Assembly: GCF_000685235.1 (NCBI RefSeq) | Contig: NZ_ARYH01000001.1 | Location: 186,001 to 250,000, forward strand | From: Hyphomonas adhaerens MHS-3 | GTDB lineage: Bacteria > Pseudomonadota > Alphaproteobacteria > Caulobacterales > Hyphomonadaceae | Direction of reading: 5' to 3' | Length of the DNA: 64,000 nt | Part shown: positions 1 to 64,000 of the stretch, piece by piece | How the letters are laid out: the number at the start of each line of letters is the position of its first letter | How positions within the stretch are numbered: position 1 is the first letter of the stretch | Notes under the pieces: generated by a model | Seen by the model: the letters and a program-made list of their open reading frames with translations, nothing else | What the model was told of the DNA's origin: nothing | Databases searched by the model: none | Made by a program: the position numbers and the translations under genes

Positions 1-1892
1 TGTCGCTCACGACACTGGACAAAGCCGTCGCAACGCTGACCCATCGGGGACCGGAATCTTCGGAGACCTGGGTCTCCGAAAACCAGTCGATGTTCCTTGG
101 GCACACGCGCCTGTCGATCATCGGTCTGGACAATGGCGCCCAGCCGATCAGCAATTCGGACGGCAATGTCCACATTGTCGTCAATGGCGAGTTTTATGGC
201 TACCGCGAAATCCGGGACCGTCTTCTCGCTGAAGGCGCGGTCTTCAAGACCGAGACTGACAGCGAAATCGCGCTGCATCTTTACCTGCACTATGGGCTGC
301 AGGCGCTGAAGGAACTGCGCGGCGAGTTCTCGATCGTCATCGCAGACGAGCGGCAGAACTGCCTGATCGCCATCCGCGACCGGTTCGGCATCAAGCCCCT
401 GTTCTACACGGTTCATCAGGGGGCGGTGTATTTCGCATCAGAGATCAAGGCGCTGCTGGCCCTCGGCGTGCCGGCCCGCTGGGACCTTGAAACCGCCTTC
501 TATGACGGCTTCCTCTTCCGGGACCATGCCCGCACGCTGTTCAAGGACATCTGGTCGGTCCCGCAGGGGCAATATGCCATCGCCACGCCGGATAACATCC
601 GGCTCTATACCTATTGGGACTGGAACTTCCCGACCGAGTCCGCCCTTGCCCTTGATGAGCGCAGCGATGCGGAATGCATTGAAGAATTCCGGTCCATTCT
701 GAAGGAGTCTATCCAGGACCGTCTGGTCGCGGACGTTCCGGTCGCCTGCTATCTCAGCGGCGGGATCGATTCCTGCGCCGTGCTCGGCTTTGCGCAGCAA
801 GGCCTGTCGCGGCCGATCGAATGCTACACGCTCGCCTTTGACGACGAACTCTACAATGAGGCCCCTATCGCGGAGAAACAGGCCGCCTTTGCGGGCGCGA
901 ACTACAATCCCATCATCGTTGGACGAAAGGACCTCGCCTCGGCTTATTCCGATGCGGTGTGGCACGCCGAAACACCATTCGTGAATGCCAATGGCGTAGC
1001 GAAATTCCTGCTTAGCCGCGCCGTGAACCAGCGCGGCATCAAGGTCGTTCTGACCGGTGAAGGCGCAGACGAGATGCTGGGCGGATACCTGCCCTTCAAG
1101 CGCGATGCGATCCTTCACCATGGCAATGGCCGCAGTGAGGCAGACTCCCAGGCCATGATCGAGCAGATCTTCGAGTCGAACCCTGCCGCCCGCGCCATCT
1201 TCATGCGGGATGGCGCCGATGATCCGGCGATCAAGGAAGTCGCCGCCCGTCTTGGCTGGGTCCCGTCCTTCATGGAAACCTATGGCCAGCTCGGCCGCAT
1301 CTCATCCTCGCTCTATCGCGACGAGATGATGGCGGGGATCCACCCCACCGCCAACCCGTTCACCTATGTGATGGACCGGTTGCCGGTGAGCCAGGCGCTG
1401 GATGGCCGCCCGCGCCTCAATCAGGCGCTGTATCTGAATTCCAAAACGCATATGGCGAACTTCATCCTCACCTTCCTGGGCGACCGGATGGAAATGGCCC
1501 ATTCGGTAGAAGGCCGGGTGCCGATGCTGGATCACCGCCTCGCTGAATGTGCCGCGCGCCTTCCCATCGACATGAAAGTCCGGGGCATAACCGAAAAACA
1601 TGTGCTGCGGGAAGCTGCCAAAGACGTGCTCATCGACGAGGTCTACACCCGCGAGAAACACCCCTTCCTCGCCCCGCCGGTCACCAACGCTGAAGACCCG
1701 ATGATGCAGATGTACGAAGACGTGTTCGCTTCAAAGGCGCTGGAAGAGCAGCCGGTGATCGCCCCTGACCGGGCCCGTAATGCGCTCAACATGGTGAAGA
1801 TGCTGGAGGGCGAACAGAAGATCGCCTTTGAAGGGCTCATCCACAAGGTCGCCAGCATCACGCTGATGCACGAACGTTTCGGCATGACGTAA
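1..1892 (+). CDS. asnB: Asparagine synthase (glutamine-hydrolysing), 5' end cut by window
   Basis: Makes asparagine from aspartate, ATP and glutamine-derived ammonia in the cytoplasm. The frame is open from base 3, upstream of the first ATG at 90, and reads THRGPESSETW there, the RGP(D/E) loop of a class II glutamine amidotransferase. The catalytic N-terminal Cys therefore lies just outside the window. Downstream are NGEFYG, the RDRFGIKPLFY block and the ATP-pyrophosphatase motif YLSGGIDS near base 755, then GEGADEMLGGY. The visible part is about 630 residues, near the full family length. Eight bases separate it from the next gene. The family also includes enzymes that amidate other substrates, so asparagine as product is probable rather than certain. 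Confidence 0.9.
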   Translation, partial: SLTTLDKAVATLTHRGPESSETWVSENQSMFLGHTRLSIIGLDNGAQPISNSDGNVHIVVNGEFYGYREIRDRLLAEGAVFKTETDSEIALHLYLHYGLQALKELRGEFSIVIADERQNCLIAIRDRFGIKPLFYTVHQGAVYFASEIKALLALGVPARWDLETAFYDGFLFRDHARTLFKDIWSVPQGQYAIATPDNIRLYTYWDWNFPTESALALDERSDAECIEEFRSILKESIQDRLVADVPVACYLSGGIDSCAVLGFAQQGLSRPIECYTLAFDDELYNEAPIAEKQAAFAGANYNPIIVGRKDLASAYSDAVWHAETPFVNANGVAKFLLSRAVNQRGIKVVLTGEGADEMLGGYLPFKRDAILHHGNGRSEADSQAMIEQIFESNPAARAIFMRDGADDPAIKEVAARLGWVPSFMETYGQLGRISSSLYRDEMMAGIHPTANPFTYVMDRLPVSQALDGRPRLNQALYLNSKTHMANFILTFLGDRMEMAHSVEGRVPMLDHRLAECAARLPIDMKVRGITEKHVLREAAKDVLIDEVYTREKHPFLAPPVTNAEDPMMQMYEDVFASKALEEQPVIAPDRARNALNMVKMLEGEQKIAFEGLIHKVASITLMHERFGMT

Positions 1893-1900
1893 ACAAAGTC

Positions 1901-3298
1901 TTGCCGGCGGAGCGCAAGTTTCATCCCCCGCCCAAGGCCAGCAGAAACCAAGATCGGTTACCCCTGTTCCTGAAGTCCGGGAATGCCCCGGCAGGATTGA
2001 GTCTGGGGTCCATCGTGTTTGTTGCGCACCTGCCGCTTTCGGCGATCATTTCTGTCACAGCCGCACTGCTTGCGCTGGCTGCATGGCGTTATCGCAGCAC
2101 GCTTCTGCGTATCCGGCTCGCTCCGACGCTCTTCTCCGGCGCGCGCCAGGACTGGACCTTCAGCCACATCGCCGAAATTTTCCCAACGGTCGAAATCCCG
2201 GCTGCGGCGCACCGCACCCCCTTCCCGGAGGCAGCCTTTCAGGACCTGCCGGAGACATTCGAATTTGATGGGCAGTCCTTCGATACGGACACATTCCTCG
2301 AAGATACAGACACCGCCGCCATGCTTGTCCTGAAAGACGGCGAAATTATCCATGAAACCTATGCTGGCGCAGGTGGGCGCACGCAGGACTGGCTGTCCTG
2401 GTCGGTCGCCAAGAGCTTCGTTTCGGCTCTGGTGGGGATCGCTATCGAAGAAGGTCACATCCACTCGATCTACGATCCGGTCACGGACCATGTGCCTGCG
2501 CTGAAAGGCTCGGCCTATGATGGCGTCACCATCAAACAGGTGCTGCAGATGTGTTCCGGCGCGTCCTGGAACGAGGACTACAGCGACTGGAAATCCGACA
2601 TCAACCGTTTCGCCCGCACCTTTGCGCTCGGCGGATCGCTGACCGATTTCGCCCGTTCGCTGGCCCCGGCCCGCAAGCCCGGCATGTACCGGCTCTACAA
2701 TTCGATCGACACCCAGGTGCTCGGCATGCTGGTCGCCGCCTCCACGGGCAAGTCGCTGGCCGCCTACATGCAGGAAAAGCTGTGGGAACCGCTCGGCGCG
2801 GAAAGCCCGGCGCGCTGGATCGTTGACAAGGACGGCGTGGAAATGGCCTTCGGCGGCCTCACGGCAACGGCACGCGACTATGCCAAGCTGGGCGAGCTTT
2901 ACCGCAATCGCGGCAACTGGCATGGGCGCCAAATCGTTCCGGAAGCCTGGGTCGACAAATCCCTCTCCCCCGACATGCCGCACCTGATGCCTGGCGGTTT
3001 TACCCTGCCAGACGCGCCATCAGGCTATGGCCAGTCACTCGGCTACGGCTTCCAGTGGTGGGTGCTGAGCACTGCGCCGCGCGAGTTCTGCGCCATGGGC
3101 GTCTATAACGAGTTCATCTATGTCGACCCCGGCCGGGGCATCACCATCGTGAAGCTCTCCTCCAACCGCGACTATGGCGTGAAGCCGGATGAGGAACACG
3201 CCAAGGAACTGAAAACGATTGAGTTCCTGCGGGCCGTGGCGCGCGATGCCGTGAACGTTGTTCAGGTAACGGAGAAGCGGACGGGAACGGCGGGGTAA
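1901..3298 (+). CDS. Serine hydrolase, beta-lactamase (class C-like) family
   Basis: Predicted serine hydrolase of the beta-lactamase/6-aminohexanoate-dimer hydrolase group. The SxxK nucleophile motif is SVAK (in SWSVAKSF, about residue 168) and the YxN motif is YNS (in YRLYNS, about residue 266). The end of the protein keeps the family pattern GYGFQWWV...FCAMGVYNEFIYVDP. A hydrophobic stretch near residues 37-60 looks like an N-terminal membrane anchor, which puts the catalytic domain in the periplasm. The start is uncertain: the open frame begins at a TTG (1901), and a GTG at 2015 just before the anchor is an alternative. The substrate cannot be told from sequence. It probably shares a transcript with the asparagine synthase. 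Confidence 0.8.
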   Translation: MPAERKFHPPPKASRNQDRLPLFLKSGNAPAGLSLGSIVFVAHLPLSAIISVTAALLALAAWRYRSTLLRIRLAPTLFSGARQDWTFSHIAEIFPTVEIPAAAHRTPFPEAAFQDLPETFEFDGQSFDTDTFLEDTDTAAMLVLKDGEIIHETYAGAGGRTQDWLSWSVAKSFVSALVGIAIEEGHIHSIYDPVTDHVPALKGSAYDGVTIKQVLQMCSGASWNEDYSDWKSDINRFARTFALGGSLTDFARSLAPARKPGMYRLYNSIDTQVLGMLVAASTGKSLAAYMQEKLWEPLGAESPARWIVDKDGVEMAFGGLTATARDYAKLGELYRNRGNWHGRQIVPEAWVDKSLSPDMPHLMPGGFTLPDAPSGYGQSLGYGFQWWVLSTAPREFCAMGVYNEFIYVDPGRGITIVKLSSNRDYGVKPDEEHAKELKTIEFLRAVARDAVNVVQVTEKRTGTAG

Positions 3299-3515
3299 GC
3301 CCTTGCCCGGGGGGTGTATAGTGCGCTTGCTTACACTTCGCGCAAACGTCGTTTAGACCCGGCGTCGGGCATATGTCATCAAGTGATCAGTTGGCATGAG
3401 ATTCCGAACATATGATGCGGAATGGTCGTGCGGCGGAGAATCGTCGTTTTCAGAAGTGAAACGCCAGGAATGGGCGACCTACGCTCTGGAAATTAAACGA
3501 CCGCCTCAAGAAGAT

Positions 3516-3545
3516 GCCCTCCATTCCTGAAACAGGAAGGAGGGC
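3516..3545 (-). terminator. Stem-loop downstream of TonB receptor gene
   Basis: GCCCTCC-A-TTCCTG / CAGGAA-GGAGGGC form a 13-bp stem with one bulged A and an AAA loop, 30 bases past the receptor stop codon. There is no strong T-run, so it may be a terminator or only an mRNA 3' stabiliser. The rest of the 276-base gap (3299-3574) shows nothing else I can name. Confidence 0.45.
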
Positions 3546-3574
3546 AAGTTCGAGGAAAATGCGTCTACTATGGA

Positions 3575-6556
3575 TCAGAAATTCACTTTGGCGCTGACGC
3601 GATACACACGCCCGAGTGGATTGCCGATATAAGGATCGTAGCTCAGCGGCAAACGAGCAGACGACGGCTCCTGATCCAGGACATTTTCAATACCAAGACG
3701 CATGACAACCTTCTTGTCTTCCAAGTCCATGGCATATGAAAACGCCAGGTCATGCTGCAGATAGGGGTCGACTTTCCGACCAAAATTCGTCGGCCCAAAC
3801 TCAGGTGTTGAGGTACAGGCTGCCGTCTCCGGACACTGATTATCCTTCACCCCACTGACATAGCGAAGATAGTAGTTTGCCGTGAGGTTCCCATGTTCAG
3901 CACGGGCAAATGCGTTGCCCCGCCATTTTGGAACCGTCCCGGGTGAGCGATCATAGTTCGCAAAACCGACCGCATCATAGCCGGTACTGAATGTGAGGCC
4001 CTCGTAGACAAAATCATCTACTGAGTATTCGTCTGTATAAGTTGCCCCCAGCCCGAAGCTGAGACGGGTCTCACCCAAATCGCGGTGATAATCCGCCGCA
4101 AGGTCGAACCCGGATGTCTTGACATCAGGACCGTTCACCACGCGCGTGTTCACGCGAGAAATGTCAGACGCAATCGTCGTGTCCTGAACACAGCCGCCAT
4201 CAAACACGATGAATTGGGTAAAGGGGCTGGAGCAATCCACGGCCGCCGTGCCATCCGTCGGCGCATCTGCAGCGATAACCGCATTGGCGATTGCCTGGAA
4301 CGGCAAGTCAACGAACTGCCCTTCGAAGTCATATGACCAATAGTCGGCGCTGAAACTGAAATTGTCGGTCTTGAAGAGAATGCCGAGATTTGTTGTCAGC
4401 GCCTCCTCAGGATCGATATTCGGATTCCCCTGATACTGTGTCGCTTTATAGGCGCCACCAGCGGCATTGAACGCCGCCACACCCGTTGAGCCGCTTTCAG
4501 TGAGGTCACCTGCCAGCGGTCCGCGGAATGTTGTGCCAACAGATCCGCGCAAAGCAAGGATGTCCGTAATCTGCCACCTGGCGGAAAGTTTCGGATTGAA
4601 GGTCGAGCCGACATTGCCGCCATAGTCTTCATAACGGGCGGCCAGCGTCACTTCTACATCCGGCCCGAAATCCATGGCCGTTTCGCCAAACAGTGCGTAG
4701 ACATCCTGGCTGAGATTTTCCCGCGGGTACTGGCCCAGAAAAATAAATGGGCCCGTCGGGAAGTTTGTGTCGTTCGGGTCATCCAGGCAAGTGAAGTCCC
4801 CTTCCACTGCACAGGGCACAGCGTCCGGGTCGGTATACTTGTTCAACGGTGTGTTCGTGTAGTCGCTGTCCCGGTACTGCGCCCCAAAGGCGTAGCTGAG
4901 ACCGTCTCCTCCAAAGAGGCTGAACGACGTTTCCCCGGAGAAAACAAGATCAACAATGAGCTGCTCTTCTTCCCCGCGCGCACCACTGTAGGAAGAGAAC
5001 CAATTGATGACGTCTGGATCGTTTTCCAGTCCAGGCACATAGGCAGGATTCGAGAGACCCAACGCCGGATTGCCAGGGGAAGCGTTGATGAACGGGTTGA
5101 AGTACAGACAACCATTGGCACCAGGCGTGGTGCCATCGCAATCAGACCCGCCAAGCCCGAGCAGTGCAGCCTGCAGACGTCCGCCAATTACATCGGGTGC
5201 CCCTGCTTCACGCGTACTTTTCAGCCATGTCGTGTAGAGCTCACCGCGGAACTTATCACTAAATTCCTTCTCCAGACCGGCAGACAGGCGAATGCCTTCA
5301 TTCCTCGAAAAGCCACGGCTGGCCCCATGAGGATCGAGCGGATTACCGCCCAGGGCAAATGGACGGCCAAGCAGGATCGATGCACCACTCGAGAGAAGCT
5401 GAGGGTAGCTACCGGCTGCAAAAGTCTGATCAAGAAACGTTTCGAATCCCGGGTTAGAGCGCGGGACATAGAATGCGCTCGTACTGCCCGGGCCGTTGGG
5501 CCCCTGTACGGGCGGATAACTCGGTGAATAAGCGAGACTATTCAGCTCCGTAGATGCAAAGAGCGCTTCAGCATGCAACGTCAGGTCAGCAGCAAGATCG
5601 ACATCCGTTTGCGCATAGACCTGATAACGGTCTTCATCCTCGACCAGATTATCGAATGGAACGTACGGATACCGGCATGCCGGAAATCCGGATACGGCAC
5701 TGGTGGGGAAGTAGCCGTCTACACCGCCCAGTTCTTCACAGGCATTCAGCAAAGACCCATCGACTCCGATCCCCAATGGCGATCCACCGCTCGTCAACGG
5801 GATGTAAATGGCCGGGTTTGAAAGCGCCGACCAGCCGGACGGGTTAGCGCCATAAGCCGGCATTGTATAATCGCGCTCAACCGTCGGCAGTTCTGAGCGA
5901 TGCTGATATCCCACTCCGAACAGGAAGTTGGCCTTGTCCAGGTTTTTCCCGGCCAGGAATGACACCTGATAATCACCATCTGAACCGTCCACGAATGAAT
6001 AGTCCGCGGATGCTTCAAAACCGTCGAAAGACTTTCGTGTCACGAAGTTTGCTACACCAGCTATCGCGTCGGAGCCATATGTCGAGGCAGCCCCGTCCTT
6101 GAGGATCTCGATTCTCTCAAGCGCGAACATGGGGATAAGTTGTGTATCAGCTGCACCGTCCCCAGGCGTCGGCATTGTGCGCCGGCCGTTCACCAGAACG
6201 AGTGTACGCTCGCGGCCAAGGTTACGCAGATTGATGGATCCCACACCTTGATCCGCTCCAGCCTTGAATTGGTTTGAATCGCCCAAGACCGTCCCGACCG
6301 ATGGCAATGTCTTGATAAATTCAAGCGGGGAATCAATGCCCGCGACTTCGAGGTCTTCGGTAGAAAACACATCGACCGGCAGAAGGCCGTCTTCTGCCGT
6401 GCCGCGAATATACGACCCTGTAATGACGATAGTGTTCTCACGGCGCTCGGCTGCGCCATCTTCGTTTTCGTCCGCAAAAGCGGCCCCATGCGCAAAGCCG
6501 AAGGCGAGGATTGCTCCCGCTGTCGTACCCAGCAATTGTTGACGAGATGTCCTCAA
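3575..6556 (-). CDS. TonB-dependent outer-membrane receptor
   Basis: Outer-membrane gated channel for active uptake of an unknown ligand. The start is TTG at 6556 because AGGGAGGA lies 6 bases upstream. An ATG 33 bases further out has no such site and would spoil the signal peptide. This gives 993 residues. The order is signal peptide ending GAAFA, TonB-box-like NTIVITGSYI, plug domain (LPSVG...GSINLRNLGRERTLVLVNGRR...IEILKDGAASTYGSDAIAGV), then a long beta-barrel ending in the aromatic VYRVSAKVNF. It is transcribed alone from the 6557-6818 gap, which holds a palindrome shared with two other promoters of this cluster. Those neighbours suggest it imports the substrate of the esterase/redox cluster (inference). 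Confidence 0.93.
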   Translation of the reverse strand: MRTSRQQLLGTTAGAILAFGFAHGAAFADENEDGAAERRENTIVITGSYIRGTAEDGLLPVDVFSTEDLEVAGIDSPLEFIKTLPSVGTVLGDSNQFKAGADQGVGSINLRNLGRERTLVLVNGRRTMPTPGDGAADTQLIPMFALERIEILKDGAASTYGSDAIAGVANFVTRKSFDGFEASADYSFVDGSDGDYQVSFLAGKNLDKANFLFGVGYQHRSELPTVERDYTMPAYGANPSGWSALSNPAIYIPLTSGGSPLGIGVDGSLLNACEELGGVDGYFPTSAVSGFPACRYPYVPFDNLVEDEDRYQVYAQTDVDLAADLTLHAEALFASTELNSLAYSPSYPPVQGPNGPGSTSAFYVPRSNPGFETFLDQTFAAGSYPQLLSSGASILLGRPFALGGNPLDPHGASRGFSRNEGIRLSAGLEKEFSDKFRGELYTTWLKSTREAGAPDVIGGRLQAALLGLGGSDCDGTTPGANGCLYFNPFINASPGNPALGLSNPAYVPGLENDPDVINWFSSYSGARGEEEQLIVDLVFSGETSFSLFGGDGLSYAFGAQYRDSDYTNTPLNKYTDPDAVPCAVEGDFTCLDDPNDTNFPTGPFIFLGQYPRENLSQDVYALFGETAMDFGPDVEVTLAARYEDYGGNVGSTFNPKLSARWQITDILALRGSVGTTFRGPLAGDLTESGSTGVAAFNAAGGAYKATQYQGNPNIDPEEALTTNLGILFKTDNFSFSADYWSYDFEGQFVDLPFQAIANAVIAADAPTDGTAAVDCSSPFTQFIVFDGGCVQDTTIASDISRVNTRVVNGPDVKTSGFDLAADYHRDLGETRLSFGLGATYTDEYSVDDFVYEGLTFSTGYDAVGFANYDRSPGTVPKWRGNAFARAEHGNLTANYYLRYVSGVKDNQCPETAACTSTPEFGPTNFGRKVDPYLQHDLAFSYAMDLEDKKVVMRLGIENVLDQEPSSARLPLSYDPYIGNPLGRVYRVSAKVNF

Positions 6557-6595
6557 GTCTTCCTCCCTGACGTATCCTGCACGGATCATTCTTCT

Positions 6596-6613
6596 TTAGT
6601 GATGATCTCACTA
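6596..6613. promoter_or_regulatory. Operator-like palindrome, site 1 (receptor promoter)
   Basis: A perfect inverted repeat, TAGTGA-N5-TCACTA (6597-6613), lies 41 bases upstream of the receptor start. Its right half, ATCTCACTA, recurs at 12610-12618 and inverted at 14337-14343. Probably the binding site of one of the two TetR proteins in the cluster (inference). Confidence 0.55.
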
Positions 6614-6818
6614 TTTTTGTTCTTCATATTTCCGTGAAAAGCAACAGATATCTCTATTTTACTTCTTATATGCTGATTTTTGTCGAGTTTCTGTTGCTGA
6701 GCGAATGTTTCATTCTCTCCATTTAGAGTTCTTTTCTTCAAAAGTCACAATGTTTCTCCTGACAGGGCAAGAGGCGCCTTGACCTGTGCCGACGGTTCAA
6801 GACCTTGCGCGCTCTCGG

Positions 6819-7298
6819 TCAGCCTTCATTTCGCTGAATGAATTCGAGGGTGTTTGCGTCCGGGTCTTGCACGATCCCGATGACAAGACCGCCAGTTCCA
6901 GGAACGGGTTTTGCGTCGCGGACCAACGCGGCCCCATTTTCCACCGCCCTTGAAACGGCAGTTTCAGCAGCACTTGCATTAAACACAATCCGAGCCTGGG
7001 ACATCGGTGTTTCTGGCGTATGGGATTCCACAAGCACCAGCTTTGCCCCCTCTCCACCCGGGAATGCAAAAATGGTCTCGCTATAGGCTTCCACATCCAT
7101 GTGCCGGACTTGAACGACCCCCAACACCGACTGATAGAATTCTTCCGCTTTCTTCAGGTCCGATACCCGGATCACCACCGCGCCAACACCTTCAACTCCC
7201 GAAGGTGCGCCATCAGGGCTTCCAATTTCCTGCGCTGAGGCCGCCCCCATTAGCCCGGCCCCCATAAGCGCGCCTGCGATCCATGACCGATACTTCAT
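6819..7298 (-). CDS. Exported VOC (glyoxalase/dioxygenase fold) protein
   Basis: A 159-residue protein with a signal peptide (MKYRSWIAGALMGAGLMG, cleavage near ASA-QE), then one vicinal-oxygen-chelate domain starting GVGAVVIRVSDLKKAEEFYQ and ending VQDPDANTLEFIQ. VOC domains bind a divalent metal and act on C-C or epoxide bonds or bind ligands. An exported one is unusual, since most are cytoplasmic. It is the last gene of the leftward operon. Its ATG overlaps the stop of the cytochrome gene as ATGA, with AGGGAGGA in front. The reaction is unknown. Confidence 0.85.
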   Translation of the reverse strand: MKYRSWIAGALMGAGLMGAASAQEIGSPDGAPSGVEGVGAVVIRVSDLKKAEEFYQSVLGVVQVRHMDVEAYSETIFAFPGGEGAKLVLVESHTPETPMSQARIVFNASAAETAVSRAVENGAALVRDAKPVPGTGGLVIGIVQDPDANTLEFIQRNEG

Positions 7299-7798
7299 CT
7301 ATCTTCCTCCCTGAACTGATCGTGACACGCCTTGCAGGTTTTGCCGGCGCTCTGAAACCGAATGGGTATTGTCGCCGGGTCCTCTGCATCGTTCGTCAGA
7401 TCAGAAACGGCCGCCTTGAAGTTCGCCATCGCTTGCGCAAACTCCGCATCGTCTGACCAGATTTCCGATTTTGCATCCGTCTTCACGCCCAGCTCAGGCC
7501 CGCTTCCTTCCGGAAACCAGTTCTCCATGTCGCGTGCGTACTGGTTGAGACTTTTGATCGAAAACACTACAGTCGTGCTTGAAGGCCGCCCCGCCTTCAA
7601 TTCATCCCCTATCGCTTTGAATGCCGCTCCAAGATCCTTGAAGTTTGCGCGACGCATTTTCACGATATCCGCCAGCGCCTGCTCCTCGGGAGACAGAGAT
7701 TTCGTCGCCGGTTCAGGCTCGCCTGTTCCGCAGGCCACCAATACAGCGACCAGCATACCTGCCGGAAGAGTCCGGCATATACTGCCCAATACAGTCAT
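7295..7798 (-). CDS. Cytochrome c'-like lipoprotein
   Basis: A 167-residue lipoprotein. The start is ATG at 7798, preceded by GAGGAGAG, and the lipobox is VAVLVAC followed by GTGEPEP. The C-terminus carries one haem-binding CKACH motif followed by HDQFR, and the upstream part is helical with a region like cytochrome c' (ADIVKMRRANFKDLGAAFKAI, many Phe/Trp positions). This suggests a four-helix c'-type cytochrome tethered to a membrane, passing electrons or binding small gases. It sits between the DUF1552 gene and the VOC gene in one operon and probably serves as electron carrier for the DUF1592 protein (inference). Confidence 0.8.
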   Translation of the reverse strand: MTVLGSICRTLPAGMLVAVLVACGTGEPEPATKSLSPEEQALADIVKMRRANFKDLGAAFKAIGDELKAGRPSSTTVVFSIKSLNQYARDMENWFPEGSGPELGVKTDAKSEIWSDDAEFAQAMANFKAAVSDLTNDAEDPATIPIRFQSAGKTCKACHDQFREEDR

Positions 7799-7808
7799 TC
7801 CGCTCTCC

Positions 7809-9149
7809 TCAAGCCAGCAGTTTGGATACGGGTGCATCAGTCCGCATCGCCCCTGCCCCCCATTCACTAATTGGAAGTCCGACCAGTTGCTGGAGCGTCA
7901 GCCCCACCCGCGTGATCGGGTCGCCATTTGCAGTCACCAGCTGGCGCGTTCTGAGCCGTCCCCCAGCTGCCCCAGCCGTCATCATCGGAATACCCTGCAC
8001 AGCGTGAATCTTGGCCCAGGACGTATCCGAATGCGCAAACACGAGACAATTATCCAGAAGACTGCCGTCTCCCTCAGGCGTATTGGCAAGGATTTCAACA
8101 AACTTCGCCCAGCCCTTCATGTTTTCCACAACGAACTTGCTGGTTTCGACCTGATAACCAAGTTCGGAGTCAGTGAACTCCTCGTGTGTATACAGATGAT
8201 GACTGCTGGCTTCGCCAGACCGGTGAAGACTCGAAGCGGAATTCGAAAACAGCACATTGAAAGAACGCGTCTGATCACAGACCAGAGCCATCGCCAGAAG
8301 ACGCGCCATCAATTCGTGATTGCGATGCACGTTCGCGAGGTCATAATTCGCTTCCATGGGCTCCGGCCGCGCAGGCGCCTGGCACGCCTCCACCCGAGCG
8401 GGCTCTACAGTCTGTAACTCCAGCTGTTGCTCCACCTCCCGAACCGAGGTGAAGTACTGGTCCAGACGGTCCTGGTCTTCCTTGCCCAGCTGTTGCGCCA
8501 TCGACTTTCGCTGCTCGCCAACGACAGACAGCACGCTCAGGCGCCGTAAAGCCTTGGCGTCAGGCACAAATTCGCCACCGGCAGACGCGTTGAACTCCAC
8601 CCCGAACAAGCGATCATACAGGGCTTCCGGTGACACTTCCGGCGTGTTTCGCACCTGGGCTGACCGGTAGCTGTATGTATCCCTGACATTGCCAGTTGCC
8701 GAGAAATCCACGGTTTTAAACCGAACGCCCGCACCAATTCTGTCTGCAATCGCCGTCTCGAATGTCGGCCCTTCCATGACTCCGAACTTTGTTGGAGCTA
8801 TTCCCGAACGCAGGCTAAAGGTTCCGCTGACATGCACATGGTTCGGTTTGCCGTCGAGAATGGCATCGAACCCTGTGAGAAAGTTCAGATGCTGTTTCAC
8901 CTTTTCGAGGGGCGCCGATTCCGGTTTGAGCACAAATTCGTTGTTCACGATATCCGGCGTCCACCGGCCGGGCGTGATGCCACATCCCCAGAACCACGTC
9001 CCCATCCTGAGCGGGGCAGATGCCGCGCGGGCTTCTGGCGTTTCCGCCATGCATTCAAGCCATGGCAATCCGACGGCTACTGGCGTGCCCGCAATTACTC
9101 CGCGCAGTAAATGGCGACGGGACAATCTGTGTTTTCCCAGAGTAATCAT
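7809..9149 (-). CDS. Tat-exported DUF1552 protein
   Basis: 446 residues of the DUF1552 family, function not known. A twin-arginine signal is clear: LSRRHLLRGVIAGTPVAVGLPWLE. The mature part shows the family blocks MGTWFWGCGITPGRWTP and LNFLTGFD. The family nearly always sits beside DUF1592-type cytochromes, as here: its ATG overlaps their gene's stop (ATGA). Tat export suggests folding, perhaps with a cofactor, before secretion. It may be a structural or catalytic partner of the cytochrome (inference). Confidence 0.88.
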   Translation of the reverse strand: MITLGKHRLSRRHLLRGVIAGTPVAVGLPWLECMAETPEARAASAPLRMGTWFWGCGITPGRWTPDIVNNEFVLKPESAPLEKVKQHLNFLTGFDAILDGKPNHVHVSGTFSLRSGIAPTKFGVMEGPTFETAIADRIGAGVRFKTVDFSATGNVRDTYSYRSAQVRNTPEVSPEALYDRLFGVEFNASAGGEFVPDAKALRRLSVLSVVGEQRKSMAQQLGKEDQDRLDQYFTSVREVEQQLELQTVEPARVEACQAPARPEPMEANYDLANVHRNHELMARLLAMALVCDQTRSFNVLFSNSASSLHRSGEASSHHLYTHEEFTDSELGYQVETSKFVVENMKGWAKFVEILANTPEGDGSLLDNCLVFAHSDTSWAKIHAVQGIPMMTAGAAGGRLRTRQLVTANGDPITRVGLTLQQLVGLPISEWGAGAMRTDAPVSKLLA

Positions 9150-10834
9150 GACTTTCCTCCGATTTCATCAACAGAAGCGGCTTGTATTCCCGTCCGGGCC
9201 GGCTCACCGACCGAGTAGAACTCTTCGCTCAAGGCGATGTCCTTCAACAGCTCCGGAAACTTCTGCCCCTTGCGTTCAAAAGTCTTTTCCAGGCGGGATC
9301 TCCAAGCCAGCTCTTCTCCCTCCGGCTCACGGCCAAGTGCGAATTTCTGAGCTTTCTCGACCAGGCAAGCTGGCGCGCCGGGGTGATTGGCGATCGTTTG
9401 CTCCACATCAGGCAATGTGGAAAACAGGTACCCATCCAGTTCGCCGCTTGTATCGATCCGGGCGCCATTTTCGGTCTTCCGAAAGGCTCCCATTCCATCA
9501 AAGTTTTCCAGTGCGAGACCGGCCGGATCGATAAATTCATGGCAGCTGCTACAAGCCGGATCGGTTCTGTGCTGGGTCAGGCGTTCACGAGCCGTACGAA
9601 AGTTTGGATTGTGCGTATCCTGTACAACGGTGAAGTTTACCGCCGCCGGTGCGGGCTCGACACTCTGGCAAAGCAACAGTTCGCGTATCGCGATCCCCCT
9701 CAAGGTCGCAGAGCTTCGGCCAGGATGTGAGTGAAGCGCTGTAAACCCGACCTGCGACAACAGACCGGCTCGCGGATCATCATCCGCGAAGCGGTATGGC
9801 TCCCAGCCCTCCGCTTTCTTCACCGGCACCCGATAGATCATACCCAGCGGCCGGGTCATAAAGGTGTCCTTGGATGTAAAGATCGTCGGATAAGCTTCTT
9901 CCTTCTCGATCAACTGATGATCCAGAAAACGCAACACCTGCTCTTTTGCATCAACCGCAGCACGCTTGTTGAAAGCGGGATAAATCACCTTGTCCTTTTC
10001 GAGGGTATCGAACCGGTCAAGATTGAGAAAATCCTCAAAGAAAGCCTGGGCCCCCGCCTGAATACGATCGGACTGAACCATACGGCTCACTTCCGCCTTC
10101 AGAACACGCGGCGAGTGAATCTCACCAGTACGCGCAACTTCCAACAACTCTTCGTCAGGGACAGAATTCCAAAGGAAAAAGCTGAGACGATGCGCTTTCG
10201 CAAATGCAGTCAACCGGATGCCATCGCCATCGGGGTCTGGTTCCGTGTCATCCGTAAGGAACAGGAAACTTGGCGAGGCAAGCATGCCCTCAATCGCCAG
10301 CGCGACGCCCTCGCGCTCACCCCCCAAAGCCTCAGTCGATTTGCGTATCTCCGCTACCCAAAGATCAAGCTCTTCGGTTGACATGGGCCTCCGCAACAAA
10401 CGCTCCCCGATGGACGAAATGCTCTCACGCAGACAAACTTCAGAAACACCCGCCTCTTCATCATCACAGGGTACGACTTTCTCCCAATGATCATCAGAGA
10501 CAAGTTGTTCGGCAATCGTAGTCGCAAGACCAAAGTAACGCTCATACCCCCGAGAACTGATGGATACATGAGTTGCCCCCAGGGCTGACAGATTGTCGAC
10601 TTCGGGAACCTCTTCGAACCGCCCGACGACCTTGATGTCATCTCCGAATATGTCGGCGATTGTATTTCTGTACTGGCTTTCAGAGATCAGCTTCATCTGC
10701 GGAGGCGGTGTCTCCATATCTGTGGAAGACCCGACACCGCATGCGGCAATTGCTCCACCAATTACCGGGAAGCACACCAGCGCCCCAATAAGCGTTTTAC
10801 GGGTCATGCGATGCCCTTCTTTACTCTTGGTCAT
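9146..10834 (-). CDS. DUF1592/DUF1588/DUF1585 c-type cytochrome lipoprotein
   Basis: A 562-residue protein of the family built from DUF1587, DUF1595, DUF1592, DUF1588 and DUF1585 modules. Visible landmarks are SESQYRNTIADIFG (N-terminal module), LSFFLWNSVPDEELL (DUF1592), the single haem motif CSSCH followed by EFIDPAGLALENFDGMG (DUF1588), and a C-terminal DUF1585-like part. The N-terminus is a lipoprotein signal (ALVCFPVIGGAIAAC). A second ATG at 10807, with GAAGGG in front, is an equally good start. Such proteins are common in Planctomycetes but have no assigned reaction. Here it is coupled to a DUF1552 gene and a HiPIP, so a periplasmic oxidation is likely (inference). Confidence 0.88.
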   Translation of the reverse strand: MTKSKEGHRMTRKTLIGALVCFPVIGGAIAACGVGSSTDMETPPPQMKLISESQYRNTIADIFGDDIKVVGRFEEVPEVDNLSALGATHVSISSRGYERYFGLATTIAEQLVSDDHWEKVVPCDDEEAGVSEVCLRESISSIGERLLRRPMSTEELDLWVAEIRKSTEALGGEREGVALAIEGMLASPSFLFLTDDTEPDPDGDGIRLTAFAKAHRLSFFLWNSVPDEELLEVARTGEIHSPRVLKAEVSRMVQSDRIQAGAQAFFEDFLNLDRFDTLEKDKVIYPAFNKRAAVDAKEQVLRFLDHQLIEKEEAYPTIFTSKDTFMTRPLGMIYRVPVKKAEGWEPYRFADDDPRAGLLSQVGFTALHSHPGRSSATLRGIAIRELLLCQSVEPAPAAVNFTVVQDTHNPNFRTARERLTQHRTDPACSSCHEFIDPAGLALENFDGMGAFRKTENGARIDTSGELDGYLFSTLPDVEQTIANHPGAPACLVEKAQKFALGREPEGEELAWRSRLEKTFERKGQKFPELLKDIALSEEFYSVGEPARTGIQAASVDEIGGKS

Positions 10835-12161
10835 TTTTCTCTTTCACCTTGCGAACAGAAGCAGCAGCAGGCGGCCCCCCAACACCGACCAACGCCATAG
10901 GCTCAGCATCGGCCACGGCAATCTCGTCCATGCTCACGCCATAATATTCGCGAGTATCGAGGAAATATCGTTTGAGCTGGTCTGCTTGCGGATGAATGAC
11001 AAAAGCCGGAACGGCCGTGATGTTCATTGCCGTAGATATCGCAGTACACTTCCCCGTCTCCGGGTCTGGATATCCGTCGGAGTATTTCTGAAGCGCGTCA
11101 TAGACCGCTGGACAGGTGAAACCGTTGGCGACCTCAAGAGCACCCTGCTCATTGTGGAAGTTGTGCCAATAAGCGTACCGGGTGTCGAAATACCCCGCCA
11201 GATCGCCGCTCGCAGTGCCATCCCCATTCAATGTCAGGTGAACACGCGCGCCTTTAATAACATATTCCGCCGGGCGCCCCGTCCATCCGAATTTCAGGCG
11301 CAGGTCAAATGGCTCTGTAATGAGTTCGCCGTCGACAATCCACCCCTGCACTTTATTGTGCCACAACGTGTTGTCAGTCACCGTCATGCTGCCAAATGGA
11401 ACGCCGTCCTTTTCACTGTTGTATGGCGTTGGATCCTGGCTGGAATAGATTCCGACCTCAACGGATTCATCATTTGTGCGGTCATCCACCCCACGGATTT
11501 CCATCAGGGTCGTGACTTCCCCGTCCCGGTACGCACCAATGTGGTAGTCTTCCATCGCCCCGCCGGCGAACTCAGCGTCGCGCCGGAAACTGTCGATACA
11601 CCCCAGAACACGGTACAATTCATTATCGATCCCGCCTTCGCCGGTCGGGCTGACAAAGTCAGACGTTCCGCATGAGGCCGGGTCATCGCCTTGCGAATCC
11701 TGACCATCCAGATCGCGGCCAAAGGACACTGAACTCTGCACAGTCCGGTGCGGCGGGTCATCATAAGCATCGGGGATATTGCAGATCGGAGTCCCGTTGT
11801 GCTCGATCATGCGCTTGGCAGACAGGGCATACCCCATCTTGTAGTAAGTGCTGCGGTTTTCCGGCTGAAGAAGGTATTTTTGCTTCGCTTCCGGAAGGTT
11901 CATGATCGCAACATCCCGAAGCGCCATGGCATAGCCATCCGGACAGTCTTCAGGCGTTTCGTGAACTGCGTACCAAAAATACGTGAAGGCCAGACCGATG
12001 GTTTCCGATCCATCCGCCTCGACAATGGTTCCATCACTGCTGGTGAATTCTGCTGCTTCAGTCTGGATGTCCTGGCCGGCCCCGTTCTCTGCAGAGCAGG
12101 CGGCGCTCATCAACATGACTCCAATAGCGGCCAGCGAGACAATCGTCGTTCTTTTACGCAA
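10821..12161 (-). CDS. Predicted lipoprotein of unknown function in redox operon
   Basis: I do not recognise this 446-residue protein. The start is TTG at 12161, preceded by GGGAGG. It gives a clean lipoprotein signal, with the cysteine in MLMSAAC and SAENG after it, and places the gene 4 bases after the HiPIP stop. A longer ATG frame would run across the whole HiPIP gene and is rejected. The mature part is acidic and rich in Trp/Tyr, with several cysteines (EDCPDGY, PICNIP, PASCGTSD, LGCID, FTCPA, GKCTA) that may form disulphides. It contains no CXXCH. A jelly-roll-like beta structure or substrate-binding role is only a guess. It overlaps the start of the DUF1592 gene. Confidence 0.75.
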   Translation of the reverse strand: MRKRTTIVSLAAIGVMLMSAACSAENGAGQDIQTEAAEFTSSDGTIVEADGSETIGLAFTYFWYAVHETPEDCPDGYAMALRDVAIMNLPEAKQKYLLQPENRSTYYKMGYALSAKRMIEHNGTPICNIPDAYDDPPHRTVQSSVSFGRDLDGQDSQGDDPASCGTSDFVSPTGEGGIDNELYRVLGCIDSFRRDAEFAGGAMEDYHIGAYRDGEVTTLMEIRGVDDRTNDESVEVGIYSSQDPTPYNSEKDGVPFGSMTVTDNTLWHNKVQGWIVDGELITEPFDLRLKFGWTGRPAEYVIKGARVHLTLNGDGTASGDLAGYFDTRYAYWHNFHNEQGALEVANGFTCPAVYDALQKYSDGYPDPETGKCTAISTAMNITAVPAFVIHPQADQLKRYFLDTREYYGVSMDEIAVADAEPMALVGVGGPPAAASVRKVKEKNDQE

Positions 12162-12165
12162 GATT

Positions 12166-12543
12166 TCAGCCCTCCCTGCTGTTTGGTGCGAAGTTCTGAA
12201 AGCTTGCCGTCTGAGCCGACCAGGACGTGCAATATCCAGCCGGGTTAGCCGGCTGCCCATCAATTGCACAGCTGCCACAACCGGAATCTGCGGCACGGAA
12301 AAATGAGCAATTCGAACAGCTCTTGTCAGCGAAGGATGAGGCTTCCTGGTACTTGCGCCCCATTCTTGCGGCTTTCTGCCCCGCCGTTAGCTGCTTTTCG
12401 TCCAGACACTTTGCCCCCACGCCCGACCTGCTGCAGGACGCGACACCAGCTGCAACGGAGACCAGCGCCAGACGAACGAGCATTCGCCGTCTGCTCAGCC
12501 GACCCCCAATCACGTTCTCACCAATTTTATTTCTTGATTGCAC
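12166..12543 (-). CDS. High-potential iron-sulfur protein (HiPIP), Tat-exported
   Basis: A small periplasmic [4Fe-4S] electron carrier of 125 residues. The Tat signal is LSRRRMLVRLALVS. The cluster ligands fit the HiPIP spacing: CSNCSFF, GSC and GYCTSW near the C-terminus. The start is GTG at 12543, the only start that keeps the Arg pair, and a GGGGAGG lies about 13 bases upstream. First gene of the leftward operon, so it is probably the soluble acceptor or donor for the DUF1592 and c'-type cytochromes. HiPIPs normally carry electrons between cytochrome complexes and oxidases or reaction centres. A HiPIP in a catabolic cluster is less usual. Confidence 0.85.
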   Translation of the reverse strand: MQSRNKIGENVIGGRLSRRRMLVRLALVSVAAGVASCSRSGVGAKCLDEKQLTAGQKAARMGRKYQEASSFADKSCSNCSFFRAADSGCGSCAIDGQPANPAGYCTSWSAQTASFQNFAPNSREG

Positions 12544-12600
12544 GAGAATCTATAATCCTCCCCATTTTTAGGTTGGATTAGCGTGCCTCGCCGGATCCAG

Positions 12601-12625
12601 TCAATAACAATCTCACTATTATTGA
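12601..12625. promoter_or_regulatory. Operator-like palindrome, site 2 (HiPIP operon / TetR)
   Basis: TCAATAA-N11-TTATTGA is a perfect 7-bp inverted repeat in the 133-base gap between the divergent HiPIP operon and the TetR gene. It includes CTCACTA. Its first 18 bases match site 3 (reverse strand) at 16 of 18 positions: TCAATWACAAWCTCACTA. It is well placed for autorepression and for control of the operon. Confidence 0.6.
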
Positions 12626-12676
12626 GTTTTGTGCTTTGTGTTGCCTGAAACACCGCAGTGGCGCTACAAGGTGTAA

Positions 12677-13291
12677 ATGACCGAAAGGACCGCCCCCTTG
12701 CCTGAAAGCACCTATGAGCGCCTCACAGACGCCGCCGATCAGGCTTTTCTGAAAAATGGCGCGATTCCGATCGCGTTTGGTGACGTTTCAGAAGCCGCAG
12801 GGGTCAGCCGGGCGCTCGTCTACTCCCACTTCTCTTCTCCGGAAGAGCTTGTGAACGCGGTCCTCAGCCGACACGTCAAACTGATCGAAGCGCGCGCCGA
12901 CAAACATCCTCCGCCCCCGGAGGTATTTCAACAAGACCTGAAGCAAACCCTCGACATCTATTTTGACCACTTGTGCGATAACGGCCCGATTCTGCACCTC
13001 GCATCACAGGACGCATTTATGGCTGGAAAGTTCCGGCAGGATTACACGCGCCTCAGGAATGGCACGCTCGCGCGCCTCTCTCGCAAAGCCAGACACGAGC
13101 TGAAAGTGAGCCCCTCAGTCGCCCAGTCCCTTGTATTGCTAAGCGCTGGAGTGGCCGAGGAAGCCGCCAGACTGGCCAGAGCAAACGCCTTCACACACGA
13201 CACGGCCCGACAAACAATGTCGCGCATTGTTGATCTAATGCTGGATGGCCTCAAACTCGAGTCCGGAGCGTCACCCGCCCCGGCGGCTTGA
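12677..13291 (+). CDS. TetR/AcrR-family transcriptional regulator
   Basis: A 204-residue one-component repressor. The N-terminal helix-turn-helix is AFLKNGAIPIAFGDVSEAAGVSRALVYSHFSSPEELVNAVL. The rest is a helical ligand-binding domain whose inducer cannot be predicted. ATG at 12677 is preceded by AAGGTG. It is divergent from the redox operon, with a palindrome between the two, the classic arrangement for a local repressor. Its 3' end overlaps the 3' end of the opposing TetR gene by 21 bases. Confidence 0.88.
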   Translation: MTERTAPLPESTYERLTDAADQAFLKNGAIPIAFGDVSEAAGVSRALVYSHFSSPEELVNAVLSRHVKLIEARADKHPPPPEVFQQDLKQTLDIYFDHLCDNGPILHLASQDAFMAGKFRQDYTRLRNGTLARLSRKARHELKVSPSVAQSLVLLSAGVAEEAARLARANAFTHDTARQTMSRIVDLMLDGLKLESGASPAPAA

Positions 13292-14122
13292 AGCTGCGGT
13301 ACGCACAATCGCCGGCATAATCAGCTGTTGCGCCTCCACGATCGACAATTTTCCGAGCGAAACCAGATCCCCCGCCCGGAGCGTCAAATGCCCCAACAGC
13401 GCCACTTCTGCCTGGGCCCTATCTTCCGGCACACTTCGATCCTCAACCAGCTGCTGAATCTGACGCTGACGAAGCAGGCTCCTCCTGCTCCGGCGCCGCC
13501 GGGTGACTTCCTTCCGCACGTCATACAGAGACAAGAGATGCGTGGTGACCTCTCCGCGCTCAGCAGCGACCTGAAGGTACAGAAGGGTCGACAGGATCAC
13601 TTTTGATAGCCGGTCGGAGCCCCGGCGCACTGTGTCCGCCCTCTGGGCTTCAAATGCATCCAGCTCGCGCATGGTCAGCTCGACTAAAAGAGAGGTCCGG
13701 CTATCAAAGCAATTGTAGGCCTGTGCCTCGCTAATACCGATCTGTCGCGCAATTCCGCGCAGGGACACGCCATGCACCCCCTCCTCCAGGATCAGCTCTT
13801 TTGCCCGGTCCATGATTTGCTGTTTACGCTCATCCAGCGACAACCGCGTTTGCCGGCGCCTTGCGCCATGCCGCGCACCACCGATCTCGACCAACTCGTC
13901 GGAATCCGGGTCAGCCGCCGCGTCCACAGGGCGAGGGTGAGCCGCAGGATTGGACCAATACCCCTTGGGCGGCCGGTCGATATCCAGGCGGTCACAGATT
14001 TTTGCTAGGCCGTTCGGACTGACCTCAAACCGCTTTGCGAGCGTAACGATCGGCTCCTCCCAGACCAGCCGACGCAGCTCGCCTTTCGTTATTTTCGATC
14101 CCTTGGCCAAATCTATGCCCAC
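13271..14122 (-). CDS. TetR-family regulator with extra N-terminal HTH domain
   Basis: A 283-residue protein with two DNA-binding modules. Residues about 12-60 (ITKGELRRLVWEEPIVTLAK...VSPNGLAKICDRL..PPKGYW) form a small helix-turn-helix that also occurs alone in other bacterial proteins. About 35 linker residues later comes a normal TetR HTH (GVHGVSLRGIARQIGISEAQAYNCF) and a helical sensor domain. Start is GTG at 14122. It is divergent from the esterase operon across a 280-base gap with operator-like site 3. Which of the two TetR proteins binds the shared sites is not decidable from sequence. Confidence 0.82.
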   Translation of the reverse strand: MGIDLAKGSKITKGELRRLVWEEPIVTLAKRFEVSPNGLAKICDRLDIDRPPKGYWSNPAAHPRPVDAAADPDSDELVEIGGARHGARRRQTRLSLDERKQQIMDRAKELILEEGVHGVSLRGIARQIGISEAQAYNCFDSRTSLLVELTMRELDAFEAQRADTVRRGSDRLSKVILSTLLYLQVAAERGEVTTHLLSLYDVRKEVTRRRRSRRSLLRQRQIQQLVEDRSVPEDRAQAEVALLGHLTLRAGDLVSLGKLSIVEAQQLIMPAIVRTAASSRRGG

Positions 14123-14336
14123 TTCGCTCTGCCAAATGCACTCACGCCGAGCCTAAAACCCCGCCACCACACTGCGCCACGAAACATCAAATGAAGTCAA
14201 CGCGGACGAAACACGCACCGGACACATCCGCACAACCCAGCTCAACCGCAAGACCAGAGCGGGCAAAATTGCTGGTGCGATTGGCAGCCCAATTAATTCT
14301 ATTTTACTCCGACTTAATCGACAAAAATTCTTTAAT

Positions 14337-14354
14337 TAGTGAGTTTGTAATTGA
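14337..14354. promoter_or_regulatory. Operator-like sequence, site 3 (esterase promoter)
   Basis: On the minus strand this reads TCAATTACAAACTCACTA, matching site 2 at 16 of 18 positions. It lies about 50 bases upstream of the carboxylesterase ATG in the divergent gap 14123-14402, which is otherwise AT-rich with no further gene that I can support. Confidence 0.55.
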
Positions 14355-14402
14355 CGCAGGCGAATTCATTCCCTTAGGGTTGGCGATCGGGAGGAATAAA
14401 AA

Positions 14403-15851
14403 ATGAGACTATCAATTGTCGCATTGATCGCGCTCGGATTCGCACTCGCGCATCCCTCAAATGCACAGAGTCGCACAGCGACTCCCGAGCAGGAAGAAGC
14501 GGGATATATCCGTATACTGCCTGTAGACGAGCCATTTGACACCATTTCTGTATCAACTGCCGCAGGCACGCTGGTCGGCGAGCAGGTGGACGACGTCAAT
14601 ATATTCCGGGGCGTTCCATATGCTGCCCCTCCAGTCGGCGTACTCCGCTGGAAACCGCCGCAGCCAGTTTCTCCGTGGAAGGGCGAACGCGCCGCGCTTG
14701 CCTTTGAGCCCCCATGTCCCCAGCCTGTATCCGCCTCCGCTTTCGTTCCCAACCAGGGCGGCGTTGTCGGCGCCTCGTCGGAAGACTGCCTCTATCTGGA
14801 AGTCTACGCCCCTGCTGACGCAGAGAATGCACCAGTCGTTTTGTGGCTCCATGGCGGAGGAGCATTCCTGGGAGCAGGACATCTCGGCTCCTATGTTGGC
14901 ACCACGAACGCCCAAAAAGGTATCATCACAGTCGCCATCAACTATCGTTTGGGACCGATGGGCTATTTCGCTCATCCGGCGATTACCGCTGAAGGCGACC
15001 TCACCGGCAGTTATGCCATGATGGACGCCGTTTCCGCCCTTGAGTGGATTCAGGAGAATATAAGGTCTTTTGGGGGCGACACGGACAATGTAACGGTGGC
15101 CGGACAATCAGCCGGCGGCGTCATGGTCGCCGGCTTGCTCGCGACGCCCTCGGCCAATGGATTGTTCGAAAAAGCCGTGATACAGTCGGGCGCCTTTCTG
15201 TTTGATGGTGTTGCACTTGAAGACGCTGAAAAGCGTTCTGTCCGCGCCCTGAAACGCATCGGCGTGACTGAAGATACCACTGCTGAACAACTCAGGAAGA
15301 TCTCGGCACAAACCTTTTCCTACTCCGGCGGATTACGCCGTGGATTCGGCGCGATCATGGATGGAAACTTTCTGACCGAAACGGCCAAGGACGCCCTTGC
15401 CGAAGGCACGGAGACGGACGTGCCTGTCCTTATCGGCACCAATAGTGGAGAGCCGGGCTTCGATGCCGCCAAATATATCGCAGCCCAAACCGGTAAAGAG
15501 GGCGCTGGCGCGTTCCTTTACCACTTCAGTTACGTGCCGCCGCTTCGCAAGGACGAATGGACGAACGGTCCGATACACTCAGCCGAACTCATGTTCACTT
15601 TCGACTCGCTCGACACGTCGGGCTGGGCGAAGGGAAAGACAACAACAGCCGACATAGAATATGCCAAGCGCATGAGTTCCTGCTGGGTCGCATTCTACAA
15701 GATGCCCGCAGACAGCAAGGAAATCAGCTGCGCAGGCTTGGCCTGGCCTGCCTATTCGGAGGAATCCCAGGCCGTCGCCAGTTTTGGTGACTCCATTCGC
15801 ATCGGACGGGCAGACGATTTCCCGGACGGGCCAGAAGCTGGCAGCGATTGA
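14403..15851 (+). CDS. Secreted type-B carboxylesterase
   Basis: An alpha/beta-hydrolase that cleaves carboxylic esters, exported by a signal peptide (LSIVALIALGFALAHPSNAQS). Family signatures are GVPYAAPPVG, SEDCLYLEVY, the oxyanion loop HGGGAFLGAG, the nucleophile elbow GQSAGG (Ser about residue 238), an acidic residue in GTNSGE, and a His in GPIHSAELMFTF. At 482 residues it is at the short end of the family. GGGAGGAAT precedes the ATG. It forms an operon with the amidohydrolase. Probably it opens the imported or surface-bound substrate of this cluster (inference). Confidence 0.9.
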   Translation: MRLSIVALIALGFALAHPSNAQSRTATPEQEEAGYIRILPVDEPFDTISVSTAAGTLVGEQVDDVNIFRGVPYAAPPVGVLRWKPPQPVSPWKGERAALAFEPPCPQPVSASAFVPNQGGVVGASSEDCLYLEVYAPADAENAPVVLWLHGGGAFLGAGHLGSYVGTTNAQKGIITVAINYRLGPMGYFAHPAITAEGDLTGSYAMMDAVSALEWIQENIRSFGGDTDNVTVAGQSAGGVMVAGLLATPSANGLFEKAVIQSGAFLFDGVALEDAEKRSVRALKRIGVTEDTTAEQLRKISAQTFSYSGGLRRGFGAIMDGNFLTETAKDALAEGTETDVPVLIGTNSGEPGFDAAKYIAAQTGKEGAGAFLYHFSYVPPLRKDEWTNGPIHSAELMFTFDSLDTSGWAKGKTTTADIEYAKRMSSCWVAFYKMPADSKEISCAGLAWPAYSEESQAVASFGDSIRIGRADDFPDGPEAGSD

Positions 15852-15916
15852 TCAGCCGGCACCCCCAAAAAGTCTTGCCAAGCAATCCCGAGGGACCGAG
15901 CAGAAGGAAGCCCACC

Positions 15917-17086
15917 ATGACCAGCGATAAAGCTTACAGCGCACGCTTTTCCCCTAACCGCCGGTACAACGACGCAGATAGTCATATCATGGAGACCTTT
16001 GACTGGTTGAAGTCCTATGCCGACCCATCCATTCGTGAACGAATTGGCGAACTCGCACTTGGTGGCGCCGGCAGCGCCGCAGAAAAGGTCATTTCTGCGG
16101 CAGTTGCACGCCTGGAGGACAAAGAGAAGACAGCCGCCCTGGAAGCCGACGTCATCGCCAGCGCCAAAGGCTGGCAGGCGCTGGGCGCATTCGATAGCAC
16201 AGAACGCGCGCGCGCCCTCGACTTGCTTGGCTTTGACAAACAGCTCGTCTTTTCGACCTTCGCGGCGACGCAATTCCTACGGGGTAATGACCCAGATATC
16301 CGGTATGGCGGCGCCCGGGCGCACAATCGGGGGATGGCCGAATTCTGCGGCAAGGACCCCCGCCTGATTGCGGTGGGGTCCCTCCCCCTTGATGACACCG
16401 CCCGCTCCATCGAAGAACTGGACGTCGCACTGGCGGAAGGCGTGGGCGCTTTCTGGATTGCTGCCGCACCTGCAGGGGACCGGAGCCCGGGACATCCAGA
16501 CCTGGATCCGGTATGGGCGCGCCTCTGCGAAGCTGGCGTGCCCGCCGTGCTACACATTGGGCAGGGTACACGCGTTCTTCCGCCTGCCTATCAGAACCAC
16601 GGACGCGAAAAGGCTAAAGACTGGCTCGGAGGCGGCGAAAATCTGCGCGTTCTCGACTATATGGTTTTACCTCACGCCAGCGAAATGTTCTTGTCAGCGC
16701 TGGTGTTCCATGGCGTTCTGGAGCGGTTCCCCAAACTAAAAATCGGGGTCATTGAACTAGGCGCCGGATGGGTTCCGACTTTCCTGACCCGGTTGGATAT
16801 GGCCGGGAAATTCTTCCGCAAAAGCGACTACATGGTCGGGGAACTCAATCTTACTCCGTCAGACTACATCCGTCGCCAGGTACGTTTCACGCCGTTCGTT
16901 GGCGAAGACGTTGGCAGCCTGATCCGAGCAACCGGTCCGGAATTGTATCTTTTTTCCTCCGACTATCCGCATCCGGAGGGTTCACGCGACCCAATAGGAA
17001 AATTCGAGCAAACCCTTGACGGAATTCAGGAAGCTGAAAAGGACGCCTTCTATTTCAGTAACTTCGAATACCTGATCGGTAATTGA
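15917..17086 (+). CDS. Amidohydrolase-2 family metal-dependent hydrolase/decarboxylase
   Basis: 389 residues, a TIM-barrel of the ACMSD/amidohydrolase-2 group (PF04909-like), which hydrolyse or non-oxidatively decarboxylate mostly aromatic or cyclic acids. The N-terminal metal motif is DADSHIME, with later LHIGQGTR and SSDYPHPEG blocks that fit the metal and catalytic positions. ATG at 15917 was chosen because GAAGGAAG precedes it. A TTG at 15848 overlapping the esterase stop is the weaker alternative. No signal peptide, so it acts in the cytoplasm on the product of the esterase or redox steps (inference). Confidence 0.85.
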   Translation: MTSDKAYSARFSPNRRYNDADSHIMETFDWLKSYADPSIRERIGELALGGAGSAAEKVISAAVARLEDKEKTAALEADVIASAKGWQALGAFDSTERARALDLLGFDKQLVFSTFAATQFLRGNDPDIRYGGARAHNRGMAEFCGKDPRLIAVGSLPLDDTARSIEELDVALAEGVGAFWIAAAPAGDRSPGHPDLDPVWARLCEAGVPAVLHIGQGTRVLPPAYQNHGREKAKDWLGGGENLRVLDYMVLPHASEMFLSALVFHGVLERFPKLKIGVIELGAGWVPTFLTRLDMAGKFFRKSDYMVGELNLTPSDYIRRQVRFTPFVGEDVGSLIRATGPELYLFSSDYPHPEGSRDPIGKFEQTLDGIQEAEKDAFYFSNFEYLIGN

Positions 17087-17283
17087 TTGTATCAGGAGAT
17101 TGCTAGCGATTGCGGTTGCGAGCTCTGATGACCGGAACAGGATTTTTCAGCGAGAATCTCATCGTGCACCGCTGTGGAAAGGCGCTCTTCTTTTGAGCCG
17201 ATGAGAACCTCTTTCTTCCAGTTCAGGGAAGCGGGTGGCAAAGTGGTGGGAACCGCAGGCGAAATTCCTTTAGTCGATTGACC

Positions 17284-17592
17284 TCACTCATCTTCCGGAA
17301 CGTAGATCATACGCCCGTCCGGCAGGCGATACGCGATACCGGCTTTCACCCCTTCACCCTCTCCGATCTCACCGCTGCTTTCATAGCGTGTCAGCTCTTC
17401 GCCTTGTTTGATCGTCATACGCATATCGGCTTCGCCCGGGTTCTCGATGACGATGACGTTTTCATTCCGGAAGGGATTTAGCGGATTCTGAACGAGCAGG
17501 ATCATCAAAATTCCGATGATCACGACAAACAAATCGACAAGATTGACGACAGAGAGGATGGGGTCGTCTTCGTCCTCTTCCAGGAACCTCAC
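17284..17592 (-). CDS. DUF2149 membrane protein (ExbD-like partner, HmuV-like)
   Basis: 102 residues with one membrane helix near the N-terminus (SVVNLVDLFVVIIGILMILLV) and a periplasmic tail, the ExbD/TolR layout. The family is DUF2149, which co-occurs with an ExbB-like channel and CobN-like proteins, for example in hmu-type operons of Bacteroidetes. An acidic patch (FLEEDEDDP) precedes the helix, with an Asp inside it that could take part in proton flow. It overlaps the preceding gene by 4 bases. Last gene of the receptor-CobN operon. The 197-base gap to the left (17087-17283) holds nothing I can identify. Confidence 0.82.
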   Translation of the reverse strand: MRFLEEDEDDPILSVVNLVDLFVVIIGILMILLVQNPLNPFRNENVIVIENPGEADMRMTIKQGEELTRYESSGEIGEGEGVKAGIAYRLPDGRMIYVPEDE

Positions 17593-18071
17593 GAAACCAT
17601 CTCCGCGCCAGTCTCGATCATCCGCAACTCTTCGAGCAGCCAGCGGCGGCGAATGTTGAGAACGAAGAAGGCCAGGCTTGCAGAGATCAGGGCCAGCGTC
17701 ACGCCGGAGAATGCAACGACCAGATTGCTCGCCATCTCAGCAGACTCTCCGGATGTCAGCGCCATCAATGCCGGCCCCATGGGGATAAGCGTCGCGACGA
17801 GCCCCAGCAAAGGCGCGACGCGGGACACCAGGCGCAGCGGTTCCAGCCGCCTCATAATCCAGAGCTCCAGATCATCGCTATCGGCCCTGGTCTCCCGGTA
17901 ATATTGCGTCAGCGCGCCCTGTTTCCGGCCGGAATAGCGTTGCGCGAGCTCCATCAGGAAACGTCCCAAGGTCAGGAGCGAATAAACAAGAGACACAAGA
18001 ATCGCTATCAGTGACGGTACGAGGAAAACGGCTGAGACTTCATAAAGTATCGTCTCGAAATCGAAAATCAT
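17589..18071 (-). CDS. MotA/TolQ/ExbB-type proton channel protein
   Basis: 160 residues with three predicted membrane helices. The conserved core VAPLLGLVATLIPMGPALMAL followed by SNLVVAFSGVTLALISASLAFFVL is the family signature. It probably uses the proton gradient to do mechanical work on a periplasmic or outer-membrane partner, together with the DUF2149 protein. Its ATG overlaps the CobN-like stop as TGATG, so the proteins are translationally coupled. Not the housekeeping ExbB, which is longer and paired with ExbD/TonB. Confidence 0.88.
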   Translation of the reverse strand: MIFDFETILYEVSAVFLVPSLIAILVSLVYSLLTLGRFLMELAQRYSGRKQGALTQYYRETRADSDDLELWIMRRLEPLRLVSRVAPLLGLVATLIPMGPALMALTSGESAEMASNLVVAFSGVTLALISASLAFFVLNIRRRWLLEELRMIETGAEMVS

Positions 18072-21000
18072 CAGTATTGCCCTTTATTTAAGGTCCATTG
18101 ACGCGACGTGCGAAGCTGGAGCAGCGCACCCGCAAGCATTACGAGAAGGAGCCCGGCGATCGAAGACAGGCGCAGCCAGTCCGGCCGGACGTCGCCGGGG
18201 GAAAGGACTTCATTCATGACCTGCCCCTGAATGGTCTGGGCCGCTGCAGCTGAAGTATCGGCCGCAGGTGCCCCCTGCCCGGTTCCAAAACCGAAACCGG
18301 CTGCCATATCCTCGATGTACTCGACGGTGGTCTGAGCGCCTGCGTCAGCACCGGCCTCTTCGGTAAGCTCCTGCCAGCGCTCGGTCAGCTCCCTGCGTGT
18401 CTGCTCGCTTGCATCCCAGTAACCCTTACGGATCGCTTCCGTCATACGCTCAATGATCTGAGCCTGCGCCGTTGGGTTCTGTTCTTCGAACCATTCATTG
18501 AGGCCAAGATCCCGGGCATCCATGACATAGGTATCATGCATCGCCTGCCACTGATCGGCGCGCACCATTGACTCGTCGGCCACCTGCCAACCGAAAAGGT
18601 TGTTTGTAACCCTCAGCATTTCGACGGTTCCGGCGTACCCCTCATCCATCATCGCCGAAATCCATTGCGGGTTCTGATAACGCGCGCGCAGCTCATCCGA
18701 TAGGAACTTGCTTGCCTGAACCATTTTCGGCCTGGCGCGCCGCAAATCCGAAATGTAGAGCGCCGGGCTTTCTCCGTTGACGGATTTCACGGCGGCGGAC
18801 AGTCCACCGAGGTATTCAAACGGGTGATCCGTCGACAAGACACCGTGCACATTGGAGGACCGTGCCAGGATCGCCGCATCAACACCCGTCAGCTGCTTCT
18901 CGAACAGGCCCAAGCTCGCAACGGACTGGCCCCAGTCAGAGGTCCCGTAAGCGAAGGATTGGCTTGCCAGATATGTCTGCGCGATGATCGCATCATCTTC
19001 CCAATTGGTCGAATCGAGTGCGGCATCCGGAACACCCGACCCATAATCACCGGGCGCATTCGAAAAGATTCTTATCGACGCCAGCCGGTCTGCAGTTCCG
19101 GCGTCCGTTCCTGCGGAGAGAAGCGCGTCTCTCACCCGGCGTGTACCGGCATAGACCGCATTCCCGGGCTCATCCTGTTTGGACAGCTCATCGATCGCCT
19201 CTGAATAAAGCCGCATAAGCCCATCAAACTGGTCCCGGTAGACACTGGTCGCCTGAATGACGACATCAACGCGGGGCCGCCCCAGTTCGGCCGCAGGAAT
19301 GATCTCGAGCTTTGTGACACGCCCGCCCCGGCCCCAGACCGGACGAACACCCAAAGCATGCATGATCTGCGCTTCGGTAATCCCCAGGGTCCGGATTGCA
19401 TCGGACGAGAAAAGCGAGAAAGCCAGCTTGTCGGGCGCCTGGCCATCATGGTCTGATTTGTAGGCGTCTATCAGCCCCGTGAACGCCTCCTCACCCGCCT
19501 TGTAGGCCGAGGGGGTCGGGATCTTGTCCGGCTCAAATGCAAACAGGTTACGGCCGCTCGACGCTTGCGGGTTGCGCACCGGGTCACCGCCCGGGCCAGA
19601 TTTCGTGAAGCCGCCATCCAATGCGTGCAACAGGGCTTCAAGCTCTTGCGGGTCAGCCAGGTTCTGGTCATAAGCTCGGGCGCGTTCGATCTGTTCACGC
19701 ATCGCTGCGTCGGCAATACCCGAAACGTCCTCACCCCCGCGCAGGAAGCGTTCGAGAAACTGGTACGGTTCACTTTCCGGCAGGTTCTCCGCCTCGGTTG
19801 CGAACATCTCGGTCTGGTCGATCCCAAGCAACGCGTAATATGGCTCACCCAATTGCTGCATCACCGTCATCAGTCTGTGCTCCGGAGAGGCGGCCAGACC
19901 GAACGTATGCAAGCCCAACGGCGTAGCTGTCTGAGCCAGTTCGTGCAGGTGATCGTGCAGGATCGGCAGGAAGGTCGCAAAGTCGCTTCGCACGTCTTCC
20001 TCTGTCCACAGCAGATCTTTTTGCAGGTTTGCCTCAATCACGACGTCGGCGAGGCGCGCATCTGTTTCATCACGCACAGCGCCTTCATCCAGCTGCTCTC
20101 GCTCGTGGATCAGGGCGTGAATGTCCCGCAGTTCATCATAGAATCCGGACGGCGCGAACGGCGGGGTCTGGTGACTGATCGTAACGGCCCGCCCCCGGCG
20201 AATCGCCTGAATTGCCTCTGCGACATTGTCCTGAATATAGGGATACACGACCGGAACGTTGCCGAGCGTCAGCATTGGATAGTCATAGGCCCACAAGCCC
20301 CGGTCCTTTCCGGGAGTCCACTCCTGGGTACCATGTGTCCCCAGATGGATGATCGCACTTGCGTCGAAGGCCTTCTGCACCATCAGGTAGGTCGCCAGAA
20401 ACAAATGTCCGGGCGGCACTTTGACATCATGATAGCTCTCGCCGACCTTATCGGCCCGTGGTGGCTGCGGCAGGAAAAGCAGCTTTCCAAACCTCACAGA
20501 CGGAATGACGAAAACCTTCTGCCCCTTGACCGTCCGCACCGCCCAATGGGATTCCGGCTCGCCCCACTTTTCAAAAACTGGCTGGGTCACTTCCTGTGGA
20601 AGCGTGTCGAGCCAGTCCTTATAATCCGACACGGGGAATGCCTGCGCCAATCCGTTCGCCAGCAAGTCATCCAGACGGTCGTGATGATAATACCCGCCCA
20701 GCATCGACTGACCTGCCTGCAGGATGTCATCCTCAGTCAGTTCGGGAACATCATATCCCGCCTCCCGCAACGCTGCGCCAATCTGCTCAACGCTTGCCGG
20801 AACATTCAGATTGGATGCCGACATGTTCCGCTCGCCCTGGGGCGTATTCCAGAAGAACAGCGCGAGCTTCCGGTCCACCTGATCGGAATGGCGCAACCGT
20901 GCAATACTTTTCGCCTTGCCAATCAGCAGATCGATCTGTTCGGGAATCGGGACCGGTTCTCCATTCTCAACTCCGGAGACCACGATCGGGTCCCCCATCC

Positions 21001-21949
21001 CCCAGGATTCCGGCGTCGCCATCAGGACCGCCGTCATGGCAGGTTCCACGCCCTGCGCCGCCTTGCGCCATTCCGCCGGCGTCATGGAGCGATTGCCCAG
21101 CAGTAAGATGGCCGGCACGTCCAGCTCTGCGAGTTCGGCCTTGCGCTGCTCGCCATTCTGCATGTGCGTATAGCTTGCAAGCAGATCGACATCAGCCGGA
21201 CCGAGCATTTCCGGGATACCCGTCTCCCCCATACTGTCGAACCAGAACAGGATCGGCATGACGCCAGCCCACTCTGCCTGATGAACGATCTTGTCCAGGA
21301 CAGCCGTCTGAACGCCGGAGATGTAGGTCGAGGAAATAATGACCGCCAGACGGGGCGCATCCGCTGGCCACCTGTCCCGCCCCCACGCTTCATAAGAGCT
21401 GACATCCGTAAAAAAATCGGGGGCATCCGGATGATAGATGGCACTTTCGGGCATGGGGACCGGCGCCGGGATATGGCTCGTGTCACGCCCCGAATTCCAG
21501 GCCGCGACATAGGTCAGGAAATTCCGGAAGTTCCGTTCACCACCCGCCTCATAATAGGCACTCAACGTCTCGAAGGCGGCGGGGTCCAGATTACCCGAGC
21601 GCGCTGGCCGGCCGCCTGATCCCACGGACATCCAGGGAACGCCGGCCGCGTTGAGCTGCCCCATAACGTCTTCAATCAACTGAGCGGCACGTCCACGCAG
21701 TGGCGCGTCTATGACGACCAGGTCGTATTCAGCCCAGTTCCCGGGTCCACCCTGCTCAAGATAATTGTGCGTGACCGTGACGTCGGCCTCTTTTCCCCAG
21801 CCCGCAATCCTCACGAGCTTGGACGGGAGCACAAAATCGCTGGCGACAATATGAATGCGGGCATCCCGCTCTGGCCGTTCATCGGCTGCTGCGCTGCCAA
21901 GGGCGCACGCGACAGCAATGGTCACCACCGCCAGGATCGTTCGGAACAT
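18071..21949 (-). CDS. Exported, membrane-anchored CobN/HmuS-like chelatase subunit
   Basis: 1292 residues of the CobN/BchH large chelatase family. In the cytoplasm CobN inserts cobalt into a corrin with the ATPase CobST, and HmuS homologues are linked to metal removal from haem. The core motif HLGTHGTQEWTPGK is at about residue 540. This copy starts with a signal peptide (FRTILAVVTIAVACALG...ADERP) and ends with a membrane helix (SIAGLLLVMLAGALLQL) plus a short basic tail, so it is periplasmic and anchored. ATG at 21949 has a GGAG site; ATG at 21961 is the alternative. No CobS/CobT is nearby. Gene order with a receptor, ExbB-like and DUF2149 genes matches hmuRS-UV operons. Confidence 0.88.
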   Translation of the reverse strand: MFRTILAVVTIAVACALGSAAADERPERDARIHIVASDFVLPSKLVRIAGWGKEADVTVTHNYLEQGGPGNWAEYDLVVIDAPLRGRAAQLIEDVMGQLNAAGVPWMSVGSGGRPARSGNLDPAAFETLSAYYEAGGERNFRNFLTYVAAWNSGRDTSHIPAPVPMPESAIYHPDAPDFFTDVSSYEAWGRDRWPADAPRLAVIISSTYISGVQTAVLDKIVHQAEWAGVMPILFWFDSMGETGIPEMLGPADVDLLASYTHMQNGEQRKAELAELDVPAILLLGNRSMTPAEWRKAAQGVEPAMTAVLMATPESWGMGDPIVVSGVENGEPVPIPEQIDLLIGKAKSIARLRHSDQVDRKLALFFWNTPQGERNMSASNLNVPASVEQIGAALREAGYDVPELTEDDILQAGQSMLGGYYHHDRLDDLLANGLAQAFPVSDYKDWLDTLPQEVTQPVFEKWGEPESHWAVRTVKGQKVFVIPSVRFGKLLFLPQPPRADKVGESYHDVKVPPGHLFLATYLMVQKAFDASAIIHLGTHGTQEWTPGKDRGLWAYDYPMLTLGNVPVVYPYIQDNVAEAIQAIRRGRAVTISHQTPPFAPSGFYDELRDIHALIHEREQLDEGAVRDETDARLADVVIEANLQKDLLWTEEDVRSDFATFLPILHDHLHELAQTATPLGLHTFGLAASPEHRLMTVMQQLGEPYYALLGIDQTEMFATEAENLPESEPYQFLERFLRGGEDVSGIADAAMREQIERARAYDQNLADPQELEALLHALDGGFTKSGPGGDPVRNPQASSGRNLFAFEPDKIPTPSAYKAGEEAFTGLIDAYKSDHDGQAPDKLAFSLFSSDAIRTLGITEAQIMHALGVRPVWGRGGRVTKLEIIPAAELGRPRVDVVIQATSVYRDQFDGLMRLYSEAIDELSKQDEPGNAVYAGTRRVRDALLSAGTDAGTADRLASIRIFSNAPGDYGSGVPDAALDSTNWEDDAIIAQTYLASQSFAYGTSDWGQSVASLGLFEKQLTGVDAAILARSSNVHGVLSTDHPFEYLGGLSAAVKSVNGESPALYISDLRRARPKMVQASKFLSDELRARYQNPQWISAMMDEGYAGTVEMLRVTNNLFGWQVADESMVRADQWQAMHDTYVMDARDLGLNEWFEEQNPTAQAQIIERMTEAIRKGYWDASEQTRRELTERWQELTEEAGADAGAQTTVEYIEDMAAGFGFGTGQGAPAADTSAAAAQTIQGQVMNEVLSPGDVRPDWLRLSSIAGLLLVMLAGALLQLRTSRQWTLNKGQY

Positions 21950-21963
21950 ATCCCGCTCCATCC

Positions 21964-23913
21964 TCAGAATGCGTAGGAAAGCGACAGGCGATAGACACGG
22001 CCGGGTTCGGCAAACGTGTAGAGGTCAGACCTGTCTGCCAGGCGTTCGTCTGTCAGATTGTCGATCCCGGCATTCAGGCGCACACGGGATCTCAGAGGCC
22101 ACACAGCATCAAGGTGCAGGAGCGTGTAGTCGGGGATAGTGACGCCCGGGGAATCCAGTTGGTCGCCGGTATATTCAACGCGCAGGCGAACCTCCGCCCC
22201 TTCCCTTGGAGACCATGACACGGCGGCATTCGCCTGATGCTCAGGACGTTCCGCAATCTGCTCCCCTGTCGCCTTATCTTCTGTGTCGAGATATGTGTAG
22301 TTGGCATTGATCCCGAACCCGGCAGGCAGGTCCATCTGCCCGGACAATTCCAGCCCGTCGATCTCCGCCTCTTCCAGATTGGTATAGTAGCGGACCTCCG
22401 AGCCCCTGATGCCACAGTCGGACACACACTGGCTCTGAATCAGATTCTCCAACTCGTTGTGGAACACCCCGGCATGCACAGTCCAGGTGTCGGCAATATA
22501 GTCTACGCTTGCCTCGAAGGTCTTCGTCGTTTCAGGTTTCAGATCCGGATTGCCATAGACCCAGAAACGGCCGCCAGCTGCGAGCACCCCGAAGTCCTCA
22601 GACAGATTGGTCAGGCTGGGTGACTTGAAGCCTTCGCCGTAGCCTCCTTTTACAACAATCCGGTCCGTCGGCTGGAACACAGCATAGAGGCGCGGACTGG
22701 CTTCCCAGCCATATGCGTCATGGTGATCACCACGCAGTCCAGCGACCAGTTTGAACGTATCAGTGACTTCGATTTCGTCCTGGACGAAGACTGCCCCCTG
22801 TTCCGCTTCCGAAGTTCCATCCGGGGACGCGACATCATCCTCCAGCTTCTCACGGCGAATTTCACCGCCAAATGTAACGGAGTGGGACTCCGCCAGCTTG
22901 AAGGCGGTCAGTCCGCTGAGCACTGTGTCTTCCAACCCCTGGTCCCGGGTCGGGGTTTGACCATTCGTCCGGAAGTTCTCCCGGCTTGCGGAACTCTGAT
23001 ACAGGTCCACCTGCGTGCGTCCCCACGACCAGTTGCCTTTGTGCCCCAGCACGAATTGCTCGCGCTCACCTTCATCGCGATCCTCATAATCTACCGGGGA
23101 TCGACCGGACGAGCGCGTATCGCGCCAGCGTTCATCGTCGCTTCGGGTGTAGATGAAATCGATGCGTTGCTGGTCATCCGGTGTCCAGACAAGGTTGAAC
23201 CGTCCAGTGGACGTTTTCCGCCCTTCGATGTCCGATATGGCCGGATCATCGCGATTGGGCCGGTCATTCCGCTCCATCACATCGCCTACGATGCTCGCCC
23301 CAAGCTTGCCTTCGACGAGCGGAACCGAAAGGAAGAGACTTCCATTCACACTTTCACCACCATCACCCGATTCCGGAGAGCTGCCGCCGAGGGACAGCTC
23401 GCCCATGAATTCTTCTGCTGGAGATTTGGTGATGATGTTGACGACGCCGCCAAGCGCATCTGACCCATAAAGCGACGACATGGGCCCGCGCACAACTTCG
23501 ACCTGCTCAATTGCCGCCGTAGGCAGCCAGCCAAGCTCCAGGTCGGAGTGCGCAATCACGCCATTGGTGGCGCTCACCCGGCGACCATCGAGGAGGTAAA
23601 GCGTGTACTCTTCCGGCATCCCGCGGAGACTGATCCCCCTTCTGGTCATGCCGATGCCGGTAACCTGCACACCGGGCTCACCGGCCAGGGCGTCAGTCAA
23701 ATCGGTCGAGCCGCGCAATTCCAGCTCTGCATTATCTACCACCGATACGCTCGCCGGTGCGGTTAGAAGAGCCTGCTCGCTAGCGGTTGCGGTAACAACC
23801 ACCGTGTCCAGTTCCCGCTCAAGGTCGTCGGCAAATGCCGGTGCTGCTGCGCTGAGCGCACCAAGGACCACCGACCCCGACAACCGACGGAACGAGAGAA
23901 TTTGCTGAGTCAT
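21964..23913 (-). CDS. TonB-dependent receptor (BtuB/HmuR-like), probable metal-complex uptake
   Basis: 649 residues from ATG at 23913. A longer frame to 24003 would put a Zur-like box inside the coding region and displace the signal peptide (LSGSVVLGALSAAAPAFA). The TonB box is DTVVVTATASE, the plug contains GVQVTGIGMTRRGISLRGMP and VEVVRGPMSSLYGSDALGGVVNIITK, and the barrel ends VYRLSLSYAF. It is much shorter than the receptor at 3575 and in the size range for haem, cobalamin or metallophore receptors. Two bases short of overlapping the CobN-like unit, so one operon. Its promoter region carries two Zur-like boxes, which points to zinc or a zinc complex (inference). Confidence 0.9.
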   Translation of the reverse strand: MTQQILSFRRLSGSVVLGALSAAAPAFADDLERELDTVVVTATASEQALLTAPASVSVVDNAELELRGSTDLTDALAGEPGVQVTGIGMTRRGISLRGMPEEYTLYLLDGRRVSATNGVIAHSDLELGWLPTAAIEQVEVVRGPMSSLYGSDALGGVVNIITKSPAEEFMGELSLGGSSPESGDGGESVNGSLFLSVPLVEGKLGASIVGDVMERNDRPNRDDPAISDIEGRKTSTGRFNLVWTPDDQQRIDFIYTRSDDERWRDTRSSGRSPVDYEDRDEGEREQFVLGHKGNWSWGRTQVDLYQSSASRENFRTNGQTPTRDQGLEDTVLSGLTAFKLAESHSVTFGGEIRREKLEDDVASPDGTSEAEQGAVFVQDEIEVTDTFKLVAGLRGDHHDAYGWEASPRLYAVFQPTDRIVVKGGYGEGFKSPSLTNLSEDFGVLAAGGRFWVYGNPDLKPETTKTFEASVDYIADTWTVHAGVFHNELENLIQSQCVSDCGIRGSEVRYYTNLEEAEIDGLELSGQMDLPAGFGINANYTYLDTEDKATGEQIAERPEHQANAAVSWSPREGAEVRLRVEYTGDQLDSPGVTIPDYTLLHLDAVWPLRSRVRLNAGIDNLTDERLADRSDLYTFAEPGRVYRLSLSYAF

Positions 23914-23932
23914 AGTATTTCCGATTTGATAG

Positions 23933-23949
23933 GTTATTTCATTACATTT
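23933..23949. promoter_or_regulatory. Zur-like box B (receptor operon)
   Basis: GTTATTTCATTACATTT lies 20 bases upstream of the receptor ATG. Its complement matches box A beside the zur gene at 13 of 17 positions. The position fits repression of the receptor-CobN operon by zinc-loaded Zur (inference). Confidence 0.55.
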
Positions 23950-24152
23950 TGAGGTCGTGCGAAACGGTTCTGCACATGAATTCTTGTTCAATCCGTTTTG
24001 CATGACCGTCCCGGACCACGCTGCCGTCCCGCCGACGGGTCACCGCTGACGAAGAGCTGCTGTTTCCCGCGAAATACGTACTTCAACAAACCCCCGCTCC
24101 TCCAGGCGACCAACACTCGTGGATGCCTCTTAGGACGCTGAACGACCGAGTC

Positions 24153-24171
24153 AATGTTATATTATACTGTT
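24153..24171. promoter_or_regulatory. Possible second Zur-like box C
   Basis: AATGTTATATTATACTGTT has the AATGTNATA left half seen in boxes A and B and an AT-rich core with partial dyad symmetry. It is 240 bases upstream of the receptor start, so it could serve a distal promoter or be chance. Confidence 0.35.
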
Positions 24172-24282
24172 ACTGTTTCTGGTGTATTTCTGCACATATT
24201 TTGCTCAACGAGGGGATACGCACTCAAAGACTCGGTGGCGCTGCCAAACACGAGCGCAGAACAGGATCTGAAAAAAGACCAG

Positions 24283-24300
24283 CAAGAATTTTTATTCTTG
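24283..24300 (-). terminator. AT-rich hairpin after the methyltransferase gene
   Basis: CAAGAAT-N4-ATTCTTG is a perfect 7-bp stem starting 8 bases past the methyltransferase stop. On the minus strand a run of six T follows 6 bases later. A weak intrinsic terminator for the leftward zinc operon is plausible. Confidence 0.4.
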
Positions 24301-24307
24301 ACACGGA

Positions 24308-25003
24308 CTATGCAGAGGCAACCCAGCCACACCAGGTGAAAGCTCTGTAGAATTGCTCGACATTCGAGAAGCCCGCAGACTTCAGGATTTGTTCGTCCTG
24401 TTCTGGGGTCAGGAGCTCGACACTCCGGGATACGGCGTCGCGTGCCTGGCCTGCCATTTCAGGATCAACGCCAGACGCGACCGCGAACGCTTCATATCGG
24501 GAAAGCCATTTGTCTCGTACGTCAGGTGCCTGAGGAAAACTGGAATGGGCTGCGACGAACGGTGCGCCGGGCTTGAGGCGCTTGTGGATTTCCTTGATCG
24601 TTCTCAAGCGCTCCTGCCGGTCGAGAAAATGCAAAGTCAGCAGACATACCGCCCCGTCGAAAACCTCCTCTGGCGCTGCATCTATGTACCCTTCGATGAA
24701 GTCCACACGCGCAGCGGCGTCGCCTAGAGTGTCCCTGGCGAGCTCGAGCATTGGAAGCGCCGGGTCGACACCAACAAATGTCCAATCAGGTTGGCTTTCC
24801 GCCATCGCACGAAGCTCCAGACCTCCGCCCGCCCCAAGCACCAGAATTCGGCCATCATCCGGGACCCGCTCGGCCAGAAGGATCGTCACCATTCTATGCA
24901 GGTCAGCAAAACCAGGCGTGAAGCGCGGCGGACCGGATTGATAGTTCGAGATCGCCGCGGGATCCTTGAAGGATTTCAGGAATGGGTTTTCATCGGCTTG
25001 CAT
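24308..25003 (-). CDS. Class I SAM-dependent methyltransferase
   Basis: 231 residues with the SAM-binding motif I VLGAGGGLELRAM (about residue 55), motif II acidic end FVGVDPALPMLELAR, and a downstream motif VCLLTLHFLDRQERL. The substrate is unknown. It is the last gene of the leftward MerC-GTPase-DUF1826-methyltransferase operon, 33 bases after DUF1826, so a role in the zinc-limitation response is likely. It could make or modify a metallophore or act on a protein, but nothing in the sequence decides this. Confidence 0.82.
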   Translation of the reverse strand: MQADENPFLKSFKDPAAISNYQSGPPRFTPGFADLHRMVTILLAERVPDDGRILVLGAGGGLELRAMAESQPDWTFVGVDPALPMLELARDTLGDAAARVDFIEGYIDAAPEEVFDGAVCLLTLHFLDRQERLRTIKEIHKRLKPGAPFVAAHSSFPQAPDVRDKWLSRYEAFAVASGVDPEMAGQARDAVSRSVELLTPEQDEQILKSAGFSNVEQFYRAFTWCGWVASA

Positions 25004-25036
25004 GTGTTGTGTCTCCTTCCGGAACGACTGTTCCGG

Positions 25037-25648
25037 TCAACATATTCCAGGGCGTTCAATATCGAACACCATCACGAAACGGGCGCTTCCGGTGCCCTCG
25101 ATTGGCGGCGAGCGGTGAAAGACATGTCCTGCCTTCCCGCAGCGCTTCCCCAGAAACATACCCACTTCAAACGTGGACATTTCCTGGATCGCCGGCTCGC
25201 CATTCCCCTGTTGCTCGTCGAACCATTGGGTTCCGCGGCCGAGATAAGTCGTGATCAGACGAATATCCGTCTTGTCCTTGTGGAACTTTCGACAGGCGTC
25301 GTCGGTGACATATTCCAGACGTAAAGTGTACTCCGCCGCATGACCGGAACTGGCACAAAGAATGGCCCGTATGTCCATCATGATGCGCTCCACGACCAGG
25401 GGAGACCAATTCCGCCCCGCAAGGAACGCCTCAGCCGTTGTTAAAATACCGGCTTCGTCGCCATCGACCCGGAAATCAACAAATCCGGAATAATCCAGAT
25501 CGCGAAACGCATCCCTTGTCTCAGAACCGACTCTTCGCTCCCAAAGAGCCAGTTCCACCGCTTCACGGAAACCCAATTCGATGAGCGAACCAAAACTATC
25601 GCAGGCGCCAACAGCCCGGATCTGCGACATGACCGACGACGCAGCCAT
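25037..25648 (-). CDS. DUF1826 family protein
   Basis: 203 residues of DUF1826, a family often found next to Zur-regulated COG0523 GTPases. Recognisable blocks are LRLEYVTDDACRKFHKDKTDIRLITTYLG, GTQW and the HRSPP motif with a following MVFDIE. The FHxD and HRSPP patterns resemble the metal-binding facial triads of cupin-like oxygenases, so an iron- or zinc-dependent enzyme is possible (inference). Start is ATG at 25648, which forms TAATG with the stop of the GTPase gene and has GGAGAAGG in front; an ATG 15 bases upstream is the alternative. Confidence 0.83.
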   Translation of the reverse strand: MAASSVMSQIRAVGACDSFGSLIELGFREAVELALWERRVGSETRDAFRDLDYSGFVDFRVDGDEAGILTTAEAFLAGRNWSPLVVERIMMDIRAILCASSGHAAEYTLRLEYVTDDACRKFHKDKTDIRLITTYLGRGTQWFDEQQGNGEPAIQEMSTFEVGMFLGKRCGKAGHVFHRSPPIEGTGSARFVMVFDIERPGIC

Positions 25649-26853
25649 TATTGCCTTCTCCATTTCGGAAACGGGTCACTCAAATCTTCACGCGCGGTGA
25701 TTGTCCCGCTGCGGTCCAGATGGGCGTCGGTCAGGCATGCATCCAACCGGGCGGTAATCGACACAGGATCCATGTCGATACCGATGAACACAATTTCCTG
25801 CCGGCGATCACCATAGACCGGATCCCAGACGGAAGAGAGATAGTCCTCAAGACCTGAACGATCCGGCCATTGTTCTTGTGGGACGCCCGACCACCAGGTC
25901 CCTACCCCGCTATGCCGGACCAAAGCGCCAGCCTGGCTGACTTCGCCAAGCCAATCCGGCCGGGTGGCCAGCCAGAAGAAGCCCTTTGCCCGGACGACGT
26001 TCGGCCAGGGCTCATTGAAAAACTCAAACAGTTTTTCCGGATCGAAAGGCTGTCGCCCGCGATAGACGAAGCTTTCGATGCCATACTCTACCGTTTCAGG
26101 AACGTGGTCCTCAAAACCGTACAGTTCCTTCGCCCACAGCGGATGATCATGCGCCTTTTCAAAATCAAATCGTCCGGTGCCCATAACCTTGTCGAGCGGA
26201 ACATTTCCAAATGCAGACTCCACGATATCGGCATCGGGATTGAGGGATCGTACCAGCTTCCTCACCGTGTCGAGGTCATCCGGCGAGATGATATCTGTTT
26301 TGTTCAGAATAATGACGTCAGCAAACTCGATCTGGTCGACCAGAAGCTGGACCAGCTGGCGGTCGTCGTCATCGCCGAGGCTCTCGCCACGATCCACAAG
26401 AAAGTCCGAACTGCTGTAGTCTTTCAAAAGATGCGCAGCGTCTACAACGGTCACCATCGTGTCGATCTTCGCAACGTCCCCGAGAGAAAAGCCTCGCTCA
26501 TCCCGGAAGTCAAAGGTCGCCGCCACCGGCAGTGGTTCGGAAATCCCGGTGGACTCGATCAGCAGATAATCGAAGCGTCCTTCCGCAGCGAGACGCGTGA
26601 CCTCTTTCAGAAGATCGTCTCTCAAAGTGCAGCAGATACAACCATTGCTCATCTCAACGAGCGCTTCATCCGTACGGGAAAGGTTAGCTCCTCCATCGCG
26701 CACAAGCGCGGCGTCGATGTTTACTTCGCTCATATCGTTTACGATGACCGCGACCCGCCGCCCCTCGCGATTGGCAAGCACATGATTTAAAAGCGTCGTC
26801 TTACCGGCGCCGAGAAAACCGGAAAGAACTGTTACCGGAAGTGTCTGGGACAC
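25648..26853 (-). CDS. COG0523 (CobW/ZigA-type) G3E GTPase, zinc metallochaperone
   Basis: 401 residues. GTP-binding Walker A is [14 protein letters not shown], the metal motif is CICC (in [12 protein letters not shown]), the base-recognition motif is NKTD, and the CobW C-terminal domain follows, with the family's typical zinc-paralog features. GTG at 26853 is the start because AGGAGG lies 6 bases upstream; the longer frame has no such site. Members of this subgroup deliver zinc to client enzymes under zinc starvation. The context (Zur-like regulator, DUF1826, DUF2796, MerC-like) makes this the likely role here. Confidence 0.9.
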
Positions 26854-26909
26854 TTGCACCCTCCTGCTTGAGATATCGTCGTAGAAAACGCTTCGCCCGC
26901 CTCTGGGGC

Positions 26910-27305
26910 TTAGAAGTCGCGTCTGGACCCGCCATGCCTGTGACGAACCCATCGCCATATGTGCGCCACCGCAAGCATCAGGGCCCCGGTCACAGTGAGT
27001 GGTGTTTCCAGTTCGTGCAGCGCTTCAACGAACGCCGCGGCAAACAGCAAGCTCAAACCGGCAACAGCCAACCCGACAAAAACTTTCCAATCTGGTGCCG
27101 ATAATCGCCTGACAATGGCAAACCCCGACAGGGGCAATGCCAAGGCGACAAATAGCTTGTGGACCCACTCAGCTTCAGACCACGCCCCGGCCAGGGGAAG
27201 AAAAGCTGCAAAGAGCGGCAAGGCGAGGCAGTGCACAACGCACAGCCCAGATAGCGTTATCGCGGAGAAATCTATGACCGCTGCCCGGGAAGACCGAACC
27301 GCCAT
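26910..27305 (-). CDS. MerC-like membrane protein
   Basis: 131 residues with four predicted membrane helices of the MerC mercury-transporter family. The metal motif CVVHC is in helix 1 ([15 protein letters not shown]). ATG at 27305 has GGGGGAG 6 bases upstream. No other mer gene is near, and MerC-like proteins recur in Zur-type loci, so a role in zinc movement rather than mercury resistance is likely (inference). First gene of the leftward operon, facing the zur gene across a 101-base promoter region. Confidence 0.83.
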
Positions 27306-27376
27306 CAGGCGCTCCCCCACTGCTCTACTGCGGGCAAAAATCGTTGCGGAGCATTCATTACATTACCTCGACTTGC

Positions 27377-27393
27377 GTTATGTTATTACATTC
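27377..27393. promoter_or_regulatory. Zur-like box A (zur / MerC divergent promoter)
   Basis: GTTATGTTATTACATTC contains the dyad ATGT-N4-ACAT. It lies between the divergent MerC operon and the zur-like gene, 14 bases before the latter's ATG, and its complement resembles box B. A position for co-repression and autorepression. Confidence 0.6.
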
Positions 27394-27406
27394 TGATATA
27401 TGTCCC

Positions 27407-27913
27407 ATGAGCGCTTTACAAGAGGCTGTTTCAACCATGATCGAAAATCGGCAGGACGCCCCTTCCTCCTCTTCGACGGAAGCCACGATTCTTGCTGCGG
27501 AACGGCGTGCGGAACAGGAAGGCGTGACCTTCACCTCAATTCGCCGATACGTGTATGCCATTCTGCTCGAAGCAGACGAACCGCTGGGCGCCTACGATAT
27601 TGCCGGTCGTCTTGATGGAATCGGATGCACGAAACCGACCACCGCTTATCGCGCCCTGGAATGGCTTGAGGGTCTGGGGCTGATCCGGAAGATCAGATCC
27701 GTCTCGAAATATGTCGCGTTAAAATCCGGCCCTCAGGACACACCTCTTGCATTTGTCATATGTCAGGAATGCGGGACGACGGAGCAGATTACGCTCGGCC
27801 CAGAAAGCCATGAGTTGCTGTCTGTCTTCGAAGCAAACGGGTTTCAGACCGTCAATCCGACAATCGAAGTTTCCGGACGCTGCATAGAACACCATCGGCT
27901 TACGGATGAATAA
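27407..27913 (+). CDS. zur: Fur-family regulator, probably Zur
   Basis: 168 residues. A winged helix (FTSIRRYVYAILLEADEPLGAYDIAGRL...KPTTAYRALEWLEGLGLIRKI) is followed by the dimer/metal domain with a Cys pair (ICQECG) and a late GRCIEHH. The helix sequence with TKPTTAYRAL is closer to Zur than to Fur proper. ATG at 27407 was chosen, since the longer frame starts at a TTG and crosses Zur-like box A. An ATG at 27437 is possible. All its neighbours on both sides are families known from zinc regulons. Likely represses them when zinc is bound. Confidence 0.8.
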   Translation: MSALQEAVSTMIENRQDAPSSSSTEATILAAERRAEQEGVTFTSIRRYVYAILLEADEPLGAYDIAGRLDGIGCTKPTTAYRALEWLEGLGLIRKIRSVSKYVALKSGPQDTPLAFVICQECGTTEQITLGPESHELLSVFEANGFQTVNPTIEVSGRCIEHHRLTDE

Positions 27914-28002
27914 TCAGATTGCCGCCTCCTTCAGAACCGGGCGAGCGCCCCATCGCCTGAAACCTGCACCTGCTTCCTTCCCCGACATTCCAGGAGCCGC
28001 CA

Positions 28003-28575
28003 ATGAAGTCATTTAATCTTATCGGAACGTGCATTCTGAGTACTGCGAGCATTCTCCTGCCCGCATCTGCCAGCGCGCAGTCTCTCGATGCGCACGTCCA
28101 TGGCGAAGCCAATATGGCAATTGTCATTGATGGAAAGCACCTATCAGCATCCCTGATGAGTGCGATGTACAATATCACGGGCTTCGAACATGCACCCGAA
28201 ACAGAAGAACAGCGGGAAGTCCTGCAAACGGCTAAATCTCTTCTCGAAGATGGCACACAGCTCTTCCAGTTTAATTCTGCAGCAGAATGCGTTCTGACGT
28301 CCTCCCACCATAACTTGTCATCAACAGAAGGCCGTCACGATACGGATGAAGACAAGCCGGAAACGGATGGCGAACATCATCACAGTCATCGGGATCTGGA
28401 AGCAGACTACGAATTCACCTGCAAAAAGCCCTCAAAGCTCTCATCTGTCAGAGTGGGCCTCTTCGATCACTTCAAGAACCTTCAGAAAGTGAATGTCGTA
28501 ACGCTTGCAGGTGGCCAGCAATCCGCCGCCGAGCTTACGCCGAAGCGGGAGACGCTGTCGCTGTCCGGTTCATGA
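28003..28575 (+). CDS. Exported DUF2796 (ZrgA-like) zinc-binding protein
   Basis: 190 residues with a signal peptide (ILLPASASAQ). The mature start AHVHGEANMAIVIDGKHLSASL and the later GFEHAP are the DUF2796/ZrgA signature. In the middle there is a His/Asp-rich loop (GRHDTDEDKPETDGEHHHSH) typical of zinc scavengers. ZrgA in Vibrio is a periplasmic part of a zinc uptake system. Here no ABC partners are adjacent. It is likely on the zur transcript and coupled to the DUF3299 gene. Confidence 0.87.
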   Translation: MKSFNLIGTCILSTASILLPASASAQSLDAHVHGEANMAIVIDGKHLSASLMSAMYNITGFEHAPETEEQREVLQTAKSLLEDGTQLFQFNSAAECVLTSSHHNLSSTEGRHDTDEDKPETDGEHHHSHRDLEADYEFTCKKPSKLSSVRVGLFDHFKNLQKVNVVTLAGGQQSAAELTPKRETLSLSGS

Positions 28576-29324
28576 GGCATAAATTCCAGAAAGCCGGGGC
28601 TCTGGCACTTCTCTTGATGGCCATGGCTGGCTGCAACCCGCCGCAAAACAGTCAGTCGCCGCCCGATGCAACCATTGATCGGCAACCGCCGCCATTGCCG
28701 GAGAACGCCGTGACAGTGGACTTTAACGCTGCTGCCGACGAAGGAACAAACAGCGTCAGCGCGGAACAAGACAAAACGGAACCTCAACAAGCTTCAGCCG
28801 CATGGGGCCTGGAGCCTGGCGAGGCAATCCCACTCAAATGGGAAGACCTGATGCCAGAAGGCGCCGAGGAAGAACTGGCGCGGCAGGAAGCCGAATTTTT
28901 CAGAATGCTGGAGCAACGCTACGCCGCGAGCGCAACCTCGCTCGCCGAGGCCCAGACTTTCGATGAAATTCAGGAAGGATCCGCGTTCGACTACATGCCT
29001 CAACTGGGAACATTCGATGTTGTCGACGACCTTGACGGCCAGCTGATCCGTATCCCGGGCTATGTCGTACCGTTTGACTTCAATGAAAGTCGGCGTCAGG
29101 GCGAGTTTCTTTTCGTCCCCTATATGGGCGCCTGCATCCACACACCTCCGCCGCCACCAAACCAGATCATCTTCGTTCGTGCAGATCCTGCGATCCGGCT
29201 CGGGGACATCTGGTCGCCCTACTGGCTCGAGGGCACACTCACGACCGAAGTGACCCATAGCGAACCCGGAGATGCCGCCTATGCGGTATCCCTGTCCAAA
29301 CTCGAGTCTTATGAGTATCGCTGA
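28572..29324 (+). CDS. DUF3299 lipoprotein
   Basis: 250 residues. A lipoprotein signal (ALALLLMAMAGC) is followed by a low-complexity Pro/Gln region, a helix-rich part, and the DUF3299 domain: IRIPGYVVPFDFN...FLFVPYMGACIHTPPPPPNQI. Cys and His in GACIHTPPPPPNQ could bind metal. ATG overlaps the DUF2796 stop (ATGA). DUF3299 proteins commonly accompany DUF2796 and zinc transport genes, so a periplasmic zinc-handling role is inferred. The 179-base gap after it shows no gene before the tRNA. Confidence 0.85.
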   Translation: MRHKFQKAGALALLLMAMAGCNPPQNSQSPPDATIDRQPPPLPENAVTVDFNAAADEGTNSVSAEQDKTEPQQASAAWGLEPGEAIPLKWEDLMPEGAEEELARQEAEFFRMLEQRYAASATSLAEAQTFDEIQEGSAFDYMPQLGTFDVVDDLDGQLIRIPGYVVPFDFNESRRQGEFLFVPYMGACIHTPPPPPNQIIFVRADPAIRLGDIWSPYWLEGTLTTEVTHSEPGDAAYAVSLSKLESYEYR

Positions 29325-29503
29325 TCACCGAAAATGGCCGCAAGCGGGTCGGGAAGCTTCGCCTATCCTGGTCTCATTGAACCGCCCTTGCAGAGGGCCT
29401 TCAAACCAGCAGCCAGGCGAAACAAGGTTTCAAAATCACAGCACCTGCGGACCGCCTGACAGCTCGAAAGTACAGCGAAAACGTCACAACCTGTTGGAAA
29501 GGA

Positions 29504-29579
29504 TGGTGGGCGGTAACGGGCTCGAACCGCTGACCCTCTCGGTGTAAACGAGATGCTCTACCAACTGAGCTAACCGCCC
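29504..29579 (-). tRNA. tRNA-Val (anticodon UAC), CCA encoded
   Basis: On the minus strand the sequence folds as a full cloverleaf: acceptor GGGCGGT/ACCGCCC, D arm GCTC-AGTTGGTA-GAGC, anticodon stem TCTCG/CGAGA with loop TTTACAC (anticodon TAC), variable GGGTC, T arm with TTCGAGC. The 3' CCA is encoded at 29504-29506. Confidence 0.95.
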
Positions 29580-29610
29580 ATCCGGTGGCGTACATGCCGG
29601 GCCTCGGGAC

Positions 29611-29645
29611 AAAAAGCAAGACGGCCGCTCCAGATGAAGCGGCCG
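29611..29645 (-). terminator. Intrinsic terminator downstream of lon
   Basis: CGGCCGCT/AGCGGCCG form an 8-bp stem with an 8-base loop, 23 bases past the lon stop, followed on the minus strand by TCTTGCTTTTT. A T-run also follows on the plus strand, so it may work in both directions. Confidence 0.75.
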
Positions 29646-29667
29646 CCTGTGTTTTTTGGTTCAGGTC

Positions 29668-32082
29668 CTAGTGCGTGCGTGGCTGGTCGCTTGAACCGCC
29701 GCCCTGCCCCGACAGAGAGGCATGCAGCGCCGCCTCGTCGGCTTCCGACCATTCGATCGGTGTCAGCGGCCGGGTCAGCGCAATCTCCAGCACCTCGTTG
29801 ATGTCAGAGACCGGCACAACCTTCATGCCTGTCTTCACATTGTCCGGAATCTCGTCGAGATCCTTCTCGTTCTCCTCCGGAATGAGGACCGTCTTGATGC
29901 CGCCACGGAGGGCTGCGAGCAGCTTCTCCTTGAGGCCGCCGATCGGCAACACCTTGCCGCGCAGCGAGATCTCACCGGTCATCGCGACTTCGCGGTCGAC
30001 CGGGTTCCCGGTCAGCAGCGAAACGATGGCGGTGGTCATGGCGACACCGGCGGACGGACCGTCCTTCGGTGTGGCGCCATCCGGCACGTGCACGTGGATA
30101 TCCGTCGTGTTGAAGACCGTCGGCTTGATGCCGAGCATCACCGACCGGGACCGCACGAGCGAGCTCGCCGCCTGGATCGATTCCTTCATCACATCGCGCA
30201 GATTGCCGGTGACCTTCATGGCCCCGCGGCCGGGCATCTTGACCGCCTCGATGGTGAGGAGGTCGCCGCCCGTCTCGGTCCAGGCAAGGCCGGTAACGGC
30301 GCCCACCTGATCGGTCTCGTCGGCCAGGCCATAGCGGAACTTCCGCACGCCTGCGAAGTCACCGAGGTTCTCCGGCGTCACGGTCAGCGAGGCGTCGTCG
30401 CCCTGTTCGGCCAGCTTGCGCACCGCCTTGCGGGCAAGGCGCGCAATCTCGCGCTTGAGGCTACGCACCCCGGCTTCGCGGGAGTAGTACCGGATGAGGT
30501 CGCGGATGGCCTGGTCGGTGACGACAAACTCGTCCTCTCCGAGGCCGTGATCCTCACGCACCTGAGGGATCAGGTGGCGCTTGGTGATCTCCAGCTTCTC
30601 GTCTTCCGTGTACCCGGCGATCCGGATGATCTCCATGCGGTCCAGCAAGGGCTGGGGCATGTTGAGCGAGTTCGCCGTCGTCACGAACATCACGTCTGAA
30701 AGATCATAGTCGACCTCCAGGTAATGGTCGTTGAACGTCGAGTTCTGCTCCGGATCGAGCACTTCCAGCAGGGCCGAGGCCGGATCGCCGCGATGGTCCA
30801 TGCCCATCTTATCGATCTCGTCCAGAAGGAACAGCGGGTTGCCCGACTTCACCTTCTTCAGCGACTGGATGATGCGTCCCGGCATCGAGCCGATATAGGT
30901 CCGGCGGTGGCCGCGGATCTCGCTCTCGTCCCGCACGCCGCCCAGCGACACGCGCACGAAGTCGCGTCCCGTGGCTTCGGCGATGGACCGGCCAAGCGAG
31001 GTCTTACCCACACCCGGAGGCCCGACGAGGCAGAGGATCGGCCCCTTCATCTTGCCGGTGCGTTTCTGCACGGCGAGATATTCGAGGATCCGCTCTTTCA
31101 CCTTTTCGAGACCATAATGGTCGTCGTCGAGCTGTTTCTCGGCCTTGAGCAGGTCTGTCTCGATGTCCTTGCGCGTGCCCCATGGCAGGGCCAGCAGCCA
31201 GTCGAGATAGTTCCGCACGACGGTCGATTCCGCCGACATCGGCGACATCTGCCGCAGCTTCTTCATCTCTGCGTCGGCCTTGGTACGGGCCTCTTCAGAC
31301 AGCGGCGTGTCCTTGATGCGGGCTTCCAGCTCGGCCAGCTCATCGCGCTCGCCGCCTTCGCCCTGCTCACCCAGCTCGCGCTGGATCGCCTTCATCTGCT
31401 CGTTGAGATAATACTCGCGCTGGGTCTTCTCCATCTGCCGCTTGACGCGGTTTTTGATTTTCCGCTCCATCTGCAGCATGCCCATCTCGCTCTCCATGAG
31501 CGCAAAGACCTTTTCAAGGCGGTCTTTCACGTCCGTGAGTTCGAGCAATTCCTGCTTGTCGGAGAGCTTCACCGAGAGGTTCGACGCAACCGAGTCGGCC
31601 AGGCGGCCGGGATCGGTCATCGCAGAGATCGTACCGACGGATTCCGGCGGGATCTTGCGATTCAGCTTCACATAATTCTCGAACTGCTCCTGCACGGCCC
31701 GCATGAGGGCTTCGACGTCGGAAGTATCCGTTTCGGGTTCGTCCAGCGTCTCGACTTCAGCTTCAAAATAGTCGCCGCGGTCGATCAGTTCATTCACACG
31801 CGCGCGCGTCTTGCCTTCGACCAGCACTTTGACCGTGCCGTCGGGCAGCTTCAGCAGCTGTAGGATGGTGGCGATCGTGCCGGTTCCGTGCACGTCATCG
31901 GAGCCGGGATCGTCGATCGCGGCGTCGAGCTGGGCCACCAGCATGATTTCATTTTCCGCTTCCTCGATCATTTCGAGGGCGCGTACCGACTTGTCGCGGC
32001 CCACGAAGAGCGGGGCGACCATGTCTGGGAACACGACGATGTCCCGAAGCGGCAACACCGGAAGGTTCTTGGTCTTTGGCAT
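29668..32082 (-). CDS. lon: ATP-dependent protease Lon
   Basis: 804 residues, normal length. The N-terminal substrate-binding domain starts [23 protein letters not shown]. The AAA+ module has Walker A GPPGVGKT (about residue 358) and Walker [10 protein letters not shown]. The protease domain has the catalytic Ser in DGPSAGVAM (about residue 675) and Lys in [10 protein letters not shown]. It degrades misfolded and selected regulatory proteins in the cytoplasm. In Caulobacter it degrades CcrM and DnaA. AAGGAGGC precedes the ATG. I saw no clear heat-shock promoter in the 166-base upstream gap. Confidence 0.98.
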
Positions 32083-32248
32083 GTAACTGCCTCCTTCGTA
32101 TTATGGTCCCGCCTTGCGGCAACCATGTGACCCTACCCGCACATGATGGCGGGAGTCGGGCGATGTACCAGATGTGGAGAGTGGGCCAGCCCGCTTCAAC
32201 CCGGCCCCTGCGCAACAAAATTGTGATTTCGCCTGCACCTGCCTGCAA

Positions 32249-33550
32249 TCAGGGCGCTGAGGACCGCCATGCCTTTGCGGCAGCCTTTTCTGACTTCTGA
32301 TTGGCCAGAAAGGCAGACAGGACACCAAGTTTCTCATCAGGCTCCCCTCCCGCGCCAAGCCGTTTCAGCTGTTCATAATACCAGCCCATGGCGCCGAAAC
32401 CGTTAAGCGCCTTGACGATTTTGATCGGGGAATGCGGCCCCAGAAGGCCGGGCCCGATGCGCAGTTTCTGTTCCCACTGGTCGAGCGCGGCCTGTGTGCC
32501 GTCCAGCAGCCGCGCCGGCGCGCCGGTATCGACGCAAAGCGGCCGGCCGAGGCCGACCAGATCGGCTTCTCCCGCCGCGAGCGCGTCGTTCATCGCCGCC
32601 ACGGTGCGGAAGCCGCCCGTCACCATCAGCGGCATTTTTGCCCGGTCCTGAACGGCGCGGGCGTATTTGAGGAAATAAGCCTCCCGTGCGCGGGTCGACT
32701 CGGCGACCGGCTGATCAAAGGCCGGCTGCAGGCCTTCCTGGTCCATCATCTTGGGCTGTTCGTAATTGCCGCCGGAAATCTCTACAAAATCAACGTTCAG
32801 CGTATCGAGAATGTCGATCACAGCGAGACAGTCCTCAAAACTAAAGCCGCCTTTCTGGAAATCGGCCGAGTTCAGCTTCACCGACACAGAAAAGCCGGGG
32901 CCCGCCGCCGCTTTTGCTTCTTTGACGCAGGCCACCAGCAATCTCGCCCGGTTTTCGAGCGGACCGCCCCAATCATCCTCGCGCTGGTTGGCCAGCGGGG
33001 ACAGGAAGGACGACAGGAGGTAACCATGGGCGGCATGGACCTGAATGCCGTCAAACCCGGTCTGCTTCGCCACTTTCGCCGCCCGGCCGAAGCCTTCGAT
33101 CACGGCCTGGATCTCCTCCGGCGTCATCGCCCGCGGCGATCCGAACTGCCCGCCCGGCAGGCCAAGGGCCACAGGGCTCGGCGCAGCCGGCCGGGGATTC
33201 ACAAGTTTCGGTGTCTGCCGACCGGCATGGCTGACCTGCATGACCAGCGCCGCGCCCTGGCTTTTCGCCGCTTCGGCCCAGCGGGCAAACCCGTCCAGTT
33301 CCTCGGTCGAAATCTTCGGCCCGATGACCACATTACCCACTTGTTCCAAGTGGTTGCGGTCGATCTGGACATTGCCGGTGATGAGGCCGCCCAGCCCGCC
33401 TTCCGCCCAGCGCCGGTAGAGCCTGACATGCGCCTCAGTGACCCGGTTGCGCGAATCAGCCAATCCCTCTGTCATGGCCGCTTTCACAAGACGGTTGGGA
33501 AATGTCAGCCCGCTGGCCAGGGTTAATGCTGTGTTAATCGTGGCAGTCAT
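32249..33550 (-). CDS. NADH:flavin oxidoreductase (old yellow enzyme family)
   Basis: 433 residues, an FMN-dependent TIM barrel that reduces activated C=C bonds. Visible features are FPNRLVKAAMTEGLAD (FMN loop), a GGLGGLITGNVQID strand, QVSHAGRQ, the catalytic-site HAAHGYLLSSFLSPL with NQREDDWGG, and the C-terminal phosphate-binding LVGLGRPL. ATG at 33550 with GGGGAAG was chosen; the much longer upstream frame crosses parE and is rejected. It is divergent from parE across 53 bases. The physiological substrate is unknown. Confidence 0.9.
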   Translation of the reverse strand: MTATINTALTLASGLTFPNRLVKAAMTEGLADSRNRVTEAHVRLYRRWAEGGLGGLITGNVQIDRNHLEQVGNVVIGPKISTEELDGFARWAEAAKSQGAALVMQVSHAGRQTPKLVNPRPAAPSPVALGLPGGQFGSPRAMTPEEIQAVIEGFGRAAKVAKQTGFDGIQVHAAHGYLLSSFLSPLANQREDDWGGPLENRARLLVACVKEAKAAAGPGFSVSVKLNSADFQKGGFSFEDCLAVIDILDTLNVDFVEISGGNYEQPKMMDQEGLQPAFDQPVAESTRAREAYFLKYARAVQDRAKMPLMVTGGFRTVAAMNDALAAGEADLVGLGRPLCVDTGAPARLLDGTQAALDQWEQKLRIGPGLLGPHSPIKIVKALNGFGAMGWYYEQLKRLGAGGEPDEKLGVLSAFLANQKSEKAAAKAWRSSAP

Positions 33551-33603
33551 TGATGCTTCCCCGTATCGACACGATCCTGCGCCGTCCCTAAGGGAGACCA
33601 TAA

Positions 33604-35607
33604 ATGGCCGCCGCCAAGCAAGCAAAGCTGTTCGACCAAATGAGCTCCGATACCTCTGGTTACTCCGCAAAGGACATTGAAGTCCTTGAAGGCCTCGAGC
33701 CTGTCCGCAAGCGCCCCGGCATGTATATCGGCGGCACGGACGAGCGCGCCTATCACCACCTCTTTGCCGAGGTTCTGGACAATGCGATGGACGAAGCCGT
33801 CGCCGGTCATGCCAACCGGATCGAGATTCAACTCGACGCCGACGGCTATCTGAGCGTCTCCGACAATGGCCGCGGTATTCCGGTCGACCCGCACCCGAAA
33901 TTCCCAAAGAAATCAGCGCTGGAAGTCATCATGACCACGCTGCACTCGGGCGGGAAGTTTTCGGACAAGGCCTATGCGACCGCCGGCGGCCTGCACGGCG
34001 TGGGCATCTCGGTGGTCAACGCCCTGTCGGAACGCGTGGAAGTCGAGGTCGCGCGTGACAAGCGGCTCTACCGCCAGTGCTTCTCGCGGGGCCTCGTGGA
34101 CGGCAAGCTCGAAAAGGTCGGTGCGGCGCCCAACCGGCGCGGCACGACGGTGAAGTTCAAGCCGGACCATCAGATCTTCGGCGACAAGATGCGCTGGCGC
34201 CCGGCCCGCCTGTTCCAGATGGCGCGCTCGAAAGCCTATCTCTATCGCGGCGTCGAAGTGCGCTGGAACTGCGACCCGTCCCTGCTGCCGGAAGACTCCA
34301 AGATCCCGGCCGAGGCGGTGCTCTCCTATCCCAACGGCCTGGCCGACCAGCTGGCCGAAGTGTTCGGCGGCAAGGCGACGATCACCGAAATGCCCTTCAC
34401 CGGCCTTGTGGATCTCGGCGCCGAAGGCAAGGTCGAATGGGCCATCGCCTGGACACAGGCCGGCTTCGGCGAGAGCGACGGCTTTGCCCGCTCCTACTGT
34501 AACACCATCCCGACGCCCGAAGGCGGCACGCACGAGGCGGGCTTCCGCGCGGCCATCACCAAGGGCCTGCGCAATTTCGGCGAGCTGACCGGCAACAAGA
34601 AGGCCAGCGACATCACGGCGGACGACATCATGGGCCATTCGGGCCTGCTGCTGTCGGTCTTCATCCGCGGCCCGGAATTCGTGGGCCAGACGAAAGACAA
34701 GCTGTCGACCACGGCCGCATTCCGCCTGGTCGAGAACGCCGTGCGCGACCGGTTCGACCACTGGCTGGCCGGCAGCCCGAAGGAGTCCGACAAGCTGCTG
34801 ACCTGGGCCGTCGACCGCGCCGATGAGCGCGCGCGCCGCAGAAAACAGAAAGAAATCAACCGCAAATCCGCCACCAAGAAGCTGCGCCTGCCGGGCAAGC
34901 TGGCGGACTGTTCGGAAAAAGGCCCGGAGAGTACCGAACTCTTCCTCGTCGAGGGCGACTCTGCTGGCGGCAGCGCCAAGCAGGCGCGCGACCGGAAAAC
35001 CCAGGCCATCCTGCCCCTGCGCGGCAAGATCCTGAACGTCGAGAGCGCCTCGCTCGACAAGATGATGAACAATCAGGAGATCAACGATCTCGCCCTCGCG
35101 CTGGGAACGCAGCTGGGCCGGAAATTCTCCATCGACGATTTGCGCTATGAGCGCATCATCATCATGACCGACGCCGACGTGGACGGCGCCCACATTGCCA
35201 GCCTGCTGATTACCTTCTTCTACCGGATGACGCCGGGACTCATTGAATCCGGACGGCTTTTCCTGGCCCTTCCGCCGCTGTTCAAGCTCTCGAACAAGGG
35301 CACGATCGTCTACGCCATGGACGAGCAGGACCGCGCCGCGAAGATGAAGGAACATTTCAAGCCGAACCAGAAAGTCGACATGACCCGCTTCAAAGGTCTC
35401 GGCGAGATGAACCCGGCGCAGCTGAAGGAAACGACCATGAACCCGGCCACCCGCACGCTCGCCCGCGTGACGCTGCCGGATTCCATGGACGAGCTGACCG
35501 AGATGAAGCCTTCCGAACTCATCAACACGCTGATGGGCAAGAAGGCCGAGCTGCGCTTCCGCTTCATCCAGGAAAACGCGGCGTTCGTTGAGGACCTGGA
35601 CATTTAA
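33604..35607 (+). CDS. parE: DNA topoisomerase IV subunit B
   Basis: 667 residues. It decatenates daughter chromosomes with ParC. The GHKL ATPase has EVLDNAMDEA, DNGRGIP and GGLHGVGISVVNAL, the Toprim metal site has EGDSAGGSAKQ and DADVDGAHI, and the C-terminal block PAQLKETTMNP is conserved. Length is that of ParE rather than the longer GyrB, and the N-terminal YSAKDIEVLEGLEPVRKRPGMYIG fits ParE. AGGGAGAC precedes the ATG. A 600-residue frame antisense to it is a GC-driven shadow. Confidence 0.96.
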   Translation: MAAAKQAKLFDQMSSDTSGYSAKDIEVLEGLEPVRKRPGMYIGGTDERAYHHLFAEVLDNAMDEAVAGHANRIEIQLDADGYLSVSDNGRGIPVDPHPKFPKKSALEVIMTTLHSGGKFSDKAYATAGGLHGVGISVVNALSERVEVEVARDKRLYRQCFSRGLVDGKLEKVGAAPNRRGTTVKFKPDHQIFGDKMRWRPARLFQMARSKAYLYRGVEVRWNCDPSLLPEDSKIPAEAVLSYPNGLADQLAEVFGGKATITEMPFTGLVDLGAEGKVEWAIAWTQAGFGESDGFARSYCNTIPTPEGGTHEAGFRAAITKGLRNFGELTGNKKASDITADDIMGHSGLLLSVFIRGPEFVGQTKDKLSTTAAFRLVENAVRDRFDHWLAGSPKESDKLLTWAVDRADERARRRKQKEINRKSATKKLRLPGKLADCSEKGPESTELFLVEGDSAGGSAKQARDRKTQAILPLRGKILNVESASLDKMMNNQEINDLALALGTQLGRKFSIDDLRYERIIIMTDADVDGAHIASLLITFFYRMTPGLIESGRLFLALPPLFKLSNKGTIVYAMDEQDRAAKMKEHFKPNQKVDMTRFKGLGEMNPAQLKETTMNPATRTLARVTLPDSMDELTEMKPSELINTLMGKKAELRFRFIQENAAFVEDLDI

Positions 35608-35732
35608 AGCAGGTTCCGTATCGGCGCTGCGCGCCTCACATGAACCAGGCTCAGGGCTGTCCGCCCTTGCAATTTCTTGACTTGCGGCCCTTCCGCACAA
35701 ACACTCCCCTAAAAATAAGGGGAGGAAAAACA

Positions 35733-36155
35733 ATGTACTCGCAAAAAGACTGGCTGCTCATCTTCGGGGCGGGCCTGTTCCTGCTGGGCCTCGTCACAGG
35801 CTTTGTCGGGCCGCTGCTCGCCAATCCGCGGATGGGGCTGTCGTCGCATCTGGAAGGCCTGATGAACGGCACGTTCCTGATCGCCATCGGCGCGATCTGG
35901 GACCGGGTCCACCTTGGCCCGGCCCTGAAGAAGACCGCGTTCGGCCTGTTCCTGTTCGGCACGACCGCCAACTGGGCGACCGTTTTCCTCGCCGCCGCCT
36001 GGGGCGCAAGCGCGCTGATGCCGATTTCCGGCGCCGGCCATACCGGCTCGCCGTTTCAGGAAAATACGGTCGCGATCCTTCTGCTCGTGCTCTCCGTCGC
36101 GATGATTTTCGCCACCGCGCTGATGCTGCTCGGCCTGCTCCGCAAACGGGCCTGA
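35733..36155 (+). CDS. Hydroxylaminobenzene mutase-like membrane protein
   Basis: 140 residues with four membrane helices. The pattern LLANPRMGLSSHLEGLMNGTFLI, a Gly-Thr-x-x-Asn-Trp motif in helix 3 and MPISGAGHTGSPFQE match HAB mutase (HabA/HabB), which rearranges hydroxylaminobenzene to 2-aminophenol in nitroarene degradation. Many genomic homologues have no nitroarene context, and there is none here, so the native reaction is open. ATG at 35733 follows GGGGAGGAAAA. The 125-base gap from parE is otherwise featureless. Confidence 0.78.
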   Translation: MYSQKDWLLIFGAGLFLLGLVTGFVGPLLANPRMGLSSHLEGLMNGTFLIAIGAIWDRVHLGPALKKTAFGLFLFGTTANWATVFLAAAWGASALMPISGAGHTGSPFQENTVAILLLVLSVAMIFATALMLLGLLRKRA

Positions 36156-36191
36156 TTTGTTGGATAGCGGCCCTGCCGGACCCTCACGAAC

Positions 36192-36224
36192 ACCGTCTAC
36201 AGACCGTCTATGGACCCTCTATAG
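36192..36224. repeat. Three tandem 11-bp repeats
   Basis: ACCGTCTACAG, ACCGTCTATGG and ACCCTCTATAG follow one another between two convergent genes. Too short and degenerate to assign a role. Confidence 0.5.
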
Positions 36225-36252
36225 CCAGCCCGAGGGGATAGATCGCCCCGCC

Positions 36253-36870
36253 CTACTGCGTGCAGAGTTCGACGCAACGCTGGCGGGAGCGGGTGCAGCG
36301 GCGCATGCAAGCGTTTTCTTCCGACTTCTGGTTTTCGTTCGCCGCCCAACCGAGCACCGCCAGCGTGCCGAGGATGACAGCCGCACCGACCGCCGCATCG
36401 GAATCCGCCTTGGACGGAGACGCCGTATAGTTCAGGTTATAGGTGTAGTTCGTGTAGCTGCCGGTCGAGACCTTGAAATATTTCCGGGTCTTGAAACCCG
36501 CACTTGAACACCCTTTGTACCCCTTGATGTCAAAAACGTTGACCGGATCGACACACATGCTTGTGTCGCCACTCCAGACGAGGGACTTGTCACTGTAGCC
36601 CTCGGCGTAAACGTAATAGTTGTCACTCGTCAGGCTGCCGCCGACCGGCACGACGCAGGTGTGGGGGGCCGCATTGTACCATCCGGCCGTGTGCCAGCTC
36701 GAATTCTTCCAGTAGCCGACCGCGACCGACACTTTTTTCGGCGAATTGTTGCAGACTTTGAGGTCGGCCATAGCCGGCATCGCAACCAGGCTGGGCAGCG
36801 AGAGCAGCGTCACCGCCGCCATGGCCGCTTTTGCAATTTTCCTCCGGTTGGCTTTCTTTCCGTACAGCAT
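36253..36870 (-). CDS. Exported DUF1036 protein
   Basis: 205 residues. A signal peptide ends near AMPAMA, then comes the DUF1036 domain: LKVCNNSPKKVSVAVGYW, WHTAGWYNAAPHTCVVPV, YYVYAEGY. A C-terminal hydrophobic stretch (AAVGAAVILGTLAVLGWAA) and a Cys-rich tail (ACMRRCTRSRQRCVELC) follow. Seven or more cysteines suggest disulphides in the periplasm. The function of the family is unknown. The C-terminal helix could anchor it, leaving the Cys tail on the other side. Confidence 0.83.
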   Translation of the reverse strand: MLYGKKANRRKIAKAAMAAVTLLSLPSLVAMPAMADLKVCNNSPKKVSVAVGYWKNSSWHTAGWYNAAPHTCVVPVGGSLTSDNYYVYAEGYSDKSLVWSGDTSMCVDPVNVFDIKGYKGCSSAGFKTRKYFKVSTGSYTNYTYNLNYTASPSKADSDAAVGAAVILGTLAVLGWAANENQKSEENACMRRCTRSRQRCVELCTQ

Positions 36871-37036
36871 CCCGCTTCTCCCATCCTGCCTGGTTCAGGC
36901 AAGACCAGCCTCCCTGGCCTTGTCCTTCCCCAGATTAGAGGGTCGGACCGGAATGCCTTTTTCGGGAACAGGCAGAAAAATCTGAAAAATTTGGGAGTCA
37001 GAGGACGCACCGGGGGCTGAGCTGGCAGGCGCTTCC

Positions 37037-37282
37037 CTATTCCTTCGGCAGCCGTTTCATGTGCACGTCGCGCACGACATGCACGACCGGGCGGACCGCG
37101 AAAAAGACCGAGCCGATCAGGAACAGCCACGTCCCCGCCGTCACCGTCGCCGTCTTGAAGAACAGGACCGAGCCGATAATGAACATGATCGCGGCCAGCG
37201 CATCGACACAGTCATAGGCCGTGCCATAGGCCACATAGACCTCCTTGTGGCGCGGCGTCGTAAAACGCATTCCTTCGGTCAT
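37037..37282 (-). CDS. YrhK-like domain membrane protein
   Basis: 81 residues with two membrane helices (AYDCVDALAAIMFIIGSVLFF and TWLFLIGSVFFAVRPVVHVV) separated by a short turn, ending VRDVHMKRLP. This matches the YrhK-like domain of unknown function. ATG at 37282 follows GGGGAAAGGG. A frame reaching 37495 adds an unrelated head and is not used. 167 bases separate it from the DUF1036 gene. Confidence 0.78.
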   Translation of the reverse strand: MTEGMRFTTPRHKEVYVAYGTAYDCVDALAAIMFIIGSVLFFKTATVTAGTWLFLIGSVFFAVRPVVHVVRDVHMKRLPKE

Positions 37283-37473
37283 GGTGGCCCTTTCCCCGTG
37301 TCTGTGGTGAGGCACTGGGTGCCGTTTTTGGGCGGGGCTGTAAACTGGTGGGCCGGTTCGTGAGAGGGATTGTCTATTTCGCCGGACCAGTGCGATGGGC
37401 AAACGATTTGCTAGCGTTCCAGCTTTGTTCGCTTCCACAGTATTCGCGATATTAGAAACCTGTTCATGAGGCA

Positions 37474-39354
37474 CTAAAGCTTCTCGAATGGCCAAGTGTG
37501 ATGCGAACGATAATTGCCATTATCTTGCTTTCGAGCTGAGACCTTAAACCGATCACCATCATTACTTTCACGAACTTCGGCGCAGCAGTGGCTCACCGTT
37601 CGATCCTGATTTACTGCACCATTTTCGACCAAGCATATTCTTTTGTTTCCCTCAGCGTCCGCGCAAACTTCCACCTCAATCGTTTCATACTTAGGATGAC
37701 CTTCTTTCTTGGGACTTTGATCAGGTATAAAAACAAGGCCTGAAGGAATATCCATTACGAACAAATCTTGCATACACCGCATCAAACTTATCTTTGAAAA
37801 CAGCGGTAAATTTTTGGATTTTTCGTCAGGGTCTTTGTGAGTGATTACTCCAAATATTACTTTAAAGTCCAAGTCATCTATTGGGGCAAGAAAGACGTCA
37901 GGATCTCGATCGCCCAACTTAGACTCAACGAGTGATCGGAATTTTTCTTTTGATGCAGACTCGCGTTTAATCAGGTGCATAGAGTTTGCACCCTGATTGA
38001 ACAGGTGACTCAGGGACGCCGAGCGAGTTGAAATTTTTACGTGCACCAACTCCCCCAATCGTCCAGATTTTCGATCCGCATCTTCTTTTGTCGTATACAA
38101 ATCACACGGCTCGACCTGGGATTCTCCCGGAGGGCTTATGTCCTTTAAGTCTAAGCAAATAAAGTCCGAATTAAGCGCCTCAACCCCCTTATTATATGAC
38201 CCTTCGCTGTAGACCAGCTTCCCATCTTCCTCCTTATCGTGATTATAGGCGCATATATCGTACCCCTCACACCTCTCATCGATATAGTCCGTAAGCTGTT
38301 TTAGGAAGCTATCCTCCACTCTGAACCATTGCCCATCGCAAAAATGAAATAATGCATTTTCTGCATTGTCATGGAATTCGAAAATTAGGCACCTAAAGCA
38401 ATTGTAGCTTTTCCAACCGACCCCATCTGCGTCTGTCAAAACCATTTTGACCTTACGAAGGAGGTCAACATCACAGTCCTCTAAAGAAAAAAGCTCCTCG
38501 ATGAACTGATAGAATTCATCAATTGATATATCTGGATAAACATCGCTTTCGCCTTCTTGGGCGCGAAAAACGCAACAAGTCCTATCCCTGTAATCAACCA
38601 CATCTGGAATAGTTAAACTAATATCCGGGCTTTTGGACCTGAACGCATCCATCAACTTGTCTGTGAGCTTGTCTCTTTGCGCCGGATCTTTAATGGGAGA
38701 AATGTTCTGGATATTTGGAAATAATTCTTTATACGATTTATCATTATAGAGATCGACCAATCTTGAGCAGGTGTCTGACATTTCGGTGAGCGACAGACTC
38801 ATGCTCACTTTCAAGCTTGCCGCACCTGTCGCATTCTTGAACAGCTCCCTGAATTCTTCACGCACTTTTCCTGTGAGAGCCCTGATGATTTCGCTGTTGC
38901 CATCAAAATCTAGATAAGTGAGGTCAGTCGAATTTGGAACTTGGGTTCTTCTGCGCTTTGCCTCTCCAGGCTGAACGCTATCAGCGCTTTTCAACTCATT
39001 GGGGTCAAGACTATTTAGGGTAACCTTTAACCCAAAATCATACTCATACGCATAATCATCTAGCTGATGATATACATTGCCAAAAGTCAGTGCGAACCAA
39101 CGTCCTTTGGCAGGGAAAAACGCTATGGCCCCCTTTGTTACTTGTTTGATCTCCTTTTTAATTCCGAAGTGCTTCTTCCACCATGGTTCTTTAGGAGCAG
39201 AATCCATCACGTACAGTATGGCATCGGCGGGCAGATGTTCAGCATCTTCAACTTTTTCCAGATCGTGCCCATCTTCCAATGCAGCGGATGGCTCGACCCC
39301 ATCTTTAAGCAAGTAAATTGAGTAAGACCTGGACTTTTCTTTTTCCTTTGACAA
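37474..39354 (-). CDS. TIGR04141/DUF6119 'sporadically distributed' protein on an AT-rich island
   Basis: About 626 residues. The N-terminus SYSIYLLKDGVEP, then ALTFGNVYHQLDDYAYEYDFGLKVTLNSLDPNELKSADS, and the ALTGK block fit the DUF6119 family, whose function I cannot name. Base composition is clearly AT-richer than both neighbours, with rarer codons (ATA, TTA, AGA), so it was probably acquired by transfer. TTG at 39354 was chosen because a G-rich tract sits 6 bases upstream. An ATG at 39426 gives 24 more residues through a run of nine G. No integrase, toxin or methylase is adjacent. Sporadic distribution suggests a defence or mobile role (inference). Confidence 0.78.
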   Translation of the reverse strand: MSKEKEKSRSYSIYLLKDGVEPSAALEDGHDLEKVEDAEHLPADAILYVMDSAPKEPWWKKHFGIKKEIKQVTKGAIAFFPAKGRWFALTFGNVYHQLDDYAYEYDFGLKVTLNSLDPNELKSADSVQPGEAKRRRTQVPNSTDLTYLDFDGNSEIIRALTGKVREEFRELFKNATGAASLKVSMSLSLTEMSDTCSRLVDLYNDKSYKELFPNIQNISPIKDPAQRDKLTDKLMDAFRSKSPDISLTIPDVVDYRDRTCCVFRAQEGESDVYPDISIDEFYQFIEELFSLEDCDVDLLRKVKMVLTDADGVGWKSYNCFRCLIFEFHDNAENALFHFCDGQWFRVEDSFLKQLTDYIDERCEGYDICAYNHDKEEDGKLVYSEGSYNKGVEALNSDFICLDLKDISPPGESQVEPCDLYTTKEDADRKSGRLGELVHVKISTRSASLSHLFNQGANSMHLIKRESASKEKFRSLVESKLGDRDPDVFLAPIDDLDFKVIFGVITHKDPDEKSKNLPLFSKISLMRCMQDLFVMDIPSGLVFIPDQSPKKEGHPKYETIEVEVCADAEGNKRICLVENGAVNQDRTVSHCCAEVRESNDGDRFKVSARKQDNGNYRSHHTWPFEKL

Positions 39355-39359
39355 CTCAG

Positions 39360-39368
39360 CCCCCCCCC
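39360..39368. repeat. Homopolymer of nine C (nine G on the coding strand)
   Basis: The tract is at the ribosome site of the TTG start, or inside the first codons if the upstream ATG is used. Slippage here would change spacing or frame. Confidence 0.6.
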
Positions 39369-39560
39369 TTCGCCGACCAAATTTCCCCCTAAAATAGCAC
39401 CATCTCCGGCAATTGCTACCACCCATTAAAATGGAATTGCTTTCGGGATTTTCGTTATACTTGGCAATTTCATAAGGGAGGCCTTTTGACTCCTAAGTCA
39501 TGAAAATCTAATTCTCATTCACCTGCGCAGTAGATTGCCTCCCCCGTCATTCCCCCCTAA

Positions 39561-41219
39561 ATGCTCTCCATGAGCAAAAATCTGAACATCCTGGTCGCGC
39601 AGCTCAATCCCGTGGTGGGCGATATCAATGGGAATCTGACGCTGGCGCGTGAGGCCTATGCCGAGGCGGCGGACAAGGGCGTTGACCTGCTTGTCCTCTC
39701 CGAACTGTTCATTCTTGGCTATCCGGCCGAGGATCTGGTGCTGAAACCGGCCGCGGTGGACCTGTCCATGCGGGCGGTGCAGGAGCTGGCGGTGGAGACC
39801 TCAGGCGGCCCCGCCGTAATCATCGGCAGCCCCTGGCTGGACGGCGGCAAGCGGCACAATTCCGCCGTGCTGCTGCAGCATGGCAAGGTCGCCGGGCGCT
39901 ATGACAAGCGCGAGCTGCCGAATTATGGCGTGTTCGACGAGAAGCGCATCTTCGATCCGGGCGAAGGCCCCCTGCCCGTGTTCGAGCTGAACGGCATTCA
40001 GGTCGGCATCGCGATCTGTGAGGACATCTGGCATCCGCGCGTGCCGTCGGCGCTGGCCGAGGCCGGGGCGGAAATGCTGATCGTGCCGAATGGCAGCCCG
40101 TGGCGGCGCACCGTGCAGGTGGAGCGCCACACCAGCTTCTCCGCCTGGACCAAGACGGGCGTGCCCTACCTGTTCGTGAACCAGGTGGGCGGGCAGGACG
40201 AACTGGTCTTTGACGGGGCGAGCTATGCCGTCGATTTCGACGGGACGGAGCACCAGCTGCTCGGCGATTTCGTCACCGGCACGGCGCTGGTCACGTTCGA
40301 CGGCGAGACGCACCAATTTTCCAGCGATGCGAAGGCAGAGCTGACCAGCGGCTGGGAGGCCGAATACCGCGCGGCGGTGATGGCGCTCGGCGATTACGTC
40401 AACAAGAACCGCTTCCCCGGCGTCGTGCTGGGCATGAGCGGCGGCATCGACAGCGCGCTGACCGCGGCCATCGCCGTGGACGCCCTGGGCGCCGACCGCG
40501 TGTGGTGCGTGATGCTGCCATCGAAATATACGTCCTCTGACAGTCTGGAAGACGCAAAGCGGTGCGCCGAAGCGCTGGGCGCGAAATATGACACGATCAA
40601 TATCCGCCCCGGCGTCGACGCGCTGGACGAGATGCTGGCCGAGCAGTTCGAGGGCACGACGCCTGACACGACGGAAGAGAACATCCAGTCCCGCCTGCGC
40701 GCGGTGACGCTGATGGCGCTGTCGAACAAGTTCGGGCACATGGTGGTGACCACGGGCAACAAATCCGAGATGGCGGTCGGCTATGCGACGCTCTATGGCG
40801 ACATGTGCGGCGGCTATAATGCGCTGAAGGATTTCTGGAAGACCGAAGTGTTCGAGCTGGCCCGCTGGCGCAACACGGCCCTGCCGAAGGGCGCGCTGGG
40901 GCCCGGCGGCGAAGTGATCCCGATGCGGATCATTACCAAGCCGCCAAGTGCCGAGCTGCGCGAAGACCAGAAGGACCAGGACTCCCTTCCCCCCTATGAC
41001 GTGCTGGACGATATTCTGCGCGGCCTGGTGGAAGGAGAGGAAGACGTGGACGAGATTCTCGCCCGCGGGCATGATGCGAGCACCGTGCGCCGGATCGAGC
41101 ATCTCCTCTATGTCGCCGAATACAAGCGCCGCCAGGCCCCGCCGGGCGCCAAGGTCGGCGGCAAGAATTTCGGCCGCGACCGGCGCTATCCCATCACGAA
41201 CAGGTTCCGGGACGACTGA
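39561..41219 (+). CDS. nadE: Glutamine-dependent NAD+ synthetase
   Basis: 552 residues. Last step of NAD synthesis: amidates deamido-NAD with ammonia from glutamine. The N-terminal nitrilase-like glutaminase has the Glu in LSELFILGYPAEDLV, Lys in YDKRELPNYG and Cys in GIAICEDIWHP. The C-terminal synthetase has the pyrophosphate loop LGMSGGIDSALTAA and the STTGNKSEMAVGY-type segment (TTGNKSEMAVGY). ATG at 39561 and 39570 are both possible, and neither has a strong ribosome site. The 206-base gap to the left includes the DUF6119 promoter. Confidence 0.96.
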   Translation: MLSMSKNLNILVAQLNPVVGDINGNLTLAREAYAEAADKGVDLLVLSELFILGYPAEDLVLKPAAVDLSMRAVQELAVETSGGPAVIIGSPWLDGGKRHNSAVLLQHGKVAGRYDKRELPNYGVFDEKRIFDPGEGPLPVFELNGIQVGIAICEDIWHPRVPSALAEAGAEMLIVPNGSPWRRTVQVERHTSFSAWTKTGVPYLFVNQVGGQDELVFDGASYAVDFDGTEHQLLGDFVTGTALVTFDGETHQFSSDAKAELTSGWEAEYRAAVMALGDYVNKNRFPGVVLGMSGGIDSALTAAIAVDALGADRVWCVMLPSKYTSSDSLEDAKRCAEALGAKYDTINIRPGVDALDEMLAEQFEGTTPDTTEENIQSRLRAVTLMALSNKFGHMVVTTGNKSEMAVGYATLYGDMCGGYNALKDFWKTEVFELARWRNTALPKGALGPGGEVIPMRIITKPPSAELREDQKDQDSLPPYDVLDDILRGLVEGEEDVDEILARGHDASTVRRIEHLLYVAEYKRRQAPPGAKVGGKNFGRDRRYPITNRFRDD

Positions 41220-41221
41220 TT

Positions 41222-42169
41222 TCAGGACGCCATGCGGCGTTCCATGGACGGATCCCAGATAACGGTCATGTTCCGGCCCCGCTGCTTGGCCGCATAGGTC
41301 GCCTGGTCCGCCCGTTCGATACATTCGGCCACGCCGGTATCGGGGTCCAGCAGGCTCATACCGAAGGACGCCGTGATCGAGAAAGGCGGAAAGCCGTCGA
41401 CATCGATTGCCTTGTCGGCCAGTTCAGACCGGATACGCTCGATCAGTGCGTGCGCCGATGCGAGGTCGGTATGCGGGACACACAGCAGGAATTCCTCTCC
41501 GCCATACCGGAACAGCCGGTCGAACGGGCGCGTGTGCCGCAGCACGTGGTGGGAAAACTCTGCCAGCGCCCTGTCACCGACCAGATGGCCATACTTGTCG
41601 TTGACCATTTTGAACCGGTCGATATCCATCATAACGATCACGCAGCTTTCCAGCTTGCGCCGAACCAGTTCGTGCTGCTCCCGGAGCTTTGTCAGCATGC
41701 CGATGCGGCTGCTCGCACCGGTCAGGGGATCGACATTATAGATCTCGTCTTCCAATTCCCGCTTCAGCGTATCGATCAGGAGACGCATCTCCTTCAGCTC
41801 ATTGGTAAACTTTTCATAGTCCGTCATCGGAATGGGTTGATGCGACTGTGACAGCACCAGAAGGTGAGCGGCAGATTCGTGTAATTCGCAGTGGAGCTTT
41901 TCAAGCTCCCGGAAGTTCGGATTGCTCTGAACCGCCCGCGTATCGGCGCTGTAGTACCATTGGCCAAACCGGCACTTCCGGTGCGCCTCCGGTTCGAGGT
42001 CCCGTTCATCCGGATGCAGGCCGCAAATCAGCGTCGTATTCAACGCATTTGTCCAGTGAACGTGATTGAACAGCGCCTGCTCAAGCACGGAAATCGCATT
42101 CCGGATTTCCCCGGGCGATACATGTACAAAATCACCGGTCTCAGGATTGCTGTTCTGTTCGGCCATCAT
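41222..42169 (-). CDS. Diguanylate cyclase with N-terminal zinc-binding CZB domain
   Basis: 315 residues. The CZB domain (about 15-110) has its His/Cys set in NHVHW, HRKCRFGQWYY and HCELHE, which binds zinc in DgcZ and chemoreceptors. After a helical linker, the GGDEF domain has active site GGEEF (about residue 222) and an inhibitory RxxD (RPFD) five residues before. It makes cyclic di-GMP and is likely switched by zinc, as in E. coli DgcZ. ATG at 42169 was preferred over TTG at 42187. Convergent with nadE with 2 bases between. Confidence 0.9.
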   Translation of the reverse strand: MMAEQNSNPETGDFVHVSPGEIRNAISVLEQALFNHVHWTNALNTTLICGLHPDERDLEPEAHRKCRFGQWYYSADTRAVQSNPNFRELEKLHCELHESAAHLLVLSQSHQPIPMTDYEKFTNELKEMRLLIDTLKRELEDEIYNVDPLTGASSRIGMLTKLREQHELVRRKLESCVIVMMDIDRFKMVNDKYGHLVGDRALAEFSHHVLRHTRPFDRLFRYGGEEFLLCVPHTDLASAHALIERIRSELADKAIDVDGFPPFSITASFGMSLLDPDTGVAECIERADQATYAAKQRGRNMTVIWDPSMERRMAS

Positions 42170-42288
42170 TCGATCCCATATTTTCAAGCAGGTGCTAAAA
42201 AATATGGTTTACGGGAGAATAATCAGAAATATCTCTCGGATTTCTGTTCAATTTCCCACATCGGATAAAGCCGGCAGCAGGATACTGC

Positions 42289-42471
42289 TCAGTCGACCGG
42301 CTCATCAAACGGCTGGTTCTGGAAGGCTTCCAGTTCGAGGCCTTCGGCGCGAACTTTGTCCACTTCATCGGCATAGATATCCGACGCTTCGCCGAAGCCA
42401 ACGATGCGTGACGGCACGATCGCGTCATTCGCGATGGCGTCGTCATAGAGCAGCCAGGCGCACTTGCCGTG
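42289..42471 (-). pseudogene. C-terminal fragment of a lipoprotein gene (remnant copy)
   Basis: On the minus strand this reads AWLLYDDAIANDAIVPSRI, then VGFGEASDIYADEVDKVRAEG and LELEAFQNQPFDEPVD-stop. It aligns with the last about 57 residues of the lipoprotein encoded at 44419-45270, at roughly 90% DNA identity by hand with one 3-base gap. There is no start codon upstream, and an in-frame stop lies only six codons before the homologous part. So it is a truncated duplicate, not a gene. The acuI-tetR pair sits between the two copies. Confidence 0.85.
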
Positions 42472-42486
42472 AGGCGTTCACTCTTC

Positions 42487-43482
42487 CTAATTTTCAAGTT
42501 CCGGGTTTATCGGGACAATGATGCGCCCACGGACTTTACCTTCCAGGAAGAGCGGCGCCGTCGAAAGCACATCTTCGAATGCCACCTCCGTGGACATGGC
42601 TTCCAGCTTTGTTGGGTCCAGATCGGTTGCGAGGCGTTCCCATGCGGCCAGTCTTTTTTCTTTTGGACACATGACACTGTCGATGCCTTTCAAGGTGACG
42701 CCTCGAAGGATGAAGGGGGCCACACTTGTCGGCAGATCCATGCTGCCAGCGAGCCCACAAGCCGCAACGGTCCCGCCATATTTGATCATCGACAGGAGAT
42801 TGGCGAGCACAACGCCGCCAACAACATCGACTGCGCCCGCCCAACGCTCCTTGTTCAGGGCGCGCGGCGGCCCGGAAAGATCGGCCCGGTCAACAATTGA
42901 GGACGCGCCCAGGCTTTTGAGATAGTCCGTCTCTTCGGGCCGGCCCGTGGCCGCCGCAACCGTGAATCCCTTGTTTGCAAGCAGACTTGTTGCGACGCTT
43001 CCGACACCTCCGGATGCGCCCGTGACAAGGATTTCGCCGCTGGCGGGCGTTACGCCTTCGTCTTCCAACGCCATGACACAGAGCATCGCGGTATAGCCGG
43101 CGGTGCCAATCGCCATGGCCTGCCGCATCGTCAGGCCATCAGGAAGACGGACAAGCCAATCGCCCTTCACCTTGGCGCGCTTTGCAAGCCCACCCCAATG
43201 CTTTTCGCCGACACCCCAGCCGTTCAGAACAACGCGGTCTCCGGGCGCAAAATCAGAATGGCGGCTTTCAGACACGACACCGGCAAAATCAATGCCCGGA
43301 ATCATCGGGAAGCTTCGCACGACCGGGGAGCTGCCCGTGATCGCCAATGCATCCTTGTAGTTCAGGGTCGACCAGGCAATGTCGACGACCACATCTCCCT
43401 CTTCCATTTCGGGAAGGGTCACCTGACTCCGGGAAACGGTCTGCTCATCTGTATCTTTGTTGATTACGATTGCATCGAACAT
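42487..43482 (-). CDS. acuI: AcuI/YhdH-type MDR oxidoreductase (acryloyl-CoA reductase family)
   Basis: 331 residues of the YhdH/AcuI branch of medium-chain reductases, which reduce acryloyl-CoA to propionyl-CoA with NADPH. N-terminal [13 protein letters not shown], the [13 protein letters not shown] block, and [14 protein letters not shown] are typical. The dinucleotide motif is [12 protein letters not shown] (about residue 150) with [21 protein letters not shown] after it. No zinc ligands, as expected. ATG at 43482. It is 13 bases from a TetR gene on the same strand, whose promoter carries a NemR-like box, suggesting induction by reactive electrophiles such as acrylate (inference). Confidence 0.85.
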
Positions 43483-43495
43483 GTGTGTCGCCTTT

Positions 43496-44134
43496 TCAAT
43501 TTGATGCGAGGGCAAAGAAGCCAGTTGCGAACTGGCGTAGGGGGGCCGGACTCTGTTCGAGCTTGGCGCGCAAAACCGCGCCTTCCCAACCGATCCAGAA
43601 AAAAGCGGCGAGCGCTTCCGGCTTATGGTGCTTGCCGATCTCGCCCTGGTTTTGCGCTTCAAGAAGGCAGGCCTCTGTCAGGCGTTGCCAGTCCGACAGA
43701 GCGGAGGAAAGCAAGCTGCGGAATCCCGGTGGGAGGGCCGCCATCTCCTGCCCCAGGTTTCCAACGAGACACCCGCGCCTGAACGCGTGCTTTTCCATCC
43801 CCTTTTCGGCGTCGGAAATAAAGCCCCGCAGCCGGTCCAGCGGAGAGAGGTCAGCGCGTTGGAACCAGGAACGAAGCTTGGAGGAGAAAAACTCATTGTA
43901 AGCATTGATCAGTGCACCGCCGAAATCCTCTTTCGATTGGAAGTGGTAGTAGAAACTGCCTTTGGGCACGCCCGCCGCCCGCAGGATTTCATCAACCGCG
44001 ACCGCGCAGTAGCCCCGCTCGGTCAGGTACTCCAGCCCGGTCCGGATCAGTTCCTGACGCGCCGTCTGATCGCCCGGCGGTTTGCGTGGGCGGCCTCTGC
44101 GGCGGCTGGGTGTCGGGGCGTCTGTCGAACTCAT
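43496..44134 (-). CDS. TetR-family regulator (NemR/AcuR-like)
   Basis: 212 residues. A basic SRRRGRPRK head, then [34 protein letters not shown] and a helical domain with a Cys in [15 protein letters not shown], the position where NemR-type proteins sense electrophiles. ATG at 44134. It is upstream of and co-directional with acuI. The operator-like palindrome is 10 bases before the start, as in nemRA and acuR systems. Confidence 0.88.
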
Positions 44135-44143
44135 TTTTTGTTT

Positions 44144-44161
44144 ATAGACCAAATAGTCTAT
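44144..44161. promoter_or_regulatory. NemR-like operator of the tetR-acuI operon
   Basis: ATAGAC-N6-GTCTAT is a perfect 6-bp palindrome. Its inner part, TAGACCAAATAGTCTA, is close to the E. coli NemR box TAGACC-N4-GGTCTA. The gap 44135-44418 holds nothing else I can support apart from a 7-bp hairpin near 44347-44369. Confidence 0.65.
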
Positions 44162-44418
44162 TAAATGCAATATCTGACGAAGAGGAATTGCAGAATTGCT
44201 GGAGTCACCCGGGATTATCCAGCTTGCGGTCATGAGGGATTGTCAGCGGAGATGGCTTTGAGACGGCGTTTTCAGGCGCACAGAATCCGCGAATGAGCCG
44301 GAGCCCATTCGCTGCTTCAAAAAACATCTCTCGAAATCATCCAGCCCGCACGAATGATGTACGTGCGGCCTTTCCCGTCACGGCACGACGTCGAAGCATG
44401 CGCGCAGAGGGCGAAAGC

Positions 44419-45270
44419 CTAGTCGACCGACCCGTCATCAAACGGCTGGTTCTGGAAGGCTTCCAGTTCGAGGCCTTCGGCGCGGACCTTGTCGACCTCA
44501 TCGGGATAGATGTCCGACGCTTCGCCGAAGCCGACGATGGGCGACGGGACGATATCGTCCTGCGCGATGGCATCGTCATAGAGCAGCCAGGCGCGGGTTC
44601 CGCCGATACAGGCGACCTCCACCCACTGGTCTTCCTCCAGGGCCATGCCCGTCATGCTGGAGATGTCGCGCAGCTCGGCCTCGTTGATCGTGTATTCCTG
44701 CCCGTCCACATCGAAGATGGCGAAGCCTTCGCCGAGATAGCGCAGGTAGGACAGCACGTCGCCGGCCTTCAGGTTCAGTACCTGCATGCCCTCATCGCCG
44801 GGCGTTTCGATCCTGGCATCGACCAGCATCGTCACCGGTTCGATCTTCGAAGCGACGATGAATTCGAGATTGTCGCGTTCCACCCGCTGGCGGTTCCAGA
44901 TCTGGTAGTTGGCATATTGCGGCAGGGTGCAGGGCACATTGGCCGGGGCATCCGGGTTGGGCCGGGCGCGGCCGTTCACCGTCACGCCCTGTTCCAGCAC
45001 CACAAACCCGGCGGGATACTCCCCGGGCCAGCCATAGGACACATGCCAGGTATCGGGGTATCCGGCGAGCGCGGCGAAGTCCCGGTCGTTCGGAGCAGAC
45101 TCGGCCAGCTCATAGGGGGACGTGATCGGCTCTGACTCCGGCACGTCGGCCTGAAGCGTCTCATGCTCCGCCGTTGCAGGGGCCGTGGCGTTGCCACCGT
45201 CCGGCGACTCCGCCGGCTGGCCGCAGGCCACTAGGCTTCCTGCCAAAGCAAGAATCCAGGCTTTCTTCAT
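44419..45270 (-). CDS. Predicted lipoprotein of unknown function
   Basis: 283 residues. ATG at 45270 follows GGAGGGGG and gives a lipoprotein signal with lipobox LVAC and GQPAESPDGG after it. The mature part starts with a Thr/Glu-rich stretch, then WHVSYGWPGEYPAGFVVLEQGV and a beta-rich domain (VMxLKAGDVLSYLRYLGEGFAIF-like), ending in an acidic helix. No known family recognised; the middle resembles an SH3-like fold only in general terms. A truncated copy of its C-terminus is at 42289-42471. Confidence 0.75.
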   Translation of the reverse strand: MKKAWILALAGSLVACGQPAESPDGGNATAPATAEHETLQADVPESEPITSPYELAESAPNDRDFAALAGYPDTWHVSYGWPGEYPAGFVVLEQGVTVNGRARPNPDAPANVPCTLPQYANYQIWNRQRVERDNLEFIVASKIEPVTMLVDARIETPGDEGMQVLNLKAGDVLSYLRYLGEGFAIFDVDGQEYTINEAELRDISSMTGMALEEDQWVEVACIGGTRAWLLYDDAIAQDDIVPSPIVGFGEASDIYPDEVDKVRAEGLELEAFQNQPFDDGSVD

Positions 45271-45415
45271 GACCCCCTCCTCGGGTTGCGACTCACGTGC
45301 AGGTGTCACACTAGCATACTGATTAGCAAGAAACTGGCATGGATCGCTTGGCTTTTTCTGCAATTTGGTGTCGAAAGCGGCACACATTTCCCTGATCCAT
45401 GGCCATATCATCTTC

Positions 45416-46756
45416 ATGACCTCCCCTATCGTTCGTTTCGCCCCTTCGCCAACCGGCCGCCTGCATGTCGGCAATGTGCGCACTGCGCTCATCAACTGGC
45501 TGTTCGCCCATAACCAGGGCGGCAAATTCATCCTGCGTATCGACGACACTGATGTGGAACGCTCCACAAAGGAGAATGAAGACGCGCTGAAGGTGGACCT
45601 TGAATGGCTGGGCCTCGTCTGGGCCGACACGTTCAACCAGTCCGCGCGATTCGACCAGTATGACGCCGCGGCTGACAAGCTGCGCGAAATGGGCCTGCTC
45701 TATCCGTGCTACGAGACGGCGGAAGAGCTGGACCGCAAGCGCAAGATCGCCCTCTCCCGCGGCCGCCCGCCGGTCTATGACCGGGCCGCGCTGGAGCTGA
45801 CGGACGACGAGAAGGCCAAACTCGAAGCCGAAGGCCGCCAGCCGCACTGGCGGTTCAAGCTGTCCGGCGAGCGCGTCGAGTGGGAAGACCTCGTGCGCGG
45901 CGCGCAGAGCATCGACACGTCCAGCCTGTCGGACCCGATCCTGATCCGCGGCGACGGCTCCTACCTCTACACGCTTCCCTCTGTCGTCGACGATATCGAG
46001 GCCGGCATCACCCATGTCGTGCGCGGGGAAGACCACGTCACCAATTCCGGCGCACAGATCGAGATCTTCAAGGCGCTCGGCGGTTCGGCCCCGGACATGG
46101 CGCACACGCCGCTGCTGATCGGCGCCGACGGACAGGGCCTGTCGAAGCGGCTCGGCTCGCTCTCCATGGGCGAACTGCGCGCGCAGGGCTATGAGCCGAT
46201 GTCGATCTGCTCGCTGCTGGCGAAGATCGGCACATCCGACAATGTCGAGGCGCGCGAAAGCCTGCAGCAGCTCTCCGATGAGTTCGACTTCGGCAAGATC
46301 GGCCGCTCCCCGGCCCGGTTCGACGAAGCGGAACTGAAAGGCCTCAACGCCGCGATCCTGCACGCCCTGCCCTTCGACGCGGTGAAAGACCGCCTCGCCG
46401 CGGTAGACCCGCGCGCGGCCGACGAAGCCTTCTGGACGGTGGTGCGGGCGAACTGTGCCCTGCTGCCGGACGTCGCCGGCTGGATCGACACGGTGTTCGG
46501 CGACATCACCCCGCTGGTGGACGATGAGGACAAGGACTTCGTCGCCACGGCTGCCACGCTGCTGCCGGAAGGCGAGCTGACAGCCGAGACCTGGAGCCAG
46601 TGGACAGGCGCCGTGAAGGCAGAGACCGGCCGCAAGGGCCGCAGCCTGTTCATGACGCTGCGCAAGGCCCTGACCGGCCAGGAACACGGCCCCGACATGG
46701 GCGCCCTCCTGCCGCTGATCGGCCGCGAACGGGCGCTGAAGCGTCTGGCTGGCTGA
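45416..46756 (+). CDS. gltX: Glutamyl-tRNA synthetase
   Basis: 446 residues, class I synthetase that charges tRNA-Glu (and perhaps tRNA-Gln in organisms using GatCAB). The ATP site is PSPTGRLHVGN (HVGN instead of HIGH, common in GluRS) and GLSKR is the KMSKS counterpart (about residue 240). RIDDTDVERS and VVRGEDHVTNS are also typical. ATG at 45416 starts at the conserved MTSPIVRFAPSPTG; the longer frame adds 17 unsupported residues. Alphaproteobacteria often have two gltX genes, and which one this is cannot be told here. Confidence 0.96.
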   Translation: MTSPIVRFAPSPTGRLHVGNVRTALINWLFAHNQGGKFILRIDDTDVERSTKENEDALKVDLEWLGLVWADTFNQSARFDQYDAAADKLREMGLLYPCYETAEELDRKRKIALSRGRPPVYDRAALELTDDEKAKLEAEGRQPHWRFKLSGERVEWEDLVRGAQSIDTSSLSDPILIRGDGSYLYTLPSVVDDIEAGITHVVRGEDHVTNSGAQIEIFKALGGSAPDMAHTPLLIGADGQGLSKRLGSLSMGELRAQGYEPMSICSLLAKIGTSDNVEARESLQQLSDEFDFGKIGRSPARFDEAELKGLNAAILHALPFDAVKDRLAAVDPRAADEAFWTVVRANCALLPDVAGWIDTVFGDITPLVDDEDKDFVATAATLLPEGELTAETWSQWTGAVKAETGRKGRSLFMTLRKALTGQEHGPDMGALLPLIGRERALKRLAG

Positions 46757-46783
46757 TACCGGGACAGGCAAGTTCCTGATTTT

Positions 46784-46798
46784 GTTCCGTTTTGGTTC
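46784..46798. promoter_or_regulatory. LexA (SOS) box 1, GTTC-N7-GTTC
   Basis: GTTCCGTTTTGGTTC is an exact match to the alphaproteobacterial LexA direct repeat GTTC-N7-GTTC. It lies 145 bases upstream of the small gene at 46943. Confidence 0.7.
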
Positions 46799-46803
46799 GA
46801 CGT

Positions 46804-46818
46804 GAACAAAAATGGAAC
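46804..46818. promoter_or_regulatory. LexA (SOS) box 2, GAAC-N7-GAAC
   Basis: GAACAAAAATGGAAC is an exact inverse match, five bases after box 1, so the two form an inverted pair (13 of 15 bases complementary). A third, imperfect copy, ATTC-N7-GTTC, is at 46842-46856. Confidence 0.7.
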
Positions 46819-46942
46819 TTTTTCCTTTCCAAAACGTGAATATTCTGCTTATGTTCTCCTATCGCAGGACGGGTGGAACGACACCTTCCTGCATGGGTTT
46901 CAAGCGCCACAAAGTTGGCAAAGAGAGCTGAGGAGTTGCGGG

Positions 46943-47266
46943 ATGGTTCGGTTGGTCATCAAGGGATGTGAGTTTGATCCGGCGCAGGTGAAGGATGTCG
47001 TTTTCGGCGACAGCTTCCGCATGGAGCTCGACAAGGCGATGGAACTGGCAGACGCCGGCGTCGAATTCTGGGCCGCCGGTCCGGACAGCGCCATGGCCCG
47101 CGTCATCCTTGGCGAGAATGAATATGGCGAGCGCATCCTGAAGACCGAAGCCATCGCCTTTGCCGCCAATCATCTTGGCGAGATCGTCGCCCCGCCGGTC
47201 GTGCGCCGCCCCTACCGCGCCGAGACACATGTTCCTGCACGGATGGATTTCGCCGTCGCAGCTTAA
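46943..47266 (+). CDS. Small SOS-linked protein of unknown function
   Basis: 107 residues, not recognised. ATG at 46943 follows GAGGAG. The sequence is soluble, without signal peptide or membrane helix: MVRLVIKGCEFDPAQVKDVVFG, a middle acidic ELADAGVEFWAAGPD and a short basic C-terminal VVRRPYRAETH. Upstream there are two exact and one imperfect LexA boxes and no other gene, so it is probably DNA-damage induced. Convergent with liuD; a hairpin lies between. Confidence 0.75.
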   Translation: MVRLVIKGCEFDPAQVKDVVFGDSFRMELDKAMELADAGVEFWAAGPDSAMARVILGENEYGERILKTEAIAFAANHLGEIVAPPVVRRPYRAETHVPARMDFAVAA

Positions 47267-47312
47267 GTCACGCAGCGGCCCTCACCTTCCGCCCGCGCCA
47301 GAACGGTGCAGC

Positions 47313-47336
47313 CACCTCCCCCGGACGCGGGAGGTG
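47313..47336. terminator. Hairpin between convergent genes
   Basis: CACCTCCC-N8-GGGAGGTG is a perfect 8-bp stem between the SOS-linked gene and liuD, with no T-run. It may end or protect both transcripts. Confidence 0.4.
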
Positions 47337-47340
47337 AGGG

Positions 47341-49245
47341 TTACTCCGCCACCAGCTGAACCAGGATATCACCTTCGGAGACCTGGTCTCCCACCTTGCC
47401 TGCCACGGTTTCCACGACCCCGTCGCGCGGCGCGGTCAGCGCATGTTCCATCTTCATGGCTTCCATCACGGCAACCGTGTCACCGCGCGTTACCTCCGCG
47501 CCGGCCTCGACCGAAATCGACAGGACCTTGCCCGGCATCGGCGCGCTGACATGGTCACCGCCGAGCACGGCTTCGACATCCGCATCGAACTCCGGCACCT
47601 CGACCAGCACCGTGTCACCGCCCGTCGTGACCGCGTAGCGGCGGGGCGAAATGTCCGTTACCAGCGGCAGGGGCGTCTCGGGAGGCAGATCCCATGCATC
47701 CGGATCCACCCAATCGGCATCGGCGCCGACCGCCACCATGACCTTGTGCACCGGCGCCGTGTTCATGCGCCAGCCATCCTGGAGGCCCCATGGCGTTGCG
47801 CCGCCCGCCTCATTGAGGCGCACATCGCAAACGGCCATGACGGAGGCAAGCTCGTGTTCCGCAGGCGGAAGGGTCAGCGCCTCGCCCGCCTCCGCAATCC
47901 AGTTCACATGGTGGGAATGGTTGAGGAAGGCGTCCGATGACGCACAGCGGCTGAGGAAGCCCGCATTCGACGGCACACCGGCGAGCTGCAGGTGCGACAG
48001 GGCGGAGATCAGTTTCTCGCAGGTCGCATGGCGATTACCGTCATGCACGATCAGCTTGGCGATCATGGAATCATAGTTCGACGGCACGCGGTCGCCCGTC
48101 TCGAACCCGGCATCCCAGCGGATCGTTTCACCGTCTACCGGCTCCATCAGGCCGAATTCCAGGATCAGGCCCGCGCCGGGCAGGAAGCCTTCGGCCGGGT
48201 CCTCGGCGCAGATCCGCGCCTCGATGGCATGGCCATGCAGCGGGATGTCCTGCTGGTGCAGCGGCAGCAAGTCGCCAGAGGCCACGCGCAATTGCCACTC
48301 AACCAGGTCCTGCCTCGTGATCATCTCGGTCACCGGGTGCTCCACCTGCAGGCGGGTGTTCATTTCGAGGAACCAGAACGTATCGAGCGAGAGCGGTTTT
48401 GATCCGTCTACGATGAATTCCACCGTACCGGCGCCTTCGTATTTCACGGCCTTCGTCAGCGCCACGGCCGCGTCCGTCATCGCCTTGCGGACGTCTTCCG
48501 GCATGCCGGGCGCAGGCGCCTCCTCGATCACTTTCTGGCGGCGGCGCTGCAGCGAGCAGTCGCGCTCATACAGGTGGACGGCATTGCCATGGGAATCCCC
48601 GAACACCTGCACCTCGATATGGCGCGGCTGTTCGACCAGCTTTTCCAGCATCACGCGGCCATCGCCGAAGCTGCTCTCAGCCTCGCGCACGGCGCTTTCC
48701 AGTTCGGCGGCCAGTTCCGACGCCTTGGTGACGAGGCGGATGCCCCGGCCCCCGCCCCCGGCGACTGCCTTGATCAGCAGCGGGAAGCCGATCTCTTTCG
48801 CCGCCTCGGTCAGCGTCTTTGCGTCCTGCGCCTCGCCGCGATAGCCGGGCAGCACGGGCACGCCCGCCTCCTCAGCGATGCGTTTCGCCTCATCCTTCGG
48901 CCCCATCGACCGGATGGCAGACGCCGGCGGGCCGACCCAGATCAAGCCCGCCTTCACGACGGCCTCGGCAAAGTCGGCATTCTCCGACAGGAAGCCATAG
49001 CCGGGATGGATCGCATCGGCGCCGGTCTCTTTGGCGGCCGCAAGGATGGCCTCGACCTTCAGGTAGCTCTCTGCGGCGGGCGCCGGGCCGATGTGCACGG
49101 CCTCATCGGCCTCGCGCACGTGTTTGGCGCGCGCATCGGCATCGGAATAGACGGCGACGGTCGCGATGCCGAGGTCCCGGCAGGTGGCAAAGATGCGGCA
49201 GGCAATCTCGCCCCTATTGGCGACGAGAAGTTTGGTGATTTTCAT
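47341..49245 (-). CDS. liuD: Methylcrotonyl-CoA carboxylase biotin-carrying (alpha) subunit
   Basis: 634 residues. Biotin carboxylase domain (KLLVANRGEIACRIF, GYGFLSENADFA, the ATP-grasp GGGGRGIRLV and EMNTRLQVEHPVTE), then a linker and a biotinyl domain with EAMKMEH (Lys about residue 600). It carboxylates 3-methylcrotonyl-CoA in leucine breakdown together with the subunit at 53821. Acetyl- or propionyl-CoA carboxylase subunits look alike, but the other liu genes nearby fix the assignment. Start overlaps the DUF817 stop by 32 bases. Confidence 0.9.
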   Translation of the reverse strand: MKITKLLVANRGEIACRIFATCRDLGIATVAVYSDADARAKHVREADEAVHIGPAPAAESYLKVEAILAAAKETGADAIHPGYGFLSENADFAEAVVKAGLIWVGPPASAIRSMGPKDEAKRIAEEAGVPVLPGYRGEAQDAKTLTEAAKEIGFPLLIKAVAGGGGRGIRLVTKASELAAELESAVREAESSFGDGRVMLEKLVEQPRHIEVQVFGDSHGNAVHLYERDCSLQRRRQKVIEEAPAPGMPEDVRKAMTDAAVALTKAVKYEGAGTVEFIVDGSKPLSLDTFWFLEMNTRLQVEHPVTEMITRQDLVEWQLRVASGDLLPLHQQDIPLHGHAIEARICAEDPAEGFLPGAGLILEFGLMEPVDGETIRWDAGFETGDRVPSNYDSMIAKLIVHDGNRHATCEKLISALSHLQLAGVPSNAGFLSRCASSDAFLNHSHHVNWIAEAGEALTLPPAEHELASVMAVCDVRLNEAGGATPWGLQDGWRMNTAPVHKVMVAVGADADWVDPDAWDLPPETPLPLVTDISPRRYAVTTGGDTVLVEVPEFDADVEAVLGGDHVSAPMPGKVLSISVEAGAEVTRGDTVAVMEAMKMEHALTAPRDGVVETVAGKVGDQVSEGDILVQLVAE

Positions 49246-50131
49246 GGGACGGCCCTCCCGTGCCCCACTGGCTGCCGCGATGGACGGCAGCGACCAGGAC
49301 GAAACTGATGATCATCAGCAGATACCACGATCCGAGTTTCGATAAAGAGACCGGGTGCCAGCCGTCCTCCTGCCCCGGATAGGCCCAGGCCCTGGCGAAG
49401 GTGCCGATATTCTCCGCAAACCAGATGAACAGGGCGACCAGCAGGAAACCGACCACCAGCGGCATCGGCCGGTGGTGCCGGTCGGGCCGGAACCGGACGA
49501 GGCACGGTCCGTAAACCACTGCCGTGCCCGCAAACAAAGCGAGGCGCACATCCGGCAGCCAGTGGTGGGCGAAGAAATTCACATAGATCGCCGCCGCCAG
49601 CAGGCCCTGCAGCCAGAGCGGCGGGAAGCGGTCAAACCGGAAATCGAAAATCCGCCAGACCCGGGCGAGATACGACCCGACCGCGGCATACATGAAGCCC
49701 GTAAACAGCGGCACCGCCCCGATCCGCAGCACGCTTTCCTCCGGATAGATCCAGCTGCCATGGGCGGTCTTGAACAATTCCATGATCGTGCCGGTGATGT
49801 GGAAGACGAGGATCACCTTCGCCTCCTCCAGCGTCTCCAGCCCCGTCCACAGCATCAGGACCTGGATCAACACCGCGCCGATCACCAGGAAATCGTAGCG
49901 CGAGACCGGCGCCTCCTCCGGATACCAGAGGAAGGTGACGAGTAAGAGGCCCAGCATCGCCCCGCCGAACAGGCAGGCCCAGCCCTGTTTGATGCCGAAG
50001 CTGACAAATTCGAAGGCGGCGAGGCTCCATGGCCCCCTCACCCAGCGCGCACGCAGGGCTTCGCGCCCGGCATGCAGGCGGCGCTGGACGGCATTGGGCC
50101 GGGACGGGCCGAAGGCGGGGGGCGCGGTCAT
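49214..50131 (-). CDS. DUF817 membrane protein
   Basis: 305 residues with about eight membrane helices of the DUF817 family (function unknown). Conserved pieces visible are FEFVSFGIKQGWACLFGG, GTIMELFKTAHGSWIYPEE and PLFTGFMYAAVGSY. It is upstream of and overlaps liuD, so probably on the same transcript, although no link to leucine metabolism is known. ATG at 50131 follows AAGGGGC. Confidence 0.85.
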   Translation of the reverse strand: MTAPPAFGPSRPNAVQRRLHAGREALRARWVRGPWSLAAFEFVSFGIKQGWACLFGGAMLGLLLVTFLWYPEEAPVSRYDFLVIGAVLIQVLMLWTGLETLEEAKVILVFHITGTIMELFKTAHGSWIYPEESVLRIGAVPLFTGFMYAAVGSYLARVWRIFDFRFDRFPPLWLQGLLAAAIYVNFFAHHWLPDVRLALFAGTAVVYGPCLVRFRPDRHHRPMPLVVGFLLVALFIWFAENIGTFARAWAYPGQEDGWHPVSLSKLGSWYLLMIISFVLVAAVHRGSQWGTGGPSHENHQTSRRQ

Positions 50132-50281
50132 GCCCCTTGCTCTGACACGCCTTCAAGGCGGGTTTCAGGCCGGTTCATGGCCCTTCGCGCGCCTCGCCCG
50201 CCCTCGTCATGGCCATATCCTGCCCTTGCGCGGCGCCGAACCCTTTGTAAGGGTTAACGGCCTGAATCGGAGGGAAGAGAC

Positions 50282-50626
50282 ATGGCCTATGCATCTGGCG
50301 TCAGACTGAGCAGCCTTGCGGGTCTCGTGGGGGCCGCTGTCGGCGGATATATCGGCTACACACAGGCCGGGCATGTCAGCGAGCTTGAGCCCATTGCCGG
50401 CGCGCTGATCCTTGGCGTGACCGGCCTCGTGGTCGGCAGTGCGGGCGCCTATCTGCTCAAATCGCTGATGCAATTCCTGATCTACCTGATCATGTTCGGC
50501 GTGCTCGCCTATGTGTTCCAGCACCAGATCGAGCAGTTAACCGGGATCAACCCGGTCAACGCGACGATCAGCCTGTTGGAAGACATCGGCCTGCCTGTGA
50601 AGAGCATGCGGAAGTCGCTGGAATAA
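50282..50626 (+). CDS. Small membrane protein of unknown function
   Basis: 114 residues with three predicted membrane segments (LAGLVGAAVGGYIGY, AGALILGVTGLVVGSAGAYLL, FLIYLIMFGVLAYVF) and a short soluble tail. CGGAGGGAAGAG precedes the ATG, which is good support that it is real. The glycine-rich first segment resembles glycine-zipper proteins. No family recognised. Convergent with liuC, 4 bases apart. Confidence 0.72.
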   Translation: MAYASGVRLSSLAGLVGAAVGGYIGYTQAGHVSELEPIAGALILGVTGLVVGSAGAYLLKSLMQFLIYLIMFGVLAYVFQHQIEQLTGINPVNATISLLEDIGLPVKSMRKSLE

Positions 50627-50630
50627 GGCC

Positions 50631-51431
50631 CTAGCGGACCCAGTTCGGGCGCCGCTTTTCGAGGAAGGCGGATATGCCTTCCTTGCCCTCGTCGGAAACC
50701 CGCCGCGCGGCGATCCGCTTTGCCGTCTCATGGCCAAGGTCCCGGTCGATGATCTGGCCCGTGACGTCGGCGACCAGTTTCTTCGCATCAGCCACAGCGC
50801 CCGGCGCCGCGGAGAAGACGAGATTGGCAAGGTGCTCTTCCATCTTCGTCATCTCTTCCAGGCTCTCGACGACATACTGGACGAGGCCGATCTTCTCGGC
50901 AAAGGCGGCATCGAAGGTTTCCGCCGTCGTGAACAGCGCGCGCGCCCAGCGCGGGCCGATGGCGTCGATCACATAGGGGCTGATCGTGGCCGGTGTCAGG
51001 CCGAGGCGGACTTCGGAGAAACGGAACTTGGTGTTCGACATGGCCACGGCCACGTCACAGGCCGCCACCAGCCCTGCGCCGCCGCCCATAGCCCCGCCCT
51101 GCACCATGGCAAGCGTCATTTGCGGCATCTCGTAGAGCGACTGCAGCATCTCGGCGAGGTTCACCGCATCGCGCACATTGTCCTCTTTCGTGTGCGTGGC
51201 GGCGCGCTTCATCCAGTTGAGATCGGCCCCGGCGCTGAACGTGTGGCCATTGCCGCGCAGGATCATCATGCGGATCGTGGGCTGGTCGGCGATCGTCTTG
51301 AACGCGTCGGTCAGCTCGGCGATCAGCTCCATATTGAAGGCATTGTGCACGTCGGGCCGGTTGATGACGACGACGGCGAGCCCCTCTTCGGTGGCTTCGA
51401 GTTTGATGAGATCGTAATCGGAATCGCGCAT
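50631..51431 (-). CDS. liuC: Methylglutaconyl-CoA hydratase (enoyl-CoA hydratase family)
   Basis: 266 residues, crotonase fold. NRPDVHNAFNMELIAEL, FSAGADLNWMKRAA (oxyanion hole), VQGGAMGGGAGLVAACDVAVA and FSEVRLGLTPATISPYV are the family landmarks. The Leu-Asn-Trp-Met stretch after GAD is typical of LiuC/AUH, which hydrates 3-methylglutaconyl-CoA to HMG-CoA. ATG at 51431 follows GCGAGGG. Its role fits between the carboxylase genes found 5' and 3' of it. Confidence 0.85.
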   Translation of the reverse strand: MRDSDYDLIKLEATEEGLAVVVINRPDVHNAFNMELIAELTDAFKTIADQPTIRMMILRGNGHTFSAGADLNWMKRAATHTKEDNVRDAVNLAEMLQSLYEMPQMTLAMVQGGAMGGGAGLVAACDVAVAMSNTKFRFSEVRLGLTPATISPYVIDAIGPRWARALFTTAETFDAAFAEKIGLVQYVVESLEEMTKMEEHLANLVFSAAPGAVADAKKLVADVTGQIIDRDLGHETAKRIAARRVSDEGKEGISAFLEKRRPNWVR

Positions 51432-51518
51432 GGGGCCCTCGCGTTGTAATTCTGAGAGTCTTTTGGACCGCTCACGCGCTGACGGCAACCGGCCTTCCGC
51501 CGCAGGCCGCCTGCTGGC

Positions 51519-52532
51519 TCAGGACGCAACCTGCCGGTAATGGCTCGACGGCCTCAGCGCCGGCTTCTCGACCAGGTGCCAGAGCAGGAAGCTCGCCGCG
51601 AAGACGAACAGCGCGGCAATGGCAAAGCCCGCGGCAAAACCGAGCTGCACGAACAGGCCCGCCATGATCATGGCCTGCAGGATCGGGAAGTGGGTGATGT
51701 AGACGCCATAACTGACATCGCCGAAGCGCGCGGCGTTGAGTACCGGACCGGGCAGGAAGGCGATAGCCGCGATGGTGCCGGCAAGACCCGCCGCCCGCAG
51801 CGGCGCGGCAAAGGGGTGCGCAAAGCTTGCCGCCAGCAGCAAAAGCCCAACCGCGCCGAAGAGCATCGGGCGCGCCTTCGCCACATGCCAAAGGCCCCAG
51901 AGCGCGATGCCGCTGGCAAAAAAGGCGAGTTGCCCCGGCAACTGGCGGGCAAGGTCCGGCGCCTGTGAATTCTGGAGGAGCACCGGCACCAAATGCCGCC
52001 ACGCCTCCCCGCCCGCATAAAGCAAGGCCAGCACGACCCACCCTGCCCGTCCAAAGGCCCGCATCAGGACCGCGATCACCGGCAGGGCGATGTAGAACAT
52101 CACCTCCACTTTCAGCGTCCAGAGCGCGCCGTTCACGGCGGTGAACCGATTGTCCGCGAAGAGCCCGGGCAGATCCGGCGACAGGAAGTTCAGGAAAACG
52201 AGGTTGGCCCCGACATACCGCGCAACCCCGGCGGCATTGCCGGTCAGCGCCAGGCTGACTGCGGCGGGAATGAGAATGACCGTAGCATAGGCCGGATAGA
52301 GCCGCCGGACGCGCTTGCCGGTATAATTCGCCACCGTCTTCGAGCGGGCGAGCGATCCTGCCACCAGCGCACCGGAGACGATGAAGAAGCCCTGGATCGA
52401 AAGCTCCGCCGCCACGGCCAGGCCGGATTCCAGCGGGCCGGACGGATCCAGCGCGGTCAGCGCGACCGCATGAAAGGCGAAGACGGCCGTCGCCAGGACG
52501 AGCCGGATAAGGTCGAATCGATTTCCGGACAT
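51519..52532 (-). CDS. Acyltransferase family 3 membrane protein (OafA/YrhL type)
   Basis: 337 residues with about ten membrane helices. The N-terminal NRFDLIRLVLATAVFAFHAV carries the family His (catalytic in this family), followed by SIQGFFIVSGALVAGS and GALWTLKVEVMFYIALP, the standard signature. It transfers acyl groups to surface glycans or other carbohydrates. The acceptor is unknown and no glycan cluster is nearby. ATG at 52532 follows GGCGGGAGT. Confidence 0.9.
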   Translation of the reverse strand: MSGNRFDLIRLVLATAVFAFHAVALTALDPSGPLESGLAVAAELSIQGFFIVSGALVAGSLARSKTVANYTGKRVRRLYPAYATVILIPAAVSLALTGNAAGVARYVGANLVFLNFLSPDLPGLFADNRFTAVNGALWTLKVEVMFYIALPVIAVLMRAFGRAGWVVLALLYAGGEAWRHLVPVLLQNSQAPDLARQLPGQLAFFASGIALWGLWHVAKARPMLFGAVGLLLLAASFAHPFAAPLRAAGLAGTIAAIAFLPGPVLNAARFGDVSYGVYITHFPILQAMIMAGLFVQLGFAAGFAIAALFVFAASFLLWHLVEKPALRPSSHYRQVAS

Positions 52533-52613
52533 ACTCCCGCCTTTCCGCTGGCGGTTTAGCCCGTTTCGATCACGCCCGGAAGGGATGACACCGGCAATCT
52601 GATACCTGCCTGC

Positions 52614-52649
52614 AAAAAGCGACGGCCCCCCGCCGCGCGCGGGAGGCCG
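52614..52649 (-). terminator. Intrinsic terminator downstream of the EF-hand gene
   Basis: An 11-bp GC stem (CGGCCTCCCGC/GCGGGGGGCCG, one G-T pair) with a 5-base loop lies 20 bases past the stop codon and is followed on the minus strand by CTTTTT. Confidence 0.8.
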
Positions 52650-52669
52650 CCTTCGGACGGTGCTCGAGC

Positions 52670-52996
52670 TCAGCTCGTTTTACCGTCCGGTTCCTGTGCG
52701 TCGTCAATTCCGTTTTCGGGGACCAGGCGCTTGGGGCCGGCGCGCCAGGCGTCAATGATGGCATTGTATTCGGCCTCAAGCACATAGCCGTCGGCATCGG
52801 CGTCGAACTTTGTGAACTTGGCCATGGCCTCGGATTCGGTGGCCCGGCCGCCGGAGGTTTTCCAGGAAACGAATTCGGCCTCGCTGAGGCGGCCATCGGC
52901 GTCTGTATCGAGGCCGGAGAAGTCCGGCATCTCTCCGGCATGGCCCATCAGGGCCGTGGCAAAGGCGGCGACCACAAGGAATGGGGTGCGTTGCAT
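52670..52996 (-). CDS. Exported EF-hand calcium-binding protein
   Basis: 108 residues with a signal peptide (PFLVVAAFATALMGHAG) and two canonical EF-hand loops, DTDADGRLSEAEF and DADADGYVLEAEY, at about residues 30-42 and 65-77. Acidic and periplasmic; likely a calcium buffer or sensor. AGGAGAG precedes the ATG. No partner evident. Confidence 0.85.
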   Translation of the reverse strand: MQRTPFLVVAAFATALMGHAGEMPDFSGLDTDADGRLSEAEFVSWKTSGGRATESEAMAKFTKFDADADGYVLEAEYNAIIDAWRAGPKRLVPENGIDDAQEPDGKTS

Positions 52997-53148
52997 GACA
53001 TCTCTCCTGATTGTGCTGCGCCACCGCCAGTTGCGGCACTGGCCTGCGACACGAGGAGCCTACGTCAGGGACGCGTTCATGTTGCGTGAAAACGGGTTCA
53101 CGACACGATTTTAATAATCCGGCCTACTGATCCCTTACCGGGTACGGA

Positions 53149-53730
53149 TCAGGTGCCCTCGGCGCCGATCTTGCGGCAGAAGGTTTCCCAGGACCGGTAG
53201 CCTTCCTCGCCAAGTTCCCCCGCTCCGCCGATGATCGTGTGATGAAGGGGATGGAAACCGGACAGTCCGAGCAGGCCGCGCTCCAGCGCCTTCAAGGCCC
53301 CGGCATCCATACCGAACCGGTAGACGAGGCCTGGCATGCCCATGGAGACGAGCACGCGGGCGGACTTGCCCTTCATCATCTGGGCGGGCCAGCCATTGTC
53401 GCTTTCGCCGAGGAAGAACTCGCCCCGCGCGGCCTGTTCGAAGAAGGCTTTCAGCATGGCGGGCATGTTGCCCATCCAGAGCGGGAACGCGATCAGCAGG
53501 TGCTCGGCTGCGGCGATCTTCTCCCGTTCTGTCAGGATCGGTTCGGGCGGCGGGGTCTCGAACTCCTCCGCGGACCGCAACAGCGGTATGTCGAGTGCGG
53601 CGACATCAATGCGGGTGACGGTATGGCCCGCGCTTTCCGCGCCATCGGCATAAGCGTCGCACAGGGCGTGGATCAGGTGTTTCGGATCCGGGTCCGGATG
53701 GCCGTTGATGATGCAGATGGATTTGGTCAT
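53149..53730 (-). CDS. NAD(P)H dehydrogenase (quinone)-like flavodoxin-fold protein
   Basis: 193 residues, FMN/FAD flavodoxin-like fold of the KefF/MdaB/NQO group. ICIINGHPDPDPKHL is the nucleotide-binding loop, FPLWMGNMPAMLKAFFEQA the second family block. Two-electron reduction of quinones or nitro compounds is the usual activity, protecting against redox cycling. No K+ antiporter is adjacent, so a KefF role is not supported. Substrate unknown. Confidence 0.85.
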   Translation of the reverse strand: MTKSICIINGHPDPDPKHLIHALCDAYADGAESAGHTVTRIDVAALDIPLLRSAEEFETPPPEPILTEREKIAAAEHLLIAFPLWMGNMPAMLKAFFEQAARGEFFLGESDNGWPAQMMKGKSARVLVSMGMPGLVYRFGMDAGALKALERGLLGLSGFHPLHHTIIGGAGELGEEGYRSWETFCRKIGAEGT

Positions 53731-53820
53731 GGGCGGGTCCCTCTTCCTGTCTCATCGCGTGACAGGATGATGCCAGACCTCTGACGCAGCGCAATCCGCA
53801 AACGTCCCTAGATTAACCTG

Positions 53821-55428
53821 CTACATCCGGAAGACACCAAAGCCGCGTTCGCCGAAGGGGGCGTTGAGGCTGGCCGAGAGGGCCAGGCCCAGCACGCGGC
53901 GCGTGTCGGCCGGGTCGATGATGCCATCGTCCCAGAGGCGCGCCGTGGAAAAGTACGGGCTGCCTTCGGCCTCATAGAGATCACGGATCGGCTGCTTGAA
54001 GGATTCTTCCTCGTCGGCAGACCATTCCCCGCCCTTGCGCTCGATGCCGTCGCGCTTGACCGTGGCGAGCACGCTGGCGGCCTGCTCGCCGCCCATGACG
54101 GAGATGCGGGCATTCGGCCACATGAACAGGAAGCGCGGAGAATAGGCCCGGCCGCACATGCCGTAATTGCCGGCGCCGAAACTGCCGCCGGTGACGACGG
54201 TGAATTTTGGCACGCTGGCCGTGGCCACAGCCGTCACCATCTTGGCGCCGTCCTTGGCAATGCCGCCCGCCTCGTATTTCGAGCCGACCATGAAGCCGGT
54301 AATGTTCTGCAGGAAGACGAGCGGGATACGGCGCTGGTCGGCCAGCTCGATGAAGTGCGCCGCCTTCTGGGCGCTTTCGGAAAAGAGGATGCCATTGTTG
54401 GCGAGGATCGCCACCGGCATGCCGTAGAGCCGGGCAAAACCGCAGACGAGGGTTTCGCCATACAGCTTCTTGAACTCGTGGAACTCCGAGCCGTCGACGA
54501 GGCGCGCAATCACTTCGCGGGCATCATAGGGCTCGCGCACATCCTGCGGCACGAGGCCATGAAGTTCGGCGGGGTCGTAAAGCGGCTCGGCAGGCTCGGT
54601 CAGCTCGAAGGGCTGGGGCTTCGGCTTTGAAAGTGTACGGACGATAGAGCGCACGATGGCCAGCGCGTGGGAGTCATGCGCAGCATAGTGATCGGCCACG
54701 CCAGACCGGCGGGCGTGCACATCGGCCCCGCCAAGATCCTCTGCCGAGATCACCTCCCCCGTCGCCGCCTTTACCAGCGGCGGTCCGCCCAGGAAGATCG
54801 TCCCCTGCTTGCGCACGATCACCGTCTCGTCCGACATGGCCGGCACATAGGCGCCGCCCGCCGTACACGAGCCCATGACAGCGGCGATCTGGGGAATGCC
54901 CTTCGCGCTCATCTGGGCCTGGTTGTAGAAGATCCGCCCGAAATGTTCCCGGTCCGGAAAGACTTCCGACTGGTGGGGCAGGTTTGCACCGCCCGAGTCG
55001 ACAAGGTAAATGCAAGGCAAATGGTTTTCGAGCGCGATCTCCTGGGCCCGCAAATGCTTCTTCACTGTGACGGGGAAGTAGGCGCCGCCCTTCACGGTCG
55101 GATCGTTGCAGACAATCAGGCATTCCCGGCCTTCTACCCGGCCGACGCCGGTGATGATTCCAGCGGCAGGCGCCTCATCGCCATACATGCCATGGGCGGC
55201 CAGCGCGCCGATCTCCAGAAAGGCACTGCCCGGGTCCAGCAGGCGCTCGACCCGGTCCCGCGGAAGCAGCTTGCCCCGGTCCACATGGCGCTGGCGGGAG
55301 CCTTCAGGCCCGCCAAGCGCGGCTTTGGACGTGTGCGCCCGCAAATCTTCAAGCAGGCGTTCCATGGCGGACTTGTTCGCGGCAAAGCGCGGTCCCGCCA
55401 CGTCGAGACTGGATTTCAGGACGGGCAT
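53821..55428 (-). CDS. liuB: Methylcrotonyl-CoA carboxylase carboxyltransferase (beta) subunit
   Basis: 535 residues, typical for MccB. The N-terminal [63 protein letters not shown] (split here by length), [15 protein letters not shown], and the CoA-site TGSFMVG-type block [22 protein letters not shown] are present. It moves the carboxyl from biotin on LiuD to methylcrotonyl-CoA. GGGAGGC precedes the ATG. It partners the alpha subunit 4.6 kb downstream. Confidence 0.92.
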
Positions 55429-55544
55429 TCAGCCTCCCTTCAGAAGTTTCAGGCAGGCTTAGCTGTCTGTGGGGCAGGTGTCACGCGCGTGTCACCGGAT
55501 TTTACCAGACTGACCGAGAAGCCCTCTAGGAAAGGCCGCCGCCG

Positions 55545-57362
55545 ATGCGCATGTTCAGGAACATGAAGCTGGATCTCACACCATCCCTGAAGGCAATTGC
55601 CTTCCTGAAGGATGTGCCAGCCAAGGCGATGAAGGCGGCCGGGCGCGAAGCGTCCTGGTTCTGCGTTCCGGCTGGCGGGACGCTGTTCCTGCGCAACGAA
55701 CCGGCGGACATGATCTATTTTGTCCTGTCCGGAGCCCTGGGCGCCTTTCGCGCCAATCCGAACGGACAGACCGAATTCGTCGGCCATATCCGCCCCGGCG
55801 AGCCGGTGGGCGAGATGGCGCTGTTCCTCGGCGGGATTGATCTGGACGGCGATGGCGCCCCCGAAGACGCCCCGCACACCAGCTCTATCTATGCCCTGCG
55901 CGACTCCGAAATTGTCGGCTTTTCCCGCGAAGGCTGGCACAAGCTGGTCAAGTCTGAGCCGGAACTGCTGGAACAGATGATTCGCATCATCCTTCGCCGG
56001 GTCGGCCGCGAGGGCCAGCGCAATGTCAGCTCTGCGCCGAAAGTGTTCACGATGGTCGCGACCTCCCCGACGATCGACCTGGAACTGCGCGCCCGGGCCT
56101 TGAGGGCCAGCGTCGAAGCACTGGGCAAGAAGGCGATTGTCGTCGGCGAGTCCCTGGGCGCCGACAAGCCCGCGGCCTATTTCGACGATCTGGAGCAACG
56201 CCACGATGTGGTGATCCTGATCTCTACGATCGGGGACACACGCTGGTACAGGCTGTCGGTCCGCCAGGCAGACCGGATCTGGGTCGTCGGCCGGGCCGAT
56301 GCCAAGCCCTCCAATCCGCTGATGCCGGACGACGACTCCCCTGCCCGCGAACTGAAACTGGTCGATGTGCTGTTGCTGCATCCGGGCGACGACCGGCGGG
56401 CCTGCAAGCCGGTTGAATGGCTGGAAGCCGCCGGCGCGAGCCGCCTGTTTCACTGGCAGGGCATGGACGGCCCGAATTGCGACCGGCTCGCCCGGGTCAT
56501 GGCCGGCGTCTCGGTCGGCCTGATCCTGTCCGGCGGCGGAGCCCGCGCCTATTCCCATATCGGCGTCGTGCGGGCATTGCGCGACCGGGGCGTGCCGATC
56601 GACTTTGTCGGCGGCGCCTCCATGGGCGCTGTCATTGCCGCCTGTGTCGCCATGGGTTGGGACGATGCCGAGATCGACATGCGTATCCGCAAGGCCTTCG
56701 TCGAGAGCAATCCGCTCGGAGACTATACGTTGCCCGTCGTCGGCATGGTGAAAGGCGTGCGGGTGAATGCCCGCCTGAAGGAACATTTCGGAGACGCCGA
56801 AATCGGTGATCTCGACATCCCCTTCTTCGCCACCTCGACCAATTTGATGACTGGTACACAGAGGATTCACCGCACAGGCCAATTGCGTGATGCGCTGCGC
56901 GCCACGATCTCGCTGCCCGGCATCCTGCCGCCGGTGGTGGACGGGAAAGATCTTCTGGTCGATGGCGCCGTCCTGAACAATTTCCCGGTAGATGTGATGC
57001 GCGACATGCATCGCGGCTTCGTCATCGGATCCGACGTGACGCGCCAGCCGGAAGGCCTGAAGATCGACGAGTTTGAAAAACCTGCCGGCTTTTTCCGCTG
57101 GGTGGCACGCCATGGCTTTTCCAGTCCGCCGCCGATTGCCGGTGTGCTGATGCGGTCTGCAACCATCCGCGCAGACACAGAGTTCGGCCGGGACATGACC
57201 GACGTGCTGATCCTGCCGGAACTTGCGGAAACAGAGCTGCGCGACTGGGAAAATTACGATGCCTGCGTCGAATCCGGCTACCAGGCCGCTCTGCTCGCTC
57301 TGGACGAAACAAGCATGGTCACACTGCCCCGTCCGGAAACCGCACTTCTGACGAATCTGTAA
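55545..57362 (+). CDS. Patatin-like phospholipase with N-terminal cyclic-nucleotide-binding domain
   Basis: 605 residues, NTE/RssA-like. A cNMP-type beta-barrel is at about 20-140 ([36 protein letters not shown]). An intermediate domain of about 170 residues follows, then the patatin domain with oxyanion GGGARAY (about 330), nucleophile GGASMG (about 358) and the Asp of [10 protein letters not shown] (about 472). It probably hydrolyses (lyso)phospholipids, and a bound nucleotide may control it. No membrane helix is seen. Start is ATG 55545 or 55551; the ribosome site is weak. 67 bases precede the kinase gene. Confidence 0.88.
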
Positions 57363-57429
57363 TTTTCAATACAGTATTAAGCATATTCGGTCAGCTTCCC
57401 CCAGGGTTGACGGGGGAGGATGGGAGAAA

Positions 57430-59403
<1,974 letters not shown>

Positions 59404-59415
59404 CAGGCATCGCGT

Positions 59416-59961
59416 CTAGCGGCCGGGATTGATTTCCGGCAAGGGCACGGGGTCTCGCGGCACACCGGGGACATCGGACAGGATCTTCTGCCACCAGCCG
59501 ACATCGTGCCACGCGCCGAGCTTGTAGCCGACATCCCGGTAGGTTCCGAGATGCGTGAAGCCGAGGCGCTCATGCAGGGCAATGCTGGCGGCGTTCGGCA
59601 GGGCGATCCCCGCGAAGGCATTCCGGAACCCCTGCTCTTCCAGCATATCCAGTAACCGGACATAGAGCTTCGTGCCCACGCTCCGGCGCTGCGCCTGCGG
59701 GGCGACATAGACGCTGACATCACAGGACCAGCGATAAGCCGCCCGGGCCCTGTGCGGCGAGGCATAGGCATAGCCGAGCGGTTGGCCAGCGTCTTGGGCC
59801 ACAAGCCAGGGATAGGTCTGCAGGGTTGTTTCAATCCGCCGCGCCATCTCCTCTGCAGAAGGTGGCTCCATCTCGAACGAGATGACGGTGTCGCGGACGT
59901 AGGGCGCGTAGATGCCGGCGATCCACCCGGCATCGTCAGACGTCGCCAGGCGGATCTTCAT
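59416..59961 (-). CDS. GNAT N-acetyltransferase (PAT/ArsN1-like)
   Basis: 181 residues in the phosphinothricin/arsinothricin acetyltransferase branch. MKIRLATSDDAGWIAGIYAPYVRDTVISFE, YPWLVAQDAGQPLGYAYASPHRARAAYRWSCDVSVYV, the acetyl-CoA loop (QRRSVGTKLY) and NAASIALHERLGF with the C-terminal YKLGAWHDVGWWQ are signatures. It likely acetylates an amino-acid-like toxin or amine. Lies 2 bases after liuA on the same strand and convergent to the kinase. Confidence 0.87.
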   Translation of the reverse strand: MKIRLATSDDAGWIAGIYAPYVRDTVISFEMEPPSAEEMARRIETTLQTYPWLVAQDAGQPLGYAYASPHRARAAYRWSCDVSVYVAPQAQRRSVGTKLYVRLLDMLEEQGFRNAFAGIALPNAASIALHERLGFTHLGTYRDVGYKLGAWHDVGWWQKILSDVPGVPRDPVPLPEINPGR

Positions 59962-59963
59962 GT

Positions 59964-61136
59964 TCAGGCCGTTTCGCCGAACAGTTCGCGGCCGATCAGC
60001 CAGCGGCGGATCTCGGACGTCCCTGCCCCGATCTCGTAGAGCTTCGCATCGCGCAGCAGGCGCCCGGTCGGGTATTCATTGATATAGCCGTTCCCGCCGA
60101 GGATCTGGATTGCATCGAGGGCCAGCTTCGTTGCGGTCTCGGCCGCGTAGAGGATCGCGCCAGCCGCGTCCTTGCGGGTCGTCTCGCCCCGGTCGCAGGA
60201 TTTGGCAACCGCATAGACATAGGCCTTGGCCGCATTCATCTGGACATACATGTCCGCCACCTTGCCCTGGATCAGCTGGAACTCGCCGATCGACTGGCCG
60301 AACTGTTTGCGGTCATGGATATACGGGATCACGACATCCATGCAGGCCTGCATGATGCCCGTCGGCCCGGCGGACAGCACGGCGCGCTCATAGTCGAGTC
60401 CGCTCATCAGCACACGGACGCCGCCATTCAGCGGCCCCATGATGTTCTCTTCCGGCACTTCGCAATCCTCGAAGACCAGCTCCCCGGTTTCCGACCCGCG
60501 CATGCCGAGCTTGTCGAGCTTCTGCGCGACAGAGAAGCCTTTCATGTCCCGCTCGATCAGGAAGGCCGTGATGCCTTTGGAGCCCGCCTCCGGCTCGGTC
60601 TTGGCGTAGACAACCAGGACATCCGCATCCGGCGCATTGGTGATCCACATCTTGGTGCCGTTCAGCACATAGCGGTCGCCTTTCTTCTCGGCACGCAGCT
60701 TCATCGACACCACGTCAGACCCGGCCCCGCTCTCGCTCATGGCGAGGGAGCCGAGATGTTCGCCGGTCATCAGTTTCGGCAGGTAACGCGCCTTCTGGGC
60801 GTCACTGGCCCAGCGGCGAATCTGGTTCACACACAGGTTCGAATGGGCGCCATAGGAGAGGCCGACCGAGGCAGACGCGCGGGAGATTTCCTCCATCGCC
60901 ACGACGTGCTCCAGATAGCCGAGCCCCGTGCCGCCCCATTCCTCTTCGACCGTGATGCCGAGCAGGCCTAGCTCGCCCATTTTTGGCAACAGATCGCGCG
61001 GGAATTTGTCCGTCTTGTCGATCTCGGCCGCGCGCGGCGCGATTTCGTTCTGGGCAAAACTTGCCACGGTTTCGCGGATCATGTCGGCGGTTTCGCCGAG
61101 GTCGAAGTTCAAAGTAGGATATGTGTTCGCAATCAT
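59964..61136 (-). CDS. liuA: Isovaleryl-CoA dehydrogenase
   Basis: 390 residues, FAD acyl-CoA dehydrogenase. [37 protein letters not shown] (substrate loop) and [21 protein letters not shown] are typical of isovaleryl-CoA dehydrogenases, and [20 protein letters not shown] holds the IVD-type catalytic Glu. It oxidises isovaleryl-CoA to 3-methylcrotonyl-CoA, the substrate of LiuBD. Same strand as liuB, liuC and liuD but separated from liuB by several genes of the opposite strand. Confidence 0.93.
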
Positions 61137-61174
61137 GGCGGTTGATTAGCAGGCCGTTCCGGTCCTGTCAGCTA

Positions 61175-62383
61175 TCAATCCTGCCGCGTAATCGCACGAT
61201 AGAGATAGTAGATGGCCAGCACGCTGAGCAGGGCTGAGCCGAAGGCCAGCAGCGGCCCGACATAGGCCTCGCCGGCACTGCCCGGAAAGCGCTGTACGGA
61301 GGGGGCGACTGTCCGGCGGACGCCTTCGAACACGCCCCACAATCCCAGCCCTGACAGCAGCGCATAAGGCAGCCAGCGCATGACGCTGATATCGCCGTTC
61401 ATCCCATTGCTGCGCGAGGGCGGCAGGGCCGGCGGACGCAGGATTTCCCGCTTGCCTTCATGGGCGGCGGGCGGGACGCGTTGCGGCGCGGGCTCATCCG
61501 GCTGGCGGGGGGGCGCTGCGGGGATCTGACGGGCCTCGATGATGTTGTTGTCCGGGTGGTCTTCCCCTGCCCCGTCCGGCTCGGCCAGGGCGGAGACGGC
61601 GCGGGTAATCTCGTCGGCCGTGGGCACACCGGGGGCAGCCCCTTCGGCAGAGCGGCCGGTTTCCGGCTCCTCGCCGAGAAGTTTCGACATCCGCTCGGAC
61701 ACGGCGCGGGCCGCCGCCTGCGGAGCGGTTTCGGATGCGGGCCTCGGCGGCGCGGCAGAGATGCGGCCATCCTCGGTGCGGGCCTCGATCACCACGGCCC
61801 GCTCACGCGACATGGCCAGCGCAGCGCCCGGATCGTATTGCGGGCGCAGAAGCGCGCCGGGCACGGGGATGCGGCCGGAGGGATGTTCCAGGAACAGGGC
61901 CTTCTCCGCCGCGCGACGGCGCACCAGCGCATCGACCACGCGAACCTCGTCATCCACCTGCGCCTTCCGCCAGGCCGTCATGCCCTCGGCTGCCTGCAGG
62001 CGTTCACCGCTGTTCAGCAGCGCCAGCACATTGGACTCGAGGAAGGCCTGCGGCCCGATATTGAAGGCGAAGGACACCAGCGCATCGAATTCGTTCTGGG
62101 TCAGCGGCGTCAGGACGCGCTGGCCGATCAGGTCTTCGATGGGCTTCAGATCATGATGGCGCAGCACGAGTTCGGCATCTGCACGGGTGACGCGAAGTCC
62201 TTCCCGGGCTCCAGCTGTGTGGCCAAATCCAACGATCCAGGAGCCGTCCGGCAGGCGGGTTGCACGCGCACGAAAGCCCTCGAAGCTCTTGATAAGCTCG
62301 ACCCCGGCTCCGGACGTGCGTGTTGGCAGGGCCAAGACAAATGGCTCCCGTATTGAAACAGTTGGTGTTTTTCTATGACGCAC
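61175..62383 (-). CDS. GH24-type lysozyme-like protein with C-terminal membrane helices
   Basis: About 402 residues. A phage-type lysozyme (GH24) domain lies at about 20-165: ELIKSFEGFRARATRL (catalytic Glu), DGSWIVGFGHTAGAREGLRVT (Thr of the triad) and LVSFAFNIGPQAFLESNVL. A long Pro/Ala/Glu-rich linker follows, then two hydrophobic stretches (LLSGLGLWGVFEG and AFGSALLSVLAIYYLYR). No signal peptide at the N-terminus, so the lytic domain may face the cytoplasm or export by the C-terminal helices is involved. Start is GTG at 62383 by analogy; the open frame reaches 62482 and overlaps mgtE. No other phage gene is near. Confidence 0.78.
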   Translation of the reverse strand: MRHRKTPTVSIREPFVLALPTRTSGAGVELIKSFEGFRARATRLPDGSWIVGFGHTAGAREGLRVTRADAELVLRHHDLKPIEDLIGQRVLTPLTQNEFDALVSFAFNIGPQAFLESNVLALLNSGERLQAAEGMTAWRKAQVDDEVRVVDALVRRRAAEKALFLEHPSGRIPVPGALLRPQYDPGAALAMSRERAVVIEARTEDGRISAAPPRPASETAPQAAARAVSERMSKLLGEEPETGRSAEGAAPGVPTADEITRAVSALAEPDGAGEDHPDNNIIEARQIPAAPPRQPDEPAPQRVPPAAHEGKREILRPPALPPSRSNGMNGDISVMRWLPYALLSGLGLWGVFEGVRRTVAPSVQRFPGSAGEAYVGPLLAFGSALLSVLAIYYLYRAITRQD

Positions 62384-62453
62384 CCGTGCAAATGGCGCGC
62401 CTTTTCCCCTGTTGCGTGAGTCCGGCGTGCATATGCAGGTCAGAAACCGGACT

Positions 62454-63872
62454 TCAGAGCAGAACCAGCGTCGCCAGCCCAAGGAAGGAGAAAAATGCCA
62501 TCACATCGGTCAGCGTCAACACAAAGACCGAGGAGGCCACGGCCGGGTCTGCGCCAAGTTTCTTGAGGCCGAGCGGCACGAGGATGCCTGAGAAGGCCGC
62601 CCACAGGAACGTCGCCATCATGGCCGAGGCGAGCACGAGCGACAGTTTCACATCGTGGAACCAGAGCTGTGCGACGAGGCCGACGCCGACCGCAAACAGG
62701 ACCCCGTTCACGAGACCGCTCAACACTTCGCGCAGGATGGCCCGGCGCACGGCGTCCCCTTCCAGCTGGCGCTCGGCAATGGCGCGGACGGCCACAACGA
62801 GGCCCTGGCTGCCGGCATTGCCGCCCAGCGCCGCAACCACCGGCATGAGGATCGCCAGCTGCACGACCTGGTTCAGCGTGCCTTCGAACAGCGAGATGAT
62901 GCCCGAGGCAACAAAGGCGGTGACGAGATTGACGGCCAGCCACGGAGCCCGCGCCCGCACCGTATCGACCACGGAGTCAGACCCGTCTGCGGAGCTGACG
63001 TTCAACAGCGAGAACAGGTCTTCCTCGGCCTCTTCCTGGATGACATCGACCATGTCATCGACCGTGATCATCCCGACGAGGCGCCCGGCAGCGTCCTTCA
63101 CAGGCGCAGAGGCCAGCGAGTATTTCTGGAACTGGAACGCGACTTCTTCCTGGTCCATGTCGGTGCGGACATCCGACAAAGGGTCGGTCATGATGTCGGA
63201 GAGCTGCACGTCGCGCGGCGTCCGCATCAGCGTCGCAAGCTGGACGATCCCCTGCAGCCGGTAGGCCGGATCGATCACATAGATTTCGTAAAAGACTTCC
63301 GGCAGTTCCTCGCCGAGTTCCCGGGCATGGTCGATGGCGTGGCCGACCGTCCAGTATTCCGGCACGGCCACGAATTCCGTCTGCATGAGACGGCCGGCCG
63401 ATTCCTCTTCATAGGCGAGGCCGCGTTCCAGCTGGGCCCGGTCGAAGGGCTCCAGGTCTTCAAGGATGCGTTCGCGGCGGTCATCCTCAAGATCTTCAAG
63501 GATGACGGTGGCATCATCGGAGTCGAGTTCGTCGAGGGCGCTGGCAACCGCTGTATCGGGAAGGACATCGACCGCCTCTTCCCGATAGGAATCGCGCAGC
63601 TCGATCAGGATGTCGGACGGCAGCTCCCCGCCCAGCAGCTCGACCGCATCGGAGAAGGTGTCGAAGGGCAGCGCTTCCAGCAGGTCGGCGGCGTCGGCCG
63701 GGTGCATGCGCTGCAGTGTCCGCGCCAGCCACCGGGTATCTCTCTCATCGACGGCGTCGGTGAGGTCGTCCAGCAGGTCCGGATCGACATTCGGCGGTTC
63801 TGGCGCCGGATTGGAAGGCGTGGACACATCCGTCATGGCGCCTGTCTTGCCGCTGTTGCTGCGCCGCGGCAA
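62454..63872 (-). CDS. mgtE: Magnesium transporter MgtE
   Basis: 472 residues. The cytoplasmic N domain (helical, DLLEALPFDTFSDAVELLGG), a CBS pair (FYEIYVIDPAYRLQGIVQLATL, ASAPVKDAAGRLVGMITVDDMVDVI) and five membrane helices with PVVAALGGNAGSQGL, the conserved pore signature. Mg2+ binding to the N and CBS domains closes the pore when magnesium is ample. TTG at 63872 with AGGAGG before it was preferred over ATG at 63836, which lacks a ribosome site. Confidence 0.94.
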   Translation of the reverse strand: MPRRSNSGKTGAMTDVSTPSNPAPEPPNVDPDLLDDLTDAVDERDTRWLARTLQRMHPADAADLLEALPFDTFSDAVELLGGELPSDILIELRDSYREEAVDVLPDTAVASALDELDSDDATVILEDLEDDRRERILEDLEPFDRAQLERGLAYEEESAGRLMQTEFVAVPEYWTVGHAIDHARELGEELPEVFYEIYVIDPAYRLQGIVQLATLMRTPRDVQLSDIMTDPLSDVRTDMDQEEVAFQFQKYSLASAPVKDAAGRLVGMITVDDMVDVIQEEAEEDLFSLLNVSSADGSDSVVDTVRARAPWLAVNLVTAFVASGIISLFEGTLNQVVQLAILMPVVAALGGNAGSQGLVVAVRAIAERQLEGDAVRRAILREVLSGLVNGVLFAVGVGLVAQLWFHDVKLSLVLASAMMATFLWAAFSGILVPLGLKKLGADPAVASSVFVLTLTDVMAFFSFLGLATLVLL

Positions 63873-63899
63873 GGCCCCTCCTCTCCCTGCGTGAAGATA

Positions 63900-64000
63900 T
63901 CAGGGCGAAAGCGTATCCGGGCGGACTTCCCGCAGGGCATTGGTCAGATTGTCGAGGTGGGGATCGCCCAGAACAGCCTCCATCTTCGCCTGCGCCTGCT
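63900..64000 (-). CDS. C-terminal end of an unidentified gene (cut by window)
   Basis: On the minus strand one frame is open from the right edge to a TGA at 63900-63902. It reads QAQAKMEAVLGDPHLDNL and on to REVRPDTLSP, about 32 residues. Codons look like those of the neighbours. Too short to name. Confidence 0.5.
   Translation of the reverse strand, partial: QAQAKMEAVLGDPHLDNLTNALREVRPDTLSP

What the first reader, a model, noticed from the sequence alone, without database searches (positions are those of the whole stretch)
17284..24003. Zur-linked TonB receptor + exported CobN-like chelatase + ExbB-like/DUF2149 motor module
Seen: four overlapping or nearly overlapping genes in the order receptor, 1292-residue CobN/HmuS-like protein, MotA/TolQ/ExbB-like protein, DUF2149. 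Known: this gene order resembles Bacteroidetes hmuR-S-(T)-U-V operons, where HmuS is linked to removing metal from haem. Here the operon is next to zinc-regulon families and has Zur-like boxes, not haem or B12 signals. Inference: a periplasmic metal-releasing chelatase, driven by proton motive force instead of CobST ATPase, that frees zinc (or another metal) from a complex brought in by the receptor. That would be a new way to obtain zinc.
Basis: partly seen in the sequence, partly recalled or inferred. Interest (0 to 1): 0.8.

Follow-up and report, generated by a model that had tools for sequence, protein, structure and literature searches.

The report
Zinc-starvation operon with HmuS-like chelatase
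A four-gene bacterial operon apparently switched on by zinc starvation encodes an outer-membrane receptor, an exported relative of metal-inserting enzymes and a proton-motor-like pair; its key residues match the heme-iron remover HmuS, which suggests that these bacteria may pull zinc out of porphyrins.

Summary
The operon is real and ordered as described: receptor, exported CobN-like protein, MotA/TolQ/ExbB-like protein, DUF2149. It is not new as an operon. It matches Pseudomonas aeruginosa PA1922-PA1925 family for family; that operon is published as Zur-bound and zinc-starvation induced, function unknown.

Added here: (1) the Zur link is widespread. Published Zur consensuses lie (at most 5 mismatches) upstream of 64 of 81 operons (window plus 80 relatives) against 27 of 896 other genes, in Alpha-, Beta- and Gammaproteobacteria. 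(2) The same chassis occurs in other metal contexts: heme, B12 riboswitches, a nickel (hyp) cluster. (3) The active site follows the context: 73 of 73 Zur-box rows carry H266/H543/H1046/E1049, counterparts of HmuS His254/His538/His1209/Glu1212; 0 of 9 riboswitch rows do.

Best explanation: a Zur-controlled, periplasmic, HmuS-like dechelatase releasing zinc from an imported zinc porphyrin, probably aided by the ExbB/DUF2149 pair. Regulation and topology are well supported; substrate, direction and proton drive are inferred. HmuS membership fails (no Met-rich insertion, no Met79), so it is a variant.

The parts
21964..23913 (-). TonB-dependent receptor, likely 649 aa (in-frame upstream ATG at 24003 also possible)
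   Evidence: Pfam Plug and barrel; best NCBIfam matches CirA-like, below cut-offs; start chosen from Zur box and signal-peptide-like start
18071..21961 (-). CobN-like exported, membrane-anchored class I chelatase, 1296 aa (1292 from the ATG at 21949)
   Evidence: PF02514 949 bits; NF004644 1694 bits; nearest solved structure by sequence is HmuS 9d26, 430 bits; Foldseek best 9d26 E 1.6e-59, next CobN 7c6o 6.7e-59
17589..18071 (-). MotA/TolQ/ExbB-family protein, 160 aa
   Evidence: PF01618 26.8 bits; invariant T94 and PxLGLxxT stretch in a 14-row alignment
17284..17592 (-). DUF2149 protein: one membrane helix with conserved Asp20, small predicted beta domain
   Evidence: PF09919 91.6 bits; found in 107 of 110 loci, Asp20 in 107 of 108 rows; weak profile match to ExbD helix, probability 53
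23928..23945 (.). Zur-like box 1 (coding strand GTAATGAAATAACCTATC)
   Evidence: counterparts in two same-genus genomes
24156..24173 (.). Zur-like box 2
   Evidence: counterparts at 227-228 bp spacing in L180 and L181, 228 bp here
27377..27394 (.). Zur-like box between merC/zigA and zur
21164..21166 (-). codon of His266 of the CobN-like protein (HmuS His254, heme ligand)
   Evidence: aligned by phmmer and MAFFT
20333..20335 (-). codon of His543 (HmuS His538, essential for heme turnover)
   Evidence: HxGTHG motif
18824..18826 (-). codon of His1046 (HmuS His1209, second axial ligand)
   Evidence: DHxxE motif
24308..25003 (-). class I methyltransferase upstream (a methyltransferase, PA1921, also flanks the P. 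aeruginosa operon)
   Evidence: PA1921; orthology to PA1921 not tested
25037..25663 (-). DUF1826 protein
25648..26958 (-). ZigA-type COG0523 zinc metallochaperone GTPase
   Evidence: NF038288 605.5 bits, cut-off 600
26910..27320 (-). MerC-family membrane protein
27407..27913 (+). Zur-like Fur-family repressor (start after the Zur box)
   Evidence: FUR 25.2 bits, cut-off 23.1; Zur NF008646 46 bits, below its cut-off of 167; start
28003..28575 (+). ZrgA zinc uptake protein
   Evidence: PF10986 164 bits; NF047873 126 bits, below its cut-off of 185

Best explanation
Zinc starvation lifts Zur from two boxes upstream of the receptor (supported by comparison; shown experimentally only for the P. aeruginosa counterpart). 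The receptor then imports a metal-porphyrin complex, most likely a zinc porphyrin such as Zn-coproporphyrin or Zn-protoporphyrin (inferred). In the periplasm the membrane-anchored CobN-like protein binds it at a head/neck site through His266 and moves it to the central cleft. There His543 and His1046 (steered by Glu1049) face each other across the metal and protonate the ring, so zinc leaves; this is HmuS chemistry run on a redox-inert metal (inferred from residues). The ExbB-like/DUF2149 pair, with its conserved membrane Asp, probably supplies energy from the proton gradient to the chelatase rather than to the receptor (inferred). The freed zinc enters by other carriers; this genome has no ZnuA family member.
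For: Zur control: the better of two published alphaproteobacterial consensuses (quoted in PMC2706843), at most 5 mismatches, upstream of 64 of 81 operons against 27 of 896 other genes; operons were given a window for each eligible gene up to CobN and the best kept, controls one window each. Matrix score of 14 or more in 70 of 81 against 21 of 356 control stretches. The operon has two Zur-like boxes in a same-genus genome where it sits among other genes (L180). All 71 Zur rows of the tree lie in one 81-row clade, support 100. Reaction: signature H266/H543/H1046/E1049 in 73 of 73 Zur-box rows and 2 of 2 HmuS rows; 0 of 9 rows from loci with a cobalamin riboswitch; the annotated CobN has Asp/Gln at the last two sites. 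Of 23 positions that mark the clade against ten sister rows, three are these HmuS ligand/catalytic residues. H538A abolishes heme turnover in HmuS (PMC12583661). Opposite HmuS Met79, by a gapless reading by eye, stands Pro in 81 of 84 rows; phmmer puts a gap there. One axial ligand would suit five-coordinate zinc porphyrins (inference). Motor serves the chelatase: CobN lies next to, or one gene from, ExbB/DUF2149 in 15 of 15 modules of an even phylum sample, two of them with no gene like the window's receptor in the stretch; all 10 plasmid records with a DUF2149 match carry a CobN match. Both families occur in Methanosarcina acetivorans, an archaeon without an outer membrane (known biology). 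Zn-coproporphyrin III occurs in nature (PMC6104308, title and abstract start).
Against: No biochemical test of any Zur-type member was seen in the passages read. The signature is one clade's shared trait, not many independent events: 5 independent pairs, sign test p 0.25. L163 has an HmuY-family gene but Asp at 1046; L032 (Azospirillum) has the full signature, no Zur box and a NikR gene nearby. L165 has a strong Zur box yet has lost the HxGTHG motif. Seven box-less relatives in the clade keep the signature. Fold comparison does not separate HmuS from CobN. DUF2149 has no solved match and no ExbD-like periplasmic fold. In P. aeruginosa, Zur bound the PA1922 promoter even without added metal, and the authors raise a cobalt link. 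Nothing was found that shows porphyrin specificity of the receptor.
Confidence: 0.42

Rival explanations
1. Cobalt route: the operon takes cobalt from corrinoids so that cobalt can replace zinc. This is the reading hinted at in P. aeruginosa papers.
For: CobN annotation; cobalt rescues zinc-starved P. aeruginosa and represses the Zur regulon (PMC13083405; PMC11481552); exported CobN modules with cobalamin riboswitches exist.
Against: Rows from riboswitch loci have Asp, not His, at 1046 (0 of 9 have the signature); no cobalamin riboswitch in window 9000-33000 or in 12 Zur-class loci; the regulator is Zur, which senses zinc.
Confidence: 0.15
2. Zinc comes on a non-porphyrin zincophore (for example an opine or peptide), and the CobN-like protein acts as a large periplasmic zinc acceptor.
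For: Receptor nearest to CirA-type siderophore receptors; P. aeruginosa imports pseudopaline-zinc by another receptor.
Against: Conservation of the porphyrin-handling residues of HmuS; no metallophore synthesis gene was recognised among the six flanking genes scanned.
Confidence: 0.2
3. Heme dechelation under zinc control: the enzyme strips iron from heme, for iron, for free porphyrin, or to clear heme in zinc-starved cells.
For: All four HmuS residues conserved; operon layout as in hmu.
Against: No Fur-box enrichment upstream (best matches 7-11 mismatches in 79 operons, controls from 4); no Met79 counterpart and no Met-rich insertion; Zur control makes little sense for iron.
Confidence: 0.13
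4. Forward chelatase: the protein loads zinc into a porphyrin in the periplasm, making a carrier.
For: CobN and ChlH insert metals (known biology); a methyltransferase flanks the operon here and in P. aeruginosa.
Against: Insertion by this family needs AAA+ ATPases in the cytosol (known biology); zinc insertion under zinc starvation would waste zinc; HmuS runs in the removal direction.
Confidence: 0.05

Closest known systems
P. aeruginosa PA1922-PA1925 (with PA1921), Zur regulon
   Same: TonB receptor, CobN-like, ExbB/D-family, DUF2149 (PMC9431628); Zur site and 45-147-fold induction in a znuA mutant (PMC4542158); Zur binds the PA1922 promoter (PMC8531726)
   Different: Function unassigned or tied to cobalt/B12 in the passages read; no residue-level link to HmuS in the papers listed as far as seen. 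A genome of the P. delhiensis genus group (L176) carries the operon with a Zur-like box (15.9); identity with PAO1 genes was not tested by sequence
Bacteroidota HmuS heme dechelatase (hmuYRSTUV)
   Same: Export, membrane anchor, His254/His538/His1209/Glu1212, ExbB and DUF2149 partners
   Different: No Met79 counterpart, no Met-rich insertion, no gene between CobN and ExbB, Zur boxes, 25-29% identity
Exported CobN modules in loci with cobalamin riboswitches (Trichlorobacter, Comamonadaceae, others)
   Same: Exported CobN with ExbB and DUF2149
   Different: Asp in place of His1046, no His266, cobalamin riboswitches, CbiZ or BzaF neighbours in two
Cytosolic cobaltochelatase CobN and Mg-chelatase BchH/ChlH
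   Same: Family and fold
   Different: No C-terminal membrane helix, AAA+/VWA neighbours for CobN, biosynthetic neighbours

Membership tests
HmuS heme dechelatase | HxG(T/A)HG motif with catalytic His538 | tested here: met
   His543 in HLGTHG
HmuS heme dechelatase | DHxxE motif with His1209 and Glu1212 | tested here: met
   STDHPFEYLGG; 73 of 73 Zur-box rows; HmuS itself reads LSLDHxxEFMGG
HmuS heme dechelatase | His254 heme ligand at the head/neck site | tested here: met
   His266; 81 of 84 clade rows
HmuS heme dechelatase | Met79 second heme ligand | tested here: not met
   Pro in 81 of 84 rows at the place read by eye; 3 of 84 rows have any Met within 12 columns; the alignment to HmuS is gapped there, so the exact partner is unsure
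HmuS heme dechelatase | Met-rich insertion in domain IV | tested here: not met
   between flanking aligned blocks the window protein has 24 residues, HmuS 9d26 188; region 700-770 is 67-77 residues in 73 Zur rows against 113 and 236 in two HmuS rows. A Met-count scan did not discriminate (max 6 of 40 in Zur rows; 6 and 5 in HmuS rows), and a CobN row is also long there (110)
HmuS heme dechelatase | NADH-dependent iron removal from heme | not testable with these tools
   needs purified protein
Cobaltochelatase CobN (B12 synthesis) | cob gene neighbours and CobS/CobT partners nearby | tested here: not met
   none among the six flanking genes scanned; a distant CobT-family gene exists at G000:C1:767756
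Cobaltochelatase CobN (B12 synthesis) | cytosolic, no membrane anchor | tested here: not met
   N-terminal hydrophobic stretch and C-terminal helix by hydropathy
Zur regulon | Zur box in the promoter | tested here: met
Zur regulon | zinc- and Zur-dependent expression | not testable with these tools
   published for the P. aeruginosa operon
ExbB/ExbD proton-channel pair | ExbB-family channel protein | tested here: met
   PF01618 26.8 bits, cut-off 22.9
ExbB/ExbD proton-channel pair | single-helix partner with a membrane Asp | tested here: met
   Asp20 in 107 of 108 DUF2149 rows; aligned with ExbD Asp at probability 53
ExbB/ExbD proton-channel pair | ExbD-like periplasmic domain | tested here: inconclusive
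   model of low confidence (pLDDT 65.5), helix plus five strands, no PDB match at E 0.001 or better

The most novel reading that the evidence does not exclude
One exported chelatase/ExbB/DUF2149 chassis has been adapted to several metals (iron from heme, cobalt and nickel complexes, zinc). The Zur-controlled branch, widespread in Proteobacteria including Pseudomonas, is a proton-gradient-assisted zinc-porphyrin dechelatase: bacteria use zinc porphyrins as a zinc source.
Probability: 0.35. Interest if true: 0.8.

Novelty: new variant of a known kind. Interest (0 to 1): 0.6.

Why it matters
PA1922-PA1925 has sat in the zinc-starvation response of P. aeruginosa for a decade with a name (CobN) that points to cobalt and B12. 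The residue pattern found here points instead to porphyrin demetallation as in HmuS, a precise and cheap test. If true, zinc porphyrins become a recognised bacterial zinc source, and removal of metal from tetrapyrroles in the periplasm becomes a general, metal-adaptable strategy rather than a Bacteroidota speciality.

Tried and rejected
Fur control: no enrichment upstream. B12 control: no cobalamin riboswitch in window 9000-33000, in 12 of the 69 Zur-box named loci or in box-less L079; the other named loci were not searched. Methyltransferase as a core part: a relative was called in 2 of 88 loci, and a 55% identical copy in the genome of L088 lies far from its CobN locus, so it is a neighbour, not a core part; a role in making methylated zinc porphyrins is idle speculation. 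Structure comparison to choose HmuS over CobN: not decisive. DUF2149 fold: no match. The site at G000:C1:2393821 could not be tied to a gene; the site at 2028358 lies just upstream of a TonB receptor that reminded me of ZnuD (recalled; Pfam gives only receptor domains). Threshold 14 was set after seeing scores, and its matrix came from the same promoters; with published consensuses is the independent count. Gene calls in loci are my own codon-usage heuristic; in the window locus itself it missed Zur and ZrgA, so neighbour counts are lower bounds. Named loci without a Zur site of 14 or more (11 of 80): L072, L074, L077, L078, L079, L083, L096, L099, L100, L101, L113; L083 and L100 are cut by contig ends, and L077, L096, L099 and L113 lack a called receptor directly before CobN. 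BchH-like labels were given by me from the tree around the one annotated row L122; among the CobN rows only L121 was seen annotated with cob neighbours. L165, fragments and near-duplicates were left out of the tree.
Full report
What is there. On the minus strand, window 24003-17284 holds a TonB-dependent receptor, a CobN-family protein, a MotA/TolQ/ExbB-family protein and a DUF2149 protein; the junctions are a 2-bp gap and overlaps of 1 and 4 bp. Upstream lie a methyltransferase, DUF1826, a ZigA-type COG0523 GTPase, MerC, a Zur-like regulator and ZrgA. The genome has one CobN-family gene, a distant CobT-family gene and no ZnuA-family gene. It is probably one of the Caulobacterales: L005, from the same order, has a CobN close to Phenylobacterium rows; this is inference.

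Conserved unit. Of 80 named relatives (the best of at least 555), 76 have a receptor-sized or receptor-like gene directly before CobN and 69 of these also an ExbB-like gene after it. DUF2149 was found in 107 of 110 loci of all kinds searched.

Zur control. A matrix trained on other loci gives the receptor promoter (23928-23945, 24156-24173) and the zur/merC promoter (27377-27394) as the best separate sites in the window. Genome-wide, sites with at most 2 mismatches to an alphaproteobacterial-style pattern are these two promoters and two other places; at up to 3 mismatches there are 13 hits against 8 for the reversed-pattern control, so single sites elsewhere carry little weight. Across relatives the signal is strong: with the consensuses quoted in PMC2706843 (passages read), 64 of 81 operons against 27 of 896 other genes have a site with at most 5 mismatches, and three of the ten control hits with at most 4 are COG0523 genes; operons had a window for each eligible gene up to CobN, controls one. 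By class of the 80 named loci, matrix sites of 14 or more occur in 29 of 29 Alpha, 32 of 35 Gamma, 6 of 13 Beta and 2 of 3 unassigned. Zinc-regulon neighbours were called in 88 loci as follows: COG0523 in 14 (the window and L035 among them), ZrgA in 3, Zur in 2, L31 genes directly upstream of the receptor in 3 and DksA-like genes beside the operon in 3 (one of each confirmed by Pfam). Same-genus genome G001 carries the operon in other surroundings, still with two boxes (L180); G070 has the window's surroundings (L181). No cobalamin riboswitch was found in window 9000-33000 or in 12 Zur-class loci, and no Fur-box enrichment.

Already in print. Pederick 2015 (PMC4542158, passages) lists PA1921 15-fold, PA1922 147-fold, PA1923 122-fold, PA1924 45-fold and PA1925 56-fold up in a znuA mutant, with a Zur site. 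Ducret 2021 (author name recalled; PMC8531726, passages) shows Zur binding the PA1922 promoter, even without added metal. Proteomics agrees (PMC11761036, PMC8557868; passages). PMC9431628 (passage) names PA1925 as DUF2149. The passages call the role unknown, speak of zinc import, or link it to cobalt or B12 (also PMC13083405 and PMC8456098, passages). Searches of the held library listed no paper whose listing or passages, as far as I saw them, tie Zur-controlled CobN to porphyrin; one search found 54 papers and listed 20. Subscription journals are mostly missing from the library.

One chassis, several metals. Exported CobN with ExbB and DUF2149 also occurs in the hmu operon of Bacteroides (L116) and with hmuY in Aureibacter (L118); inside a hydrogenase hyp cluster with a NicO match below cut-off in Runella (L117); with NikR about 7 kb away in Azospirillum (L032); and under cobalamin riboswitches in Trichlorobacter and a Comamonadaceae plasmid (L119, L120). 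In an even sample of 398 genomes of the window's phylum (Pseudomonadota, inferred), DUF2149 occurs in 16, the window's genome and G001 among them. Of 15 modules fetched from the other 14 genomes, 7 lie in loci with a cobalamin riboswitch, not always next to the module, and 1 has a Zur box before its receptor. So the Zur branch is common in absolute numbers but not the whole family.

Active site follows context. HmuS (PMC12583661; abstract, sections 13, 14, 20, part 1 of 21 and passages read) binds heme with Met79 and His254, and is proposed to demetallate between His538 and His1209, the latter held by Glu1212. In a MAFFT alignment of 147 proteins the window's counterparts are His266, His543, His1046 and Glu1049. 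Counts: Zur-box rows 73 of 73 HHHE; HmuS 2 of 2 HHHE; rows from riboswitch loci 0 of 9; BchH-like GHHD 14 of 15; the annotated CobN row GHDQ. Of the 73, 70 come from the score; L004, L005 and L176 were added because. Box-less rows inside the clade: L072, L074 and L078 have Met at 266, L079 has Asp/Gln at the last two sites, seven others keep HHHE. The 84 clade rows used leave out two fragments. An unguided list of 23 positions that mark the clade against its ten Asp-type sister rows contains 266, 1046 and 1049. The tree (FastTree, 121 rows, with long-branch warnings) puts all 71 Zur rows tested in one clade of 81, so this is one evolutionary coupling; independent-pair testing has no power.

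Mechanism. Shown: gene order, family membership, hydrophobic anchors, box enrichment, residue pattern. Inferred: the ligand is a porphyrin, because the second axial His is present in the heme rows and all but one Mg-porphyrin row and absent from the corrin-linked rows; the metal is zinc, because Zur controls the operon; the direction is removal, because export places the enzyme away from ATP and beside an importer, as in HmuS (periplasmic exposure was argued for P. gingivalis HmuS in PMC13227078, section 22). Replacement of Met79 by Pro would leave a single axial ligand at the head/neck site, as zinc porphyrins favour; the alignment is unsure there. The ExbB/DUF2149 pair goes with the chelatase more strictly than with the receptor, and DUF2149 has a membrane Asp in 107 of 108 rows, so proton coupling to the chelatase is plausible but unproven. 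The predicted DUF2149 domain is not recognisably ExbD.

Limits. The 80 loci are the best-scoring of at least 555 relatives, so they lean towards the window's clade. L163, L165 and L032 do not fit the simple rule. The fold search places the model with the whole superfamily and does not choose between HmuS and CobN.

Verdict. The operon and its zinc control are known from P. aeruginosa. The HmuS-like signature across a Zur-controlled clade is the new element, and it turns an open annotation into a direct biochemical test.

Noticed in passing
L165 (G345:C18:54000-72000), CobN-like 9919-13869: Strong Zur box (26.8) before a receptor/ExbB/CobN-like operon whose CobN-family protein (772.9 bits) has lost the HxGTHG catalytic motif.
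   Followed up: partly
L117 2680-10714 (Runella slithyformis plasmid): Receptor, 'urease accessory' (weak NicO) protein, ExbB, DUF2149, CobN inside a hypBFCDE hydrogenase-maturation cluster: a possible nickel version.
   Followed up: partly
L163 (G510:C54) 5201-14000: HmuY-family gene with receptor, ExbB, DUF2149 and CobN in a genome of the window's phylum, but with the Asp-type active site.
   Followed up: no
L158 4064-14095: Cobalamin riboswitch, receptor, ExbB, DUF2149, a gene joining Peripla_BP_2 and CbiZ domains, and CobN: a corrinoid version.
   Followed up: no
G000:C1:2028358 (L192 3905-5992): A Zur-like site just upstream of a second TonB receptor, ZnuD-like from memory.
   Followed up: partly
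window 25037-25663: DUF1826 gene between the methyltransferase and ZigA in the zinc cluster; function unknown; a DUF1826 relative also lies in L111.
   Followed up: no
G000:C1:767756-768574: CobT-family gene in a genome whose only CobN relative is the exported one.
   Followed up: no
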